From Paracoccaceae bacterium (GTDB taxonomy: Bacteria; Pseudomonadota; Alphaproteobacteria; Rhodobacterales; Rhodobacteraceae), in contig JAFMKS010000001.1 in the NCBI GenBank assembly GCA_017852835.1, forward strand, positions 62,001-126,000: DNA of 64,000 bases, read 5' to 3'. The notes under the pieces were generated by a model, which was not told the DNA's origin, searched no databases, and saw only the letters and a list, made by a program, of their open reading frames with translations. Of this stretch, positions 1 through 64,000 are shown piece by piece. Within the stretch, counting starts at the first letter, position 1; every line of letters begins with the position of its first letter. A program made the translations under genes and the position numbers.

Positions 1-272
1 ATACCTATGATTTTCTGACACCTTCTTGGGCCACGCGAATGGTTCGTATGTATGGAACGAATGCGGTAAAAATCATTGCCACGGTCACACAAACACCTGA
101 TCAAAAACAGAATTTTGGATGTGATGTTACCGCGGCTGAACTGGATTGGGGCATTAAAAACGAATTTGTTCAAACGGCAGACGATTTTGTGTGGCGGCGT
201 TCGAGGATGGGTCTCAAACTTACCTCAGCACAGATTGATGTGATCAATACATATATTTTGGATAACCAATAA
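1..272 (+). CDS. glpD: Glycerol-3-phosphate dehydrogenase, C-terminal end (partial)
   Basis: Only the last ~90 codons are present; the frame is open from base 3 to the TAA at 270-272 and continues off the left edge. Seen: TPSWATRMVRMYGT followed downstream by DDFVWRRSRMGLKL, the pattern found near the C-terminus of aerobic, FAD-dependent glycerol-3-phosphate dehydrogenases (a conserved RxYGT, then a segment rich in WRRSKxGL). The family oxidises sn-glycerol-3-phosphate to dihydroxyacetone phosphate at the inner membrane and feeds electrons to quinone. The FAD-binding part lies outside the window, so the identification rests on the C-terminal cap alone. Confidence 0.72.
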   Translation, partial: TYDFLTPSWATRMVRMYGTNAVKIIATVTQTPDQKQNFGCDVTAAELDWGIKNEFVQTADDFVWRRSRMGLKLTSAQIDVINTYILDNQ

Positions 273-338
273 AATCAGCGTACTCTTGTTCTTTGTCGCA
301 AAAAACCTTACCTCCTGTGTAACCAAGGAGTGTTCACC

Positions 339-629
339 ATGATGGCAATTTACGGACCTTTGCAACTGATCCTAAGTGTTGTGTATTTTATGATGATTAT
401 CCACATCATCATGAGTTGGCTGATCAATTTTCAGGTTCTTAATCTTCATCAGCCTTTGGTGGCGCAAATTTGGATTGGTTTGAACAAATTGCTTGAGCCG
501 ATCTACCAACCCATTCGCCGCATTTTGCCAGATACACGTCCCATGGATTTGGCGCCTTTGGTGGCGTTTATCATTGTCATTTCGCTTCAAAATTACATTC
601 TTCCAGAAATTTTTCGCGCGTTTCTTTAA
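339..629 (+). CDS. YggT family membrane protein
   Basis: A protein of 96 residues with two hydrophobic segments (about residues 5-30 and 70-90) joined by a loop containing LEPIYQPIRRILPDTRPMDLAP, which is typical of YggT proteins. Members are small inner-membrane proteins of uncertain role, linked in some bacteria to osmotic tolerance and in others to cell division or photosystem assembly. An in-frame GTG at 330 would lengthen it by three codons, but that codon overlaps the AAGGAG ribosome site (325-330), so the ATG at 339 (8-nt spacing) is preferred. It stands alone between glpD and recQ. Confidence 0.85.
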   Translation: MMAIYGPLQLILSVVYFMMIIHIIMSWLINFQVLNLHQPLVAQIWIGLNKLLEPIYQPIRRILPDTRPMDLAPLVAFIIVISLQNYILPEIFRAFL

Positions 630-724
630 TTAAAACAAAGATGTGCAATATTTCGATAATCCGTGACTTGTCATGGCCAATTACCTATGGGACATTGGGT
701 AACGAGCAGTAACCAAGGTAAATA

Positions 725-2761
725 ATGACGCAGGCATCAGCAGTTTTGCGCGATGTATTTGGGTTTGATGACTTCAGACCCGGGCAAAAGGATATTGTTG
801 ATGCCGTTACTCAGGGCGAAAATGTCCTGGCCATTATGCCCACAGGTGGCGGAAAATCCCTTTGTTATCAATTGCCTGCTCTGTTGCGCGATGGTGTGAC
901 GATTGTGGTATCCCCGCTGATCGCACTGATGCGCGATCAGGTTCGTGCTTTGCGTTCCATTGGTGTTGGGGCAGGGGCGCTGACATCTGCAAATACCCAA
1001 GAAGAAAATGATGAAATTTTCGCAGGACTTGAGGATGGTTCCCTGCGTCTTTTGTACCTCGCACCCGAGCGTTTGGGCTCCGCTCAAATCACGTCGGTAT
1101 TACGTCGGTATCGCGTCGGTATGATATCGGTGGATGAGGCCCATTGCGTTAGCCAGTGGGGTCACGATTTTCGTCCCGATTATCTAAAGATTGGCGAATT
1201 GCGCCGACAGTTGGGTGTCCCACTGTCTGCCTTTACGGCCACTGCAGATGCCGAAACACGTGTGGAAATTGTCACGCGCCTGTTTGATGATCATCCGCCA
1301 AAAACCTTCCTGCGTGGATTTGATCGCCCAAATATTCATCTGGCCTTTGCTGTCAAAAACAACCCGCGTCGACAGATTGTTTCCTACGCCGATGCGCGGC
1401 GTGGGCAGTCGGGGATTGTGTATTGCGGAACACGGTCAAAAACCGAAAGCCTGGCCAAGGCATTGGCGGACGAAGGGCACCAAACCTGTTTCTATCATGG
1501 AGGAATGGATCCCGTTGATCGGCGTGTGGTTGAGGAACGCTTTAACAAAGAAGAGGGCCTAATCGTGGTGGCCACGGTGGCCTTTGGCATGGGGGTGGAT
1601 AAACCTGATATCCGTTGGGTGGCGCATGCGGATCTGCCAAAATCAATCGAGGCGTATTATCAGGAAATTGGACGCGCGGGGCGCGACGGGGCCGAGGCCG
1701 AAACCCTGACGCTATATGGTGCGGACGATATTCGTTTTCGACGCACCCAAATCGACGAAAGCCTTGCGCCACCTGAACGCCGACATGCCGATCATGGGCG
1801 TTTGAATGCGCTCTTGGGATTGGCCGAGGCGTTGAAATGTCGCCGTTCGGTCCTTTTGGAGTATTTTGGGGAGCAGGCGCAGAATTGTGGCAAATGCGAT
1901 CTGTGCGAAAAACCACCTGAAACCTTTGACGGCACAACGGCCGTGCGCAAGGCGCTTTCTGCGATGTTGCGCACGGATGAACGCTTTGGCGCAGGCCATT
2001 TGATTGATATTTTGATCGGGGCCGATACCGAAAAAATGCGTCAGCATGGTCATGCAGATTTGCCCACCTTTGGCGTGGGACGCGATATCAGCAAACAGAA
2101 TTGGCAAGGTATTTTTCGGCAGATGATGGGCCATGATCTGGCGCGTCCTGATCCCTCCCGCCATGGGGCGTTATGCATGACCCAAGCGGGACTGTCGATT
2201 TTAAAGGATCAACAATCCATCACCTTGCGCATGGACACGCTGGAGGTTGAAAAATCACGACCAAATGTGAAGACACTTGTGTCGGATGAGGATGCACCAC
2301 TGTTGTCCGCACTTAAGGCCAAGCGGCGATTTTTGGCGGAAAAGGCGGATGTTCCTGCCTATATCGTTTTCAATGACAAAACCCTGATCGAAATAGCGCA
2401 AAAGCGTCCCAAGAATTTTGACGAAATGGCTAAAATCAACGGAATAGGGTCTAAAAAGTTGGATACCTATGGTGCGGCTTTCCTTGAGGTCATCGTGGGT
2501 GAAGTTCAGGAAATGCACCCCAGACGAAAAAAATTCGCGGGCCGCAATGAGGGCACCGTTTATGATCAATTGCTTGAGGTGCAGGCGGATCTGATGCGGG
2601 GCGAATGCGGCACGGAAAAACCAATGAGCTGTTCTGCATCACTTCTTGCTAAAATCGCTGAATTAAAGCCGCGGGATGCTGTTTCGATGAACCGTATCTT
2701 GGGCGATCGACGTGCGGAACGGTTTGGATCGGCGTTTTTGGAGGTCATTGCCGCGCAATGA
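725..2761 (+). CDS. recQ: ATP-dependent DNA helicase RecQ
   Basis: 678 residues, longer than the ~610 of E. coli RecQ. Superfamily 2 helicase motifs are intact: GGGKS (41-45), DEAH (about 137) followed by CVSQWGHDFRPDY, and EIGRAGRDG in motif VI. The RecQ-C-terminal zinc module shows C-x2-C-x2-C (CGKCDLC, about 385-395). A standard HRDC domain follows (about 515-595, ending NGIGSKKLDTYG), then a second degenerate HRDC-like segment closes the protein (about 605-678, RILGDRRAERFG), which accounts for the extra length. The 3'-5' helicase unwinds forks and recombination intermediates. Oddity: bases 1092-1133, coding for residues about 123-137 just before DEAH, are a copy of the repeat that is intergenic at 33246 and 49021. 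Confidence 0.96.
   Translation: MTQASAVLRDVFGFDDFRPGQKDIVDAVTQGENVLAIMPTGGGKSLCYQLPALLRDGVTIVVSPLIALMRDQVRALRSIGVGAGALTSANTQEENDEIFAGLEDGSLRLLYLAPERLGSAQITSVLRRYRVGMISVDEAHCVSQWGHDFRPDYLKIGELRRQLGVPLSAFTATADAETRVEIVTRLFDDHPPKTFLRGFDRPNIHLAFAVKNNPRRQIVSYADARRGQSGIVYCGTRSKTESLAKALADEGHQTCFYHGGMDPVDRRVVEERFNKEEGLIVVATVAFGMGVDKPDIRWVAHADLPKSIEAYYQEIGRAGRDGAEAETLTLYGADDIRFRRTQIDESLAPPERRHADHGRLNALLGLAEALKCRRSVLLEYFGEQAQNCGKCDLCEKPPETFDGTTAVRKALSAMLRTDERFGAGHLIDILIGADTEKMRQHGHADLPTFGVGRDISKQNWQGIFRQMMGHDLARPDPSRHGALCMTQAGLSILKDQQSITLRMDTLEVEKSRPNVKTLVSDEDAPLLSALKAKRRFLAEKADVPAYIVFNDKTLIEIAQKRPKNFDEMAKINGIGSKKLDTYGAAFLEVIVGEVQEMHPRRKKFAGRNEGTVYDQLLEVQADLMRGECGTEKPMSCSASLLAKIAELKPRDAVSMNRILGDRRAERFGSAFLEVIAAQ
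1092..1133 (+). repeat. CGTCGGTAT repeat, four units, inside recQ
   Basis: Four 9-base units spaced exactly 11 bases apart: CGTCGGTAT at 1092, 1103 and 1114, then TATCGGTGG at 1125, with linkers TA, CG and GA. The last three units agree with the intergenic copy at 33246-33276, including both linkers (CG and GA), except for changes in the final unit. The stretch is read in frame as part of RecQ and does not alter the distance from the preceding LAPERL motif to DEAH as I align it with E. coli RecQ. Confidence 0.85.
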
Positions 2762-2847
2762 ATTTGCGGCTCTAACAACTGCTTTTGCAAAGTATGTTGA
2801 ATAGCGCCCTACATCACTCTAAATCAGGGATACGAAAGGATGTTCAA

Positions 2848-3606
2848 ATGCTTGTAGTCGTCTCGCCTGCCAAAAAACTTGATATGTCGCCCTTATCGGA
2901 TGTGACGGTCACACAACCGCGTTTTCCCGAAGACGCCACAAAATTGGCCAAGGCCGCAGGACGTTTGACGATCCAAGGATTGCGGGATTTGATGCATTTG
3001 TCCGAACCATTGGCCAAGTTGAACAAAACACGGTTTTCTGAATTTGGCGAACAAGAAAAGAAAGCTGCGGTATTTGCATTCGCTGGCGACACCTATCAGG
3101 GATTTGAGGCCGCAACGATTGATGAGGATGCGTTGCGCTGGGCGCAGGATCATTTGCGAATTTTGTCGGGTCTTTATGGTTTGTTGCGCCCTTTGGATGA
3201 AATTGAGCCCTATCGTTTGGAAATGGGCAGTCGTTTGAAAGTGGGGCGCAAAACCTCACTCTACGAATACTGGGGTGATCGGATCGGAACCGAGCTGAAC
3301 CAAGACGCAGAGGCAGCAGGTTCAGATATTTTGGTCAACTGCGCATCTCAAGAATATTTTAGGGCAGTTGATTTGAAAAAACTATCATTGCGCGTAATCA
3401 CGCCGCAATTTTACGAGGAACATGAAAAGGGACCCCGCATCGTTAGTTTTTATGCAAAACGCGCGCGTGGGTCGATGGCCCGATATATTGTGGAAAACCG
3501 TATCAAAACGGTGGATGCGCTGCGTGATTTCACGGTGGGTGGATATGCCTATCAGCCTGACATGTCGTCGCCTGAAAAACCCGTGTTCCTGCGCGCCTCT
3601 GACTAG
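2848..3606 (+). CDS. yaaA: Peroxide stress protein YaaA (UPF0246 family)
   Basis: 252 residues, close to the 258 of E. coli YaaA. Begins MLVVVSPAKKLD, the usual family start; also seen are GDTYQGFEA, RILSGLYGLLRPLDEIEPYRLEMG and, near the end, ARGSMARYIVENRI. Family members bind DNA and lower free intracellular iron so that less DNA damage follows peroxide exposure. The frame is open upstream to an ATG at 2785, but the GAAAGGA site at 2834-2840 lies 7 nt before the ATG at 2848, and homologues start there. It follows recQ by 86 bp on the same strand. Confidence 0.93.
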   Translation: MLVVVSPAKKLDMSPLSDVTVTQPRFPEDATKLAKAAGRLTIQGLRDLMHLSEPLAKLNKTRFSEFGEQEKKAAVFAFAGDTYQGFEAATIDEDALRWAQDHLRILSGLYGLLRPLDEIEPYRLEMGSRLKVGRKTSLYEYWGDRIGTELNQDAEAAGSDILVNCASQEYFRAVDLKKLSLRVITPQFYEEHEKGPRIVSFYAKRARGSMARYIVENRIKTVDALRDFTVGGYAYQPDMSSPEKPVFLRASD

Positions 3607-3670
3607 GTGACAATCGTCCGAACGCCGCGTATAAGGCGCGCAAAAGATGATTTTGCAAAGGACGACTGCA

Positions 3671-4591
3671 ATGACACTACAGATTTTTGGCCACAAATCC
3701 CCAGACACAGATTCAACGGGTTCTCCCATTGTGTGGTCATGGTATTTGAACGAGGTAAAAGGCATCGCAGCCGCACCAAAACTATTGGGTGAACCTAATA
3801 CCGAGGCAGCATTCGTCCTAAAGCGTTGGAACCTTGATAAGCCAGAAATCATTGATGGAGTGGATGCAGGCGCGCCTGTCGTGATTGTTGATACGAATAA
3901 CCCCGCTGAATTGCCCGTTGGTATCAATGATGCGGATATTCAGGCCATTATTGATCACCACAAATTGGTGGGTGGTTTGGAAACAAAGGGTCCAATTGAT
4001 ATCACGATCCGTCCGTTGGCCTGCACCGCAACAATTATGTACGATCTGATGGGTGAAGATGCCGCAAACATGCCCGAGGCGATCAAGGGCGCGGCCCTAT
4101 CCTGTATTTTGTCAGACACATTGGAATTCCGCAGCCCAACAACAACTGATCACGATCGCGCTGTTGCACAGAAATTGGCAGATGATCTGGGAATTGATAT
4201 GGCCGCCTATGCCGCCGATCTGTTTGAGGCGAAATCAGATGTATCTGCGTTCAGTGATGCCGAATTGTTGCGCATGGATTCCAAGGAATATGAAGTGGGC
4301 GGAAAACAGTTCCGCGTGTCTGTATTGGAAACCACAGCGCCGAAAATCGTTCTGGACCGCAAAGATAGCCTTATGGCCAGCATGGTGGACGTTGCGGCCG
4401 AAGACGGCGCGGATCAGGTTTTGTTGTTCGTCGTCGACATTCTAAACGAAGAGGCGACATTGCTGGTTCCCAATGATTTGGTCAAATCAGTTGCCGAAAA
4501 ATCATTCGGCGCGACCGTCACAGGTGACACCGTGGTTCTACCTGGTGTGATGAGCCGTAAGAAACAGATTATTCCTGTTTTGGCCGTGTAA
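3671..4591 (+). CDS. ppaC: Manganese-dependent inorganic pyrophosphatase (family II)
   Basis: 306 residues, the usual length of a family II enzyme without regulatory CBS domains. DHH-family metal ligands are visible: GHKSPDTDS (7-15), VDTNNP (about 83) and IDHHK (about 105). The C-terminal DHHA2 domain carries the substrate-binding signature SRKKQ near the end. It hydrolyses pyrophosphate to two phosphates in the cytoplasm and so pulls biosynthetic reactions forward. The frame extends eight codons upstream, but the ATG at 3671 gives the family start MTLQIFGHK and has an AAAGGA site before it. The HAD gene follows after 11 bp, so both probably share a transcript. Confidence 0.95.
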   Translation: MTLQIFGHKSPDTDSTGSPIVWSWYLNEVKGIAAAPKLLGEPNTEAAFVLKRWNLDKPEIIDGVDAGAPVVIVDTNNPAELPVGINDADIQAIIDHHKLVGGLETKGPIDITIRPLACTATIMYDLMGEDAANMPEAIKGAALSCILSDTLEFRSPTTTDHDRAVAQKLADDLGIDMAAYAADLFEAKSDVSAFSDAELLRMDSKEYEVGGKQFRVSVLETTAPKIVLDRKDSLMASMVDVAAEDGADQVLLFVVDILNEEATLLVPNDLVKSVAEKSFGATVTGDTVVLPGVMSRKKQIIPVLAV

Positions 4592-4602
4592 AGCAGATTA
4601 CC

Positions 4603-5475
4603 ATGACACAGATCGTCAACGCCCTATCCGATATTTCGGCGCAGTATGATGCCTTGTTCGTGGATCTATGGGGGTGCGTGCACAACGGTGTGCGCGCTTT
4701 TGATGCGGCGAATAAGGCCTTGATCGAATATCGCGCGGGCGGTGGCATCGTTGTATTGGTGACCAATTCACCCAGACCCCGCGCCCAAGTGGAACAACAA
4801 TTGGCCGATTTCGGCGTTGCACGCGATGCATGGGACAGCATCGCGTCATCCGGTGACAGCGCGCGATCTGCGTTGTTCCTGGGTGCTGTTGGTCAGAAAA
4901 TCTATTTCATTGGTACGGACGCGGAACTTCCCTTTTTCGAACCGCTTAAATTGATTGATGATCCCATTCAGACTTCGCATGTCCCGATTGAAGAGGCCGA
5001 GGGTATTGTTTGCACGGGCCTACCAACCGCCGATGGCACACCCGATGATGTGCGTGCGCCTCTGCTTTATGCTAAACAAAAGGGGCTAAAACTGCTTTGT
5101 GCAAACCCTGATATTATTGTGGACCGCGGCGACAAACGTGAATGGTGCGCGGGTGCGGTTGCACAGGCGTACACCGAAATGGGCGGAACCTCGCTTTATT
5201 TTGGGAAACCTCACGCGCCGATCTACGATTTGGCGCGTCGTCGATTATCGGCCATACGCCCAAATATCCCAGATGATCGTATTCTGGCGATTGGCGATGG
5301 GATCACAACCGATATCCAAGGCGCAATTGGCGAGGGAATCGATAGTTTGTTTATTACGGGCGGATTAGCGGCCAAAGAAACCGCGACGGTGACACAGCCT
5401 GATCCTGAAAAATTGTCGCAGTATGTTTTGGAAAAACAATTGGACCCGACATTCTCAACTGGTTTTTTGCGCTAA
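4603..5475 (+). CDS. HAD superfamily hydrolase, subfamily IIA (NagD-like)
   Basis: 290 residues. The nucleophile motif is the variant DLWGCVHNG (21-29) typical of the TIGR01459-type group of HAD-IIA enzymes; motif II is VLVTNSPRPR and motif III/IV is AIGDGITTDIQGA near residue 225. Between them lies a C2B-type cap. The family contains sugar-phosphate and nucleotide phosphatases; the substrate of this group is not established, so no specific reaction is claimed. It lies 11 bp behind the pyrophosphatase gene. Confidence 0.88.
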   Translation: MTQIVNALSDISAQYDALFVDLWGCVHNGVRAFDAANKALIEYRAGGGIVVLVTNSPRPRAQVEQQLADFGVARDAWDSIASSGDSARSALFLGAVGQKIYFIGTDAELPFFEPLKLIDDPIQTSHVPIEEAEGIVCTGLPTADGTPDDVRAPLLYAKQKGLKLLCANPDIIVDRGDKREWCAGAVAQAYTEMGGTSLYFGKPHAPIYDLARRRLSAIRPNIPDDRILAIGDGITTDIQGAIGEGIDSLFITGGLAAKETATVTQPDPEKLSQYVLEKQLDPTFSTGFLR

Positions 5476-5575
5476 GTTTTTGTTTATAAAAAGTAATACA
5501 GTTTAAATTCTGAAGAATGACTATCTGTTCGGATTTCTTTTGCGTGTGCAACATCCTGTTTTCTGCAGTTGCAAA

Positions 5576-5619
5576 GTAATAAAATTACAATTATATATGT
5601 AGAAAGTAATTATTATTAC
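5576..5619 (+). promoter_or_regulatory. Paired GTAAT inverted repeats before the MaoC gene
   Basis: Two palindromes lie in the A+T-rich gap before the hydratase gene: GTAAT-AAA-ATTAC at 5576-5588 and GTAAT-TATT-ATTAC at 5606-5619, 30 bases apart start to start. A lone GTAAT half-site sits at 5493-5497. Each is preceded by AAA. This looks like a tandem operator for a dimeric regulator; the regulator is unknown. Inference from symmetry only. Confidence 0.45.
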
Positions 5620-5639
5620 GCATCGAACAGGGAAATCAG

Positions 5640-6083
5640 ATGTTGGACAATCAACCGCGCGGCACAATTTGCATCGAAGATATCGAAATGGGCATGACTC
5701 GTTACATCCGCAAGGTTGTGACAGACAAAGACATTGAAATGTTTGCCGAGGTATCCACCGATCGCAATCCAGTGCATTTAGACGACGCATATGCACAAGA
5801 TACAATTTTCGAAGGGCGCATTGCGCATGGTATGCTGACGGCTGGTTTGATTTCTGCTGTGATTGGTGAACAACTGCCTGGGCATGGCACAATTTACATG
5901 AGCCAGAACCTAAAGTTTCTGGCCCCTGTGCGTCCAGGTGATCTGGTTTATGCAGAGGTAAAAGTCACCGACATCGTTATTGATAAACGACGTGTAAAGC
6001 TTGAATGCAAATGCGAAGTTGAAGGCAAAAAGGTGCTGGTTGGTGAAGCCATGGTTATGGCGCCAAGCCGTAAGTTTGACTAA
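5640..6083 (+). CDS. MaoC family (R)-specific enoyl-CoA hydratase
   Basis: 147 residues with a single hot-dog fold domain. The hydratase motif with catalytic Asp and His is seen in STDRNPVHLDDAYA (about 39-52), followed by GRIAHGMLTAGLIS. Single-domain members such as PhaJ hydrate trans-2-enoyl-CoA to (R)-3-hydroxyacyl-CoA and can link beta-oxidation to polyhydroxyalkanoate synthesis; that use here is a guess because no pha genes are in the window. An ATG at 5640 follows CAGGGAA. The gene has its own 164-bp upstream region with two palindromes, so independent regulation is likely. Confidence 0.88.
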   Translation: MLDNQPRGTICIEDIEMGMTRYIRKVVTDKDIEMFAEVSTDRNPVHLDDAYAQDTIFEGRIAHGMLTAGLISAVIGEQLPGHGTIYMSQNLKFLAPVRPGDLVYAEVKVTDIVIDKRRVKLECKCEVEGKKVLVGEAMVMAPSRKFD

Positions 6084-6142
6084 CATCACATGACGCTGTG
6101 TTGCTGCTTGCATCAGCGGCGGGTGCAGTTTACCTCAGTCAT

Positions 6143-7081
6143 ATGAGAGTTATCCGCGATTATCAGTTCGTCGATCCAAATGATAAAGGTGCCAGCGTTG
6201 CTATTGGCAATTTTGATGGTGTGCATTTAGGCCATCAATCGGTCATTGATTTGGCACGCGATGGTGCAAAACGCCATGATGCCCCGTTGGGAATTTTGAC
6301 ATTTGAACCCCATCCGCGCAGCTATTTTGCGCCCGATGCCGCCCCATTTCGATTGATGGATGCGCATGCCCGCGAAACACGTTTGGCGAAATTGGGGGTC
6401 GAACGCCTGTACCAATTGAATTTCAATGCATCGCTTGCCGCGCTGACACCGCGCGAATTCACACAGCACGTGATTGTGGATGGTTTGGGTTTGGTTAACG
6501 TGGTTGTTGGTGCGGATTTTTGTTTTGGAAAAGGACGCGCGGGTACAACCATGGATCTGGTGAAGTTTGGTCATGAGATGGGGTTTGACGTAACAATTGC
6601 CCCCCTGATCGAAGATGCCAGCATTCAGATTTCGTCAACCGCAATCCGAAACGCATTGTCAGATGGGCGCCCGCGGGATGCGGCCGCACAGTTGGGCCAT
6701 TGGCACCGCATCGAGGGTGAGGTGATCGGCGGTGAACAACGTGGTCGCGAACTGGGTTACCCAACTGCGAACATGGCAGTGGATGGGCTCCATTTGCCAA
6801 AATTGGGTGTCTATGCTGTGATTGTTGATGTGCTGGATGGTCCAAATGCGGGTTCTTATCACGGGGCAGCATCCCTAGGCGTGCGTCCAATGTTTGGTGA
6901 AAATACGCCGAATTTAGAGACGTTTATTTTCGATTTCTCAGGCGATTTATATGGATCAACCTTATCTGTCGGTTTGGTTGATTTCCTGCGTCCCGAATTG
7001 AAATTTGACGGACTTGATGCACTCATCACACAGATGGATGCTGATTGTGCGCAAGCACGCGAAATCCTTCAATCGTTATGA
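6143..7081 (+). CDS. ribF: Bifunctional riboflavin kinase / FAD synthetase
   Basis: 312 residues. The N-terminal nucleotidyltransferase domain shows GNFDGVHLGHQ (about 18-28) and the ISSTAIR motif near 165; the C-terminal riboflavin kinase domain has ELGYPTANM and KLGVYAV. The enzyme phosphorylates riboflavin to FMN and adenylylates FMN to FAD. The frame opens earlier at 6098, but that extension has no family match and the ATG at 6143 gives the usual start MRVIRDY. Its TGA overlaps the next ATG (ATGA at 7078-7081), so translation of the next gene is probably coupled. Confidence 0.96.
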   Translation: MRVIRDYQFVDPNDKGASVAIGNFDGVHLGHQSVIDLARDGAKRHDAPLGILTFEPHPRSYFAPDAAPFRLMDAHARETRLAKLGVERLYQLNFNASLAALTPREFTQHVIVDGLGLVNVVVGADFCFGKGRAGTTMDLVKFGHEMGFDVTIAPLIEDASIQISSTAIRNALSDGRPRDAAAQLGHWHRIEGEVIGGEQRGRELGYPTANMAVDGLHLPKLGVYAVIVDVLDGPNAGSYHGAASLGVRPMFGENTPNLETFIFDFSGDLYGSTLSVGLVDFLRPELKFDGLDALITQMDADCAQAREILQSL

Positions 7082-7550
7082 GTACTGATCCCATAAAACG
7101 CAGTGGATTATCTCCAAAGTTTTGGGAGAAAAAACCGCTAAAAGACATGAACCCCATTGAATGGGAGGCCCTGTGCGATGGGTGTGGCAAATGTTGCCTA
7201 AATAAGATTGAGGATGAAGATACGCGTGATGTTTATCTAACACGTGTCGCCTGTCGGTTATTGGACGATCAAACCTGTCGATGCGGACAATATGACATCC
7301 GCCATCAATTCGTTTCCGAATGTATTGTCCTAAATCCTGATACGATTGAACAAAATGCCTATTGGTTGCCGAAAACTTGTGCCTATAAATTACTATGGGA
7401 TGGTTTGCCGCTGTACGATTGGCATCCCCTGATTTCGGGAACACCACAATCCGTACATGATGCAGGGGTTTCTGTTCAGGGCATGACCGTTCCCGAATTT
7501 GAAGTGGATGAAGATGATTGGGAAAATCATCTGATTGAGGAGCCTGAATA

Positions 7551-7551
<1 letters not shown>
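7078..7551 (+). CDS. YcgN family cysteine cluster protein (UPF0260)
   Basis: 157 residues. Eight cysteines, most in clusters such as CDGCGKCC (about 30-37) and CRLLDDQTCRCGQY, as in the UPF0260/YcgN family; the C-x2-C-x2-CC arrangement suggests zinc or an iron-sulphur cluster. The function is not established. A longer reading from 7045 overlaps ribF; the ATG at 7078 sits in an ATGA overlap with the ribF stop and gives the family start. It also overlaps the next gene by one base (TAATG), so ribF, this gene and the aldolase form one tight operon. Confidence 0.9.
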
Positions 7552-11005
<3,454 letters not shown>

Positions 11006-11032
11006 TCACGCCACCTTCTATTCTTTCGCGAA

Positions 11033-11061
11033 ATTATACGATTTCTGGGGGCGAATGTCAC
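11033..11061 (-). promoter_or_regulatory. Sigma-70 promoter of gyrB within a palindrome
   Basis: On the minus strand, -35 GTGACA (11061-11056), a 17-bp spacer and -10 TATAAT (11038-11033), giving a start near 11026 and a ~20-nt leader before the gyrB ATG. Only one base differs from the two consensus hexamers together. The -35 lies inside an inverted repeat with arms GGGGCG (11048-11053) and CGCCCC (11061-11066). Confidence 0.7.
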
Positions 11062-11084
11062 GCCCCAACACAATATTTTGTGTG

Positions 11085-11705
11085 TTAAGTCAGGGAGATG
11101 ACGATACCCACCACGATCAAGAGAAGGCCAGAAATCATATTGACCTTACGCAGTGCTGAAGGCGAGTTCAGAAGATGACGTACACGGTCCACCATCACTG
11201 AAAGCCCAAGATTTCCAAGAAAGGGAACAATGGCTGAGATCGTGCAAATCGCGATGATATCAAGTGTTGAGACGCCAGATAGATCAAAAAATCCTGGCAG
11301 AACACCCATGTAAAACAGGATCGCTTTCGGGTTGCTGAGGATTATCGCAACACCAGCAATGAAACCCGCCCATTGGCCAGGTCTGGTCAATCTATTGTCG
11401 CCGCTTATGGACTGATCGGCATTGCGGATCAGGCTGATCCCGAGAGCGAAAAAGATCATTGTGGCGGCATATTTCAGGACATCTAAAAATCCGTCGTATT
11501 GTGTTGCGACCCAGCTTACTCCAAGGATTGCGAGGATCGGCCATAAAATATCGCCCACAACAACCCCAAACGCCAAGGGCCAAGCAGAGCCAATACCGCC
11601 AGACAGGGTGCGTGCGACAATTGCCATCCACACAGGCCCAGGTGTTAGGAAGAGGACGAAAATTCCACCCGCATAAAGTGCCAAATCAAAAATGCTTGCT
11701 GTCAT
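11085..11705 (-). CDS. LysE/RhtB family amino-acid exporter
   Basis: 206 residues with about six hydrophobic segments. The family signature LTPGPVWMAIVART lies near residue 22, and NPKAILFYMGVLPGF in the middle of the protein is the second typical motif. Members export amino acids such as lysine, threonine or homoserine lactone across the inner membrane; the substrate cannot be told from sequence. The ATG at 11705 follows GGATCGG; an earlier ATG at 11729 is less likely. It sits between recF and gyrB, where many relatives have nothing. Confidence 0.88.
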   Translation of the reverse strand: MTASIFDLALYAGGIFVLFLTPGPVWMAIVARTLSGGIGSAWPLAFGVVVGDILWPILAILGVSWVATQYDGFLDVLKYAATMIFFALGISLIRNADQSISGDNRLTRPGQWAGFIAGVAIILSNPKAILFYMGVLPGFFDLSGVSTLDIIAICTISAIVPFLGNLGLSVMVDRVRHLLNSPSALRKVNMISGLLLIVVGIVISLT

Positions 11706-11741
11706 GAACCGATCCTTTGACCGATGCACTACGCCTGATGA

Positions 11742-12854
11742 TCAGATTAAACAAGTGTCATGTTGTGTGCAGGTTGACAGGCCGTTTGCATCCGTCACTT
11801 GTATCGCCTGAGCACGATCACCAAGTTCTTGAAAAACGTCGATTTCAGTGCCCGTCATCCATGCCTGAGCACCCAAATCGCAGACCTCTTGATAGAGGGC
11901 CGCGCGTCGTTGGTTATCCAAATGTGCCGAAACTTCATCCAGCAGGACCAATGGGGCCGTGCCTATCTGTTCCTTTAGCGCGCGTGCATTGGCAAGGATC
12001 ATGGAGATCAACAACGCCTTTTGCTCACCTGTTGAACAATCCTTTGCAAGCACACCTTTGCGCTGAAATACACCGATCATATCCGTGCGATGCGGTCCGA
12101 CCAAGGTGCGGCCAGCGGCCATGTCGCGTAACCGGCTTTCCTCAAGAGCGCTTTTCAGGTCATCGACCAAGGTAGGCATGTCGCCCTCGCTTTGTTCAAG
12201 TGTCAACTGCGCCACTGGAAACTCAGTGGCGGCGGTACCTTGGGCATTTTGTATCAGGTCCAGCGCACGCATCCGCGCCGTGTGAATTTCGATACCAGTC
12301 TGCGCCATTTGCAATTCAATGGCGCGATACCAGTGGGCATCTCGAATTTGTTCTTTCAACAACTTATTGCGTTCACGCATCGCCTTTTCGTAATTCAGTG
12401 ACGCTTCGGCGTGTGAGGGGAAAAAGCTAAGCGTGATACGATCGAGAAAACGGCGACGTCCTTCTGCACCTTCTATCCATAGACGGTCCATGGCGGGCAC
12501 CAACCAAATGACGCGTGATATTTCCCCAAGGGCGAGCTGCGAAACAGGTTTATCGTCAATTAAAACCCGCCGTGCGGCGCCTTCGTCGGATGTGATTTTT
12601 GTCTGGTGAACATGTTTATCCCGAACAAGGTCAGATTGGAGTTGCCAACCCAAGCTTTCGGGGCGACGTGTCATATCCAGTGCGCTGGCACGTCGCATGC
12701 CCCGACCTGGGGAAAATAGCGATACTGCCTCTAGGATATTCGTTTTGCCCGAACCATTGTTGCCATAAATTGCAACAGGGCGCTGATCAAACGTTAAACG
12801 CGCCAGTTTGTGAGAGCGAAAATGAGAGAGAAGAAGGGTAGATAGATGTAACAT
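11742..12854 (-). CDS. recF: DNA replication and repair protein RecF
   Basis: 370 residues. Starts MLHLSTLLLSHFRSH, then Walker A GNNGSGKTN (about 31-39), an ABC-type signature region, and Walker B LVLLDEVSAHLD (about 305). RecF loads RecA at gaps with RecO and RecR. It lies 25 bp after dnaN on the same strand, in the usual dnaA-dnaN-recF order. Confidence 0.96.
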   Translation of the reverse strand: MLHLSTLLLSHFRSHKLARLTFDQRPVAIYGNNGSGKTNILEAVSLFSPGRGMRRASALDMTRRPESLGWQLQSDLVRDKHVHQTKITSDEGAARRVLIDDKPVSQLALGEISRVIWLVPAMDRLWIEGAEGRRRFLDRITLSFFPSHAEASLNYEKAMRERNKLLKEQIRDAHWYRAIELQMAQTGIEIHTARMRALDLIQNAQGTAATEFPVAQLTLEQSEGDMPTLVDDLKSALEESRLRDMAAGRTLVGPHRTDMIGVFQRKGVLAKDCSTGEQKALLISMILANARALKEQIGTAPLVLLDEVSAHLDNQRRAALYQEVCDLGAQAWMTGTEIDVFQELGDRAQAIQVTDANGLSTCTQHDTCLI

Positions 12855-12879
12855 TACCTACCCAATGCCGACCCGCGGA

Positions 12880-13998
12880 TCACACACGCATTGGCATAAC
12901 AACATAGACTGCTGTCGTGTCGTTGCCTTCGCGCATCAATGTGGGATCACCAGATGAGTTGAACATAAACACAGCGTTTTCGCGATCAACTTGGCTGGCA
13001 ATTTCAAGCAGGTATTTGGCGTTAAATCCAATTTCCAAACGCTCGTCGCCATAAGCCACCGCCAATTCCTCTTCTGCGGCGCCGCTGTCAGGGGAATTCA
13101 CAGACAGAACCAAACGATCTTCGTCTAGGGACAATTTCACCGCCCGCGACCGCTCTGATGAAACAGTCGAAACACGATCCACCGCTTTGGCAAATTCGCT
13201 TGCATCCACTTCTAGGCGGCGGGTGTTGCCAGCGGGAATGACGCGTTGATAATCTGGGAAGGTGCCGTCAATGACCTTGGATGTTAGGGTGATTTCAGGG
13301 GTCGCAAAGCGGACCTTTGTTTCTGACACGGAAACAGCGATTTGAACATCGTCATCTTCCAGCAGCTTGCGCAGTTCACCAACTGTTTTGCGTGGCACGA
13401 TGATGCCTGGCATGTCGGATGCACCGTCGGGTAGATCGGCATCAATGCGTGCCAAACGGTGACCATCTGTTGCCACACAGCGCAACACCTGACCCCCATC
13501 AGCATCCGCAATGTGCATGTAGACACCGTTCAGGTAATAGCGTGTTTCTTCGGTTGAAATGGCAAACTTAGACTTATCAAATAGTCTGCGTAGCACAGGC
13601 GCAGGCGCCGAAAAATTTGAATCGTATTCAGACGATGCCATTACTGGAAAATCTTCTTTAGGCAGGGTCGCCAAAGAGAAGTTTGATCGACCTGCGTCCA
13701 CGGTCAAGCGACCTTTGGCTGCATCGTCGGAGAGTGTGACTAAGGCGCCGTCTGGTAATTTTCGAACGATTTCATGCAGCGTGACAGCAGAAACCGTGGT
13801 TGCGCCCGCGCGTTCCACCTGCGCAACTGTTTTGTCGACAACTTCGATGTCCAAGTCAGTCGCCCGGAATTGTACATGTTCGCCTTCGGCCTCGATCAGA
13901 ACATTTGCAAGGATTGGTATCGTGTTGCGTCGTTCCACAACTGATTGCGCCTGAGAAACTGCTTTTAACAGAGCGCCACGCTCAATGCTAAGCTTCAT
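12880..13998 (-). CDS. dnaN: DNA polymerase III subunit beta (sliding clamp)
   Basis: 372 residues, the usual length for three clamp folds. Begins MKLSIERGALLKAVSQAQ with VVERRNTIPILANVLIEA after it, and ends VYVVMPMRV. The clamp encircles DNA and tethers polymerase III. The frame is open 35 codons further upstream, but homologues start at the ATG at 13996-13998, preceded by GGAGCAAGG. It is separated from dnaA by 144 bp. Confidence 0.97.
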   Translation of the reverse strand: MKLSIERGALLKAVSQAQSVVERRNTIPILANVLIEAEGEHVQFRATDLDIEVVDKTVAQVERAGATTVSAVTLHEIVRKLPDGALVTLSDDAAKGRLTVDAGRSNFSLATLPKEDFPVMASSEYDSNFSAPAPVLRRLFDKSKFAISTEETRYYLNGVYMHIADADGGQVLRCVATDGHRLARIDADLPDGASDMPGIIVPRKTVGELRKLLEDDDVQIAVSVSETKVRFATPEITLTSKVIDGTFPDYQRVIPAGNTRRLEVDASEFAKAVDRVSTVSSERSRAVKLSLDEDRLVLSVNSPDSGAAEEELAVAYGDERLEIGFNAKYLLEIASQVDRENAVFMFNSSGDPTLMREGNDTTAVYVVMPMRV

Positions 13999-14142
13999 AA
14001 TCCTTGCTCCTATCTTAGCCGGGACTAGTAAAATACGACATTCAACTGCCGGCTCAAGTCTTTTCTCTGTTGTCAACGGAAATAACACTACCGTCAAGGC
14101 CAATTGGCCTTGCTCATGGATGTTTAGCGGAGTGTATTTTGC

Positions 14143-15498
14143 TTATGCCTCAAGCGCGCGGCGCAGCATTTCCAAATCTTCTGCGATTTGCCCGTCTTGG
14201 ACTTTTAATTCTTCAACACGTTTCACACCATGCATCACAGTGGTGTGATCACGCCCACCAAAACGGCGTCCGATTTCAGGTAAACTGCGGCTGGTCATTT
14301 GTTTGGCCAAATACATTGCAATCTGACGTGGGCGGGCGTAGGTGCGCAAACGCTTTGGTCCGATCATGTCTGAAAGTCGAATGTTGTAATGCTCTGAAAC
14401 CTTACGCTGAATTTCTTCTACAGTGATCTTGCGCTCGGACGCTCGTAAAATATCCGCCAAACAATCTTGGGTCACCTCGAGCGTGATGTGGCGGCCAACA
14501 AGTGACGCAAATGCGAATAAACGTGTAAGCGACCCTTCAAGGACCCGCACATTGGTCGAAATGCGCAATGCAAGGAATTCCAACACATTCTTATCGAATG
14601 TGACGTCTGGATATTGGGTGCTGTACTGCTCGACCTTGGATTGCAAAATGCCAAGGCGTAATTCATAGTCGGTCGGATGTAAATCAACGACCAAACCACA
14701 CTGTAGACGGCTTTTAATGCGTTCTTCCAGATCCTTGATCTCGCTCGGTGCACGATCTGCAGAGATGATGATTTGTTTATTTTGATCAACCAGTGCGTTG
14801 AAGGTGTGAAAAAACTCTTCTTGCGTGCTGTCTTTGCCCGCGATGAATTGTACATCGTCCACCATTAGAACATCAACCGAACGGAACAGTTGTTTGAAAT
14901 CCATCATCTTGCGTTCGCGCAAAGCCTGAACAAATCGGTACATGAATTGCTCAGCAGAGAGGTACACCACGTTAGGATCAGGTCTGCGGCTTTGTAGTTC
15001 CCATGCAATTGCGTGCATCAGGTGGGTTTTACCCAAACCAACCCCGCCATACAGAAATAGTGGATTAAAGCTGACGGCTTCCCCTTCACCAACACGCCGC
15101 GCAGCGGCGTGCGCCAATTCATTTGGTTTGCCGACAACGAATGTGTCAAATTTGAAGCGTGGGTCCAATGGGGCTCCGGGAAGTTCGTCAGATGATTTTG
15201 TTTCGTGTTCACCATTCTCAACGATTTTGCGCGCTTTTGGCTGCGCAGGTTGCACCGAAGTGGCAACATCAAAACGCAAACGACGCACATCACCGAATAA
15301 TGCTGATAGTTGGAACAACAGCACGTCAGAGAAGTTTTGGGCAACATAATTGCCGATGAAATTGGTGGGCACTTCAAAAACCGCAACGCCATTTTCGATT
15401 TCACAAAAATTTAGGGGTGCAATCCACGTGTTGAAGTTATTCGCTCCAACTGTTTGCTTGATCGCTTCTTTGATCTCGCCCCAAATTTCCTGCGCCAT
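14143..15498 (-). CDS. dnaA: Chromosomal replication initiator protein DnaA
   Basis: 451 residues. Domain I starts MAQEIWGEIKEAI; the AAA+ core has Walker A GGVGLGKTHLMHA (about 160) and Walker B MVDDVQFIAGK (about 222); domain IV ends with the DNA-binding signature GGRDHTTVMHG (about 415-425). DnaA-ATP binds the origin and opens it, and acts as a transcription factor. The ORF is open to 15576, but the ATG at 15498 gives the family start. The upstream 355-bp region holds palindromes and GANTC sites (see that entry). Confidence 0.98.
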   Translation of the reverse strand: MAQEIWGEIKEAIKQTVGANNFNTWIAPLNFCEIENGVAVFEVPTNFIGNYVAQNFSDVLLFQLSALFGDVRRLRFDVATSVQPAQPKARKIVENGEHETKSSDELPGAPLDPRFKFDTFVVGKPNELAHAAARRVGEGEAVSFNPLFLYGGVGLGKTHLMHAIAWELQSRRPDPNVVYLSAEQFMYRFVQALRERKMMDFKQLFRSVDVLMVDDVQFIAGKDSTQEEFFHTFNALVDQNKQIIISADRAPSEIKDLEERIKSRLQCGLVVDLHPTDYELRLGILQSKVEQYSTQYPDVTFDKNVLEFLALRISTNVRVLEGSLTRLFAFASLVGRHITLEVTQDCLADILRASERKITVEEIQRKVSEHYNIRLSDMIGPKRLRTYARPRQIAMYLAKQMTSRSLPEIGRRFGGRDHTTVMHGVKRVEELKVQDGQIAEDLEMLRRALEA

Positions 15499-15853
15499 GT
15501 GTCGTCCGTTCTTATATTTTTTGTGTCCCTCGACCCACAACGCAAAAAGACCACTGGCCCCTGATATGGCACACACCAGGCGATCAAATAGTCAATTTCA
15601 TGAATGGGCAGTAGTGATTTTCGTAGTAAAACTACGTGTCAGCGCGCATGTACGCTTCATAAAACCAGCTGCCCCCCCAGGCGATGCGAGTCGCAAACCT
15701 AAGGTAACAATTTCGAATTGTTGAGGGCAACAATTCTTATAGCTTGACTCTTACTTTTCCTAAAAAGAATCTCTTTTCGAAACTTTTTTACACAAAAAAA
15801 ATGCGCCACCTGTAGGGCGACGCATTCCGTGAAATACAGATGACTTCAAATTC
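15499..15853. promoter_or_regulatory. dnaA-rpsT intergenic region with palindromes and GANTC sites
   Basis: No gene is visible in these 355 bases. They hold two perfect inverted repeats, CGTAGT-AAA-ACTACG (15622-15636) and GAATTGTTG-AGGG-CAACAATTC (15715-15736); three GANTC sites (15688, 15746, 15767), the recognition sequence of the alphaproteobacterial CcrM methylase; an A+T-rich block at 15740-15800; and the rpsT terminator. The dnaA promoter must lie here, but no pair of hexamers is convincing. I find no good DnaA box (TTATCCACA, one mismatch allowed), so an origin is not claimed. Confidence 0.6.
15793..15826 (-). terminator. Rho-independent terminator of rpsT
   Basis: Minus strand: an 11-bp stem (AATGCGTCGCC pairing with GGTGGCGCATT, two G-T pairs) around a 5-base loop at 15826-15800, followed by a run of eight T (15801-15794). 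It lies 28 bp beyond the rpsT stop and would insulate dnaA from rpsT transcription. Confidence 0.8.
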
Positions 15854-16117
15854 TTATGCGATTGCTTTCACGCGTGCAGACAGGCGTGACATTTTACGCG
15901 CTGCTGTGTTCTTGTGAAAAATGCCTTTTGTGACGCCGCGCATCAATTCAGGCTGTGCTGCACGCAGAGCGGCAGAAGCCGCGTCACGATCACCACTCTC
16001 GATTGCTTCTTCAACTTTGCGCAAGAAAGTCCGGATACGTGAACGACGTGATTTATTAACGTCTGCACGACGCTCTGATTGACGTGCGCGTTTTTTAGAT
16101 TGAGGCGTGTTTGCCAT
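15854..16117 (-). CDS. rpsT: 30S ribosomal protein S20
   Basis: 87 residues, strongly basic. [17 protein letters not shown] at the start and [13 protein letters not shown] near the end are typical of S20, which binds 16S rRNA early in assembly of the small subunit. The ATG at 16117 is chosen over one three codons upstream because homologues begin MANT. It lies upstream of dnaA in the same direction, with its own terminator. Two GANTC sites form the arms of a short palindrome upstream (GACTC at 16174, GAGTC at 16185). Confidence 0.97.
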
Positions 16118-16233
16118 GCGATTCAAATCCCACTGTTTGGGTTACATATTCCTGAGGTCGCGTCTTTAGGCCCGACTCGAAGCTGAGTCAACAGGTCAGA
16201 GACCAAAAACACTAAAAACGCCCCCAATTTTCT

Positions 16234-17010
16234 TTATTTGTCGCGAAACTGTGCTTCGCGTTTCTCGATAAAGGCGGCCATTCCTTCTTTTTGGTCCTCT
16301 GTCGCAAAGAGCGAATGGAACAAGCGACGTTCAAATAGCAACCCTTCATCCAATGTTGTTTCGTAAGAACGATTAACGGCCTCTTTTGCTGCCATCACAG
16401 CCATCATCGATTTTTCTGCAATTTTAGCAGCAGCACCCATTGCCTCATCAATCAATTTTTTGGTCGGCACTACGCGGCTAACAAGCCCACAGCGTTCCGC
16501 CTCGTCCGCTTCCATTAAGCGTCCTGTCAGGTTCATGTCCATTGATTTGGATTTGCCAATATAGCGGGTCATGCGTTGCGAACCGCCCATACCCGCAATC
16601 ACACCCAGATTGATTTCCGGTTGACCGAATTTTGCATTGTCCGCTGCGATGATAAAGTCACACATCATCGCCAATTCGCATCCACCCCCAAGCGCATAGC
16701 CAGAAACAGCCGCGATGATAGGTTTGCGAATGCGTCCAATTCTGTCCGATTCTTCGCCAAAAAGATTCTCATTGAACACATCTGAAAACGACTTGCTGCT
16801 CATCATCTTGATATCAGCGCCAGCTGCGAATGCCTTTTCAGAACCAGTGATCACAATACAGCGCACCATTTCACTTTTCTGTGCGGATTCAAGGGCATCA
16901 ACCAGTTCCATCAACAACTCTGCATTCAATGCGTTCAGTGCGTCGGGGCGATTAAGTTTAATCAGGGCAATATGGTTTTCCACTTCGACGGTGATCGTCT
17001 CATAAGCCAT
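16234..17010 (-). CDS. Enoyl-CoA hydratase (crotonase family)
   Basis: 258 residues, the length of short-chain enoyl-CoA hydratases. The two catalytic glutamates of the family appear in [11 protein letters not shown] (about 113) and [16 protein letters not shown] (about 133). The oxyanion-hole region is [11 protein letters not shown]. It hydrates 2-trans-enoyl-CoA to (S)-3-hydroxyacyl-CoA in beta-oxidation. The ATG at 17010 is preferred over one at 17025 as it gives the usual MAYETI start. It stands between mutM and rpsT on the same strand. Confidence 0.92.
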
Positions 17011-17073
17011 GAAGATATCTCTCAATTGTTACATTCAGTCCACTTGCTTATCACGAAACGGACATTGATCAAG

Positions 17074-17925
17074 CTATCTTTGACATTTGGGGCAATAGAA
17101 ACTTGATCGTCCAGATTGGAAGATACGCTTTATTTTCGCATCACAGTCAGTGTTGGTACATGCCTCATCTTCGCGACCATATACTTTGAATGTGTGTTGA
17201 AAATATCCCAGTTCACCATCGCTGTGTCGAAAATCCCTTAGTGTGGAACCACCTGCTTGGATCGCTTCACCCAAAACGTCTCGGATGATTGCGACCATAG
17301 GTGCCGTCCGCTTGGCGCTGATTTTACCTGCCAATTTTTTAGGAGAGATCCCTGCACGAAATAAAACCTCGCAAACATAGATATTTCCTAATCCCGCAAT
17401 AATGCGCTGATCCAGAAGTGCAGATTTTATCGGAGAATTTTTCTTTTTGAGAATATTCACAAGGTAATCTTCGTGGAATTCATTACCAAATGGTTCAGGT
17501 CCAATATTGCGTAGCAACGGGTGTGCATCGCCTAAAGCGGTATCCAGTAAATCCATTGCACCGAAACGACGTGGATCGTTAAAGGTGATACGCGCGCCAT
17601 TTTCCATGGAAAAAATAGCATGATCATGTTTTTCGATTGGTGGGTGGTCGCGCACAAAGTTGCCTAGAGGGTCACCCGAAACCAAAATCCGCCCAGACAT
17701 TCCCAGATGGATTAAAAGCGTTTCGTTGCTGTCTAAATCGGCCAAGATGTATTTGGAACGTCGACGTAACCCCAGCACTTTGGCCCCTGAAACACGTTCT
17801 GCCATACCGCCTGGAAACGGCCACCGCAGATCGGGGCGATTGAGGATGAGCTGATCAATCCTGTACCCTGTCATTGCGGGTTCTATCCCGCGCATAACAG
17901 TTTCGACTTCAGGTAATTCTGGCAT
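17074..17925 (-). CDS. mutM: Formamidopyrimidine-DNA glycosylase (Fpg)
   Basis: 283 residues. Starts with the catalytic PELPEVETV (Pro-2 nucleophile, Glu-3, Glu-6). The C-terminal zinc finger has C-x4-C (CTNTDC) and C-x2-C (CPKC), preceding QR at the end; [10 protein letters not shown] is the DNA-contacting hairpin. The enzyme removes 8-oxoguanine and ring-opened purines and nicks at the site. Divergent from ubiE, with 107 bp between them. Confidence 0.97.
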
Positions 17926-18032
17926 TACACCCCCATATTCCAGTTGTGGGATTAGCTACGTTTCACGACTAAATAATTTAGTCGCATTGTAACCCCCTTC
18001 AATCGGATTATAAGTAGGGGGAAACCTGTACT

Positions 18033-18797
18033 ATGGATAATGTTATGACCACTGACGAAAACGGCACAACCCATTTTGGATTTCAGACTGTTCCTGAAAC
18101 CGAAAAAGCATCCAGAGTACAAGGCGTGTTCGGCAGTGTTGCGAATAAATACGACATTATGAACGATGTAATGTCAGGGGGCATCCATCGGTTATGGAAA
18201 GACGCAATGATGGACTGGCTTGCGCCACGTGCAGGTCAGCGATTATTGGACGTTGCGGGTGGCACGGGTGATATTTCTTTTCGGTTTTTAAAACGTGCGG
18301 GCGCAGGACACGCAACGGTTCTTGATTTGACTGAACCCATGTTGGTTGAGGGCCGCAAACGTGCAGAAGCGGGGCAGATGGCCGAACAGCTCGACTGGGT
18401 TGTTGGCGACGCTATGGCGCTTCCATTCGAAGATAACACATTTGATGTTTATACGATCAGCTTTGGAATTCGAAATGTAACGCGCCCCCAAGAAGCGTTG
18501 AATGAGGCGTTTCGTGTCCTGAAACCGGGTGGGCGTTTGATGGTGCTAGAGTTTTCGCAAATTCCCAACGACCTGCTGCAATGGGCGTACGATCGTTATT
18601 CATTCAATGTTATTCCGAAAATGGGTAAAATGATTGCGAATGACGCAGATAGTTATCAATATTTGGTTGAATCAATTCGCAAATTTCCAGATCAAGAAAC
18701 TTTTTTGGGCATGGTCAAATCGGCAGGATTTGAGAATGCGAAATATCGCAATCTAACGATGGGAATTGCCTGTCTTCATTCTGGTTGGAAAATCTAA
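18033..18797 (+). CDS. ubiE: Ubiquinone/menaquinone C-methyltransferase UbiE
   Basis: 254 residues. UbiE signatures are seen: [19 protein letters not shown] (about 31-49), the SAM-binding [13 protein letters not shown] (about 72), and [15 protein letters not shown] (about 148). It methylates 2-polyprenyl-6-methoxy-1,4-benzoquinol in ubiquinone synthesis. An ATG at 18033 follows AGGGGGAA; an internal ATG at 18045 is possible. The next gene, ubiB, begins on the very next base after the stop, so the two are an operon. Confidence 0.96.
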
Positions 18798-20327
18798 ATG
18801 CGCGGCGTGCATAACATTTGGCGCCTTATCCGGACGGGCGCAACCTTTGAACGGACTGGTGCAATGCGACAAGTATTGGAAGCCGTTGAAGCGCCGCGCG
18901 GTGTTCGAATTGTTGCAAGGGTTTTGGGATATCCATTTAAATTGCTTGGCTACACTGGTGATCCGTCGATGCCACCAGTGCCCCGTGCGCTGACGGCGCT
19001 GGGTCCAGCGTATATTAAGTTTGGCCAAATCTTAAGTACACGACCAGATGTTGTTGGTAGTGAATTGGCACAACAGTTGCGCGTTTTGCAGGACAAACTG
19101 CCGCCGTTTTCTGTTGAGATTGCAAAGAAAACCATTGAAGCCGAATTGGAACGCCCAATTGGGGACATGTTTTCTGAATTCAGCGAACCGATTGCCGCAG
19201 CGTCGCTTGCGCAAGTACACAAAGCGCGGTTGGATGCGACTGGCGAATGGGTTGCTGTCAAAGTTTTGCGTCCGGGGATTGAGCGTTCCTTTATTCGCGA
19301 TGTAGATGCCTTTTATTTGGCGGCCAATATGGTTGAAATATTTGCGCCTTTCGCACGACGTTTGCGTCCAATGGATGTCATTCGCCATTTTGAAGGCGTT
19401 GTTCGAGGTGAACTTGATTTACGACTAGAGAGTGCTTCTGCTTCTGAATTCGCGGCGAATACTGAAAAAGATGATGGTTTTCACGTTCCCAACGTTCGTT
19501 GGAGTTATTCCGCAAAGCGCGTGATGACGTTAGATTGGGTTGAGGGCATTCCGCTGGGTGATAATGATGCGCTTGACCACGCTGGATTTGATCGCGAGCG
19601 TTTGGGCGAGAAAGTCCTGCAAAGCTTCCTGACGCACGCATTGCGGGATGGATATTTCCATGCAGACATGCACCAAGGTAACTTGCGTGTCGGAACCGCA
19701 GGTGAGGTTATCGCACTCGATTTTGGGATAATGGGATATATCGATGAATATACCCGCCGCGTTTATGCCGAAATATTATTTGGATTTATTCGCCGTGATT
19801 ATCACCGCGTCGCCCAAGTGCATTTTGAGGCTGGCTACGTACCCGCCACACAGGACGTCGAAGAATTTGCGCGGGCACTGCGCGCTGTCGGCGAACCTAT
19901 CTTTGGAATGGATGCCACACAAATATCAATGGGACGCCTGTTAAATCACCTGTTTGAGGTGACAGAACGTTTTGGAATGGAAACGCGTACCGAACTTATC
20001 CTGCTGCAGCGTACTATGGTTGTGGTCGAGGGTGTTGCACGTTCGTTGGACCCCCGCATAAATATATGGCAGGTGGCAAAACCCGTTGTCGAGGGGTACA
20101 TCCGTGACAGTATTGGGCCTCTGGCAGTCTTGAATGATCTGAAAAACACATTGGCGGTTGTCGCGCGTTTTGGACCACGTTTGCCAGGCATCGTTGAGCA
20201 AGCCTTGATGAAGCAGGCAACAGCCGGCGGTGCACCTGAGAAAAAATCTAAAAGACCGCTTTTTTTTGGCGCCCTATTGGCCATCATTGGCGCAGGCTTG
20301 GGCGCGGCTATTGCGCTTAATTTTTAA
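18798..20327 (+). CDS. ubiB: Ubiquinone biosynthesis kinase-like protein UbiB
   Basis: 509 residues. UbiB/ADCK motifs: the N-terminal KxGQ motif in YIKFGQILSTRPD (about 74), an alanine-rich nucleotide loop AAASLAQVH, HADMHQGNL and the metal-binding ALDFGIMG. A hydrophobic segment at 488-507 anchors it in the membrane. UbiB supports coenzyme Q assembly, probably by extracting lipid precursors with ATP hydrolysis. The 3' end overlaps by 11 bp a 45-codon ORF on the other strand. Confidence 0.95.
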   Translation: MRGVHNIWRLIRTGATFERTGAMRQVLEAVEAPRGVRIVARVLGYPFKLLGYTGDPSMPPVPRALTALGPAYIKFGQILSTRPDVVGSELAQQLRVLQDKLPPFSVEIAKKTIEAELERPIGDMFSEFSEPIAAASLAQVHKARLDATGEWVAVKVLRPGIERSFIRDVDAFYLAANMVEIFAPFARRLRPMDVIRHFEGVVRGELDLRLESASASEFAANTEKDDGFHVPNVRWSYSAKRVMTLDWVEGIPLGDNDALDHAGFDRERLGEKVLQSFLTHALRDGYFHADMHQGNLRVGTAGEVIALDFGIMGYIDEYTRRVYAEILFGFIRRDYHRVAQVHFEAGYVPATQDVEEFARALRAVGEPIFGMDATQISMGRLLNHLFEVTERFGMETRTELILLQRTMVVVEGVARSLDPRINIWQVAKPVVEGYIRDSIGPLAVLNDLKNTLAVVARFGPRLPGIVEQALMKQATAGGAPEKKSKRPLFFGALLAIIGAGLGAAIALNF

Positions 20328-20454
20328 CGAAGCGCAATAACATATTGCGGTGTAATCGTTTCACCACTTTCCAGGCACCACCATGATGCTCATCTGCTGC
20401 GATGATCTTTTTCTGTTTGATGAAAACTAGCGCGACCGTTTGGTCATTTGCCAT
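20317..20454 (-). CDS. Hypothetical small basic protein (45 residues)
   Basis: ATG at 20454 to TAA at 20317. The product begins MANDQTVALVFIKQ and ends MLLRFVKN, with eight Lys/Arg and a DEHHGG segment in the middle; no signal peptide or membrane segment. An AGGTGG site sits 5 nt before the ATG. It follows gshA by 73 bp in the same direction and overlaps the convergent ubiB end. I do not recognise it; coding is suggested by the ribosome site and placement, not by homology. Confidence 0.4.
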   Translation of the reverse strand: MANDQTVALVFIKQKKIIAADEHHGGAWKVVKRLHRNMLLRFVKN

Positions 20455-20527
20455 GTTCACCACCTATATCTCACCCAAGGTCAGGTATATGTGGCGATCC
20501 TTTACGGGTCCGTTAACACATACAATT

Positions 20528-21898
20528 TTAGTAGCTAAATTCGGCAAAGATCCGATTTAGATCACCGGCCCACGCACCGTTGTAATGATCCATAAGTTCG
20601 TCAGCAGGTGTTTTTTTTGTTTCTACGCTTTCCATCAGCGCGTTTAGAAAATGTGTTTCATCTGGAATCATGCCACCCGCACCAGGGCGCGCGCGTTTTG
20701 CTAGGCCCGCATGCGCGATGTCCAAAACAGATTTGGAAAGCTCATGCATGTCGATATTGCCAACCTTTGCACACAATCCATCGACAGATGCTGTTACACG
20801 CAGCGCCTCGCGCGTTTCGGCATCCCAATCCTTTACCAAATCCCAGGCTGCATCTAGGCTGTCTTGTTCGTAACACAGACCAACCCAAAACGCGGGCAAT
20901 GCGCATAATCGACGCCATTGGCCGCCATCTGCACCGCGCATTTCAATATATTTTTTAATGCGTGCTTCTGGGAACGCAGTTGTCAGGTGGTCTGCCCAAT
21001 CGCTGAGCGTTGGTTTTTCACCTGGAAGTGCAGGTAATTTTCCGTCCAAGAAGTCGCGGAAAGATTGCCCCAACGCGTCAATGTATTTTCCGTCGCGATA
21101 GACAAAATACATCGGTACATCCAACGCATATTCCACCCAACGTTCGAAACCAAAATCGTCATCAAATACAAATGGGATCATACCTGCGCGGGCATTATCG
21201 GTATCGCGCCAAACACGGCTGCGCCAACTTTTGTGACCGTTTGGTTTGCCCTCAAAAAACGGGGAATTCGCAAATAGGGCGACGGCGACAGGCTGAAGCG
21301 CGATGCCGACGCGCAGTTTTTGGATCATGTCTGCTTCGGATGAATAATCCAAATTGACCTGAACGGTGCTCGTTCGACGCATCATCGTGCGCCCCATCGT
21401 ACCAACCTTGCCCATATAGGCATCCATCAATTTATAGCGCCCTTTTGGCATCAATGGCATTTCTTCGTGCATCCAGGTAGGCGCCGCGCCCAGTCCAATA
21501 AAGCCCACGCCAATTTCGTCCGCGATATCTTTGACCTCTTTCAGGTGAACATTCACCTCGTCACAGGTTTCATGGATCGTTTCAAGCGGTGCGCCCGATA
21601 ATTCCAGCGCGCCACCAGGCTCTAGGGAAATGTTCGCCCCGTCTTTTGTCAGACCGATGAGTTGATCAGCTTCGCGAAGCTCTTGCCAATCATGGCGGTC
21701 ACGCAGGGCGGATAACACTGCATGAATGGAACGCTCACCTTCGTATGGCAATGGTAATAAACTATCTTTGCAAAATCCGAATTTTTCATGCTCGGTTCCG
21801 ATGCGCCAATCCTCTTTCGGTTTACACCCCGATGCCAGATATTCGGCCATTTGTTCATAACGTTCGATGGGGCCGCCACCGGATTGAGGGATCGACAT
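20528..21898 (-). CDS. gshA: Glutamate--cysteine ligase (plant/alphaproteobacterial type)
   Basis: 456 residues. The active-site region RIGTEHEKFGF (about 32-42) and the GGALELSG segment near residue 98 mark the class that includes plant and alphaproteobacterial enzymes, distinct from E. coli GshA. It joins glutamate and cysteine with ATP, the first step of glutathione synthesis. Glutathione use fits the GST gene at 38959. It ends about 200 bp from ubiB. Confidence 0.95.
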   Translation of the reverse strand: MSIPQSGGGPIERYEQMAEYLASGCKPKEDWRIGTEHEKFGFCKDSLLPLPYEGERSIHAVLSALRDRHDWQELREADQLIGLTKDGANISLEPGGALELSGAPLETIHETCDEVNVHLKEVKDIADEIGVGFIGLGAAPTWMHEEMPLMPKGRYKLMDAYMGKVGTMGRTMMRRTSTVQVNLDYSSEADMIQKLRVGIALQPVAVALFANSPFFEGKPNGHKSWRSRVWRDTDNARAGMIPFVFDDDFGFERWVEYALDVPMYFVYRDGKYIDALGQSFRDFLDGKLPALPGEKPTLSDWADHLTTAFPEARIKKYIEMRGADGGQWRRLCALPAFWVGLCYEQDSLDAAWDLVKDWDAETREALRVTASVDGLCAKVGNIDMHELSKSVLDIAHAGLAKRARPGAGGMIPDETHFLNALMESVETKKTPADELMDHYNGAWAGDLNRIFAEFSY

Positions 21899-21954
21899 TG
21901 ATAAGTCTCCGATCGAATAGTTTTGTAAAGGGATTAATACGTTTTTCTCTTATG

Positions 21955-22473
21955 TCAATGAATGTACCTTGTTTGATCTAAATATTGATTAGATTGCCAA
22001 ATCACATCTTCGAGCGACTGATTATCCTCTAGTCGCGACAGAGTGAATTCGACATTCCAATTTGGCAGTAAAACAAATGCGTCAAAAAGGCGATCTGCAC
22101 CCTGAGCATTTGTTGGAATAACCAACGCTGGTTGTGCAGGTTGTTCGATGACCCAAACGTTTTCACGCCCAATTTTGTGCAGCATAACCCGCGTAATATC
22201 GCCAACAGCAACGATCCCACCACTTTCGGGTCCGAAATATGTTATTTGCCCTTCTACAAAATGAACGATGCCCTGACCTTCGGTGTTGCGATGAAATCTA
22301 AGGCGTTGAATTGCAGAATATCCAAGTGCGATACCAATAAACGTGACTGGATACCCGACAATCATCAGCAGTCCAAAACTGTTTAAAATCCAATAAAGGC
22401 CCAAACAAATTGTGCAGAGGGCAATAATCAATCCACTAAACCGTTGAAGTGTTTCAATCGCGTCCTGTCGCAT
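21955..22473 (-). CDS. Hypothetical membrane protein coupled to rsmE
   Basis: 172 residues. Two adjacent hydrophobic segments (about 12-32 and 37-55) are followed by a soluble part with DITRVMLHKIGRENVWVIE and ending SNQYLDQTRYIH. I recognise no named family. The ATG at 22473 shares its A with the rsmE stop (TGATG), so translation is probably coupled to rsmE; a start ten codons upstream would overlap rsmE further. The layout of two membrane segments followed by a PH-like beta-rich domain is an impression only. Confidence 0.72.
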   Translation of the reverse strand: MRQDAIETLQRFSGLIIALCTICLGLYWILNSFGLLMIVGYPVTFIGIALGYSAIQRLRFHRNTEGQGIVHFVEGQITYFGPESGGIVAVGDITRVMLHKIGRENVWVIEQPAQPALVIPTNAQGADRLFDAFVLLPNWNVEFTLSRLEDNQSLEDVIWQSNQYLDQTRYIH

Positions 22474-23195
22474 CAGCACCAGTCCCCTAGATGTTCCTGC
22501 CACAGAGACAGCGCTGCAACCGCAGCCGTGTCTGCGCGTAAAATGCGCGGTCCCAGGCTAACTGGAAAGGACTGTTGCATCTTTGAAATTTTCGTTCTTT
22601 CACGATCAGAAAAACCGCCCTCTGGTCCAATCAAAATCGCCCACTTACCTAACGGAAGGGTACCAAATGCTGTTGCTGCGCCAACCAGACCCTCATCACA
22701 GTAAAGCAGATGGCGATCATGCGGCCACTGATCCAGAACAGTATCCAGTTTTTGTAAGTCGTGCACGGTTGGCACATAGGTTCCACCACATTGCTCGGTC
22801 GCCTCGACTGCATGGGCCTGTAGTCGGTCCTGTCGGATGCGCTCAGAATTGGTGAAGTCCGTTGAAATCGGAAAAATCGCGGCGGCACCTAATTCGGTGG
22901 CCTTTTCCACGATGAAATCTGTCCGTGCCTTTTTAATGGGTGCAAACAACAGCCAAACATCTGGCGGCTCTTGCAAGGTTTTAGTTTTGTGCAGGCATTT
23001 AAGAGTGGCGGATTTTTTGTTACCTGCCTCTATTTCGGTCTGCCATTCGCCATCTTTGCCATTAAAGACCAAGATGGCATCCCCAACCGATAGGCGCATT
23101 ACCGCAAAAAGATAGTTTGCTTGATCACGATCAAGCGGAACAAGTTGCGCTTCTCCAAGCGTGTGATCTACAAAGAGCCTAATCTTGACCGTCAT
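22473..23195 (-). CDS. rsmE: 16S rRNA m3U1498 methyltransferase RsmE
   Basis: 240 residues, a SPOUT-class enzyme with a knotted SAM site. An N-terminal PUA-like part starts MTVKIRLFVDH; the knot carries LIGPEGGFSDRER (about 190) and GPRILRADTAAVAAL at the end, both typical. It methylates U1498 of 16S rRNA in the assembled small subunit. Divergent from ubiA with only 11 bp between start codons, so each promoter must overlap the other gene. Confidence 0.95.
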   Translation of the reverse strand: MTVKIRLFVDHTLGEAQLVPLDRDQANYLFAVMRLSVGDAILVFNGKDGEWQTEIEAGNKKSATLKCLHKTKTLQEPPDVWLLFAPIKKARTDFIVEKATELGAAAIFPISTDFTNSERIRQDRLQAHAVEATEQCGGTYVPTVHDLQKLDTVLDQWPHDRHLLYCDEGLVGAATAFGTLPLGKWAILIGPEGGFSDRERTKISKMQQSFPVSLGPRILRADTAAVAALSLWQEHLGDWC

Positions 23196-23206
23196 GGAGC
23201 CACCTT

Positions 23207-24172
23207 ATGTCGCAATTTTCCCCAACACCAGAGGTAGAGGGACAAGTTTCTGACGCTGTTTCAGGAAATTGGGTCGATCAGCTTGCACCGCGACTTTCGC
23301 GCCCATATTTACGCCTGTCGCGTGCTGATCGTCCGATAGGAACATGGCTATTATTGTTGCCTTGTTGGTGGGGACTGGGATTGGCCATTTTATCAGATGG
23401 TCAATTTGCGTTGCACGATACCTGGATTTTTTTGTCCTGTGCCATTGGTGCGTTTTTGATGCGTGGCGCGGGTTGTACATGGAATGATATAACAGACCGC
23501 AAAATTGATGGTGCTGTTGAGCGCACACGTTCCCGTCCAATTCCATCTGGTCAGGTGACTGTGACGCAGGCGATCATATGGATGATATTGCAGGCGGGTA
23601 TCGCTGCACTGATCCTATTTTCGTACAATGTGCAGGCCATCATCCTTGGATTTGCATCGCTTGCTTTGGTGGCTATTTATCCATTTGCCAAACGATTTAC
23701 TTGGTGGCCGCAGGCGTTTTTGGGGCTTGCGTTCAATTGGGGGGCATTGATGATCTATGTCGCGCACTCGGGCGTTTTGCGCCTAGAGGCGGTTTTGCTT
23801 TATGCCGCAGGGATCATTTGGACGCTGTTTTATGATACGATTTATGCCCATCAGGATCGTGAAGATGATGCTTTGATTGGTGTAAAATCCACTGCGCGTT
23901 TATTTGCAGATCGAACGCCAACATGGTTGTTTGCGTTTTCGATCCTTTCGGCAATTTTACTGGGCATCGCGACGTATTTGGCGTGCGCCGAACGTGGGAC
24001 GCTCTCAACCCTTATTGCGATGTTGGCGGTGCCCGCATTTTGGATGCATCTGCGATGGCAGATGGGGAGATTTGATGCAAACGACCCAATCCGTTTGATG
24101 ATGCTGTTTCGCTCTAATCGAGATGCCGGATTGATTGTTGTGCTGTTTTTCGCCATCGCCGCAATGCTATGA
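23207..24172 (+). CDS. ubiA: 4-hydroxybenzoate polyprenyltransferase UbiA
   Basis: 321 residues with about eight or nine hydrophobic segments. Aspartate-rich motif 1 is NDITDRKID (about 96-104), followed by RTRSRPIPSG; motif 2 is YDTIYAHQDREDD (about 210). It attaches the polyprenyl tail to 4-hydroxybenzoate in the inner membrane, the first membrane step of ubiquinone synthesis. With ubiE and ubiB 3 kb away, the window carries three quinone genes in two units. Confidence 0.95.
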   Translation: MSQFSPTPEVEGQVSDAVSGNWVDQLAPRLSRPYLRLSRADRPIGTWLLLLPCWWGLGLAILSDGQFALHDTWIFLSCAIGAFLMRGAGCTWNDITDRKIDGAVERTRSRPIPSGQVTVTQAIIWMILQAGIAALILFSYNVQAIILGFASLALVAIYPFAKRFTWWPQAFLGLAFNWGALMIYVAHSGVLRLEAVLLYAAGIIWTLFYDTIYAHQDREDDALIGVKSTARLFADRTPTWLFAFSILSAILLGIATYLACAERGTLSTLIAMLAVPAFWMHLRWQMGRFDANDPIRLMMLFRSNRDAGLIVVLFFAIAAML

Positions 24173-24228
24173 TTGCAAGTATGATCTGATCTGATTATCA
24201 GTTTTGCTGGGAGCAAGCAGGGCATAAC

Positions 24229-26076
24229 ATGCGATTATCGACATTGGTGTTTTCATTCGCATTTTTGCTGATCGGCGCAGGCTTTAGTGTTTTTGCCGCA
24301 ATCTCAGCTGTGAATTTGATTGAAGAGACAACCGAAACAGATGTGCGCCGCGCACTGTCTGAGGCAGGGTATCATTGGGCAGATGTCGAAACAGAAGGAT
24401 TGCAGGTTTTTGTGATTGGAAATGCGCCTTCTGAGGCGATGCGTTTTAAGGCCAAAAGCGCCGCTGGCACAGTGGTTGACGCGGCCCGTGTGATTGACCA
24501 AATGAATGTCATCGACAGTGTCGAAATCACGCCCCCAGAATTCAAACTTGAAATCCTCAGAACGGGCAAGTCCGTTTCATTAATGGGAATGCTGCCTGCG
24601 CGCTATGGCATCGATAGTTTGATCGCTTCGATCAAAGGCGCAGTCGGGCCCGAGGCGCAAGTTTCACAATTGTTGCAAACTGCTGATTTTCCCGTAGCTG
24701 AAAGTTGGCCAATAGCAGTGCGTGCCTCGGTTGAACTCCTATCATTGGTTGATACTGCCAAATTGACTGTGACGACTGGGGAAATTCGGGGAAATATGGT
24801 TGCGAATGACTATGCGCAGGGTCAGGCGTTTGAACGTCAAGTTGGCATGATGGCCTCGGATGATCTGACAACCGATATCACAATCAATGCACCCCGCCGT
24901 GTCATTGCACCATTTGTATTTTCGGTTTCAAAGGCAGCCACCGCGAAAGAAATTTCCGTGTGCACGTTCCAAGAGGAAGCTGCCCTGGACGAGTTTCAAG
25001 CCACTGCGGCGAATTTGAATTTTGAAATCAAACGGGATTGTCAGATGGGTCTGGGCAGACCAACGGCAGCGTGGAAGCAAACTGTTTTCGCAACATTAGG
25101 AGCAGTTGACCAATTCCAAGAGGCGACAGCCACAGTTTTGGGAACTGAGGTTAAATTGTTGGTTTCAAAGGATACAAATGCGGAATTTTTTAGCCGAGTA
25201 AAAGCTAAACTCGCTCGTGATCTGCCGACAGAGTACATGTTGCAAGTTGAGCGACCCGAACCAGATAAAGAGGTGAATTTTGCGCCCGACTTTTTGATCA
25301 CGCTCAGCCCGGAACGAAATGTTCAGCTGCGTGGTATTCTACCAACAGAAGTCGCCAAAGATATGGTTCAAAGCATGGCTGAGGCCCGCTTTGGTAAGGA
25401 TAACGTGCATCTTTCCGTTCGGTTGGATGACGTATACGATGATGATCGCACGATCCACGCGCTGACCGCCATTGAAGCAATGGCAAACCTGCGCCAAGGC
25501 AGTGCTATTTTATCTTCGGGTGGGGCTGAGATTTCTGGCCAAACTTATGATGACACCATGAACGCGCAAATTACGGAATTGTTCCAAAATAAGTTATCAC
25601 AGTATCAGGTTTTGTCGCTTTCTATAGATACTTTGGAAGAACCCCATCACGAGGAACCCTTGGGTCCATCAGCAGATGAATGTATCGCTGATATCGGCGC
25701 CCTAACCTCAGCGCGCAAAATCAATTTTGAGCCAAGCTCAGATCGCGTTGATTTGACGGCCCATCAGGTGTTGGATGATATTGCTGATGTATTGCGTGAA
25801 TGTGGTGAAATCCCCTTGGAAATTGCAGGGTATACAGATAGCCAAGGGCGCGCTGAAATGAATTTGGGGCTGAGCCAATCGCGCGCGACATCCATCCTAA
25901 ACGAATTGCAGCGCCGTCGCGTTCTCACCTCATCTTACGTCGCGAACGGCTATGGCGAAGCCGATCCAATCGCAGACAATGAAACGGAAGAGGGGCGCGA
26001 AAAAAACCGCCGCATTGAATTCCGTTTATTAGACACATATCAACACGATCACCCTGAAGGTACAGATCATGAATAG
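24229..26076 (+). CDS. OmpA-domain envelope protein with internal duplication
   Basis: 615 residues. A hydrophobic N-terminal segment (about 5-30) acts as a signal or anchor. Two copies of a ~105-residue unit can be aligned: residues about 101-205 (starting TPPEFKLEIL, with SLMGMLPA) and about 350-455 (starting APDFLITL, with QLRGILPT). The C-terminus (about 495-605) is an OmpA-like peptidoglycan-binding domain with KINFEPSSDRVD, EIAGYTDSQG and LSQSRATSILNEL. Probably a membrane-anchored cell-wall-binding protein. No lipobox is seen. The stop lies 8 bp inside the next gene. Function unknown. Confidence 0.85.
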   Translation: MRLSTLVFSFAFLLIGAGFSVFAAISAVNLIEETTETDVRRALSEAGYHWADVETEGLQVFVIGNAPSEAMRFKAKSAAGTVVDAARVIDQMNVIDSVEITPPEFKLEILRTGKSVSLMGMLPARYGIDSLIASIKGAVGPEAQVSQLLQTADFPVAESWPIAVRASVELLSLVDTAKLTVTTGEIRGNMVANDYAQGQAFERQVGMMASDDLTTDITINAPRRVIAPFVFSVSKAATAKEISVCTFQEEAALDEFQATAANLNFEIKRDCQMGLGRPTAAWKQTVFATLGAVDQFQEATATVLGTEVKLLVSKDTNAEFFSRVKAKLARDLPTEYMLQVERPEPDKEVNFAPDFLITLSPERNVQLRGILPTEVAKDMVQSMAEARFGKDNVHLSVRLDDVYDDDRTIHALTAIEAMANLRQGSAILSSGGAEISGQTYDDTMNAQITELFQNKLSQYQVLSLSIDTLEEPHHEEPLGPSADECIADIGALTSARKINFEPSSDRVDLTAHQVLDDIADVLRECGEIPLEIAGYTDSQGRAEMNLGLSQSRATSILNELQRRRVLTSSYVANGYGEADPIADNETEEGREKNRRIEFRLLDTYQHDHPEGTDHE

Positions 26077-26401
26077 ACTTGAATTCATCATCGCCATTTC
26101 GGCAGTTTTATTTGTGGCCTTTGCTTTGGGTTGGTTTTCTCACTGGCTGCTGCGCCGCTTTACGCGCGTGTCTAAAGCGGACTTGGGTGAATTTGAAAAA
26201 ATGGCACAAGAGCTTCACGAAGCCGAAGAAACGCGTGATCAGGCAATCACCTATTTGCAACAACGCGAGGCGGAATTGACAAGTCAGCTAACCCAAACAG
26301 ACGCCGAATTGCGTGCCGCAATGGATGGCCTGCGCGAAGCGCGGTTAGAAGCAGAAGAGCTGCGCGCCTATATTGAAAAGATTTCAGCACCCAAAGAGTG
26401 A
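26069..26401 (+). CDS. Hypothetical single-pass coiled-coil protein
   Basis: 110 residues. One membrane segment (about 5-28) is followed by a charged helix from about 38 to 105 rich in Glu, Ala, Leu and Arg with heptad-like spacing (ELHEAEETRDQAITYLQQRE and onward), so a coiled coil is likely. The ATG overlaps the OmpA-domain gene by 8 bp, so the two products are probably made together and may form a membrane complex (inference). It ends 1 bp from the convergent moaE. Confidence 0.75.
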   Translation: MNRLEFIIAISAVLFVAFALGWFSHWLLRRFTRVSKADLGEFEKMAQELHEAEETRDQAITYLQQREAELTSQLTQTDAELRAAMDGLREARLEAEELRAYIEKISAPKE

Positions 26402-26402
26402 T

Positions 26403-26855
26403 TTACCAACGTGATAGGGCGTCTTCGTCCTCGGGTTTTGCGTCAACCCAACGTGGTTCGCCGTTCACGATTTCCTTTTTCCAAAATGGCGCACGTGATT
26501 TCAAATAATCCATCAAAAATTCGGCCCCTTGGAATGCATCATTTCGGTGTGGCGCTGCTGTTGCAACCATCATGATCATTTCCCCTGGTTTCAGGGAACC
26601 ATACCGATGGATCACCAAAACTTCGGCAAGCGAAAATCTGTTTTTTGCAATTTGGGAGTGGGCGTTGATTGCCTTTTCGGTCATGCCTGGGTAATGTTCA
26701 ATTTCCATGGTGCTTAGGCCGCCCAATTCATCATCGCGCACGATCCCACAAAATGTGACAACCGCGCCCACATGCGTATGACCTTGGGCAAATGCGTTTG
26801 ATAATGTGCCATAATCAAATGGCTCGGCTTGCACAGAAATCTTCACATCACCCAC
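26403..26855 (-). CDS. moaE: Molybdopterin synthase catalytic subunit
   Basis: 150 residues. Active-site lysine region KSRAPFWKKEIVNGEPRWVDA (about 117-137) and HRYGSLKPGEMIMMV are family features. MoaE takes sulphur from thiocarboxylated MoaD and inserts it into precursor Z, forming molybdopterin. It overlaps moaD by 8 bp on the same strand. In the order pgsA-moaD-moaE all three share overlaps, so they are one transcript. Confidence 0.95.
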   Translation of the reverse strand: MGDVKISVQAEPFDYGTLSNAFAQGHTHVGAVVTFCGIVRDDELGGLSTMEIEHYPGMTEKAINAHSQIAKNRFSLAEVLVIHRYGSLKPGEMIMMVATAAPHRNDAFQGAEFLMDYLKSRAPFWKKEIVNGEPRWVDAKPEDEDALSRW

Positions 26856-27096
26856 CCGTCATCGGTGGGAAGAACGCCACTTCTTTTGCGTTTTCTATGG
26901 AACTGTCCATGTCGACAAGGTCCTGATCTATGGCCACGCGAATGGCGCTTAGATCAGAGAACGCGACGGCATAGCGCTCTTCTTTATGTTTCAATTCCTC
27001 AATCAAATCGCGAACGGTTTTTGCACTTGTTTCATGGCTTTCACGTGCCTCGCCGATGCGTTCACGCACCCATGCGAAATAAATCACCTCAATCAT
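26848..27096 (-). CDS. moaD: Molybdopterin synthase sulphur carrier subunit
   Basis: 82 residues, ubiquitin-like. Starts MIEVIYFAWVRERIG and ends FFPPMTGG, with the C-terminal Gly-Gly that is adenylylated and thiocarboxylated. Partner of MoaE, whose gene it overlaps; it also overlaps pgsA by 4 bp. Confidence 0.95.
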   Translation of the reverse strand: MIEVIYFAWVRERIGEARESHETSAKTVRDLIEELKHKEERYAVAFSDLSAIRVAIDQDLVDMDSSIENAKEVAFFPPMTGG

Positions 27097-27758
27097 GTGT
27101 CATCCTTTAAATGTGGCAGCGCCTTGTTAAAGTAATCAATGCCAGTGATCAATGTTAATGCCGCTGCGATCCAAAGCAACCAGAGACCAATTTGACCAGA
27201 CCAATACATTGCCTCTAACTTCCATACTAATCCAAGTTCATCGACAACATCGCCCGCAATGATCCCCGTGATGATATCGTCGTTCATGCCATATGTGGAC
27301 ATTCCCACATAGTGTTCAAACACGCCTTGCGAAAACAGGGTTGCGATCGCAATCATTTGGGCGGTTGTTTTCAATTTAGCCAGTTTTGTCACTTTCAACG
27401 TGCCAGCCGTGTCGCCAAGAAATTCGCGCAGTCCTGAAACGAACACTTCACGGAACAGGATCACGGTGACAGGTAGGACAAGCCAAGGAGACATGGACGA
27501 ATATCCAACGATGATCATTAGGGCGATAACGACCATCGCCTTGTCTGCAATTGGGTCCAGCATCGCGCCAAATTTGCTTTCCTGCCCCCACGCGCGTGCA
27601 AGGTAGCCATCAAACCAGTCGGTTAATGCGGCAGACACGAACAAGACTAGGGCGAACCAGTCCGCATAAGGCCGTGTAAAATACAAAAACATCAGGGCGA
27701 CCGCAGGTGCCGCCAGCAGTCGAAGGGTTGTCAAAACGTTAGGTAGTGTCCAAGTCAT
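27093..27758 (-). CDS. pgsA: CDP-diacylglycerol--glycerol-3-phosphate 3-phosphatidyltransferase
   Basis: 221 residues with about five hydrophobic segments. The CDP-alcohol phosphotransferase motif D-G-x2-A-R-x8-G-x3-D-x3-D is seen as DGYLARAW to MLDPIADK (about 47-71). Starts MTWTLPNVLTTLRLLAAP, typical of PgsA. It makes phosphatidylglycerol phosphate in the inner membrane. A ~30-residue region between helices 4 and 5 (ASTYGMNDDIITGII area) is longer than in E. coli PgsA (182 residues). First gene of the pgsA-moaD-moaE unit. Confidence 0.94.
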   Translation of the reverse strand: MTWTLPNVLTTLRLLAAPAVALMFLYFTRPYADWFALVLFVSAALTDWFDGYLARAWGQESKFGAMLDPIADKAMVVIALMIIVGYSSMSPWLVLPVTVILFREVFVSGLREFLGDTAGTLKVTKLAKLKTTAQMIAIATLFSQGVFEHYVGMSTYGMNDDIITGIIAGDVVDELGLVWKLEAMYWSGQIGLWLLWIAAALTLITGIDYFNKALPHLKDDT

Positions 27759-27864
27759 GCTGTGTCATACCTAATTTAAAAACCTAGGGAAAGCGATTGC
27801 CGTGCTTCAACCTCTATTAAATACAGATTTACTTCGCTAAGTAAGTGGTATCCAAGGATTAATC

Positions 27865-30234
27865 ATGACTTCGTTCAACATATCGATACAAAATATGACC
27901 TGTGCAGGCTGTGCTGGACGCGCGGAGCGTGCATTGAATGCCTTGGGCGATACGCAGTCCATCGTGAATCTCGCCACGCATTCTGCGCGTGTGGATACAT
28001 CAATTTCGCCCAGAGAGCTTCAACAGGCGTTGCAGGCCGTGGGGTATCCAGCAAGAATTGATAAAGTCATGATTCAGATTGCGGATATCCAAGCGGGCGC
28101 ACAGGCCGATACATTAGAGCGCGAAATCATTGAACATCCATCCGTCACCGCCGCCAGTTTGAACCGTGTGGCGCAAAGCATTTGGGTCGAATTTATCGCT
28201 GGAACAGCCAGCCCAGATGAATTTTTGGAAATTATCGAACGCGCGGGATTCGTTGGACAGGTTGAGCGGCAAGGTGAAATTCAGCCTATCCGAAACATGG
28301 ATTTTCGGCGTGCCATTTTGGCGGCGCTTCTTACCCTTCCTGTTTTTGTCGTTGAAATGGGTGGGCACATTTATCCACCAATCCATGCCTTCGTTCATAG
28401 CCTTATCGGGATGGATTTATGGGCATTGATGTCATTTTTGTTTATTTCCGCTGTTATGATTTGGCCGGGGCGCGCATTCTATTCGATTGGGCTGCGGGCA
28501 TTGTTAAAAGGTGCGCCTGAAATGAATTCATTGGTGGCACTTGGGACATTGGCCGCATGGGGGTATTCGACCTGTGTTGTGTTTGCGCCCGACCTGTTGC
28601 CCAGTGATCAACATTTTCTGTATTTCGAGGCGGCTGGTGTCATCATTACCCTTATTTTATTCGGGCGATTCATGGAAAGTCGCGCCAAGGGAAAGGCAGG
28701 TGCCGCGATAGAACGCTTGATCGGGCTTCAACCCCAAACGGCCTGGATCAAAACCGAGGATGGGTTTTCCGAAACTCCGATTGAACAGGTGCAAAAAGGC
28801 GCTATCGTGCGCGTCAAGGCGGGTGAAAAAATCCCAGTCGATGGCGCAGTGATCGCGGGCGAAAGTTATGTTGATCAGGCCATGATAACGGGTGAACCGA
28901 TGCCCGTTGTTCGATCAATTGGGGATCGTTTGATTGCGGGCACCGTCAATCAGGATGGAACATTGGACATCAAAACAACGGGTGTCGGTGCCACCGCAAT
29001 GTTAGCGGGCATTGTCCGTTTGGTTCAGGATGCGCAGGCCACCAAACTCCCTGTCCAAAAACATTTGGACGGGGTGATCCGCATATTTGTACCTACGATT
29101 TTATTTATCGCATTGGGAACTTTTTTGGGTTGGCGTTTTCTTGCGCCAGATGCAGGCGTTAATTCGGCCATTATCGCCGCGGTTAGCGTGCTGGTCATTG
29201 CCTGCCCATGTGCGCTTGGTCTTGCGACGCCTACCTCAATTTTGGTCGGCACGGGCCGTGCCGCAGATTTGGGGGTTCTGTTTCGGCGTGGCGATGGTTT
29301 GCAACTGCTGGCTGATGTGAAGGCGATTGCGCTGGATAAAACGGGCACGCTTACCATTGGTCGTCCAAGTGTCACATCCTTATATCAATCCCACGAACAT
29401 GCATCAGAGCTTGCCTCCCTGCAGTCCCGCAGCACCCATCCGATTGCCAAGGCGATGGAGGCAATGGCGCGGGACAGCGGTGCCACGCTGATGGGTGTAC
29501 AAGATTTCCGCGCAGAGCGTGGACGCGGAGTGATGGGTTCGATCGATGGCACCATCTGGCGCATCGGATCAGCTGCGATGATGAGCGAAGCAGGAATTTC
29601 AGTACCTGATGTGACTAGCCCCAAAGCTGCCTCGTTGATCTACGCGGCCAAGGGGCACGATGTAGCGGGTGTTTATGCCGTTCATGATGAAATCCACCCC
29701 AAAGCGCCCGCGTTAATAGCGATGTTGAAACAGCGTGGGATAGAACCTGTAATGATCACGGGTGATCAGAATGCAGCGGCGCAGGCGGTCGCGGATCAGT
29801 TGGGCATAACCACATTTCACGCCCAAACATTGCCGGCCGACAAGGCCAATTTGGTCAAAGCATTGCAGCAATCACATGGGATAACCGCATTTCTGGGAGA
29901 TGGCGTAAATGACGCCCCCGCAATGGCGCAGGCTGATGTTGGGATCGCAATTGGAACAGGCAGCGATATCGCCATTGAAAGCAGTGATGTGGTTTTGGTC
30001 GCAGGTGATCCAGCAGGTGTTTTGGTGGCGCAAAAATTGGCAAAGGCCATAATGGCGAACATCAAGCAGAACCTGATTTGGGCCTTTGGTTATAACGTTG
30101 TTTTGATCCCAGTTGCAGCAGGGGTAATGGTGCCGTTTGGATTTGGGATGCTAAATCCGATACTGGCCGGTGCCGCCATGGCGATCTCATCAATCTGCGT
30201 AGTTAGCAACGCGCTGCGTTTACGCCGTGCGTAG
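27865..30234 (+). CDS. copA: Copper-translocating P1B-type ATPase
   Basis: 789 residues. The N-terminal HMA domain has NMTCAGCAGR (metal-binding Cys-x2-Cys, about 11-20). A second HMA-like fold follows (about 70-135) but lacks Cys-x2-Cys. The membrane CPC motif is in VIACPCALGLATP, the phosphorylation site in DKTGTLT, the HP motif in STHPIAKA, and GDGVNDAPAMAQ in the hinge. CPC with conserved Asn and Tyr-type downstream residues suggests Cu(I) export to the periplasm. Starts 107 bp after pgsA, divergent. I find no clear CueR-type palindrome upstream. Confidence 0.93.
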   Translation: MTSFNISIQNMTCAGCAGRAERALNALGDTQSIVNLATHSARVDTSISPRELQQALQAVGYPARIDKVMIQIADIQAGAQADTLEREIIEHPSVTAASLNRVAQSIWVEFIAGTASPDEFLEIIERAGFVGQVERQGEIQPIRNMDFRRAILAALLTLPVFVVEMGGHIYPPIHAFVHSLIGMDLWALMSFLFISAVMIWPGRAFYSIGLRALLKGAPEMNSLVALGTLAAWGYSTCVVFAPDLLPSDQHFLYFEAAGVIITLILFGRFMESRAKGKAGAAIERLIGLQPQTAWIKTEDGFSETPIEQVQKGAIVRVKAGEKIPVDGAVIAGESYVDQAMITGEPMPVVRSIGDRLIAGTVNQDGTLDIKTTGVGATAMLAGIVRLVQDAQATKLPVQKHLDGVIRIFVPTILFIALGTFLGWRFLAPDAGVNSAIIAAVSVLVIACPCALGLATPTSILVGTGRAADLGVLFRRGDGLQLLADVKAIALDKTGTLTIGRPSVTSLYQSHEHASELASLQSRSTHPIAKAMEAMARDSGATLMGVQDFRAERGRGVMGSIDGTIWRIGSAAMMSEAGISVPDVTSPKAASLIYAAKGHDVAGVYAVHDEIHPKAPALIAMLKQRGIEPVMITGDQNAAAQAVADQLGITTFHAQTLPADKANLVKALQQSHGITAFLGDGVNDAPAMAQADVGIAIGTGSDIAIESSDVVLVAGDPAGVLVAQKLAKAIMANIKQNLIWAFGYNVVLIPVAAGVMVPFGFGMLNPILAGAAMAISSICVVSNALRLRRA

Positions 30235-30235
30235 T

Positions 30236-30673
30236 TTATTTGGACAGCAGATGCGCTGCCTGTCGCAGCCCTAATTCATAACCGTGTGTTCCGCAGCCAA
30301 TCACAATGCCATCTGCGCGCAACGAAACATAGGAATGATGACGGAAATCTTCGCGCTTGTGGATGTTCGAAATATGTACCTCGATCACTGCACCTTCAAA
30401 TGCATGGAGTGCGTCCAAGATACCGATTGAAGTGTGGCTACAGGCGGCCGGGTTCATCACGAGGGCGTCAAACTCTTCACGGGCCTCTTGGATCCATGTG
30501 ATCAATTCGCCTTCATAGTTGGATTGCTTACAGGTTACGACCAAGCCCAAATCAGCGCCAACATTCATGCAGTTTTGTTCAATATCGGCAAGTGTTTCGT
30601 ACCCATAAACTTCGGGTTGACGTTTGCCCAGCATGTTGATGTTGGGACCGTTTAGAACCAAAACTTTTTTCAT
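30236..30673 (-). CDS. aroQ: 3-dehydroquinate dehydratase, type II
   Basis: 145 residues. Family motifs: [18 protein letters not shown] at the start (catalytic Tyr), [16 protein letters not shown] (about 74) and [20 protein letters not shown] (about 98) with the catalytic His. It dehydrates 3-dehydroquinate in the shikimate pathway. The frame opens at 30727, but the ATG at 30673 gives the family start [11 protein letters not shown] and follows AAGAGC. Its stop is one base from the copA stop (convergent). Confidence 0.95.
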
Positions 30674-30730
30674 CTGCTCTTTCCTTTGCCACAAGCCCAA
30701 TTTGGCGTGTGGACCGCAATAACACAATCG

Positions 30731-31537
30731 CTAAAAATAGGCCAACCCTAGTAATCCAAGGCCCAGGATCGCCCGATAAATGACATATGGCGTAAAGCTG
30801 ACGTGTTTAAGCCAGCGCATCATGAGCGTTAACGCCAAAAACGCAGCGACGGCTGAAAATAAGACGGCCAGTAATATGTCGCCGAGCGGCGCAGACGATT
30901 TTTGGCCAATGACGTCCAATGTTTCCATCCCTCCCGCGGCAACGATTGTGGGAATGGACATTAACATCGCCAGACGTGCGGCGTCGATGCGTTTGTAGCC
31001 AAGCAGACGCGCACCTGTAATGGTGATGCCAGAGCGCGATGTGCCAGGAATAAGCGCAAGCGCCTGCCACATCCCAAGAACAAACGCATGTTTAAATGTC
31101 CATGTTTCGGCCTGTCGCGCCATCGGCATTTTGCTATCTGCCCACCACAAAACAATACCAAACAACAGCATAGTCCATCCAATGATTGCGATGCTATCGC
31201 GCATGGCATCTGATGCCCCACTAAGTTTTAGGATCGCGCCAAAGATGATTGCGGGAATCGTCGCAATGATTAATGCCATTGCCAAATGCGCGTTTCGGGT
31301 ATGTAATTGCCCTTTGAACAGCCCCAAAAACCCAAAAAATGCATTTTTTACATCGCCCCTAAAATACACGACCACCGCGATAAGCGTCCCTAGATGCACC
31401 GCGACATCAATAATTTGCCCCTGATCATCAAAGCCAACCGCCTGTGGAAGCAAAATCAAATGTGCACTTGATGAAATCGGCAAAAATTCCGTAATACCCT
31501 GAATTATTGAGATAATTATAAGATTAAATAGGGTCAT
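30731..31537 (-). CDS. uppP: Undecaprenyl-diphosphatase UppP
   Basis: 268 residues with about eight hydrophobic segments. Signature motifs GITEFLPISSSAHL (about 15-28) and PGTSRSGITI (about 165) are present. It dephosphorylates undecaprenyl diphosphate so that the lipid carrier can be reused in cell-wall synthesis, and gives bacitracin resistance when abundant. It lies 57 bp upstream of the aroQ start, same strand. Confidence 0.95.
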   Translation of the reverse strand: MTLFNLIIISIIQGITEFLPISSSAHLILLPQAVGFDDQGQIIDVAVHLGTLIAVVVYFRGDVKNAFFGFLGLFKGQLHTRNAHLAMALIIATIPAIIFGAILKLSGASDAMRDSIAIIGWTMLLFGIVLWWADSKMPMARQAETWTFKHAFVLGMWQALALIPGTSRSGITITGARLLGYKRIDAARLAMLMSIPTIVAAGGMETLDVIGQKSSAPLGDILLAVLFSAVAAFLALTLMMRWLKHVSFTPYVIYRAILGLGLLGLAYF

Positions 31538-31751
31538 AACCTGTCCAACGCTGTCTTTGGTATTCGATATACGCTAGAAAACGAAACTTTGCATTTCCTA
31601 TATTAAGTCCGAAACGGACCTAAAAACCACTGATTAAAAGTCCATTTGAATTTACGTGTGCCACAGTTTTCAATAAAGGGTCAGTAATAATGACTTTTAT
31701 TGTGTTTGTTCATGGTGTAGATGACGCATGAAACTCAGTTAGGAGGCAATC

Positions 31752-33233
31752 ATGGCAAAACAGCCAATGTTGAAATTTGTGAAAATCGATCGCGAGATGC
31801 CGCAAAAACGCGCTGCAGACGCGCGGAACAAAGATTTTAACGAAATCTATGCTGAGTTCGCAGCCGAAAAGGCAAAAGAACAAGCGAGTCGTTGTAGCCA
31901 ATGCGGCGTACCGTATTGCCAATCGCATTGCCCGTTGCACAACAACATCCCAGACTGGTTGCGCATGACGGCTGAGGGTCGTTTGCAAGAGGCCTATGAA
32001 ACCTCACAAATGACGAATACCTTTCCAGAGGTCTGCGGACGCATCTGCCCGCAAGACCGTTTGTGTGAAGGCAACTGTGTGATCGAACAATCGGGTCATG
32101 AGACTGTAACGATTGGGGCTGTTGAAAAATATATTACAGAGGCGGCTTGGGAAAATGGCTGGGTCAAATCAATCTCACCCGCTGCTGAATTGACGCAAAG
32201 CATTGGTATCATCGGCGCCGGTCCGGGTGGTATGGCCGCTGCGGACCGTTTGCGCCGCGCGGGCTACCAAGTAACGGTTTATGACCGTTATGATCGTATG
32301 GGCGGTTTGCTCACCTACGGTATTCCCTCCTTTAAGTTGGAAAAATACGTCATTGAACGCCGTACAAATCAGTTCGCGGAAGGCGGCATTGATATGCAGC
32401 TGAACACAAATGTTGGTGTGGACATCACATTCGAAGAATTGCGTGAAAAGCATGACGCCATCCTGATTGCGACAGGCGTTTATAAACTGCGCGAATTGGA
32501 CGACAGCACCTATGGCAATGACCTGACAGGGAATGTTCAGGCGCTGGGCTATCTAACTGCATCGAATAAGGCGAATTTTGGGGATGATGTGCCCGAACAC
32601 AATGATGGCACCCTGAATGCTGCGGGCAAACGCGTGGTTGTCATCGGCGGTGGTGACACGGCAATGGACTGCGCGCGTACTGCACTGCGTCAAGGGGCTG
32701 AAAAGGTAACTGTGATGTATCGCCGTGACCGTGAAAACATGCCGGGATCACAACGCGAAGTACAAAACGCCGAAGAAGAAGGCGCAGTGTTTGAATGGCT
32801 ATCTGCCCCATTGGGGTTTGTATCGGACAACAACGTCACTGATTTTGCAAACCCTGGCCAGCAATCTGGCAAGGTTAAAGGCGTTGTCGCGCAGCGTATG
32901 CGCCTTGGGGCGCCAGATGCCTCTGGTCGTCGCACACCCGAAGTGATGCAGGGCAGCGAATTTTTGATCGAGGCGGATATTGTTGTTAAAGCACTGGGTT
33001 TCACGCCAGAAGATTTGCCAACGCTTTGGGGTCAACCAGAATTACCCGTAAGCCGCTGGGGAACGATTAAGGCGGAGTATGGCACGGGTCGCACGGACCT
33101 TGAGGGTGTCTATGCCGTGGGTGATATTGTGCGCGGTGCCTCACTTGTTGTGTGGGCAATTCGCGATGGACGCGAGGCCGCAGATGCCATCATCGCGGAC
33201 CTAGAATCCAAACAAACGATCGCCGCTGAATAA
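31752..33233 (+). CDS. gltD: Glutamate synthase small (beta) subunit
   Basis: 493 residues. N-terminal cysteines for two 4Fe-4S clusters are in CSQCGVPYCQSHCP and CGRICPQDRLCEGNC (about 47-110). FAD site: IGIIGAGPGGMAAADRL (about 155); NADPH site: VVVIGGGDTAMDCARTA (about 295). It supplies electrons from NADPH to the large subunit. The start follows a strong AGGAGGC site. The 213-bp upstream gap holds a short hairpin (GTCCG-AAA-CGGAC at 31607-31619) and a candidate -10 near 31600. gltB follows after 92 bp, with a repeat element between. Confidence 0.96.
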   Translation: MAKQPMLKFVKIDREMPQKRAADARNKDFNEIYAEFAAEKAKEQASRCSQCGVPYCQSHCPLHNNIPDWLRMTAEGRLQEAYETSQMTNTFPEVCGRICPQDRLCEGNCVIEQSGHETVTIGAVEKYITEAAWENGWVKSISPAAELTQSIGIIGAGPGGMAAADRLRRAGYQVTVYDRYDRMGGLLTYGIPSFKLEKYVIERRTNQFAEGGIDMQLNTNVGVDITFEELREKHDAILIATGVYKLRELDDSTYGNDLTGNVQALGYLTASNKANFGDDVPEHNDGTLNAAGKRVVVIGGGDTAMDCARTALRQGAEKVTVMYRRDRENMPGSQREVQNAEEEGAVFEWLSAPLGFVSDNNVTDFANPGQQSGKVKGVVAQRMRLGAPDASGRRTPEVMQGSEFLIEADIVVKALGFTPEDLPTLWGQPELPVSRWGTIKAEYGTGRTDLEGVYAVGDIVRGASLVVWAIRDGREAADAIIADLESKQTIAAE

Positions 33234-33245
33234 CCATATGTTTCT

Positions 33246-33276
33246 CGTCGGTATCGCGTCGGTATGACGTCGGTGC
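33246..33276 (+). repeat. CGTCGGTAT repeat between gltD and gltB
   Basis: Three 9-base units with an 11-base period: CGTCGGTAT (33246), CGTCGGTAT (33257), CGTCGGTGC (33268), with linkers CG and GA. It starts 12 bp after the gltD stop and ends 49 bp before the gltB start. Nearly the same array follows serB (49021), and the same array is inside recQ (1092). No inverted symmetry, so a hairpin role is unlikely. Confidence 0.85.
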
Positions 33277-33325
33277 AAACGTTAAAAATTACCTAATAGG
33301 GTGCCTTGCACCTTGGGAGACTGAA

Positions 33326-36300
33326 ATGACAAAATTTGATAAAAACTGGGTCGCCGCAGAAGAAGCCAAGCGCCAATGGATGGCAGAAAACGGTCTGTAT
33401 CGCGAAGAGTATGAACACGCCTCTTGTGGGGTGGGTTTGGTTGTCTCAATCGATGGAAAGCCAAGCCGCAAGGTTGTTGAAAACGGGATCGCAGCGCTGA
33501 AGGCTGTTTGGCACCGTGGTGCTGTGGATGCGGACGGCAAAACAGGTGATGGCGCGGGTATCCACGTTCAGATCCCTGTTCCGTTTTTCTATGATCAGGT
33601 GCGTCGCACAGGTCACGAACCACGCAAGGGTGAATTGATTGCGGTTGGTCAGGTATTTTTGCCACGTACAGATTTCGGCGCCCAAGAGACATGCCGTACA
33701 ATCGTAGAAAGCGAAATTCTACGGATGGGTTATTTCATCTATGGTTGGCGCCATGTTCCTGTTGAGGTTGATTGCCTTGGCGACAAGGCGAACGCCACAC
33801 GTCCAGAGATTGAGCAAATTCTAATCTCAAACAGTAAGGGCGTGGATGAGGAAACATTCGAGCGCGAATTGTATGTAATCCGCCGCCGCATTGAAAAGGC
33901 TGCCGCGTCAGCAGGCATCAATGGTCTATACCTTGCGTCGCTGTCATGCCGTTCCATTATTTATAAGGGCATGATGTTGGCGGAACAGGTTGCTGTGTTC
34001 TATCCCGATCTGATGGACGAACGCTTTGAATCCGCGTTTGCATTGTATCACCAACGCTATTCAACAAACACATTCCCACAGTGGTGGTTGGCACAGCCGT
34101 TCCGCATGTTGGCACACAACGGTGAAATCAACACGCTGAAGGGCAACGTAAATTGGATGAAAAGCCATGAAATCCGCATGGCGTCCTCTGCGTTTGGCGA
34201 TATGGCTGAAGATATCAAACCAATCATTCCAGGTGGGTCATCTGACTCGGCTGCATTGGATGCGGTGTTTGAGGTTTTGGTGCGCGCAGGTCGTAATGCG
34301 CCAATGGCGAAAACCATGTTGGTTCCAGAAAGTTGGTCCAAACAAGCCAAGGACCTGCCACAAGCATGGCGTGATATGTATTCCTATTGCAACTCTGTGA
34401 TGGAACCATGGGATGGTCCTGCCGCACTTGCCATGACAGACGGGCGCTGGGTCTGTGCGGGTTTGGACCGCAATGGTCTGCGCCCACTGCGCTATGTCAT
34501 CACGGGTGACGGTCTACTGATCGCGGGGTCCGAAGTGGGCATGGTTCCTACGGATGAGGCGATTGTGCGCGAAAAAGGCGCGCTTGGCCCAGGTCAGTTG
34601 CTGGCGGTCGATATGGCCGAAGGCACATTGTACCACGACACCGAGATCAAAGATAAATTGGCCGCCGCCCAGCCATTTGGCGAGTGGGTTGGCAAAATCA
34701 AAGATCTTGATGAAGCGCTGGCACAAGTCACCGAAAAGCAACTGTTCAGTGGTGAAGAATTGCGCAAACGTCAAATCGCTGCTGGCTACAGCATTGAAGA
34801 GATTGAGCAAATCCTTGCCCCAATGGCAGAAGATGGCAAAGAAACATTGGCATCCATGGGGGATGACACGCCATCTGCGGTTCTGTCGAAAAAATACCGC
34901 CCGCTTAGCCATTATTTCCGTCAAAACTTCTCGCAGGTGACGAACCCACCGATTGACAGTTTGCGTGAATATCGCGTGATGTCGTTGAAAACACGTTTTG
35001 GTAACCTGAAAAACGTGTTGGACGAAAGCAGCGCGCAAACCGAAATCTTGGTTTTGGACAGCCCCTTTGTTGGCAACGCCCAATGGGACGTTCTGATGGA
35101 GAATTTCAACGCGGATATGGTGTCAATCGACTGTACCTTTGACCCAAGCGTTGGTGAAAATGCATTGCGTGACGCGCTTGAGCGTATTCGCAGCGAGGCC
35201 GAGGATGCAGTGCGTTCAGGTGCGGGCCACTTGGTCCTAACAGATATCGCATCGGGTGATGGCAAAACAGCAATGCCAATGATTTTGGCAACATCAGCTG
35301 TGCATTCGCATCTAACACGTCGTGGATTGCGCACATTCTGTTCATTGAACGTGCGTTCCGCGGAATGTATTGATCCGCATTACTTTGCTGTTTTGATCGG
35401 CTGTGGTGCAACCGTTGTGAACGCCTATCTGGCAGAAGACACATTGGCAGATCGCATTGATCGTGGATTGTTGAATGGCCCATTGACCGAAGCGATGAGC
35501 CGCTATCGCGAAGCGATTGACCAAGGTTTGCTGAAAATCATGGCGAAAATGGGCATCTCTGTCATTTCGTCCTATCGCGGTGGTTTGAACTTTGAAGCGG
35601 TTGGCCTTTCGCGTGCGATGTGTGCCGAATATTTCCCAGGGTTGATCAGCCGTATTTCAGGAATTGGTGTGTCAGGCATCCAAAAGAAATCCGTTGAAAT
35701 CCACAATGCGGGCTGGTTGGCTGATGGGATTTTGCCAATTGGCGGTTTCTATAAATCACGTAAAACTGGTGAAACCCATGCGTGGGAAGCACAGACAATG
35801 CACATGATGCAGGCGGCGTGTAACCGCGCGAGCTATGATCTGTGGAAACAATATAGTCAGCGTATGCAGGCCAATCCGCCCATTCATTTGCGCGATCTAT
35901 TGGCCATCAAACCCATCGGTGCACCCGTGCCGTTGGAAGAGGTGGAAAGCATCACCTCCATTCGCAAACGGTTCGTAACACCAGGTATGTCATTGGGTGC
36001 CTTGTCACCCGAGGCGCATAAAACCCTAAACGTTGCGATGAACCGCATTGGCGCGAAATCAGACAGTGGTGAGGGCGGAGAAGATCCCGCACACTTCCAC
36101 CCTGAACCAAACGGGGACAACCCATCGGCCAAAATTAAACAGGTTGCTTCTGGTCGTTTTGGTGTGACCGCGGAATACCTAAACCAGTGTGAAGAGCTTG
36201 AGATCAAGGTCGCACAGGGTGCAAAACCAGGTGAAGGTGGTCAGTTGCCCGGTATGAAGGTGACAGATCTGATCGCGCGTTTGCGTCATTCGACCAAGGG

Positions 36301-37861
36301 TGTGACATTGATTTCACCACCGCCACACCACGACATCTATTCGATCGAGGATTTGGCGCAGTTGATCTATGACCTCAAACAGATCAACCCGCGCTGTAAG
36401 GTGACGGTGAAATTGGTTGCGGCCTCTGGCGTTGGGACCATTGCCGCAGGTGTGGCCAAGGCCGAAGCAGACGTCATTTTGATTTCTGGTCACAACGGTG
36501 GCACGGGCGCATCACCTGCAACCTCGATCAAATTCGCAGGTTTGCCATGGGAAATGGGTTTGACAGAAGCGCACCAAGTGCTTGCCATGAACAACCTACG
36601 TGATCGCGTCACGTTGCGGACTGATGGTGGTCTGCGCACAGGTCGTGATATCGTCATGGCCGCAATGATGGGCGCTGAGGAATATGGTATCGGTACTGCC
36701 GCATTGATTGCGATGGGCTGTATCATGGTGCGTCAGTGTCAGTCGAACACATGCCCCGTAGGTGTGTGCACGCAAGACGAAGCCCTACGTGAAAAATTCA
36801 CTGGTAATGCGGATAAAGTTGTCAATCTGATCACTTTCTACGCGCAAGAGGTTCGTGAAATCTTGGCCTCAATCGGAGCGCGATCATTGGATGACGTTAT
36901 CGGTCGCGCGGATCTGTTGGGTCAGGTCAGCCGTGGTTCTGATCACTTGGATGATCTGGACTTGAACCCTCTGTTGATCAAGGTGGATGGATCTGACAGC
37001 ATTAACTATGATCGTGATCGCCCACGCAATGCGGTTCCCGATACATTGGATGCCGAAATCGTTCGGGATGCGGCTCGTTTCCTAAACGATGGTGAAAAGA
37101 TGCAGCTGTCTTATGCGGTGCAAAACACGCATCGTACGGTGGGCACACGCACCTCAAGCCATATTGTTCGCAACTTTGGCATGCGCAACAGCTTGCAATC
37201 AGATCACCTAACCGTGAAACTGACAGGCTCGGCTGGTCAGGCGCTTGGTGCTTTTGCGGCACCTGGTCTTAAGATCGAAGTGTCAGGTGATGCAAACGAC
37301 TATGTTGGTAAGGGTCTCTCTGGCGGTATCATCTCGGTTCGTCCACCGATGGTCAGCCCATTGGTCGCAGCGGAAAACACAATCATCGGAAACACGGTTC
37401 TATACGGTGCGACAGATGGTTATTTGTTTGCCGCAGGACGCGCAGGTGAACGTTTTGCCGTTCGTAACTCTGGTGCCAAAGTTGTCGTTGAAGGCTGTGG
37501 TTCAAACGGATGTGAATATATGACAGGCGGTATTGCGGTCATCTTGGGTACAATCGGTGCGAACTTTGGCGCGGGTATGACGGGCGGAATGGCCTATCTC
37601 TATGATCCTGAAGGTCTAGTGGACGACATGTTGAACATGGAGTCGCTGGTTACAGGACCCGTTGCTGTGCAGCATTGGGAGGATCAATTACTGGATCTGA
37701 TCCAACGCCATGTCGCAGAAACCAATTCAGCAAAAGGCGCGGAAATCCTGCGCAACTGGGATCTGGAAAAGGCGAATTTTGTTCAGGTCTGTCCAAAAGA
37801 GATGTTGGATAAAATTCCCCATCCATTGACCCTAGAACAGGATGCGGTTCCCGCAGAATAA
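33326..37861 (+). CDS. gltB: Glutamate synthase large (alpha) subunit
   Basis: 1511 residues. The catalytic Cys is residue 34 (HASCGVGLV), so a 33-residue propeptide must be removed. Class II amidotransferase domain first, then the central domain, an FMN-binding synthase domain (GHNGGTGASPATSIKFAG, about 1055) with the 3Fe-4S cysteines in CIMVRQCQSNTCPVGVC, and the beta-helix GXGXG domain at the end. It converts glutamine and 2-oxoglutarate to two glutamates. It forms the GOGAT operon with gltD. A strong terminator follows. Confidence 0.97.
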   Translation: MTKFDKNWVAAEEAKRQWMAENGLYREEYEHASCGVGLVVSIDGKPSRKVVENGIAALKAVWHRGAVDADGKTGDGAGIHVQIPVPFFYDQVRRTGHEPRKGELIAVGQVFLPRTDFGAQETCRTIVESEILRMGYFIYGWRHVPVEVDCLGDKANATRPEIEQILISNSKGVDEETFERELYVIRRRIEKAAASAGINGLYLASLSCRSIIYKGMMLAEQVAVFYPDLMDERFESAFALYHQRYSTNTFPQWWLAQPFRMLAHNGEINTLKGNVNWMKSHEIRMASSAFGDMAEDIKPIIPGGSSDSAALDAVFEVLVRAGRNAPMAKTMLVPESWSKQAKDLPQAWRDMYSYCNSVMEPWDGPAALAMTDGRWVCAGLDRNGLRPLRYVITGDGLLIAGSEVGMVPTDEAIVREKGALGPGQLLAVDMAEGTLYHDTEIKDKLAAAQPFGEWVGKIKDLDEALAQVTEKQLFSGEELRKRQIAAGYSIEEIEQILAPMAEDGKETLASMGDDTPSAVLSKKYRPLSHYFRQNFSQVTNPPIDSLREYRVMSLKTRFGNLKNVLDESSAQTEILVLDSPFVGNAQWDVLMENFNADMVSIDCTFDPSVGENALRDALERIRSEAEDAVRSGAGHLVLTDIASGDGKTAMPMILATSAVHSHLTRRGLRTFCSLNVRSAECIDPHYFAVLIGCGATVVNAYLAEDTLADRIDRGLLNGPLTEAMSRYREAIDQGLLKIMAKMGISVISSYRGGLNFEAVGLSRAMCAEYFPGLISRISGIGVSGIQKKSVEIHNAGWLADGILPIGGFYKSRKTGETHAWEAQTMHMMQAACNRASYDLWKQYSQRMQANPPIHLRDLLAIKPIGAPVPLEEVESITSIRKRFVTPGMSLGALSPEAHKTLNVAMNRIGAKSDSGEGGEDPAHFHPEPNGDNPSAKIKQVASGRFGVTAEYLNQCEELEIKVAQGAKPGEGGQLPGMKVTDLIARLRHSTKGVTLISPPPHHDIYSIEDLAQLIYDLKQINPRCKVTVKLVAASGVGTIAAGVAKAEADVILISGHNGGTGASPATSIKFAGLPWEMGLTEAHQVLAMNNLRDRVTLRTDGGLRTGRDIVMAAMMGAEEYGIGTAALIAMGCIMVRQCQSNTCPVGVCTQDEALREKFTGNADKVVNLITFYAQEVREILASIGARSLDDVIGRADLLGQVSRGSDHLDDLDLNPLLIKVDGSDSINYDRDRPRNAVPDTLDAEIVRDAARFLNDGEKMQLSYAVQNTHRTVGTRTSSHIVRNFGMRNSLQSDHLTVKLTGSAGQALGAFAAPGLKIEVSGDANDYVGKGLSGGIISVRPPMVSPLVAAENTIIGNTVLYGATDGYLFAAGRAGERFAVRNSGAKVVVEGCGSNGCEYMTGGIAVILGTIGANFGAGMTGGMAYLYDPEGLVDDMLNMESLVTGPVAVQHWEDQLLDLIQRHVAETNSAKGAEILRNWDLEKANFVQVCPKEMLDKIPHPLTLEQDAVPAE

Positions 37862-37867
37862 AACGAA

Positions 37868-37896
37868 AAACGGCCGCATCATGCGGCCGTTTCTTT
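37868..37896. terminator. Bidirectional rho-independent terminator behind gltB
   Basis: Arms ACGGCCGCAT (37870-37879) and ATGCGGCCGT (37881-37890) with flanking A- and T-runs on both sides (AAAAA before, TTTCTTTT after). It ends gltB on the plus strand and fits equally well as the end of a minus-strand transcript coming from 38.05 kb. Confidence 0.85.
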
Positions 37897-38059
37897 TGGG
37901 ACTAATGACTTTGAATATTTCGGGTCATGATGTTGTCCTTTCACTGCTGTATGCCATTCGTCATGAGATCGCGTAACTGGTTCCACCCGATCAGGGTGGC
38001 CGTGGACCGGGGTTAACAAAACCAACGCTTGGTTTCACATTCTTGGGCGGAAAATTATA
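37868..38059 (-). ncRNA. Candidate small RNA or leader with two tiny ORFs
   Basis: On the minus strand a perfect -10 (TATAAT, 38059-38054, -35 weak) leads into a structured stretch: hairpin AAACCAA-GCG-TTGGTTT (38035-38019) and hairpin CCACCC-TGATC-GGGTGG (37999-37983). Then come two in-frame tiny ORFs: MTNGIQQ (37964-37941) and MTRNIQSH (37928-37902), the second with AAAGGA 7 nt before its ATG. The terminator (37890-37870) follows at once. A ~180-nt transcript is predicted. It has no gene downstream to control, because gltB is on the other strand. Unrecognised; no family assigned. Confidence 0.35.
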
Positions 38060-38177
38060 ATAATTGGTAATTTTGATGCTACTATACTATCCACTTATCG
38101 GTGAATTTTTAATAACCTCTACCCTTGGTTCATGTTGCTGAACGCGGTAAGCTGTCCAAAAAACGGAAATTTGAGGC

Positions 38178-38900
38178 ATGGCAAAAAAGGCGATTAAACG
38201 CGCACCACAGAAAAAGTCAAAAACAGGCTCTAATAAACCGAATTGGCGTAAAATCTTGCGCTGGATCGGTATTGGCGGTTTGGCCTGTTCTATCGCGGTT
38301 TTCATCGTTTTCCGCTTTGTCCCCATTCCAACAACCCCCTACATCCTGTCGGAAAAATCCCGACTTGGGTCTGTGTATTCTGAATGGATGCCGATTGAGG
38401 AAATTTCAGACACGCTAAAGGTGACTATTGTTGCGGCTGAAGATGTGAATTTCTGCCAACATTGGGGCTTTGACATGTCCGCCATTCGCGCTGCGATTCA
38501 GGATGGCGGGGCTCGCGGGGCATCGACCCTGACACAGCAGGTCGTGAAAAATACCTTCCTGTGGCACGGGCGCAGTTGGATGCGCAAAACGCTTGAGGCC
38601 TTTTTGACGCCTGTGGTGGAATTGTTCTGGTCCAAAGAACGGATATTAGAAGTCTATCTGAATGTCGCAGAATTTGACGAAGGCGTTTTTGGCGCCGAGG
38701 CCGCGTCTCTGCATTATTTCGGCATCTCCTCAGATAGCCTGACCTTGGCCGAGGCTGCGCGCCTTGCTGCGATTTTGCCAGATCCCAAGGGACGCTCTGC
38801 ATCTGCGCCAACGCAATTCGTGTTGGATCGTGCAGACAATATTCAAGATGGTGCGGTACTGATCCAAAAGGATCAAAGATCACACTGTTTCATGGATTGA
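38178..38900 (+). CDS. mtgA: Monofunctional biosynthetic peptidoglycan transglycosylase
   Basis: 240 residues. A basic N-terminus and a membrane segment (about 28-50) are followed by a glycosyltransferase 51 domain: catalytic glutamate in VAAEDVNFCQHWGFD (about 95), GASTLTQQVVKNTF, and YLNVAEFDEGVFGAEAAS. It polymerises lipid II into glycan strands on the periplasmic face. An unusual C-terminal tail (about 205-240) has no clear match. It has its own upstream region after the gltB terminator. Confidence 0.93.
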   Translation: MAKKAIKRAPQKKSKTGSNKPNWRKILRWIGIGGLACSIAVFIVFRFVPIPTTPYILSEKSRLGSVYSEWMPIEEISDTLKVTIVAAEDVNFCQHWGFDMSAIRAAIQDGGARGASTLTQQVVKNTFLWHGRSWMRKTLEAFLTPVVELFWSKERILEVYLNVAEFDEGVFGAEAASLHYFGISSDSLTLAEAARLAAILPDPKGRSASAPTQFVLDRADNIQDGAVLIQKDQRSHCFMD

Positions 38901-38958
38901 TCCCTGCGTCAGAATTATGCCATTTATACACTGATTTTGATTTGAAAGTTGCCCCACG

Positions 38959-39624
38959 ATGTTGCGCCTTTATCATGTTCCATTGTCCCCTTTCTGCCGC
39001 AAGGTTCGGTTAGTATTGGCCGAAAAAAAGATGGATGTTGAACTGATTGAGGAACGTTATTGGGAACAATCAACGGAATTTTTGCGTCGCAACCCCGCAG
39101 GGAAGGTCCCTATCCTGCGGCACCAAGGGGCGCTTTTGACCGAAAGCACGCCTATCTGCGAGTATATAGAAGAGTTAAACCCAGAACCCTCATTAATTCC
39201 CAACGACGCCGAGGCGCGGTATGAAATGCGCCGATTGGTGTCATGGTTTGATGATAAATTTCATCACGAGGTGACCTCAAACCTACTTTATGAACGGGTG
39301 AACAAAAAGGTATCGGGACAGGGGTTTCCCGATAGCAAAAATATCAAAGAGGGTGCGCGCAAAATCAAATACCATTTGGATTATATGGCCTGGTTGTTAG
39401 AACATCGTCGTTGGTTGGCGGGCGATACAATGACATTGGCCGATTTTGCGGCCGCTGCGCATTTGTCCAGTTTGGATTATATTTCAGATGTGGATTGGAA
39501 CCGATCATCTGTTGTAAAAGATTGGTATGCAAAAATTAAATCGCGCCCTGCGTTTCGCAATATTTTGTCGGATCAGGTGTCTGGGTTCCCACCGCCCCGC
39601 CATTACAATGATTTGGATTTCTGA
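38959..39624 (+). CDS. Glutathione S-transferase family protein
   Basis: 221 residues. N-terminal thioredoxin-like domain LYHVPLSPFCRKVRLVL with a serine/cysteine in the usual place of the active residue, then the conserved NPAGKVPIL and ESTPICEYIEE (about 45-70). A helical C-terminal domain ends with the unusual tail PPPRHYNDLDF. The substrate is unknown. It lies 26 bp upstream of queG and is likely co-transcribed. Confidence 0.88.
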   Translation: MLRLYHVPLSPFCRKVRLVLAEKKMDVELIEERYWEQSTEFLRRNPAGKVPILRHQGALLTESTPICEYIEELNPEPSLIPNDAEARYEMRRLVSWFDDKFHHEVTSNLLYERVNKKVSGQGFPDSKNIKEGARKIKYHLDYMAWLLEHRRWLAGDTMTLADFAAAAHLSSLDYISDVDWNRSSVVKDWYAKIKSRPAFRNILSDQVSGFPPPRHYNDLDF

Positions 39625-39650
39625 TGCCTGCATGGGTTTAGGGGGTCACC

Positions 39651-40688
39651 GTGTCCCTTAAACAGGCGATCATTGATCAGGCGCAGGCTGAGGGATTTTC
39701 GCTCTGCCGTTTTACCCAGCCAGACAGCATTCCGCATGTCCCGGACAAGCTCTCGGATTTCATCGACGCGGGGTATCACGGACAAATGTCATGGATGGCA
39801 GATCGCCAAACATGGCGGGCCAATCCGCGTGAGCTTTGGCCCGATGCGCAAACAATTATCATGCTGGGCGAAAGTTACGCACCAGATCATGATCCCACGG
39901 ACATCCTGAAGCATCCCGAAAAAGGGGCCATATCCGTTTATGCACAAAACAAGGACTATCATGACCTTGTTAAAAAACGCCTGAAACGATTGGCGCGCTG
40001 GTTGATTGCGCATTCAGGTGGCGAGGTGAAAGTGTTTGTCGATACGGCCCCTGTTTCGGAAAAGCCGTTGGGACAGGCCGCAGGTTTGGGGTGGCAGGGC
40101 AAACATACGAATTTGGTCAGCCGCGATTTGGGAAACTGGTTCTTTATTGGGTCTGTCTTTACCACCTTATCTATTGAACCTGACGGGGCAGAGGTGGATC
40201 ATTGCGGATCCTGTCGATCTTGCATCACAGCCTGTCCAACAGACGCCTTTCCCGCACCATATCAATTGGATGCGCGTCGCTGCATTTCCTATTTGACTAT
40301 CGAGCATTCAGGTCCCATTGACGTGGATTTGCGGGGGTTGATGGGCAACCGAATTTACGGATGCGATGATTGTTTGGCCGCCTGTCCGTGGAATAAATTC
40401 GCCAAAGAGGCAAGCGATATCCGCTATCACGCGCGTGCAGATTTGATGGCCCCAGATCTTGGCGAATTGGCGATGTTGGATGATGCTGCATTTCGCGCGA
40501 AATTTTCGGGCAGCCCTATCAAACGCGTTGGTCGCAATCGGTTTGTGCGTAATGTCCTTTATGCGATTGGCAATTCACAGCGGCCCGATTTGCTTCCCGT
40601 TGCCCAAGGTTTGATCGACGATTCTGATCCCACCGTTTCTGATGCTGCCAGATGGGCGGTTCAGCGATTGTCGCAAATGGGGCGCTGA
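39651..40688 (+). CDS. queG: Epoxyqueuosine reductase QueG
   Basis: 345 residues. Two 4Fe-4S motifs: [16 protein letters not shown] (about 182-200) and [17 protein letters not shown] (about 240). The N-terminal cobalamin-binding part and a C-terminal HEAT-like end are family features. It reduces epoxyqueuosine to queuosine in tRNA. The start is GTG at 39651; there is no ATG in a fitting position. Confidence 0.93.
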
Positions 40689-40754
40689 ATATGCCGCAAA
40701 TAGACAGACGTTTTTAGTTCGCCGCGCTATCTCAGCGGAAATGAAGGAGCAGGC

Positions 40755-42755
40755 ATGACATACCTATTGGGCATAGATACGGGTGGCACATATACCGATG
40801 CGGTGATCCTGCGCGACGAAGAGGAAGTAATCGCCTCGGCAAAGTCGTTGACGACCCGCCATGATCTGGCCGAAGGCATTGGCAAGGCTGCGGCCGCAAC
40901 CCTTCAGTCTGCTGGCATCGATGCAAGTGACATTGCGATGGCCTCGCTCTCAACCACTTTGGCGACAAATGCCTTGGTCGAGGGGCAGGGGGGCCGCGTT
41001 GGCCTGATCTTTATCGGGTTTCGCGAGGGCGATTTGGACAAGCATGGCCTGACCCAAGCATTGGCGGGTGATCCTGTTTTGTCGATTGCAGGGGGCCACA
41101 ACCACGCAGGGGGCGAAGCGGTCCCGCTTGATCTAGCTGCGATTGCGGAATGGGTTGAACAACAAAGAGGTATTTCGGCCTTTGCAGTTGCATCGCAATT
41201 CGCAACACGCAACCCCGCCCACGAATTGGCGGTTTTGAAGTTACTGCGCGAAAAAACGGGTAAACCCGTTAGCCTATCACATCAACTATCGGCCAAATTG
41301 AACGGTCCGCGGCGTGCGCTGACCGCCCTATTGAATGCACGTTTGATCGGATTGATTGATCGTCTGTTGCAGCGCGCGCAGTCTGTGCTCTCTGATCTAG
41401 GTGTGAACGCGCCATTGATGGTGGTGCGTGGCGATGGTGCGTTGATATCACTGGATCAGGCGCGCGAAAAACCAATTGAAACAATCCTTAGCGGCCCTGC
41501 GGCCTCAATCGTTGGGGCGCGGTGGTTGACCAATTCCGACAATGCATTGGTTTCTGATATTGGCGGAACCACCACTGACATTGCCGTTTTGCGCGATGGC
41601 TTGCCCGCCATTGATCCCGAAGGTGCCAAGGTGGGTCCATACCGCACCATGGTCGAGGCCGTTGCCATGCGCACCTTTGGTCTGGGTGGGGATAGTGAGG
41701 TGCATTTTGTCTCGCACGGTTTGCAGGGCGGTGTCACATTGGGCCCACGCCGAGTGTTGCCCGTATCTCTTGCTGCAATGATTGACCCCGACATCGTTCA
41801 TGCTGCCTTGGACGCCCAGTTGCGCGGCACGCTGCCTGGGGATTATGATGCTCGTTTTGTACGCCGCATTGATGTTTTTGAAGCGGGGGGATTAAGCGCA
41901 CGCGATGAAGGGGTTTATAACCGCATAACCGCGGAGTTTCAGCCGATCAGCGATGTGTTAAAAACCCGGATCGAGGCACAGGCACTGATGCGCTTGGTGT
42001 CGCGCGGATTGGTCCAGATTTCTGCACTAACCCCATCTGATGCGTCGCACGCATTGGGGCGAGTTGATGTATGGGATACTGATGCTGCGATTAAAGCACT
42101 GTCGCTGTTTATGCGGCGCAGAACGGGGTCGGGTGAATTATTGTCGGATGATCCAAATCACATGGCACAGATTGTGATTGATCAGTTGACGCATCAAACC
42201 TGTTTGGCCGTTTTGGAAACCGCATTTGCCGAGGATGCGTTTGATTTTGAAATGGCCCCTGATGACTTGGCCAAACATATTATGACAACGCGTGGGTTGG
42301 TGGGGCACCGCGGATTGTTACGCATTGATTTGGGGATTGATGTGCCCGTTGTGGGGCTTGGCGCCTCGGCGCCCAGTTATTATCCAGCGGTCGGTGAAAA
42401 ATTGGGATGCCCGATGGTGTTATCGGAACATGCAGGTGTCGCCAATGCAATTGGTGCGGTTGTCGGCCGTGTTACATTTCGCAAATCAGCCACGATAACC
42501 AGTCCGTCTGAGGGGCTTTATCGGGTGCATTATGGGGATCACCCCCATGATTTTGCCGAAAGCGATGCTGCCTTATCTTTTATTAAGGATGCGCTCTATG
42601 CAGCTGCGCTATCAGATGCGCAGGATGCAGGTGCCGAACAAATAGAAGTGGTGTTGGATCAAGACATCAAAATGGCCGAAATCGAAAGCCGTCAAGTTTT
42701 TGTCGAGGCATTGGTCACTGCCACCGCAAAGGGTCGTCCGCGCGTTGCGCATTAG
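40755..42755 (+). CDS. Hydantoinase/oxoprolinase A family ATPase
   Basis: 666 residues. The actin-like ATPase fold of HyuA proteins is shown by LLGIDTGGTYTDAVI (4-18), LATNALVEGQGGRVGLI, SGPAASIVGA and SDIGGTTTDIAVLRDG (about 265-280). HyuA enzymes hydrolyse hydantoins, 5-oxoproline or carboxylate ketones with ATP, normally with a HyuB partner subunit. No HyuB gene is next to it, so the substrate is open. ATG follows AAGGAG. Confidence 0.82.
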   Translation: MTYLLGIDTGGTYTDAVILRDEEEVIASAKSLTTRHDLAEGIGKAAAATLQSAGIDASDIAMASLSTTLATNALVEGQGGRVGLIFIGFREGDLDKHGLTQALAGDPVLSIAGGHNHAGGEAVPLDLAAIAEWVEQQRGISAFAVASQFATRNPAHELAVLKLLREKTGKPVSLSHQLSAKLNGPRRALTALLNARLIGLIDRLLQRAQSVLSDLGVNAPLMVVRGDGALISLDQAREKPIETILSGPAASIVGARWLTNSDNALVSDIGGTTTDIAVLRDGLPAIDPEGAKVGPYRTMVEAVAMRTFGLGGDSEVHFVSHGLQGGVTLGPRRVLPVSLAAMIDPDIVHAALDAQLRGTLPGDYDARFVRRIDVFEAGGLSARDEGVYNRITAEFQPISDVLKTRIEAQALMRLVSRGLVQISALTPSDASHALGRVDVWDTDAAIKALSLFMRRRTGSGELLSDDPNHMAQIVIDQLTHQTCLAVLETAFAEDAFDFEMAPDDLAKHIMTTRGLVGHRGLLRIDLGIDVPVVGLGASAPSYYPAVGEKLGCPMVLSEHAGVANAIGAVVGRVTFRKSATITSPSEGLYRVHYGDHPHDFAESDAALSFIKDALYAAALSDAQDAGAEQIEVVLDQDIKMAEIESRQVFVEALVTATAKGRPRVAH

Positions 42756-42801
42756 CCTGACCTGGCGCAGTTCTTGCAACTGTTGGCCACAGAAGGCTGA
42801 T

Positions 42802-43011
42802 ATGGAAAATACCGCACGTCTGTTTATTATTGTGATTGGTTTTTGCTTTTTGATCGCATTTGTTGTCTGGATTTTCGTTGCCTCTTCCAAAACCCGCGTT
42901 GTTTTGGAAAACACAGAAGAGGCGGTACGCGTCTGCGGTGAAGGCAATGTTGCCTGGGTGCGATTTGTGAAAATAAAGTATGCGATATGCCATTATCTAT
43001 TGCACTGCTGA
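42802..43011 (+). CDS. Hypothetical small membrane protein
   Basis: 69 residues from the ATG at 42802, which follows AGAAGG. One hydrophobic segment (about 7-28, FIIVIGFCFLIAFVVWIFV) and a short soluble tail rich in cysteine. The frame is open further upstream inside the HyuA gene end, but the ribosome site favours this start. No family recognised; coding is uncertain. Confidence 0.4.
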   Translation: MENTARLFIIVIGFCFLIAFVVWIFVASSKTRVVLENTEEAVRVCGEGNVAWVRFVKIKYAICHYLLHC

Positions 43012-43111
43012 ATGAATGCGGTGTCAAATGGAGCCAAACAAACGGCCAAGTGGGTTTTCATACGCAATTTGGACCGCATAAGATTGGGACAAAGTGCCCT
43101 GAGGTATCAGT

Positions 43112-44008
43112 ATGACGGCAGTCGGTTTGGATTTAGGCGGGTCCAAGATTGAGGCGCAAATTTTTGACGCGGATTGGGCGTTAACGGATAAGCGCCGTGT
43201 TGATACGCCGCAGAACTATCATGCGCTATTGAATGCGATTGGGGATCTGGTTGCATGGTCCAAAGCAGATCAGCCCAATGTTCCGATTGGAATTGGCGCC
43301 GCAGGGGTGCTGTCGGCGGATGGGCGCGCGCTGACTGCGAATTTACCAGCAACAAATTACAAGATTGTGCATGATATTCGCGCACAAATTGATGGCGGCA
43401 TAGTCTATGTAAACGATGGGCGTGCATTTGCCCTGTCTGAGGCTGTGTTTGGTGCGGGACGCGGGCATGATATGACGCTTGGCTTAATCCTTGGAACAGG
43501 TGTTGGCGCGGGGATGACATGGCGTGGTGAACTGGTTGGAGAGCCGCATTCAATTGCTGGCGAAATAGGACATGTCGCAGCCCCACTGTCGGTATGCAGA
43601 GACCTGCCAGTCATTGAATGTGGGTGTGGCCGCTCCGCCTGTTATGAGGCCTATGCCTCGGGTCCGGGACTGTCGCGATTGGCGCTGCACTATTCGGGTG
43701 AAACGCTGTCGCCTATGGACATTGCCGATCAAAAATCGAAAAGCCCATCGGTACAGATGGCGTGGGAAAAATGGTGCGAAATCGTTTCTGAAATGATCAT
43801 CACCTCGTCATTTCACATTGCCCCTGACGTTGTTGTTTTGGGGGGCGGTTTATCAAAGATTGCTGGTGTCATTGATGATCTGGCGATTGCCGTTGATAAA
43901 CGCGCGTTGGCGAATGTGAAGCGTCCCAAAATCGTTTTGGCCGAAGCTGGAGATGCCAGTGGTGCGCGCGGTGCGGCCTATGCCGCCTATTTGAAAGGTC
44001 AAGTTTGA
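43112..44008 (+). CDS. ROK family kinase, probable N-acetylglucosamine kinase
   Basis: 298 residues. The ROK ATP motif is VGLDLGGSKIEAQIF (4-18). ROK zinc cysteines are in CGCGRSACYEAYASG (about 169), with SIAGEIGHV before it. It abuts nagA, whose ATG overlaps this gene's TGA (TGATG). That context points to N-acetylglucosamine 6-phosphate production for NagA; glucose or N-acetylmannosamine are alternative substrates. Confidence 0.87.
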   Translation: MTAVGLDLGGSKIEAQIFDADWALTDKRRVDTPQNYHALLNAIGDLVAWSKADQPNVPIGIGAAGVLSADGRALTANLPATNYKIVHDIRAQIDGGIVYVNDGRAFALSEAVFGAGRGHDMTLGLILGTGVGAGMTWRGELVGEPHSIAGEIGHVAAPLSVCRDLPVIECGCGRSACYEAYASGPGLSRLALHYSGETLSPMDIADQKSKSPSVQMAWEKWCEIVSEMIITSSFHIAPDVVVLGGGLSKIAGVIDDLAIAVDKRALANVKRPKIVLAEAGDASGARGAAYAAYLKGQV

Positions 44009-45162
44009 TGACAACAGGCACATACATACTCCCAACCGCAATCTATGTGGAAAAGGCGTTGGATAGGTCACATGCTGTCCATGTTATGGATGATCGTGCG
44101 CATTTGGTTCAGCGCGACACTGTGCCTAGTGATGGACGGGTGATTAAGATTGACGGTATTGTTGCACCTGGGTTTCTGGACCTGCAGGTGAACGGTGGCG
44201 GCGGCGTCCTGTTCAATGATGATCCATCGCCACAGGCGATTGACCATATCCGTGATACACATGCCCGATACGGAACGATTGGGATTCTGCCAACCGTGAT
44301 TACGGACGCGCCAGATGTCATAGATCGGGCGGCGGACGCCGTCATTGCACATGGTCAAACGGATCATGTCTTGGGCATTCATATTGAGGGACCACATATT
44401 TCGCAGGGACGTAGGGGCACGCATTCAGCGGAATTAATACGGCCCTTTGATGAACGTACCTTTGCAACATTGTGTCGTTTGCGCGATGCAAATATCAGTA
44501 CGAAATTAACGCTTGCCCCCGAGGTGGTGGATCCTGAAACTGTTCATCGCATTGCAAAATTGGGTGTTATTGTTTCAATCGGACATACAGTTGCCAGCAA
44601 TGCGCAAACATGGGCAGCAATTGATGCGGGCGCCAGTTGCGCGACACATTTGATGAACGCGATGCCGCCGTTGATCAATCGTGATCCTGGCCCTGTTGTT
44701 GCGATTATGAATGCAGGTCTTGCCTGTGGTATCATCTGCGACGGTATCCATGTTCAGGACGAAATGTTCAAACTTGCGCTTCGAGCACATGCGCGACCCG
44801 AGCGGATGTTTTTGGTTTCAGATTCAATGCCAACGATTGGCGGGCCAGACCAATTTGACCTGTATGATATGACCGTTCGTTTGACAGAGGGCCAATTGAT
44901 CAACTCAGAGGGATCCTTGGCTGGTGCGCATATCACCCAAGCTCAGGGGGTTGCACGACTGGTTCGTGCCATTGGTTTGGACGTTGCGGATGCGTTGCAT
45001 ATGGCAATTGATGCACCAGCAAATCTGATCGGACGATCCGATTTGGCAAACGTAGATGGCCGTGCGCCTGGCGATTTGGTGTTGTTGTCGAATTGCGCGC
45101 AGCACACAACGATGTTGCATGCTATCCTTGAAAAAGAATGGGCCGGCGAACCGGCCCAGTAA
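44008..45162 (+). CDS. nagA: N-acetylglucosamine-6-phosphate deacetylase
   Basis: 384 residues from the ATG at 44008. Family features: PGFLDLQVNGGGGVLFN near the start, GIHIEGPHISQGRRG (about 120), SIGHTVASNAQ (His for the metal), HLMNAMPP and catalytic Asp in VSDSMPTIGG (about 270). It deacetylates GlcNAc-6-P for cell-wall amino-sugar recycling. Reading starts at an earlier TTG at 44005, but the TGATG overlap with the kinase stop is better. The 3' end encloses the serA terminator. Confidence 0.94.
   Translation: MTTGTYILPTAIYVEKALDRSHAVHVMDDRAHLVQRDTVPSDGRVIKIDGIVAPGFLDLQVNGGGGVLFNDDPSPQAIDHIRDTHARYGTIGILPTVITDAPDVIDRAADAVIAHGQTDHVLGIHIEGPHISQGRRGTHSAELIRPFDERTFATLCRLRDANISTKLTLAPEVVDPETVHRIAKLGVIVSIGHTVASNAQTWAAIDAGASCATHLMNAMPPLINRDPGPVVAIMNAGLACGIICDGIHVQDEMFKLALRAHARPERMFLVSDSMPTIGGPDQFDLYDMTVRLTEGQLINSEGSLAGAHITQAQGVARLVRAIGLDVADALHMAIDAPANLIGRSDLANVDGRAPGDLVLLSNCAQHTTMLHAILEKEWAGEPAQ
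45131..45158 (-). terminator. serA terminator embedded in the nagA 3' end
   Basis: Minus strand: arms TGGGCCGG (45158-45151) and CCGGCCCA (45146-45139) around TTCG, followed by TTCTTTTT. It starts 9 bp beyond the serA stop. On the plus strand the same bases are codons for the last residues of NagA (EWAGEPAQ), and the T-run is absent, so termination is one-sided. Confidence 0.75.
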
Positions 45163-45167
45163 TTCAA

Positions 45168-46763
45168 TTATGCAACGTCGAATTGCAGTGGTTTCACTTG
45201 TTTAAACAAACCTGTCGCTTCCAGGTCCTTTAGGACATTGGCTTGGATAGGTTCGTCCACATATAGCAGCGCAATCGCTTCCCCACCTGCATCTGCGCGG
45301 CCAAGAGTAAAGTTGGCGATGTTCACACCGTTTTGACCCAACGTTTGACCCAATGTACCAATAATGCCTGGGACGTCTTCGTTCGTTGTATAAAGCATGT
45401 TTGCGCCGACTTCGGCGTCGATATTAATGCCTTTGATCTGAATGAAACGTGGCTTTCCATCACTGAACACTGTGCCGCCGATCGAACGTTCGCGTTCTGC
45501 TGTGACGACTGTGACCTTGATATAACCCGCAAATACACCTGATTTATCTTGGTTCGTGGTGCTGATCTTAATACCACGTTCCTTGGCGATCACAGGTGCG
45601 GACACCATGTTCACATCTGGATTGGCCTTTTTCATGATACCCGCAACAACAGAACAATTCAGGGCATCCAAATTCATTTCGGCAACGGAACCGTCATATA
45701 GAATGTTGATTGCTGTGATCGGCTCATCCGTCATTTGGCCCACGAAGTTGCCCAAGTGATCCGCCAATTTAACCCACGGACCCATGATTTTGGCCTCTTC
45801 CGCGGTCATGGATGGCATGTTCAGCGCGTTTTCAACGGCCCCTGACAACAGATAGTTTGACATCTGATCTGCGACTTGCAGTGCCACGTTTTCTTGTGCC
45901 TCGGTCGTTGCAGCGCCCAAATGTGGTGTGCAGACAACATTTGGCAGATTGAACAATGGGTTTTCCGTTGCAGGTTCAACCGAAAATACGTCAAACGCAG
46001 CACCTGCAACATGCCCAGATTGCAGCAACTCAGCCAGTGCAACTTCGTCAACCAAACCGCCGCGCGCACAGTTGATGATGCGAACGCCCTTTTTGGTTTT
46101 GGCCAAATTCTCACGGCTTAGAATGTTCTTGGTGCTTTCTGTGAATGGAACATGCAGCGTGATGAAATCAGCAGCTGCCAGCAATTCGTCCAGCTCTACT
46201 TTTTGAACGCCCATCTGCTTGGCCTTTTCTTCACCAAGGAAGGGATCAAAGGCCATGACCTTCATCTTTAGGCCGCGTGCACGGTCGCAAACGATCCCAC
46301 CAATGTTCCCTGCGCCAATCACGCCAAGCGTTTTGCCCGTCAGTTCAACACCCATGAATTTGGATTTTTCCCACTTTCCCGCATGCGTGGATTCAGAGGC
46401 CTCGGGAATTTGGCGCGCGACTGCAAACATCATTGCAATGGCATGCTCGGCCGTCGTGATCATATTACCAAAGGGGGTGTTCATGACGATGACACCCTGT
46501 TTTGACGCGGCCTCTTTATCGACATTGTCCGTTCCAATGCCCGCACGGCCAACCACCTTTAGATTGGTGGCATGTTTCAAAATTGTGGGTGTCACCTTGG
46601 TTGCGGACCGGATGGCAAGACCATCATATTGTCCGATGACCTCGGCCAGTTTTTCTTTGTCTTTGCCCAGATCAGGCATGAAATCCACGTCGATCCCGCG
46701 ATCCCGAAAGATTTGGACAGCTGTTTCGCTTAGTTTGTCAGATACAAGTACTTTAGGTGCCAT
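45168..46763 (-). CDS. serA: D-3-phosphoglycerate dehydrogenase
   Basis: 531 residues, the long type. Catalytic and NAD domains first (GVIGAGNIGGIVCDRARGL, about 146; INCARGGLVDEVAL with catalytic Arg; HLGAATTEAQ with catalytic His, about 290), then the allosteric substrate-binding domain and a C-terminal ACT domain (GIIGTLGQTLGQNGVNIANF, about 470). It commits 3-phosphoglycerate to serine synthesis; ACT domains allow serine feedback. The ATG at 46763 is preferred to one four codons upstream. serC lies 75 bp upstream. Confidence 0.96.
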   Translation of the reverse strand: MAPKVLVSDKLSETAVQIFRDRGIDVDFMPDLGKDKEKLAEVIGQYDGLAIRSATKVTPTILKHATNLKVVGRAGIGTDNVDKEAASKQGVIVMNTPFGNMITTAEHAIAMMFAVARQIPEASESTHAGKWEKSKFMGVELTGKTLGVIGAGNIGGIVCDRARGLKMKVMAFDPFLGEEKAKQMGVQKVELDELLAAADFITLHVPFTESTKNILSRENLAKTKKGVRIINCARGGLVDEVALAELLQSGHVAGAAFDVFSVEPATENPLFNLPNVVCTPHLGAATTEAQENVALQVADQMSNYLLSGAVENALNMPSMTAEEAKIMGPWVKLADHLGNFVGQMTDEPITAINILYDGSVAEMNLDALNCSVVAGIMKKANPDVNMVSAPVIAKERGIKISTTNQDKSGVFAGYIKVTVVTAERERSIGGTVFSDGKPRFIQIKGINIDAEVGANMLYTTNEDVPGIIGTLGQTLGQNGVNIANFTLGRADAGGEAIALLYVDEPIQANVLKDLEATGLFKQVKPLQFDVA

Positions 46764-46838
46764 GATTATTCTCATTCTATGGAATTGGTATACGCACCCC
46801 CTTTTTGAGGATGCTGATTATTCAATTTTGTCAGTAAG

Positions 46839-47981
46839 TTACAGCGCTGCGATTTCTTGCTCGAAGGCCCATTCTAACCATGGAAGCATCGCAACGATGT
46901 CCGATGTTTCGACTGTGCCACCGCACCACACACGCAATCCCGCAGGGGCATCACGATAGGCGCCGATGTCATAGGCTACGTTTTCGGTCTCCAACCGTTT
47001 GGCAACCGCTTTGGCGAATTTTGCGCCGTCCTGAATGCGATCATCTGTAAACTTCAGACACACAGAGGTATTTGAACGTGTGGCGGGATCGATCGCCAAA
47101 TTGTCAATCCAATCACGTGTTTCGCAGAAATCCCAAATTGCCTGAGCATTGGCCGTTGCACGCGCGATCAAGCCGTTTAGCCCACCAACATTCGCGGCCC
47201 AATCCAATGCTGCGATGTAATCCTCAACCGCCAACATGGATGGCGTATTAATTGTTTCGCCAACGAAAATACCTTCGATCAGCTTGCCACCTTTGGTCAG
47301 GCGGAAGATTTTAGGCAGTGGCCAAGCGGGGGTATATGTCTCTAATCGTTCGACCGCACGTGGTGACAGGATCAACATACCATGCGCCGCTTCACCACCT
47401 AGCACCTTTTGCCAGCTGAATGTGGTGACATCCAATTTGTCCCATGGCAGATCCATTGCGAAGGCTGCAGATGTGGCATCACAAATGGTTAGCCCCTGAC
47501 GATCTGCGGGGATCGCATCCCCATTGGGCATGCGCACGCCAGATGTGGTGCCGTTCCATGTGAATACAATGTCCGTGTTGTAATCGACCGCGGCCATATC
47601 GACGATTTCGCCGTATTCGGCGGTGCGTACATCTGCATCAAGTTTCAGTTGTTTGACAACATCTGTGACCCAGCCTGCGCCAAAGCTTTCCCAGGCGACC
47701 ATAGTCACAGGGCGCGCGCCCAACATGGACCACATCGCCATTTCAACCGCGCCAGTATCAGACGCAGGAACAATACCAATGCGAAAGTCGGCGGGGATGT
47801 TCAGAATCTCTCGTGTTTTTTCGATTGCTTCTTTGAGCTTGGCCTTGCCCACAGCCGCACGATGCGAGCGGCCTAATGGGGCATCTGCCAATTTATCCAA
47901 AGAAAACGTGGGGATTTTGGTACATGGACCAGAAGAAAAACGCGCGTTCAACGGCCGCGCAGCCGGTATATTCATAGCCAT
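46839..47981 (-). CDS. serC: Phosphoserine aminotransferase
   Basis: 380 residues of the long alphaproteobacterial kind, starting [23 protein letters not shown] lysine is in [16 protein letters not shown] (about 195). It transaminates 3-phosphohydroxypyruvate with glutamate. The start ATG at 47981 follows GAAAGGG; a TTG three bases earlier is not needed. Upstream lies a short leader with a C-rich hairpin. With serA and serB the whole pathway is present. Confidence 0.94.
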
Positions 47982-48005
47982 CAATGCTACCCTTTCAGAT
48001 ATGCG

Positions 48006-48023
48006 CCCCTCGTTGGGGAGGGG
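48006..48023 (-). promoter_or_regulatory. Hairpin in the serC leader
   Basis: Arms CCCCTC and GAGGGG around a 6-base loop (minus strand CCCAAC), 24 bp before the serC start, just before the ribosome site. It lies in the position of the known alphaproteobacterial serC RNA motif; I cannot check the full consensus by eye. Confidence 0.4.
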
Positions 48024-48139
48024 TGTCCCACGAACCGAAATAGAGAGAGAAAGCTGGTTTCACAAGCACAAAAAGGTCTATATAGCGACATTCAAGAATA
48101 ATTTTGCGACGCATATGTCCCTTATAGGAAACAGAAATC

Positions 48140-49018
48140 ATGTATCAGGTCACGCTTATCGGTGCGCCAAACCAAGAACGATTGAATATGACGGTGTTGG
48201 ATTCCTTGCGCCATGCGTGGGGCGGGGGCGATGCGGTTTGGTTGTCGCATGCAGAGGCCGCAGAGTTTCCTATTGAAACTGTCCCGAGCAATCAGTGGCA
48301 GGTGTGGCAAGAGTTTCAAAACATGGGCATCGATATGGTTGTCCAACCTGCATCTAAGCGGCGCAAAAAGATGTTATTGGCCGATATGGACAGCACCATG
48401 ATCCAACAGGAATGTATCGATGAATTGGCCGATGAAGTTGGAGTTGGGGATCGTGTAAAAGAGATCACAGCGCGGGCCATGAATGGTGAATTAGATTTTG
48501 AAGCAGCGCTGGATGAGCGCGTTGCGCTGTTGGCGGATCAGCCAGCGGATATCATTGATAAGGTTCTGAAAGAACGCATAAAATTTATGCCCGGTGGGCG
48601 TACATTGATTGTGACCATGAAGGCAGATGGGGCCTATGCCGCATTGGTGTCCGGGGGGTTCACAGCCTTTACAAACAAGGTTGCAGAGACCCTTGGATTT
48701 GATGAGCATCATGCCAATACACTCTTGGTGGATGGGGATAAATTAAGCGGTAAAGTCGCGCGCCCCATATTAGGTAGAGAGGCCAAAGTAGAGCAGTTGG
48801 AAAAGATTACTGCCGAACTGGGATTATCAGAGAATGATGTGATCGCCGTTGGGGATGGTGCCAATGATTTGGGCATGTTGGGGCGTGCGGGAACAGGTGT
48901 GGCACTGCATGCAAAACCCGCAGTTCAGGCGGAATGCGACGTGCGTGTGAACCACGGCGATTTGACCGCCCTGTTGTTTTTGCAAGGCTATTCTAGAGAC
49001 GAATTTTGCGGTCTGTAA
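48140..49018 (+). CDS. serB: Phosphoserine phosphatase
   Basis: 292 residues. An N-terminal ~75-residue region without a clear ACT signature is followed by the HAD core: nucleophile motif LLADMDSTMIQQECIDELA (about 79-97), VSGGFTAF (motif II), and VIAVGDGANDLGML (about 241). It dephosphorylates phosphoserine to serine. Divergent from serC with 158 bp between them, so the intergenic region may be shared for regulation. A repeat array follows two bases after the stop. Confidence 0.95.
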   Translation: MYQVTLIGAPNQERLNMTVLDSLRHAWGGGDAVWLSHAEAAEFPIETVPSNQWQVWQEFQNMGIDMVVQPASKRRKKMLLADMDSTMIQQECIDELADEVGVGDRVKEITARAMNGELDFEAALDERVALLADQPADIIDKVLKERIKFMPGGRTLIVTMKADGAYAALVSGGFTAFTNKVAETLGFDEHHANTLLVDGDKLSGKVARPILGREAKVEQLEKITAELGLSENDVIAVGDGANDLGMLGRAGTGVALHAKPAVQAECDVRVNHGDLTALLFLQGYSRDEFCGL

Positions 49019-49020
49019 AA

Positions 49021-49051
49021 CGTCGGTATCGTGTCGGTATTACGTCGGTGC
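49021..49051 (+). repeat. CGTCGGTAT repeat behind serB
   Basis: Three units with an 11-base period: CGTCGGTAT (49021), TGTCGGTAT (49032), CGTCGGTGC (49043), with linkers CG and TA. It matches the gltD-gltB copy at 27 of 31 positions or better, including the distinct last unit ending GC. Located 3 bp after the serB stop; no hairpin symmetry. Confidence 0.85.
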
Positions 49052-49183
49052 GAAAGCGCTCAGGCGCGCGACGCTCGTGCAGGGCACATCGCCCCGCCCA
49101 CCTTCCCGTAACGGGTTGGTGATCGGTTCTTGATGCTGGGTGAAATTCGCTTACCTTATGAGGCAAGCGAAGAGGAGATCACC

Positions 49184-49630
49184 ATGAGTGCAGGCTATTT
49201 CAAAGATCCAGATGCCATCGCGCGGTTAAGCGATGAGGAATTTTGGGTGACCCAAGAAAGTGGGACGGAGCGGCCCGGTACAGGCAAGCTCCTTTATAAC
49301 AAAGAACCCGGAATTTATGTTGATATTGTCTCTGGCGAACCGCTGTTTGCATCCTCTGATAAGTATGAGAGCGGATGTGGGTGGCCCAGTTTTACCAAAC
49401 CGATTGAAGCGGCACATATCAATGAGTTGCGGGATACAACGCATGGCATGATCCGTACCGAAGTGCGCAGTACGCATGGGGACAGCCATTTGGGCCACGT
49501 ATTCCCAGATGGTCCGCAGGATCGGGGCGGATTGCGCTATTGCATCAATTCCGCATCGCTTCGCTTTGTGCCGAAGGATGAGATGGAAGGTGAAGGATAT
49601 GGCGCCTATTTGGACCAAGTGGAGGACTAA
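49184..49630 (+). CDS. msrB: Peptide-methionine (R)-S-oxide reductase, zinc-free
   Basis: 148 residues. Catalytic Cys is in [11 protein letters not shown] (about 125), with ESGCGWPSF and [10 protein letters not shown] as family marks. In E. coli MsrB two CxxC pairs bind zinc (CLIC and CGNC); here the aligned positions read VDIV and STHG, so zinc is lost. It reduces methionine-R-sulphoxide. The start at 49184 follows GAGGAG; an earlier ATG at 49130 is unlikely. msrA follows directly. Confidence 0.94.
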
Positions 49631-49631
49631 G

Positions 49632-50147
49632 ATGGAAACGGCGGTATTTGCAGGTGGATGTTTTTGGGGAATGGAGGATTTAATCCGTCGCATTCCTGGG
49701 GTTCACAAAACACGTGTTGGCTACACTGGAGGCCATGTAGACAATCCAACATATCGATTGGTCTGCACAAAAACCACAGGGCATGCAGAGGCGGTTGAGA
49801 TCGAATTTGATCCATCGGTGGTCAGCTATCGAAAATTGTTGGAATTCTTTTTCCAAATCCATGACCCGACAACAATTGACCGCCAAGGAAATGATATTGG
49901 CGACAGCTATCGATCGGAAATTTTCTATACAAGTGATGCGCAAAAAGAGATGGCCGTAAAAACAATTGAGGACGTGAACGCCTCTGGTTTATGGCCAGCT
50001 CCTGTCGTGACCAAGGCGTCGCCTGCGGTTACATTTTGGGAGGCAGAACCAGAACATCAGGATTATTTGGTGCGTCATCCGAACGGCTATACCTGTCACT
50101 TCCCCCGTGCGGATTGGGTTTTGCCAAGCGTGGGCGCAGAAAACTAG
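49632..50147 (+). CDS. msrA: Peptide-methionine (S)-S-oxide reductase
   Basis: 171 residues. Starts [18 protein letters not shown] with the catalytic Cys of GCFWG (residue 10). [17 protein letters not shown] and [11 protein letters not shown] are typical of MsrA. It reduces methionine-S-sulphoxide. It begins one base after the msrB stop and the two cover both stereoisomers. Confidence 0.95.
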
Positions 50148-50186
50148 GTAAACACAATGACCGTTGCGTGTTACCTGGCGCGGCGG

Positions 50187-51515
50187 TCATAAATCCACGC
50201 TTTGGGCCAGTGCATAGATTGGCGTAAGCATATAGCGGCGAAACCGCCCCAGTGGAAATTGCGTAGGAATATGTTGAAACGCCTTGGGGTTGGGGCGCGT
50301 GCCGATCCGATCCAACACCATATCGGATAATAGCGCACCTGAATAGCTGGCCATTGCGACACCATTTCCATGATAACCAAACCCTGCATAGCCCCCCGCG
50401 TATCCTGGAATTTCGCCGACATAAGGCGTTTCAGATCGGTTAAGCGCCACAAGCCCTGACCATTCATAATCAATGATTACATCACGCCACGCGGGAAACA
50501 TCTCAGCAAAATCGTGCCTGATTTTTTGACGGATCCGTTCGTTGGAACGTTTCGTGTAATGCAGTCCACCGCGCATACCAAACAGGAAACGATTGTTCGG
50601 CATCATTCGGAAATAGTGCAGCAAAAACCGACTGTCATATGCCATTTGCGCGCTGGTCCACCCTTGCGCCGTTTGTTCCTGATCCGTGATCGGACGCGTG
50701 ACGATGACGGATGACTGTACGGGCAAAAAGCGTGCGCGCATCCATGGAAACATATCCTCGGATGAATAGCCATTTGTGGCGATGATGAATTTGTTGCAGG
50801 AAACTGTCCCGTTTGGGGTTGCGATGTCGTATCCTGATGTTGTTGGCACAATGCGCAGGGCGGGTGTGTTGGCATAGATTTTGGCACCCTTTGTTCGTGC
50901 CATCTGTAACAATCCGCTGGCATATTTTTGGGGATTCAATCCAAAACCAATGGGGGTTGTGATTGCGCCATGAAATGCGCCGCCGAGCCCGTTTTGGCGA
51001 AGCTCCTGTTCGCCTAAAATATCAGCGGTGACCCCGTAGTCGCGCTGAATTTCGGCCTGAAGCGCGGGAAAATCCTGTGCGTGTTTTGGTTTGTGGGCCA
51101 AGAGAGTTTCGCCATTTGAGTGGCGATCCACATTTAAATCATGGTCGGAAATAAATTGATCAACCAGATCGACAGCGGCCTTTTCCGCTTGGCGATATAG
51201 CTGGCGTTGATCCGATCCATATAGCGTGTCCAAACGTGCGTTTGAAATTTTCCCGCCGCCCAAGCAGCAGAATCCTCCATTACGTCCCGTTGCACCGAAC
51301 ATGGGATGCTGTGCATCCATCACGGTGACATCGACACCTGCCTGTCCCAAATGATAGGCCGCGGACAAGCCCGTAAATCCAGCACCTATGACGGCAACAT
51401 CGGTTTTGTGCGATCCGTTTAATGTTGGCAATGAAACAGATGGAACTGTCGTTGACCAATAAAGGTCCCGAATAGGATCGGGACCATAAGCAGCAGTTTC
51501 ATAGACATAGCGCAT
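50187..51515 (-). CDS. FAD-dependent oxidoreductase, gamma-glutamylputrescine oxidase-like
   Basis: 442 residues, DAO fold. FAD dinucleotide motif: DVAVIGAGFTGLSAAYHLGQ (about 40-59), then GATGRNGGFC, and near the end GEIPGYAGGYAGFGYHGNGVA. PuuB-type enzymes oxidise gamma-glutamylputrescine or a related amine with release of ammonia or aldehyde. Its place just after potIHG on the same strand supports a polyamine role; glycine/sarcosine oxidase-like activity cannot be excluded. It starts one base after the potI stop. Confidence 0.82.
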   Translation of the reverse strand: MRYVYETAAYGPDPIRDLYWSTTVPSVSLPTLNGSHKTDVAVIGAGFTGLSAAYHLGQAGVDVTVMDAQHPMFGATGRNGGFCCLGGGKISNARLDTLYGSDQRQLYRQAEKAAVDLVDQFISDHDLNVDRHSNGETLLAHKPKHAQDFPALQAEIQRDYGVTADILGEQELRQNGLGGAFHGAITTPIGFGLNPQKYASGLLQMARTKGAKIYANTPALRIVPTTSGYDIATPNGTVSCNKFIIATNGYSSEDMFPWMRARFLPVQSSVIVTRPITDQEQTAQGWTSAQMAYDSRFLLHYFRMMPNNRFLFGMRGGLHYTKRSNERIRQKIRHDFAEMFPAWRDVIIDYEWSGLVALNRSETPYVGEIPGYAGGYAGFGYHGNGVAMASYSGALLSDMVLDRIGTRPNPKAFQHIPTQFPLGRFRRYMLTPIYALAQSVDL

Positions 51516-52331
51516 TTAGGAACGCACAGCTTGCTGTTCTTCTAATCGTTGGCGCACCGCAGCGCGTTTTGAAATCAGCGAGGCCGAGATCACGCCTATG
51601 GTCACGATCGCAATCATGATCGTTGACAGCGCATTGATTTCTGGACTGACCCCAAGGCGCACGGCCGAGAAAATCTTGATCGGTAGGGTCGTGGCCGACG
51701 GACCGGATGTGAAAGATGCGATCACCAAATCATCCAATGACAGCGTAAACGCCAAGAGCCATCCCGAGATGACCGCGGGCGCAATGATGGGTAATGTCAC
51801 CAGACGAAATGCCTCAAACGGGGTGGAGCCCAAATCCAATGCGGCCTCTTCCAGTGACATATCAAAGGTGGCAAGGCGCGATGACACAACTACAGACACA
51901 TAGCACATTGAAAAGGTGGTATGGGCCAAAACGATTGTCATGACGCCGCGATCCAGACCAATCCCAATAAATAGGAGGAGAAGGGATAGGCCCGTAATGA
52001 CTTCTGGCATCACAAGCGGCGCATAGATCATCCCAGAGAACAATGTCCGCCCCCAAAACCGACCTGCGCGTACAAGGACATAGGCGGCCAATGTACCCAA
52101 CACGGTGGCAAAGGTTGATGATAGCACGGCAACCTTAATCGTAACCCACGCCGCGTCCAAGAACGCCTCATTCCGCATAAGCTCGCCATACCATTTTGTG
52201 GAAAACCCAGCCCAAACCGTGACCAGTTTCGACGAGTTGAACGAATAGATCACCAAAATCACCATGGGCAGGTAAAGAAAGGCGAACCCAAGCGTCAGGG
52301 ATGTTGTGTTAAACCATGTTAGACGTCTCAT
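51516..52331 (-). CDS. potI: Putrescine ABC transporter permease PotI
   Basis: 271 residues with six membrane segments. The permease EAA-type loop EEAALDLGSTPFEAFRLVTLP (about 175-195) is typical of PotC/PotI. It forms the channel with PotH. Its ATG overlaps the potH stop by 4 bp. Function is inferred from the operon with potF and potG. Confidence 0.87.
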   Translation of the reverse strand: MRRLTWFNTTSLTLGFAFLYLPMVILVIYSFNSSKLVTVWAGFSTKWYGELMRNEAFLDAAWVTIKVAVLSSTFATVLGTLAAYVLVRAGRFWGRTLFSGMIYAPLVMPEVITGLSLLLLFIGIGLDRGVMTIVLAHTTFSMCYVSVVVSSRLATFDMSLEEAALDLGSTPFEAFRLVTLPIIAPAVISGWLLAFTLSLDDLVIASFTSGPSATTLPIKIFSAVRLGVSPEINALSTIMIAIVTIGVISASLISKRAAVRQRLEEQQAVRS

Positions 52332-53218
52332 CCCTCAGACTCCCGTTGTTTTTGTTCATTTCGTTGGAACAAGATGATTGGAATGATCAGGATCAATAAC
52401 AAGATAACGGCCACCGCAGAGGCCAAGGGCCAATCACGGTTTGAGAAGAATTCGTCCCAAAGAACCTTACCAATCATCAATGTGTTTGATCCGCCCAATA
52501 GGGATGGGATCACAAATTCGCCCAATGTTGGAATAAACACAAGGAAACAGCCCGCGATGATCCCACCGCGGGATAATGGGAATGTGACTAACCAGAATGC
52601 TTTGATACGCGAACAGCCCAAATCCTCTGCGGCCTCTAACAGGCTATCGTCCAGTTTTTCCAATGCGGAATAGATCGGTAAAATCATGAACGGCAGATAA
52701 GTATAAACGATCCCGATATAGACGGCGATGGGCGTGTTCAGAATGATCAGGGGTTCAGACGTCAACCCAAGGAACATTAAGGTTTGGTTCAAAAACCCCT
52801 CTTGTCCCAAAATGCCAATCCATGCGTAAACGCGGATCAGGAAAGATGTCCAAAATGGCAGGATCACCAACATCAAAAGCGTTGGGCGCCATTCCTCGCT
52901 TGCGCGGGTCATCGCATAGGCGATTGGATATCCAATCAGCAATGTGAAAAAGGTCGAAACCGCAGCGATTTTCAGACTGGATAGATAGGCTTTGTAATAC
53001 AAATCATCCATCATTAAGAATTCGAAATTTTCGAAATCTAATGCACCTAAAAACTTGGTAAATCCTTCCCATCCCTTGGCAAGATCCAATTGGGGCAGAT
53101 AGGGGGGAATTGATAGTGCGATATCTGACAGCGATATTTTGAAAACAATGGCGAAAGGCACCAAAAATAGGGCCAACAGCCAAAAATACGGGATCGCGAT
53201 AAGGGCAAATCTACGCAT
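52328..53218 (-). CDS. potH: Putrescine ABC transporter permease PotH
   Basis: 296 residues with six membrane segments and the loop EAAEDLGCSRIKAFWLVTFPLS (about 195-216). Starts MRRFALIAIPYFWLLALFLVPF as in PotB/PotH. The second channel subunit. Two bases separate it from the potG stop. Confidence 0.87.
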   Translation of the reverse strand: MRRFALIAIPYFWLLALFLVPFAIVFKISLSDIALSIPPYLPQLDLAKGWEGFTKFLGALDFENFEFLMMDDLYYKAYLSSLKIAAVSTFFTLLIGYPIAYAMTRASEEWRPTLLMLVILPFWTSFLIRVYAWIGILGQEGFLNQTLMFLGLTSEPLIILNTPIAVYIGIVYTYLPFMILPIYSALEKLDDSLLEAAEDLGCSRIKAFWLVTFPLSRGGIIAGCFLVFIPTLGEFVIPSLLGGSNTLMIGKVLWDEFFSNRDWPLASAVAVILLLILIIPIILFQRNEQKQRESEG

Positions 53219-53220
53219 GA

Positions 53221-54354
53221 CTACCCCTTTAACAGAACGCCAGCGGTAGCAGTAAAGCTAATCCAAACCGTGTCGTCCCATGTGATCGCGCGGCGCGAAA
53301 GACGGCGTGTATTTGCGCTTTGTGCCTTGATGATCTGACCGTTGGGCATTTCAACGTGATAGGTCGATAGGTTGCCCAAATAGGCGATGTCCAAGACCTT
53401 TCCTTGGAATGCATTTGGTGTGTCGTCAGGTTTTTCAACATTGACGGACACTTTTTCAGGTCGGATAGCGAAATGAACCTTATCGCCCTTCTCAAAGGAT
53501 GTGTCGGTGGTTCCAGTAATGTCCGATACACCTTCACCCCATGCGATTTGAACGTGTTCACCTGACGGTGTTGCGCGGCCCTCAATGATGTTCACGTCGC
53601 CGATGAAATCGGCAACATAAACGGTGTTTGGCGCCTCATAAATCCGTGCGGGGGTATCAACCTGAATCATGCGTCCTTCATCCATTACGGCGATTCTGCT
53701 GGCGACGGTCATCGCCTCTTCTTGGTCATGGGTCACGATCACAAATGTTGTGCCTGTTTTTTCCTGAATATCCATCAGTTCAAATTGGGTATCCTGACGC
53801 AATTTTTTGTCCAGCGCGCCAAGTGGTTCATCCAACAACAACAGCTTCGGCGCTTTGGCCAAGGAACGTGCAAGCGCCACGCGCTGACGTTGACCGCCTG
53901 AAATTTGGTGTGGTTTGCGTTTTGCAAATCGTTCCAATCGCGTCAGGCGCAGCATTTCATCAACGCGACTGTTTAGGGCGTCACCCTTCATCCCCTCGCG
54001 CTTTAGGCCAAAGGCGATGTTTTCCCAAACGGACAAATGTGGAAACAGCGCGTAGGATTGGAACATCATGTTTACGGCGCGTTTGTTCGGCTGGATCGGT
54101 GCGATGTCCTGACCGCTGAGTAATATTGTGCCTTCGGTAGGGGTTTCAAACCCTGCAAGCATCCGCATTAATGTGGTTTTACCACAGCCCGATGGACCCA
54201 ACAGGGCAAAAAATTCACGTTCAAAAATATCGATTGTTAAATCATCAATCGCGGTGAAATCTCCAAATCGTTTGGTCACATTTTTGAATTGGATCAGTGG
54301 TTTTTCGTCTGGATCATTCCAAGGGGCGAAAACAGGTCGAAGGGCTTCGGTCAT
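53221..54354 (-). CDS. potG: Putrescine ABC transporter ATP-binding subunit PotG
   Basis: 377 residues, the same as E. coli PotG. Walker A GPSGCGKTT (about 51-59), signature SGGQRQRVALARSL (about 148), Walker B LLLLDEPLGALD and H-loop VTHDQEEAMTV. The C-terminal TOBE-like domain ends in TATAGVLLKG. The ATG at 54354 is favoured over one eight codons earlier. It powers uptake by PotHI. A terminator-like hairpin separates it from potF. Confidence 0.93.
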   Translation of the reverse strand: MTEALRPVFAPWNDPDEKPLIQFKNVTKRFGDFTAIDDLTIDIFEREFFALLGPSGCGKTTLMRMLAGFETPTEGTILLSGQDIAPIQPNKRAVNMMFQSYALFPHLSVWENIAFGLKREGMKGDALNSRVDEMLRLTRLERFAKRKPHQISGGQRQRVALARSLAKAPKLLLLDEPLGALDKKLRQDTQFELMDIQEKTGTTFVIVTHDQEEAMTVASRIAVMDEGRMIQVDTPARIYEAPNTVYVADFIGDVNIIEGRATPSGEHVQIAWGEGVSDITGTTDTSFEKGDKVHFAIRPEKVSVNVEKPDDTPNAFQGKVLDIAYLGNLSTYHVEMPNGQIIKAQSANTRRLSRRAITWDDTVWISFTATAGVLLKG

Positions 54355-54376
54355 GGTGCATCCCAAATTTGAAAAC

Positions 54377-54412
54377 AAAAAACCCGCGCAGTTTGTGCCG
54401 CGCGGGTTTTGG
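54377..54412 (-). terminator. Hairpin between potF and potG
   Basis: Minus strand arms CCCGCGC (54406-54400) and GCGCGGG (54389-54383) with a 10-base loop, extended by A/T pairs and followed by six T. It looks like an intra-operon attenuator that would keep the binding protein more abundant than the ATPase. Confidence 0.75.
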
Positions 54413-54421
54413 AATCTTCAA

Positions 54422-55507
54422 TTAAGTGCCTGACTTAATCTTTGTCCACATGCGTGTTACGACACGCTGAACGCGTGCATCGTATGGACGTGTGGTGAAC
54501 AAATTCGCAAGCGTTGCTGCATCGGGATAAACCGCTGGATATTCAAGGATTTCTGGATCAATGAACTCCTGTGCGGCTTTGTTTCCGCTGGCATACCAAA
54601 CATAGTTTGTTGCCGCGGCAGAGTTCTGCGCATCCATGATAAAGTTCATGAATTTATGCGCTGCATCTGGGTTTGGGGCGTCCACTGGGATCGCCATTTG
54701 GTCGAACCACATTTGTGCGCCTTCTACAGGGATTGAATAATCAATTTCATTCCCATTTTCTGCCTCTGCGGCGCTATATTGCGCCTGGAACACATCGCCC
54801 GACCAACCAACGGCAACACAGATTTCGCCATTGGCCAGCGCGTTGATGTATTCTGAGCTGTGGAATTTACGGATGTATGGGCGCACAGCGGCGTAAACGG
54901 CCTCTGCTTTGGCAATTACTTCTGGATCATGGCTGTCTGGATCTTCGCCGATGTACAGCAATGCAGCTGGGATCATTTCAGATGGGGCATCAAGGAAGTG
55001 AACGCCGCAATCCGCCAATTTTTCCATGTTTGCTGGATCAAAAACCAATGACCATGAATCAAGCGGCGCATCAGCACCCAATACTTCTTCTACTTTGCCA
55101 ATGTTATAACCAATGCCGGTTGTTCCCCACATGTAGTTAACGGAGTGCTCTCCACCTGGGTCATACTGATCCGTACGCGCTTGGATTTCGTCCCACATGT
55201 TGCCTGCGTTGGGCAGCTTGGACATATCTAACTTTTGGAAAGCGCCCGCTTGGATTTGACGCTGTAGAAATGTGCCAGAGGGCACAACAACATCATAACC
55301 AGAGCCACCTGCCAGCAGTTTTGTCTCAAGCACTTCGTTGCTGTCAAAGACGTCATAAATAAGATCGATGCCTGTTTCAGCTTCGAATTTTGTTAGCAAC
55401 TCTTCGTCGATGTAATCGGACCAGTTGTAAACACGCACTTCCTCGGCAAAAGCGCTTGAGGCGATAATCGCCAAACCAGCTGTTGCTGATAAGAGATTAG
55501 TTTTCAT
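54422..55507 (-). CDS. potF: Putrescine-binding periplasmic protein PotF
   Basis: 361 residues. Sec signal peptide MKTNLLSATAGLAIIASSAFA at the start, then EEVRVYNWSDYIDEELL. PotF/PotD-type features: SGYDVVVPSG, NYMWGTTGIGYN and, near the middle, AVGWSGDVFQAQYSAAE. It captures putrescine in the periplasm and delivers it to PotHIG. The frame runs on to 55615, but the ATG at 55507 is the only one in front of the signal peptide. First gene of the operon potF-potG-potH-potI-oxidase. Confidence 0.93.
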   Translation of the reverse strand: MKTNLLSATAGLAIIASSAFAEEVRVYNWSDYIDEELLTKFEAETGIDLIYDVFDSNEVLETKLLAGGSGYDVVVPSGTFLQRQIQAGAFQKLDMSKLPNAGNMWDEIQARTDQYDPGGEHSVNYMWGTTGIGYNIGKVEEVLGADAPLDSWSLVFDPANMEKLADCGVHFLDAPSEMIPAALLYIGEDPDSHDPEVIAKAEAVYAAVRPYIRKFHSSEYINALANGEICVAVGWSGDVFQAQYSAAEAENGNEIDYSIPVEGAQMWFDQMAIPVDAPNPDAAHKFMNFIMDAQNSAAATNYVWYASGNKAAQEFIDPEILEYPAVYPDAATLANLFTTRPYDARVQRVVTRMWTKIKSGT

Positions 55508-55640
55508 GTCTCTCTCCCATTGGACCACGGGGTTTTTCCCATTGGCACATAATTTGATCAAAAATTGCGCACATGGCAACAACTTTATGTTCCCACGCGA
55601 TTGTCGCAGGCGCAAGAGAAGTCGTGTAATTTGCCGCCAG

Positions 55641-55654
55641 ATACTCTAAAGTAT
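55641..55654 (+). promoter_or_regulatory. Palindrome before the GntR gene
   Basis: Perfect inverted repeat ATACT-CTAA-AGTAT, 24 bp before the chosen start of the regulator. It is in the divergent region with potF. A self-binding operator for the GntR protein is plausible; it is an inference from symmetry and position. Confidence 0.4.
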
Positions 55655-55678
55655 ATGATAAATAAGGATTTGCAGGTA

Positions 55679-56332
55679 ATGACAAAAATGACTTCAGCAG
55701 GGCTGCCAGCACATGAAATGACCTATCGCGCACTGAAAGAGTTGCTGTTGTTTGGTGAAATTGCACCGGGTCAAGCAGTTACAATTCAAGGTTTGGTGGC
55801 CCGATTAGACGTTGGAATGACCCCTGTTCGTGAGGCGCTGCGCCGTCTGATTTCGGAAGGTGCTCTGGAATTTCAGGGAAATCGACGTGTCAGTGTGCCT
55901 GTTTTAACGCCCGAAAATCTGTCCGAATTGAAATTCGCCCGCGCGATGATCGAACGTGAATTGACGCTTAAAGCCTTTTCAAACATTGATGAAAATGGCC
56001 TAAAACAGCTTGAATCATTGGACTCCGGCCTAGATTCGGCAATTACACGCGGTGATATCGGTGCATACTTGCGGCACAATTACGAATTCCACAAAACGCT
56101 CTATTCATTTGCGGGGGCACCGATCTTAGAATCGTTAGCCGATAATCTATGGCTGCGCTACGGACCATCGCTTCGGGTTGTCTGTGGGCGGGTTGGAACG
56201 CAGAATTTAGTTGATCATCACAAACAAGCCATCGCCGCCGTACGCAATGGTCAATTTGATGAGGCTGCCGCCGCAATGTCCGCTGACGTAAACGAAGGCA
56301 TCGACTACGTAATCGCCGAATTTTCGTGCTGA
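55679..56332 (+). CDS. GntR family regulator (FCD type)
   Basis: 217 residues. A winged helix-turn-helix N-terminus (YRALKELLLFGEIAPGQ to MTPVREALRRLISEG, about 14-60) and a helical FadR-type effector domain with His-rich positions (HNYEFHKTLYSF, DHHKQAIAAV) that bind metal and a small acid. It lies divergent from potF and upstream of the aminotransferase, so it probably governs putrescine uptake and degradation. Start: ATG at 55679 after GCAGGTA; an ATG at 55655 is possible. Confidence 0.87.
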   Translation: MTKMTSAGLPAHEMTYRALKELLLFGEIAPGQAVTIQGLVARLDVGMTPVREALRRLISEGALEFQGNRRVSVPVLTPENLSELKFARAMIERELTLKAFSNIDENGLKQLESLDSGLDSAITRGDIGAYLRHNYEFHKTLYSFAGAPILESLADNLWLRYGPSLRVVCGRVGTQNLVDHHKQAIAAVRNGQFDEAAAAMSADVNEGIDYVIAEFSC

Positions 56333-56430
56333 GGATACTCGGTTTGATTCGATTGACAAAATAAAATTTGATCATATTTTGGGATCTGTCCCGCAAGTTT
56401 GCGTTTGTTCCACCAAAATGGATCGAGTTT

Positions 56431-57825
56431 ATGAACCAAATTTTTAACCACGCCCCCACCCATGAACTGCAAGCGCGCGACGCAGCGCATCATATGCACC
56501 CGTTCACAGCACAGGGGCAATTGGCAGAAAAAGGTGCGCGTGTCATCACCGCGGCGAATGGCGTTTTCGTTTACGACAGTGATGGTGAAAAAATCTTGGA
56601 CGCGATGGCGGGGCTATGGTGTGTCAATATCGGATACGGCCGAGAAGAGCTTGCCGATGTGGCGCATCGTCAAATGAAGCAGCTGCCCTACTATAATACC
56701 TTCTTTCAAACGACTCATATCCCAGCCATCGAATTGTCTGAACGCATTGCAAACCTTGCACCCGCGGATTTGAACCACGTATTCTACGCGGGTTCTGGGT
56801 CCGAGGCGAACGATACGAATATTCGCATGGTACGTCATTATTGGGCGGTGAAGGGCAAGCCGCAAAAATCAATCATCATTAGCCGCAAAAATGCCTATCA
56901 CGGGTCAACTGTTGGAGGTGGGTCGCTTGGCGGGATGAGTGCGATGCACGAACAAGGCGGCATGCCAATCCCTGACATCCATCATATCAATCAACCCAAT
57001 TGGTGGAGCGAAGGGGGCGATATGACCCCCGAAGATTTCGGTCGTGCCCGCGCTGCCGAGTTGGAAGAGGCGATCAAGCAGCTGGGCGCCGATCGTGTCG
57101 CCGCCTTTATCGCCGAACCGGTCCAAGGGGCGGGCGGCGTGATCGTTGCGCCAGACACTTATTGGCCCGAAGTCCAGCGCATCTGCGACCATTACGGTAT
57201 TTTGCTGATCGCTGATGAGGTTATTTGTGGCTTTGGCCGTACAGGAAATTGGTTTGGGTCCGAAACCCTGCACATTCGCCCCCATATCATGACAATCGCC
57301 AAAGGGCTAAGCTCGGGCTATCAGCCGATTGGTGGGTCGATTGTCTGTGATGAGGTTGCCAAAGTCATCGCTGGGGACGAATTCAATCACGGCTACACCT
57401 ATTCCAGCCACCCTGTCGCCGCAGCCGTCGCCAATGAAAACTTGCGCATTATGGAAGAAGAAAACATTGTCGGCCACGTGCGCGACACCGTCGCCCCCTA
57501 TCTGAAACAAAAATGGGAGGCGATGACAGATCACCCCATGGTTGGTGAAGCGAAAATTGTCGGCATGATGGGATCAATCGCGCTGACCCCGAACAAAGCC
57601 ACTCGCGCAGCGTTCAAATCGGATGCGGGAACGGTTGGGTATATTTGTCGCGAACGCTGTTTTGCAAACAACCTGATCATGCGTCACGTTGGGGATCGTA
57701 TGATTATTTCACCCCCTTTAATCATTTCCAACGATGAAATTGATCTGTTGATCACCCGTGCGCGGAAATCATTGGATGAGGCGATGGAAATCGTCAAAGT
57801 ACAAGGATTGTGGGAAGAAAAATAG
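56431..57825 (+). CDS. Class III aminotransferase, probable putrescine/omega-amino acid:pyruvate
   Basis: 464 residues. PLP lysine in TIAKGLSSGYQPIGG (about 290); other marks are HHMHPFTAQGQLAEKGARV, FYAGSGSEANDTNIRMVR, and ADEVICGFGRTGNWFG. This group includes putrescine--pyruvate (SpuC) and beta-alanine--pyruvate aminotransferases. The polyamine neighbours favour putrescine. The ORF starts upstream at 56368, but the ATG at 56431 gives the family start. Behind it, two palindromes (CGTTTG-N6-CAAACG at 57869-57886 and CGTTT/AAACG near 57915) may end the transcript. Confidence 0.88.
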   Translation: MNQIFNHAPTHELQARDAAHHMHPFTAQGQLAEKGARVITAANGVFVYDSDGEKILDAMAGLWCVNIGYGREELADVAHRQMKQLPYYNTFFQTTHIPAIELSERIANLAPADLNHVFYAGSGSEANDTNIRMVRHYWAVKGKPQKSIIISRKNAYHGSTVGGGSLGGMSAMHEQGGMPIPDIHHINQPNWWSEGGDMTPEDFGRARAAELEEAIKQLGADRVAAFIAEPVQGAGGVIVAPDTYWPEVQRICDHYGILLIADEVICGFGRTGNWFGSETLHIRPHIMTIAKGLSSGYQPIGGSIVCDEVAKVIAGDEFNHGYTYSSHPVAAAVANENLRIMEEENIVGHVRDTVAPYLKQKWEAMTDHPMVGEAKIVGMMGSIALTPNKATRAAFKSDAGTVGYICRERCFANNLIMRHVGDRMIISPPLIISNDEIDLLITRARKSLDEAMEIVKVQGLWEEK

Positions 57826-57971
57826 ATTTCTGCGGTCTAGGCAGTTAAGCTTCGACACTAGCCAATTACGTTTGGTTAAACAAACGCTGATCTGGTTATT
57901 TGTGCCGAAACCCGTTTACATCCTAAACGTGTAAGTTGCCCCAAACTAGTTGAAGAGGCCGACCAAAATTT

Positions 57972-58496
57972 CTATTTTTTGATCTGGTATGTCTGATCTT
58001 TGGTCGGGAACGCGCGGGATTTCACATCTTTGGCATATCCTTCAACCGCGTCCTCAATCCCCTGCAATAGGTTTCCGTATTGTTTCACGAATTTGGGCGG
58101 ATTGGGGTTTAGGCCCAGCATATCCTCTAACACCAAAATTTGACCGTCACATTCAGCGGACGCGCCAATTCCGATTGTTGGAATTTCGATTTCTTCGCTG
58201 ATTTGCGCAGCAAGGGGTTCAACCATGCCTTCCAAAACGATTGAAAATGCGCCTGCTTCTGCGACGGCTTTGGCATCGGCCTGGTGGATGGGCCATGTGT
58301 CTTCGTCCCGTCCTTGTGTTTTGAACCCACCCAGCGTGTTCGTGGATTGCGGGGTCAGGCCGATGTGGCCCATGACGGGAATGCCGCGTTCAACCAAGAA
58401 ATGGATTGTTTCGGCCATGCGGGCGCCGCCCTCTAACTTAACAGCGCCACAGTTTGTTTCTTTCATAATGCGTGCGTCAAAACGGGTACAGGCCAA
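57972..58496 (-). pseudogene. panB: panB, 5'-truncated
   Basis: The 174-residue frame matches the C-terminal two-thirds of 3-methyl-2-oxobutanoate hydroxymethyltransferase: CGAVKLEGG (active Lys), [26 protein letters not shown] and [21 protein letters not shown]. About 95-100 N-terminal residues, with the metal-binding aspartates (E. coli D45 and D84), are missing. Homology stops near 58465; upstream, in all three minus frames, there is no PanB-like sequence, and the same frame hits a stop. A TTG at 58496 is the only candidate start. Pantothenate synthesis by this gene should fail unless another panB exists. Confidence 0.78.
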
Positions 58497-58599
58497 AAAT
58501 TCGTCGAAAAACGTAAAAAGCTGGTTGCACCTTGAGCGGTTGATATGTTTACAATCGCCTCAAGAGCGGCAAAAGAACGCGGGAACAAGGGAGCCTAGT

Positions 58600-59700
58600 T
58601 TGGCCTTAGACGAAACAAACAATGCATTCGTTCGCTTTGATCGGGTGCAAAAAAGTTATGACGGTGAATCCCTCGTCGTCAAAGATCTTAATCTGGACAT
58701 TCCAAAAGGCGAGTTTCTGACAATGTTGGGGCCATCTGGCTCTGGCAAGACCACGTGTCTTATGATGCTGGCCGGTTTTGAAACCGCCACGCATGGCGAA
58801 ATTTTGTTGGATGGCGTTTCGATCAACAATATTCCACCGCATAAACGCGGGATTGGCATGGTGTTTCAAAACTATGCCCTGTTCCCGCATATGACAGTTG
58901 CGGAAAATCTGTCGTTCCCGCTGGAAGTGCGGAACATGGGTAAATCGGAGCGCGAAGCTAAAGTGAAGCGCGCGCTTGATATGGTTGAAATGGGTGATTT
59001 CGGAGGTCGCCGTCCTGCACAGCTTTCTGGCGGACAGCAGCAACGGATCGCTTTAGCGCGTGCTTTGGTTTTTGAACCCGAATTGGTTCTTATGGATGAA
59101 CCCTTGGGCGCCTTGGACAAACAACTGCGCGAAAAGATGCAGTTTGAAATTACGCGTCTTGCGCACAATTTGGGCATTACCGTTGTCTATGTCACGCATG
59201 ATCAGACAGAGGCCCTGACAATGTCGGACCGTGTTGCTGTGTTTAATGATGGTGTGATCCAACAATTGGCCAGACCAGACATGCTATACGAAAGGCCAGA
59301 TAATAGCTTTGTTGCTCAGTTCATTGGAGAAAATAACACACTAGAAGGCACAGTGAAGAGCCTGACCGACGATACCGCGGTAGTAGAGTTAGACGGTGGG
59401 CTGCAGCTTCAGTGTGAACCAATCAATGTTGATAATGTTGGGCAGCGAACGCGCGTGTCAGTGCGCCCCGAGCGAGCGGAATTGAACTTGAATAATTTAT
59501 CACAAGATGCCTGCACACTCACTGGAACGGTACAGGAATTTATTTACATGGGTGACATATTTCGTACGCGCATCAGCGTTGCAGGTTGTGACGACTTCAT
59601 CATTAAAACGCCTAACTCTCCGAACCAAAAAAGACTGTCACCAGGGCAGAACGTAAAATTTGGTCTTAACAAAAAAGATTGCAGGGCTTTAGATCCTTGA
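58600..59700 (+). CDS. Polyamine-type ABC transporter ATP-binding protein (PotA-like)
   Basis: 366 residues. Walker A GPSGSGKTT (about 45), Q-loop FQNYALFPHM, signature LSGGQQQRIALARAL, Walker B LVLMDEPLGALD, H-loop VTHDQTEALTM, then a C-terminal TOBE region. TTG at 58600 after ACAAGGGAG is the likely start because the first in-frame ATG cuts into Walker A. It heads a four-gene transporter operon. The gene lies next to truncated panB and 3' part becomes A+T-rich. Confidence 0.85.
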   Translation: MALDETNNAFVRFDRVQKSYDGESLVVKDLNLDIPKGEFLTMLGPSGSGKTTCLMMLAGFETATHGEILLDGVSINNIPPHKRGIGMVFQNYALFPHMTVAENLSFPLEVRNMGKSEREAKVKRALDMVEMGDFGGRRPAQLSGGQQQRIALARALVFEPELVLMDEPLGALDKQLREKMQFEITRLAHNLGITVVYVTHDQTEALTMSDRVAVFNDGVIQQLARPDMLYERPDNSFVAQFIGENNTLEGTVKSLTDDTAVVELDGGLQLQCEPINVDNVGQRTRVSVRPERAELNLNNLSQDACTLTGTVQEFIYMGDIFRTRISVAGCDDFIIKTPNSPNQKRLSPGQNVKFGLNKKDCRALDP

Positions 59701-59798
59701 GTTGCGTTTCTCGATATGTGGCGTAACATCAACTCGATTCCGCTGAATTCGCCCAGTCATCGGTTTCGCATAGAAATGGGCGAGCAAGGGAGACTTAA

Positions 59799-60890
59799 AT
59801 GAACCTTAGTAAATTTTTGGTAACTACCACCGCTTTGACATTGTCTGCGGGAATTGCGAGTTCTCAAGATATGACCATTGTATCTTGGGGTGGAGCGTAC
59901 TCGAAGTCACAGCTTAAGGCTTACCACGAGCCTTATTCAGAGAAGACTGGCGTGAACATAATTAATGATGATAGCTCTGCGGAAGCCGTTGCTAAGTTGC
60001 GTGCAATGAATGAAGCGAACAATGTTACATGGGACGTTGTCGACGTTGTTGCGGCAGATGCAATGCGTTTGTGCGATGAAGGATTAGCCCTTGAAATTGA
60101 CCATGATACGCAACTTGCACCGGCTCCAGACGGCACATCAGCATCTGAAGACTTCGGTGAATTGATTGTTTCAGACTGCTTTATCCCGCAAATCGTATAC
60201 TCTACAACTTTTGGCTATCGCACGGATTTAGTAGGCGACACTGCTCCGACGAGTGTATGCGCTGTTTTTGACTTAGAAAACTACCCCGGGAAGCGTTCTT
60301 TGGAAAAGCGGCCAATTAATAATATGGAATGGGCCTTACTTTGCGATGGAGTTGCAAAAGATGAAGTCTACAATGTTTTGGAGACGAGCGAGGGTCAAGA
60401 TAGAGCGCTGGCAAAATTAGATACGATCAAAGATAGTGTGGTATGGTGGTCAGCTGGTGCTGATACACCACAATTGCTGGCAGACGGCGAAGTCATTATG
60501 GGATCAACCTATAATGGTCGATTGTTCAGTGTCATTGAAGAACAAAAACAGCCTGTTGCTATGTTGTGGGATGCTCAGGTCTTTGATTTAGACGGTTGGA
60601 TTATTCCAGCGGGTCTTAGTGCCGAGCGCCAAAAACGTGCTCTTGATTATATTTACTTTGCAACAGACACTCAGCGTTTAGCTGATCAAGCGAAGTATAT
60701 TTCTTATGGTCCTGCGCGCGCTTCATCTGCACCGCTCGTTGGAAAACATGCTGACTTGGGAATTGATATGGCCCCTCATATGCCGACTGATCCAAATAAT
60801 GCAAAAAATACGTTTTTGTATAACTATGAATTTTGGGCAGATTATCGCGATGATATTGATGCAAAATTCCAAGCATGGCTTGCGCAATAA
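59799..60890 (+). CDS. Periplasmic substrate-binding protein (polyamine/PotD family)
   Basis: 363 residues. Sec signal peptide MNLSKFLVTTTALTLSAGIA with cleavage near ASSQ-DM, then the family start MTIVSWGGAYSKSQLKAYHE. IVYSTTFGYRTD and LDGWIIPAGLS follow the extracellular solute-binding family 1/PotD pattern. It binds a small cationic or acidic substrate, likely a polyamine by operon context. A stable hairpin lies right behind the stop. Confidence 0.82.
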   Translation: MNLSKFLVTTTALTLSAGIASSQDMTIVSWGGAYSKSQLKAYHEPYSEKTGVNIINDDSSAEAVAKLRAMNEANNVTWDVVDVVAADAMRLCDEGLALEIDHDTQLAPAPDGTSASEDFGELIVSDCFIPQIVYSTTFGYRTDLVGDTAPTSVCAVFDLENYPGKRSLEKRPINNMEWALLCDGVAKDEVYNVLETSEGQDRALAKLDTIKDSVVWWSAGADTPQLLADGEVIMGSTYNGRLFSVIEEQKQPVAMLWDAQVFDLDGWIIPAGLSAERQKRALDYIYFATDTQRLADQAKYISYGPARASSAPLVGKHADLGIDMAPHMPTDPNNAKNTFLYNYEFWADYRDDIDAKFQAWLAQ

Positions 60891-60902
60891 TTGATTAAGA
60901 TA

Positions 60903-60931
60903 ATGAGAGGCGCCTAAATGGCGCCTCTTAT
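60903..60931 (+). promoter_or_regulatory. Hairpin behind the binding-protein gene
   Basis: A 12-bp stem, one G-T pair: core GAGGCGCC (60907-60914) and GGCGCCTC (60920-60927) with a 5-base loop. No T-run follows, so it is more like an mRNA-stabilising or attenuating element between the binding protein and the permeases than a full terminator. Confidence 0.55.
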
Positions 60932-60984
60932 CATTGCTATACGAAATTGAGGCAAATTTGTTAGATTATTCCGAGAAATACTCA

Positions 60985-62229
60985 ATGGAAGTGGCGGACG
61001 GTACTCCATTAAAGAAGTCGCTCGCGCGCTCACTCCGTAAAGAAAAGTTACGCGCGTTAGCACTAATTGCTCCATTGCTTATTTTTGTATTGGTTACATT
61101 TGTACTGCCGATTGGTACGATGCTCACCCGTTCCATTGATAACAGTATAGTGGAAGAAATTTTGCCAAGAACAGTTTTGGCACTGGAAGACTGGAATGAG
61201 AAAGGTGATGAGCTGCCCAATGAAATGGTGTTTCGGTCTTTCGTGGAAGATTTCCAGGATGCGATTGCAGATAAAAACCACACAAAGATTGGATCCCGGC
61301 TTAATTACGAAGTGAGTGGGATGTCCTCGCTCTTCAGGAAGTCTGCAAGGAAAGTGAAAAAATGGGATTTAACAGACAATGCCCCAATTAAGCAAAAGTT
61401 GATCGAGGTAAATAAGGCGTGGGGAGATGTTGAAACGTGGGCTGTTATTAAAACTCACTCAGTAGCCCTCACAAACGGTTATTTTTTAAATGCTGTCGAC
61501 ATGCAGCGTACACCATTCGGTGCCCAAGCTCAGCCAGAAAACAAACAAGTATTGGTAAAGCTATTCATCAGAACTTTAAAAATGTCACTGATCATTACCG
61601 GCATGTGTATTTTACTTGGATATCCCGTGGCGTGGCTATTAGCAAATTTGTCGAACCGAACATCAAACTTATTGCTCATTCTTGTGTTATTACCTTTTTG
61701 GACGTCACTTCTGGTCAGGACCTCTGCTTGGAAGGTAATGCTTCAGAACCAAGGTGTTATTAATGATCTACTCGTATGGATAGGCTTAATTACGGAAGGT
61801 TCTCGGCTAGAAATTATCAATAATCAATTCGGCACAATTGTTGCCATGACTCATATTTTACTCCCGTTTATGATCTTACCAATGTACTCCGTTATGAAGA
61901 CAATTCCTCCGTCATATTTGAGAGCTGCGAAGTCATTGGGGGCGACCAATTGGACAGCATTCTGGCGTGTTTACTTTCCTCAGTCAGTGCCTGGAATTGG
62001 CGCAGGTTCAATCCTAGTATTTATTTTAGCGATTGGGTATTACATAACCCCAGAGATTGTTGGCGGCACTGATGGCATCTTCATATCTAACCGAATTGCT
62101 TATCATATCAGCTCTTCTTTAAATTGGGGTTTAGCCTCTGCGCTTGGTGCAATCTTACTCGGAGTAGTTCTGCTATTATACTGGGTGTATGATAAAATAG
62201 TTGGTATCGATAACGTTAAATTGGGATAA
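60985..62229 (+). CDS. ABC transporter permease (PotB-like) with long periplasmic insert
   Basis: 414 residues. After the first membrane segment (about 24-45) comes a ~120-residue polar insert, then five more membrane segments and the loop AAKSLGATNWTAFWRVYFP (about 310-328). ATG at 60985 gives MEVADGTPLKKSL, like known relatives; a TTG at 60958 with GAGG five bases before is a possible start. A+T-rich coding sequence (20 G/C in the 60 bases from 61561). Channel subunit with the next gene. Confidence 0.82.
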   Translation: MEVADGTPLKKSLARSLRKEKLRALALIAPLLIFVLVTFVLPIGTMLTRSIDNSIVEEILPRTVLALEDWNEKGDELPNEMVFRSFVEDFQDAIADKNHTKIGSRLNYEVSGMSSLFRKSARKVKKWDLTDNAPIKQKLIEVNKAWGDVETWAVIKTHSVALTNGYFLNAVDMQRTPFGAQAQPENKQVLVKLFIRTLKMSLIITGMCILLGYPVAWLLANLSNRTSNLLLILVLLPFWTSLLVRTSAWKVMLQNQGVINDLLVWIGLITEGSRLEIINNQFGTIVAMTHILLPFMILPMYSVMKTIPPSYLRAAKSLGATNWTAFWRVYFPQSVPGIGAGSILVFILAIGYYITPEIVGGTDGIFISNRIAYHISSSLNWGLASALGAILLGVVLLLYWVYDKIVGIDNVKLG

Positions 62230-62235
62230 TGGAAG

Positions 62236-63459
62236 ATGATGTTAGTTAACTCTACACCAGAAAGCCTGTTGACTAAAAGCGTGCCAATTGTTGTTGCAGG
62301 AGCTATATTTGGTACAGTGTATGGACAAGTAAATGGTTTAGTCATTTTAGGTTTTAGCGCAGGGGCCTTTGTCAGCTTATTGCTGACACTATTCTATGCT
62401 GGAGTTTTGAAACAAAAATTCCTTTCTCATGTAATAAATATTGCGCTATTTGGAACTTTCGGACTGTTATCAAGCAGCCTTCACAGCGCCATTTTTTATG
62501 TGATCTTGAGTATTGCATTCGTTTGGTTTATCTTTTGGGTTACAGAGGCTAAGTATCGTGCGAACCTATTACCTTACCTTAGCTCTTCGCAAGTGGCATG
62601 GCATTACTTGTTTAGATTGATATGTGGTGCCATATTTCTATTTCTCATCACTCCGATTTTGGTAGTTTTGCCTTTATCGTTCAACGCGCAAGACTTCTTT
62701 ACGTTCACTCCAGAGATGCTCCGGTTCGAGCCTGAGGGTTACTCTCTTAAACATTATCGTGACTTTTTGGGTTTGAGAGTGGACTCAAATGGTGAATGGT
62801 TAAGGGCATTCCAAAACTCGCTAATAATTGCTCCGCTTGCAACTTTGATATCGGTAACGTTTGGTACGCTTGCAGCAATAGGGCTAAGTCAGTCGCATGT
62901 CCCAATGAGACGTGCAATTATGGCAATTTTAATTTCACCAATGATCGTACCTTTGATAATTTCAGCGACAGGCATGTTTTTTTTCTATTCAGACATGGGC
63001 AATTTTTTGGAGGAAACAGTCGGGATAAACAAGAACGCTGTCGGTTACATAAAAGTTGTACTGGCGCATGCTGTTCTGGGAATTCCGTTTGTTATTATTA
63101 CAGTGACAGCCACCTTGGTAGGCTTTGATCGGTCTCTAACGCGAGCGTCAGCAAATTTAGGTGCTAACTCCATCACAACATTTTTTCGCGTTCAAATGCC
63201 ATTGATCTTACCTGGTGTCATATCGGGCGGTCTATTTGCTTTCATTACGTCGTTTGATGAAGTTGTGGTTGTAATGTTCATAGGATCTGCTGGACAAAAA
63301 ACTTTACCTTGGCAGATGTTTTTAGGTTTGCGTGAACAAATTTCACCAACTATTCTTGCAGTTGCAACAATTTTGGTAGTGTTGTCGATAGCCTTACTTT
63401 CTACAGTTGAATTATTGCGCCGCCGTTCTGAGCGTTTGCGCGGCATGTCCCCCAGCTGA
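62236..63459 (+). CDS. ABC transporter permease (PotC-like) with extra N-terminal membrane segments
   Basis: 407 residues. About four hydrophobic segments at the N-terminus (about 14-100), not found in E. coli PotC (264 residues), then the permease core from about 128, with ASANLGANSITTFFRVQMPLI (about 300-320). ATG at 62236 six bases after the previous stop. Probably partners the preceding permease. A+T-rich like it. Confidence 0.82.
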   Translation: MMLVNSTPESLLTKSVPIVVAGAIFGTVYGQVNGLVILGFSAGAFVSLLLTLFYAGVLKQKFLSHVINIALFGTFGLLSSSLHSAIFYVILSIAFVWFIFWVTEAKYRANLLPYLSSSQVAWHYLFRLICGAIFLFLITPILVVLPLSFNAQDFFTFTPEMLRFEPEGYSLKHYRDFLGLRVDSNGEWLRAFQNSLIIAPLATLISVTFGTLAAIGLSQSHVPMRRAIMAILISPMIVPLIISATGMFFFYSDMGNFLEETVGINKNAVGYIKVVLAHAVLGIPFVIITVTATLVGFDRSLTRASANLGANSITTFFRVQMPLILPGVISGGLFAFITSFDEVVVVMFIGSAGQKTLPWQMFLGLREQISPTILAVATILVVLSIALLSTVELLRRRSERLRGMSPS

Positions 63460-63470
63460 TCAGGGTGATT

Positions 63471-64000
63471 ATGGAAACCGCCTTGATAACGCACGCGGAT
63501 TGCTTGAATCATGTCACTCCTGCTGGTCATCCTGAACAGGTTGCCCGTCTGGAACACGTGTTGCATGCGCTGGCTCCATTGGATTTAAATCGCATCACGG
63601 CGCCTTTGGCAGCGGATGATGATTTGCTGCGTATTCATCCAAGGTCCTACATTGATGAAATCAAACAGATGCGACCAGAGTCAGGAACGTTTCAGGTGGA
63701 TGCGGATACGCATATGTCACCTGGGTCTCTTGACGCGGCGTATCGCGCGGCGGGTGGAACATTGCGCGCCGTTGATATGGTTCTGAGGGGCGAAGCAAAA
63801 AATGCATTTGTGGCAGCGCGTCCGCCAGGACACCATGCAGAAACGGCTACGGCAATGGGCTTTTGCCTATTCGGAAACGTGGCACTAGGCGCAAAATACG
63901 CCTTGGATTATCACGGCCTGAAACGGGTTGCCGTTGTTGATTTTGATGTGCACCACGGAAATGGGACACAAGATATCCTTTGGGACGAGCCGCGTGCACT
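63471..64000 (+). CDS. Histone-deacetylase-family hydrolase (partial, 3' end outside)
   Basis: Open from ATG 63471 (after AGGGTG) to the window end, 176 codons. Family motifs: HPEQVARLEHV near the start, ARPPGHHAET (about 110), AMGFCLFGNVA, and the zinc ligands in VVDFDVHHGNGTQDI (about 150). Members deacetylate acetylpolyamines, acetoin-type compounds or acyl-lysine. Composition returns to the core level here, and the gene is outside the transporter operon in style. The proximity of polyamine genes makes acetylpolyamine a candidate substrate, but the same protein is common in this order without them. Confidence 0.85.
   Translation, partial: METALITHADCLNHVTPAGHPEQVARLEHVLHALAPLDLNRITAPLAADDDLLRIHPRSYIDEIKQMRPESGTFQVDADTHMSPGSLDAAYRAAGGTLRAVDMVLRGEAKNAFVAARPPGHHAETATAMGFCLFGNVALGAKYALDYHGLKRVAVVDFDVHHGNGTQDILWDEPRA

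Follow-up and report, generated by a model that had tools for sequence, protein, structure and literature searches.

The sites matS and those of Noc and SlmA are palindromes that occur in tens of copies per chromosome and serve an organising protein, and the parC/ParR and StbA arrays of plasmids are direct repeats with a period of about 11 bp that form one site beside the par or stb genes. Direct repeats of 11 bp are also typical of OmpR/PhoB-like regulators, and REP/BIME and other interspersed repeats are mostly intergenic, enriched in convergent gaps and combined with hairpins. The strand-biased chromosomal sequences on record are mainly 8-mers with mostly unknown readers (AIMS; PMC5993296), a switch of KOPS polarity at dif is described for replicons of Paracoccus and Sinorhizobium (PMC13342612), and BldC of Streptomyces is described as assembling head-to-tail on direct repeats that vary in number, with response regulators as another class (PMC5859096). 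Here we describe arrays of an 11-bp direct repeat that are real, old and spread genome-wide in part of the Rhodobacterales, and polar in several genera; our literature search, judged by titles and search listings, found no report of these arrays.

The window is a stretch of 64,000 nucleotides, positions 62001-126000 on contig 72 in a draft genome of 2.36 Mb that is 82.5% complete. Genes were called with a simple in-house script rather than a standard gene finder. The window contains three arrays, listed here with the frames around them:

725 to 2761, plus strand: recQ, an open reading frame of 678 amino acids that houses array 1 and matches RecQ among solved structures (E 3e-147)
1092 to 1122, plus strand: array 1, within recQ, three perfect CGTCGGTAT units with linkers TA and then CG
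31752 to 33233, plus strand: gltD-like open reading frame 5' of array 2, named by reading
33246 to 33276, plus strand: array 2, in the gltD-gltB gap, CGTCGGTAT-CG-CGTCGGTAT-GA-CGTCGGTGC
33326 to 37861, plus strand: gltB-like open reading frame, starting 49 bp 3' of array 2, named by reading
48140 to 49018, plus strand: serB-like open reading frame, ending directly 5' of array 3, named by reading
49010 to 49020, plus strand: degenerate lead unit GGTCTGTAAAA, which overlaps the serB stop codon and precedes array 3
49021 to 49051, plus strand: array 3, 3' of serB, CGTCGGTAT-CG-TGTCGGTAT-TA-CGTCGGTGC

A search of the window for CGTCGGTAT-NN-CGTCGGTAT, allowing at most 3 mismatches, gave seven matches, all on the plus strand and only at three sites (1092-1122, 33246-33276 and 49010-49051), compared with a mean of 0.05 and a maximum of 1 in shuffled versions of the window (n = 100). 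This bears out the original prediction that one unit recurs at three distant sites, and the sequence agrees with its description of both intergenic copies as finishing with CGTCGGTGC and having CG between units 1 and 2. Array 1 has a weaker fourth unit, ATATCGGTGG, which reaches about 1131-1133 (with a two-mismatch match to 1131). The repeats of the core are direct and show no dyad symmetry, as had also been proposed, and the site of array 2 is occupied in a further genome, G176 (locus L035).

The window's draft genome holds 32 matches to CGTCGGTAT-NN-CGTCGGT with up to two mismatches, at about 17 places, against 2 matches for a reversed control. Across the family, CGTCGGTATNNCGTCGGTGC with one mismatch is present in 24 of 295 genomes, and across the order an exact GTCGGTATNNNGTCGGT is present in 43 of 390 Rhodobacterales genomes, 21 of which contain 8-265 exact matches and 22 of which contain 1-4. 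Presence in the Rhodobacterales is patchy, with many relatives lacking any match, and is nearly all-or-none per group: for example, all 8 sampled g210 genomes contain 19-147 matches, the window's genus is positive in 4 of 4 genomes, and of eleven sampled g278 genomes three contain 29, 67 and 88 matches, one contains a single match and seven contain none. Since these pattern counts miss variants (the arrays of G295 and G408 end differently), absence means absence of those patterns alone. A search of named records gave at least 114 stretches, and 77 of the 80 among the matches listed are Rhodobacterales or labelled Alphaproteobacteria; three loci (L116, L154 and L158) have names outside the Alphaproteobacteria, are probably chance matches, and are kept in the 183-context, placement, linker and skew counts below. 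None of 72,556 plasmid records, taken irrespective of host, matched a query that recovers 242 of 486 array loci at equal database size. Phages gave three weak Vibrio matches (E 0.7), and the one match among viral contigs looks chromosomal, since it lies beside genes that we read from their translations as carB-like, LuxI/LuxR-like and acyl-CoA dehydrogenase-like. Copies are therefore many, both in the draft genome and across the Rhodobacterales, and the repeat is neither confined to three copies, nor lacking conservation, nor at chance frequency, each of which had been named at the outset as an outcome that would speak against it.

The array unit is 11 bases long, CGTCGGTAT-YR, and recurs far beyond chance. 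The core consensus from 183 distinct contexts is [tGTCtGTATCG][CGTCGGTATYR][CGTCGGTATYR][CGTCGGTGC], the last two units of which are fixed by the search pattern itself. Arrays contain two to five units, with four the most frequent number (100 of 183 contexts), and they are polar, in that the 3' unit is the steadiest and the upstream units decay; the dinucleotide preceding the last unit is pyrimidine-purine in 161 of 183. Weak A-rich patches occur upstream with a spacing of about 10 bp (-29, -39 and -50), and outside the window's genus many arrays are embedded in a larger frame that has GAATC at about -65, GTTAAC at about -52 and about +42, and sequence rich in G+C further out. At fixed positions flanking the arrays TTAAC and GAATC are enriched, a frame of about 120 bp is recurrent in g278 genomes, and in G269 a hairpin like CGGATTTCGACACGAAATCCG, a second stem and then a stretch like GAGGATATTTTTGGGCC are found 3' of 18 of 19 copies among those listed. 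Over 800 kb of G269 and 800 kb of G408, the next GTCGGT follows GTCGGTAT at a distance of 11, 22 or 33 bp in 93 of 98 cases in the former and 24 of 24 in the latter, and isolated units number 24 and 23, compared with 23 and 17 expected from composition. Such a fixed helical register, with single units scarcely in excess, suggests that a protein acts on double-stranded DNA. We rejected a DNA uptake sequence, i.e., a single short word in very many copies, because single units are near chance level, and a structured RNA element, because an Rfam search with 20 loci gave four matches, none of them located at the array, and the transcribed strand is not preferred.

Flanking genes at the 183 sites both run with the array strand in 43 cases and both against it in 56, and are convergent in 35 and divergent in 13, with 17 sites intragenic and 19 unresolved. 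Core genes recur as neighbours of the arrays, e.g., hisG, gltD, serC-serA and purL (named by reading). Among the named loci, divergent gaps are avoided (7 of 88 intergenic sites, although such gaps account for 32% of the positions between genes) and convergent gaps are enriched (20 of 88, against 10%). The earlier remark that the copies lie within or near plus-strand genes is correct for the window but does not carry over to other genera, where array strand is unrelated to gene strand in every set (agreement in 21/45, 27/46, 53/105, 10/23 and 9/25 cases).

Array strand matches local GC skew in 39 of 45 cases in G269, 42 of 46 in G408, 93 of 105 named 8-kb loci, and 20 of 23 and 22 of 25 in two further sets; these five sets overlap slightly, and some G408 sites are counted in two of them. 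Composition alone predicts agreement in about 65 of the 105 named loci, significantly below the 93 observed (P 1e-9). The G408 test covered 40 stretches of 20 kb from a 3.58-Mb contig, with these stretches used because the list of places (100 of 182 matches) appeared strand-uneven, and at 2.60 Mb in this genome skew and array strand are reversed together. Isolated units follow the skew in 34 of 47 cases, below the arrays. With 3-kb loci, agreement is 29 of 30 in G269, 37 of 50 in other genera and just 19 of 34, i.e., no polarity, in the window's own genus; the 8-kb bins that contain the three window arrays are positive in skew (+0.090, +0.090 and +0.049). This failure to reproduce polarity in the window's genus at the available scale is the weakest point of our analysis, and the strand bias with replication whose examination had been suggested is thus seen, through local GC skew, in other genera and not in the window's own. 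GC skew is used here as a proxy for replication direction. Runs tests for strand blocks along the G269 and G295 chromosomes showed none, and a two-arm split of G269 gave a modest bias (20/6 and 21/28, i.e., 48/75; P 0.007), so that any connection with replication is drawn from local skew. These observations suggest that arrays in several groups are mostly oriented along the apparent direction of replication, as signposts for a DNA-binding protein.

Short gaps between arrays are also few in G269 and G295. G269 has 75 arrays on one 3.60-Mb contig (97 of 102 two-mismatch matches are listed, and those past 3.06 Mb are incomplete), with a gap variation of 0.66 compared with 0.98 for random placement when treated as linear (0 of 20,000 simulations as low), and of 0.78, for which P is only 0.013, once the gap that spans the contig ends is counted too. 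Only 2 gaps in G269 are shorter than 10 kb, where 14 are expected, and 14 are shorter than 20 kb, where 25 are expected (P 0.00025). The 66 arrays in 0-2.6 Mb of G295 (Pseudooceanicola spongiae) have a gap variation of 0.78 (P 0.02), with 4 gaps below 10 kb against 14 expected. Close pairs are rare, not forbidden, since G408 has array pairs less than 100 bp apart.

Polar direct repeats of one helical turn, agreement with GC skew, avoidance of promoters and the lack of plasmid matches together make a polar chromosomal mark, KOPS/AIMS-like in its working and yet not KOPS, the best explanation of the arrays, and we put its probability at roughly 55%. The array would be a double-stranded site on which a protein assembles head-to-tail over about three to four copies of the 11-bp unit, one per helical turn. 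Such arrays, spread on the chromosome with few close neighbours, avoiding promoters and lying on the leading-type strand in several genera, would most likely load or orient a factor for chromosome segregation, condensation or fork-linked DNA processing, presumably in the origin-to-terminus direction. Their patchy presence, even inside genera, is odd for a core chromosome function and counts against one, and the runs tests without strand blocks, the modest two-arm bias, the close G408 pairs and the window genus's lack of polarity also speak against this explanation. Of the roles originally proposed, a protein-binding, chromosome-level motif is favoured by the many copies, the positive-skew strand in other genera and the conservation of shared sites, and a mobile micro-repeat is weakened by recQ and purL but kept alive by the acpS-lepB region.

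This strand-biased mobile repeat is the main rival to a chromosome mark. Lagging-strand-coupled or single-strand transposases prefer one replication strand, and the arrays could be the cores of a mobile repeat of about 120-150 bp whose transposase has such a preference, perhaps with target immunity spacing the copies. The recurrent frame of about 120 bp in g278 genomes, the downstream hairpins shared by G269 copies and the patchy presence are all consistent with this, as is the acpS-lepB gap, whose sequence could be extracted from 25 of 30 loci: the four with an array or decayed array measure 316-1009 bp, and 17 of the 21 array-free segments measure 188-268 bp, although the other 4 are long as well (345-892 bp). 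Here the array appears to have arrived with extra DNA or to have left with that DNA, and because this resembles a gain of DNA it keeps a strand-biased mobile element under consideration; inspection of these segments by eye, rather than by systematic search, saw neither terminal inverted repeats nor a target duplication.

The recQ array argues the other way. It is present in 4 of 4 genomes of the window's genus (27, 27, 27 and 26 of 27 fixed bases), and 24 other Rhodobacteraceae recQ genes match it at 5-15 bases with an equal codon count at the array position; since the sequence of the solved RecQ structure is also ungapped there, this array arose through substitutions in frame and not through an insertion. 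Its codons vary within the genus at 1 of 14 positions, compared with 224 of 664 elsewhere (P 0.026), a difference that is weak on its own, since 29 of 665 recQ windows are equally conserved. The purL arrays of G217 and G269 likewise point to an origin without insertion or deletion, within 0-3 amino acids: they sit in segments of 87 and 86 amino acids, the same segment in 27 array-free genes is 84 (17 genes), 85 (1), 86 (8) or 87 (1) amino acids long, and the linker that holds the array is not longer than that of an array-free relative.

Array sites are also old. Homologues of array-adjacent genes from the named loci (at least 50% identity, in a sampled quarter of G269) are array-adjacent in G269 in 29 of 44 cases, compared with 11 of 74 for other genes (P 2e-8), with 180 and 484 genes, respectively, having no homologue there and some loci possibly sharing a genus with G269. 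For example, a hisG site is common to the window's genus and G269, and a serC-serA site is common to G151 and G269, in both cases between groups labelled as different genera. Among 18 chosen shared-site pairs, 17 have the array on the same side and in the same orientation, one hisG site being the exception, and the positional conservation whose examination had been suggested is therefore observed. This retention of place and orientation speaks against a mobile repeat, as do the lack of plasmid matches and the weakness of the phage ones, and the ordinary-looking genes (by reading) between close G269 array pairs. A transposon flanked by arrays was separately rejected, as the genes between two such pairs look ordinary by reading (the middle of one pair excluded). 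On balance we regard a mobile repeat as unlikely, though deserving of serious attention.

Less probable than a mobile repeat is that the arrays are operators for a large regulon of an OmpR/PhoB-like direct-repeat factor, possibly together with CtrA, a factor whose half-site, TTAAC, is found beside many arrays. The 11-bp period, the fixed flanking positions of TTAAC and GAATC and the location of array 2 just 49 bp 5' of gltB would all fit an operator, but the depletion of divergent gaps, the excess of convergent ones, the absence of a gene-strand bias and the intragenic sites (17/183) leave this reading improbable. The unit also resembles a SciP motif in the form (T/C)GTCG(G/A); PMC4287350 gives the motif as GCGAC/GCGNC. 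A SciP, CtrA or CcrM site is a lead only: TTAAC and GAATC are found beside many arrays, yet the arrays do not pass the test for a promoter location.

We place still less weight on the arrays being a new kind of KOPS with FtsK itself as the reader. They share with KOPS a polarity relative to GC skew, and array direction equals the majority direction of the canonical KOPS sequence, GGGNAGGG, at the locus in 105 of 157 cases. The array unit CGTCGGTAT differs from GGGNAGGG, which occurs alongside arrays and agrees with local skew in 133 of 189 cases in named loci, 11 of 14 in the window's genus and 5 of 14 in G269 3-kb loci. GGGNAGGG is weakly polar in G269 (29:21 and 17:36), and that it is strongly polar in array-bearing G408 (88:4 in positive-skew and 14:101 in negative-skew stretches) counts against the arrays being a new KOPS. 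In addition, FtsK-gamma occurs exactly once in every one of 32 genomes, of which 18 bear arrays and 14 do not, no further FtsK carrying a gamma domain is present, and the recognition segment is near-identical in 30 genomes (17 positive and 13 negative), with two array-less genomes differing by one residue. A single, near-identical FtsK-gamma with or without arrays makes FtsK an unlikely reader. A Chi-like recombination hotspot read on a single strand, to which the strand bias with GC skew would conform, is very improbable, because the fixed helical register and the lack of a clear single-unit excess are unlike a single-strand short word and isolated units follow skew less than arrays do.

Returning to the polar chromosomal mark, we tentatively propose a fuller version, which is possible without being the likelier outcome: a previously undescribed polar address system of 11-bp repeat arrays, spaced by tens of kb and aligned with replication, whose head-to-tail reader would be a protein other than FtsK, gained or lost together with its sites across the Rhodobacterales, with selection strong enough to have built the recQ array by substitutions. 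The array is long, polar and hard to mistake, and can be counted, removed by deletion or made to serve as bait. Close relatives with and without arrays provide a natural contrast, so both the protein that reads such a polar chromosome mark and the role of the mark are directly testable.

The arrays share some features with described systems and differ from them in others. Like REP/BIME elements they are mostly intergenic, enriched in convergent gaps and, in G269, accompanied by hairpins, but they differ in having no core dyad, a strict 11-bp register, agreement with GC skew and an in-frame substitution in recQ. The period is like that of parC/ParR and StbA, whereas here there are many chromosomal copies beside core genes and no plasmid match; tens of sites across the chromosome are likewise found for matS, Noc and SlmA, whereas these arrays are polar direct repeats and not palindromes. 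With the sites of BldC, Xis-like proteins and response regulators they share variable direct repeats on one DNA face and, as we infer for the arrays, polar assembly, although the sites of those proteins are promoters or recombination sites. The arrays differ from KOPS/AIMS in being direct-repeat arrays of 33-44 bp rather than 8-mers, in numbering tens to about a hundred sites, in being restricted to certain lineages and in having an FtsK-gamma that is alike with or without them, and they resemble KOPS/AIMS in that their strand tracks local GC skew and they are scattered over the chromosome.

In the draft genome from which the window comes (G000), the + strands of the respective contigs carry 15 of about 17 array places, even though a random orientation of contigs is expected in a draft genome. 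The reversed array search pattern, used as a control, is itself present 17 times in the array-less genome G067, and these matches are perhaps an unrelated repeat family.

The arrays of G408 and G295 (Pseudooceanicola spongiae) show lineage variants: in G408 the array frequently finishes with CGACAGT(G), and in G295 with units resembling CCGGGCGGTG, or else GAACGGTA comes after it. In G269 (loci L062, L064, L065, L073 and others), a pair of hairpins is joined to the array together with a segment resembling GAGGATATTTTTGGGCC, at approximately +60 to +150 from the array; the second stem differs in sequence between copies, with pairing kept as judged by eye.

Two further features were located in this analysis:

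L298 (G408 C2:1040000-1054000), 6215 and 6297: paired arrays at a distance of 82 bp
Window 47982-48033, minus strand: serC leader RNA (Rfam RF00517, 69 bits), hit at 462-513 (minus strand) of locus L016

Downstream of the array pair is a frame that, by reading, resembles a gene transfer agent large terminase. The serC leader RNA lies just upstream of the serB-like frame, which is on the opposite strand.

At two acpS-lepB loci, L310 and L314, inspection by eye showed an overlap between the segment with the array and the end of the acpS gene; the segment alters the last residues of acpS and provides its stop codon.
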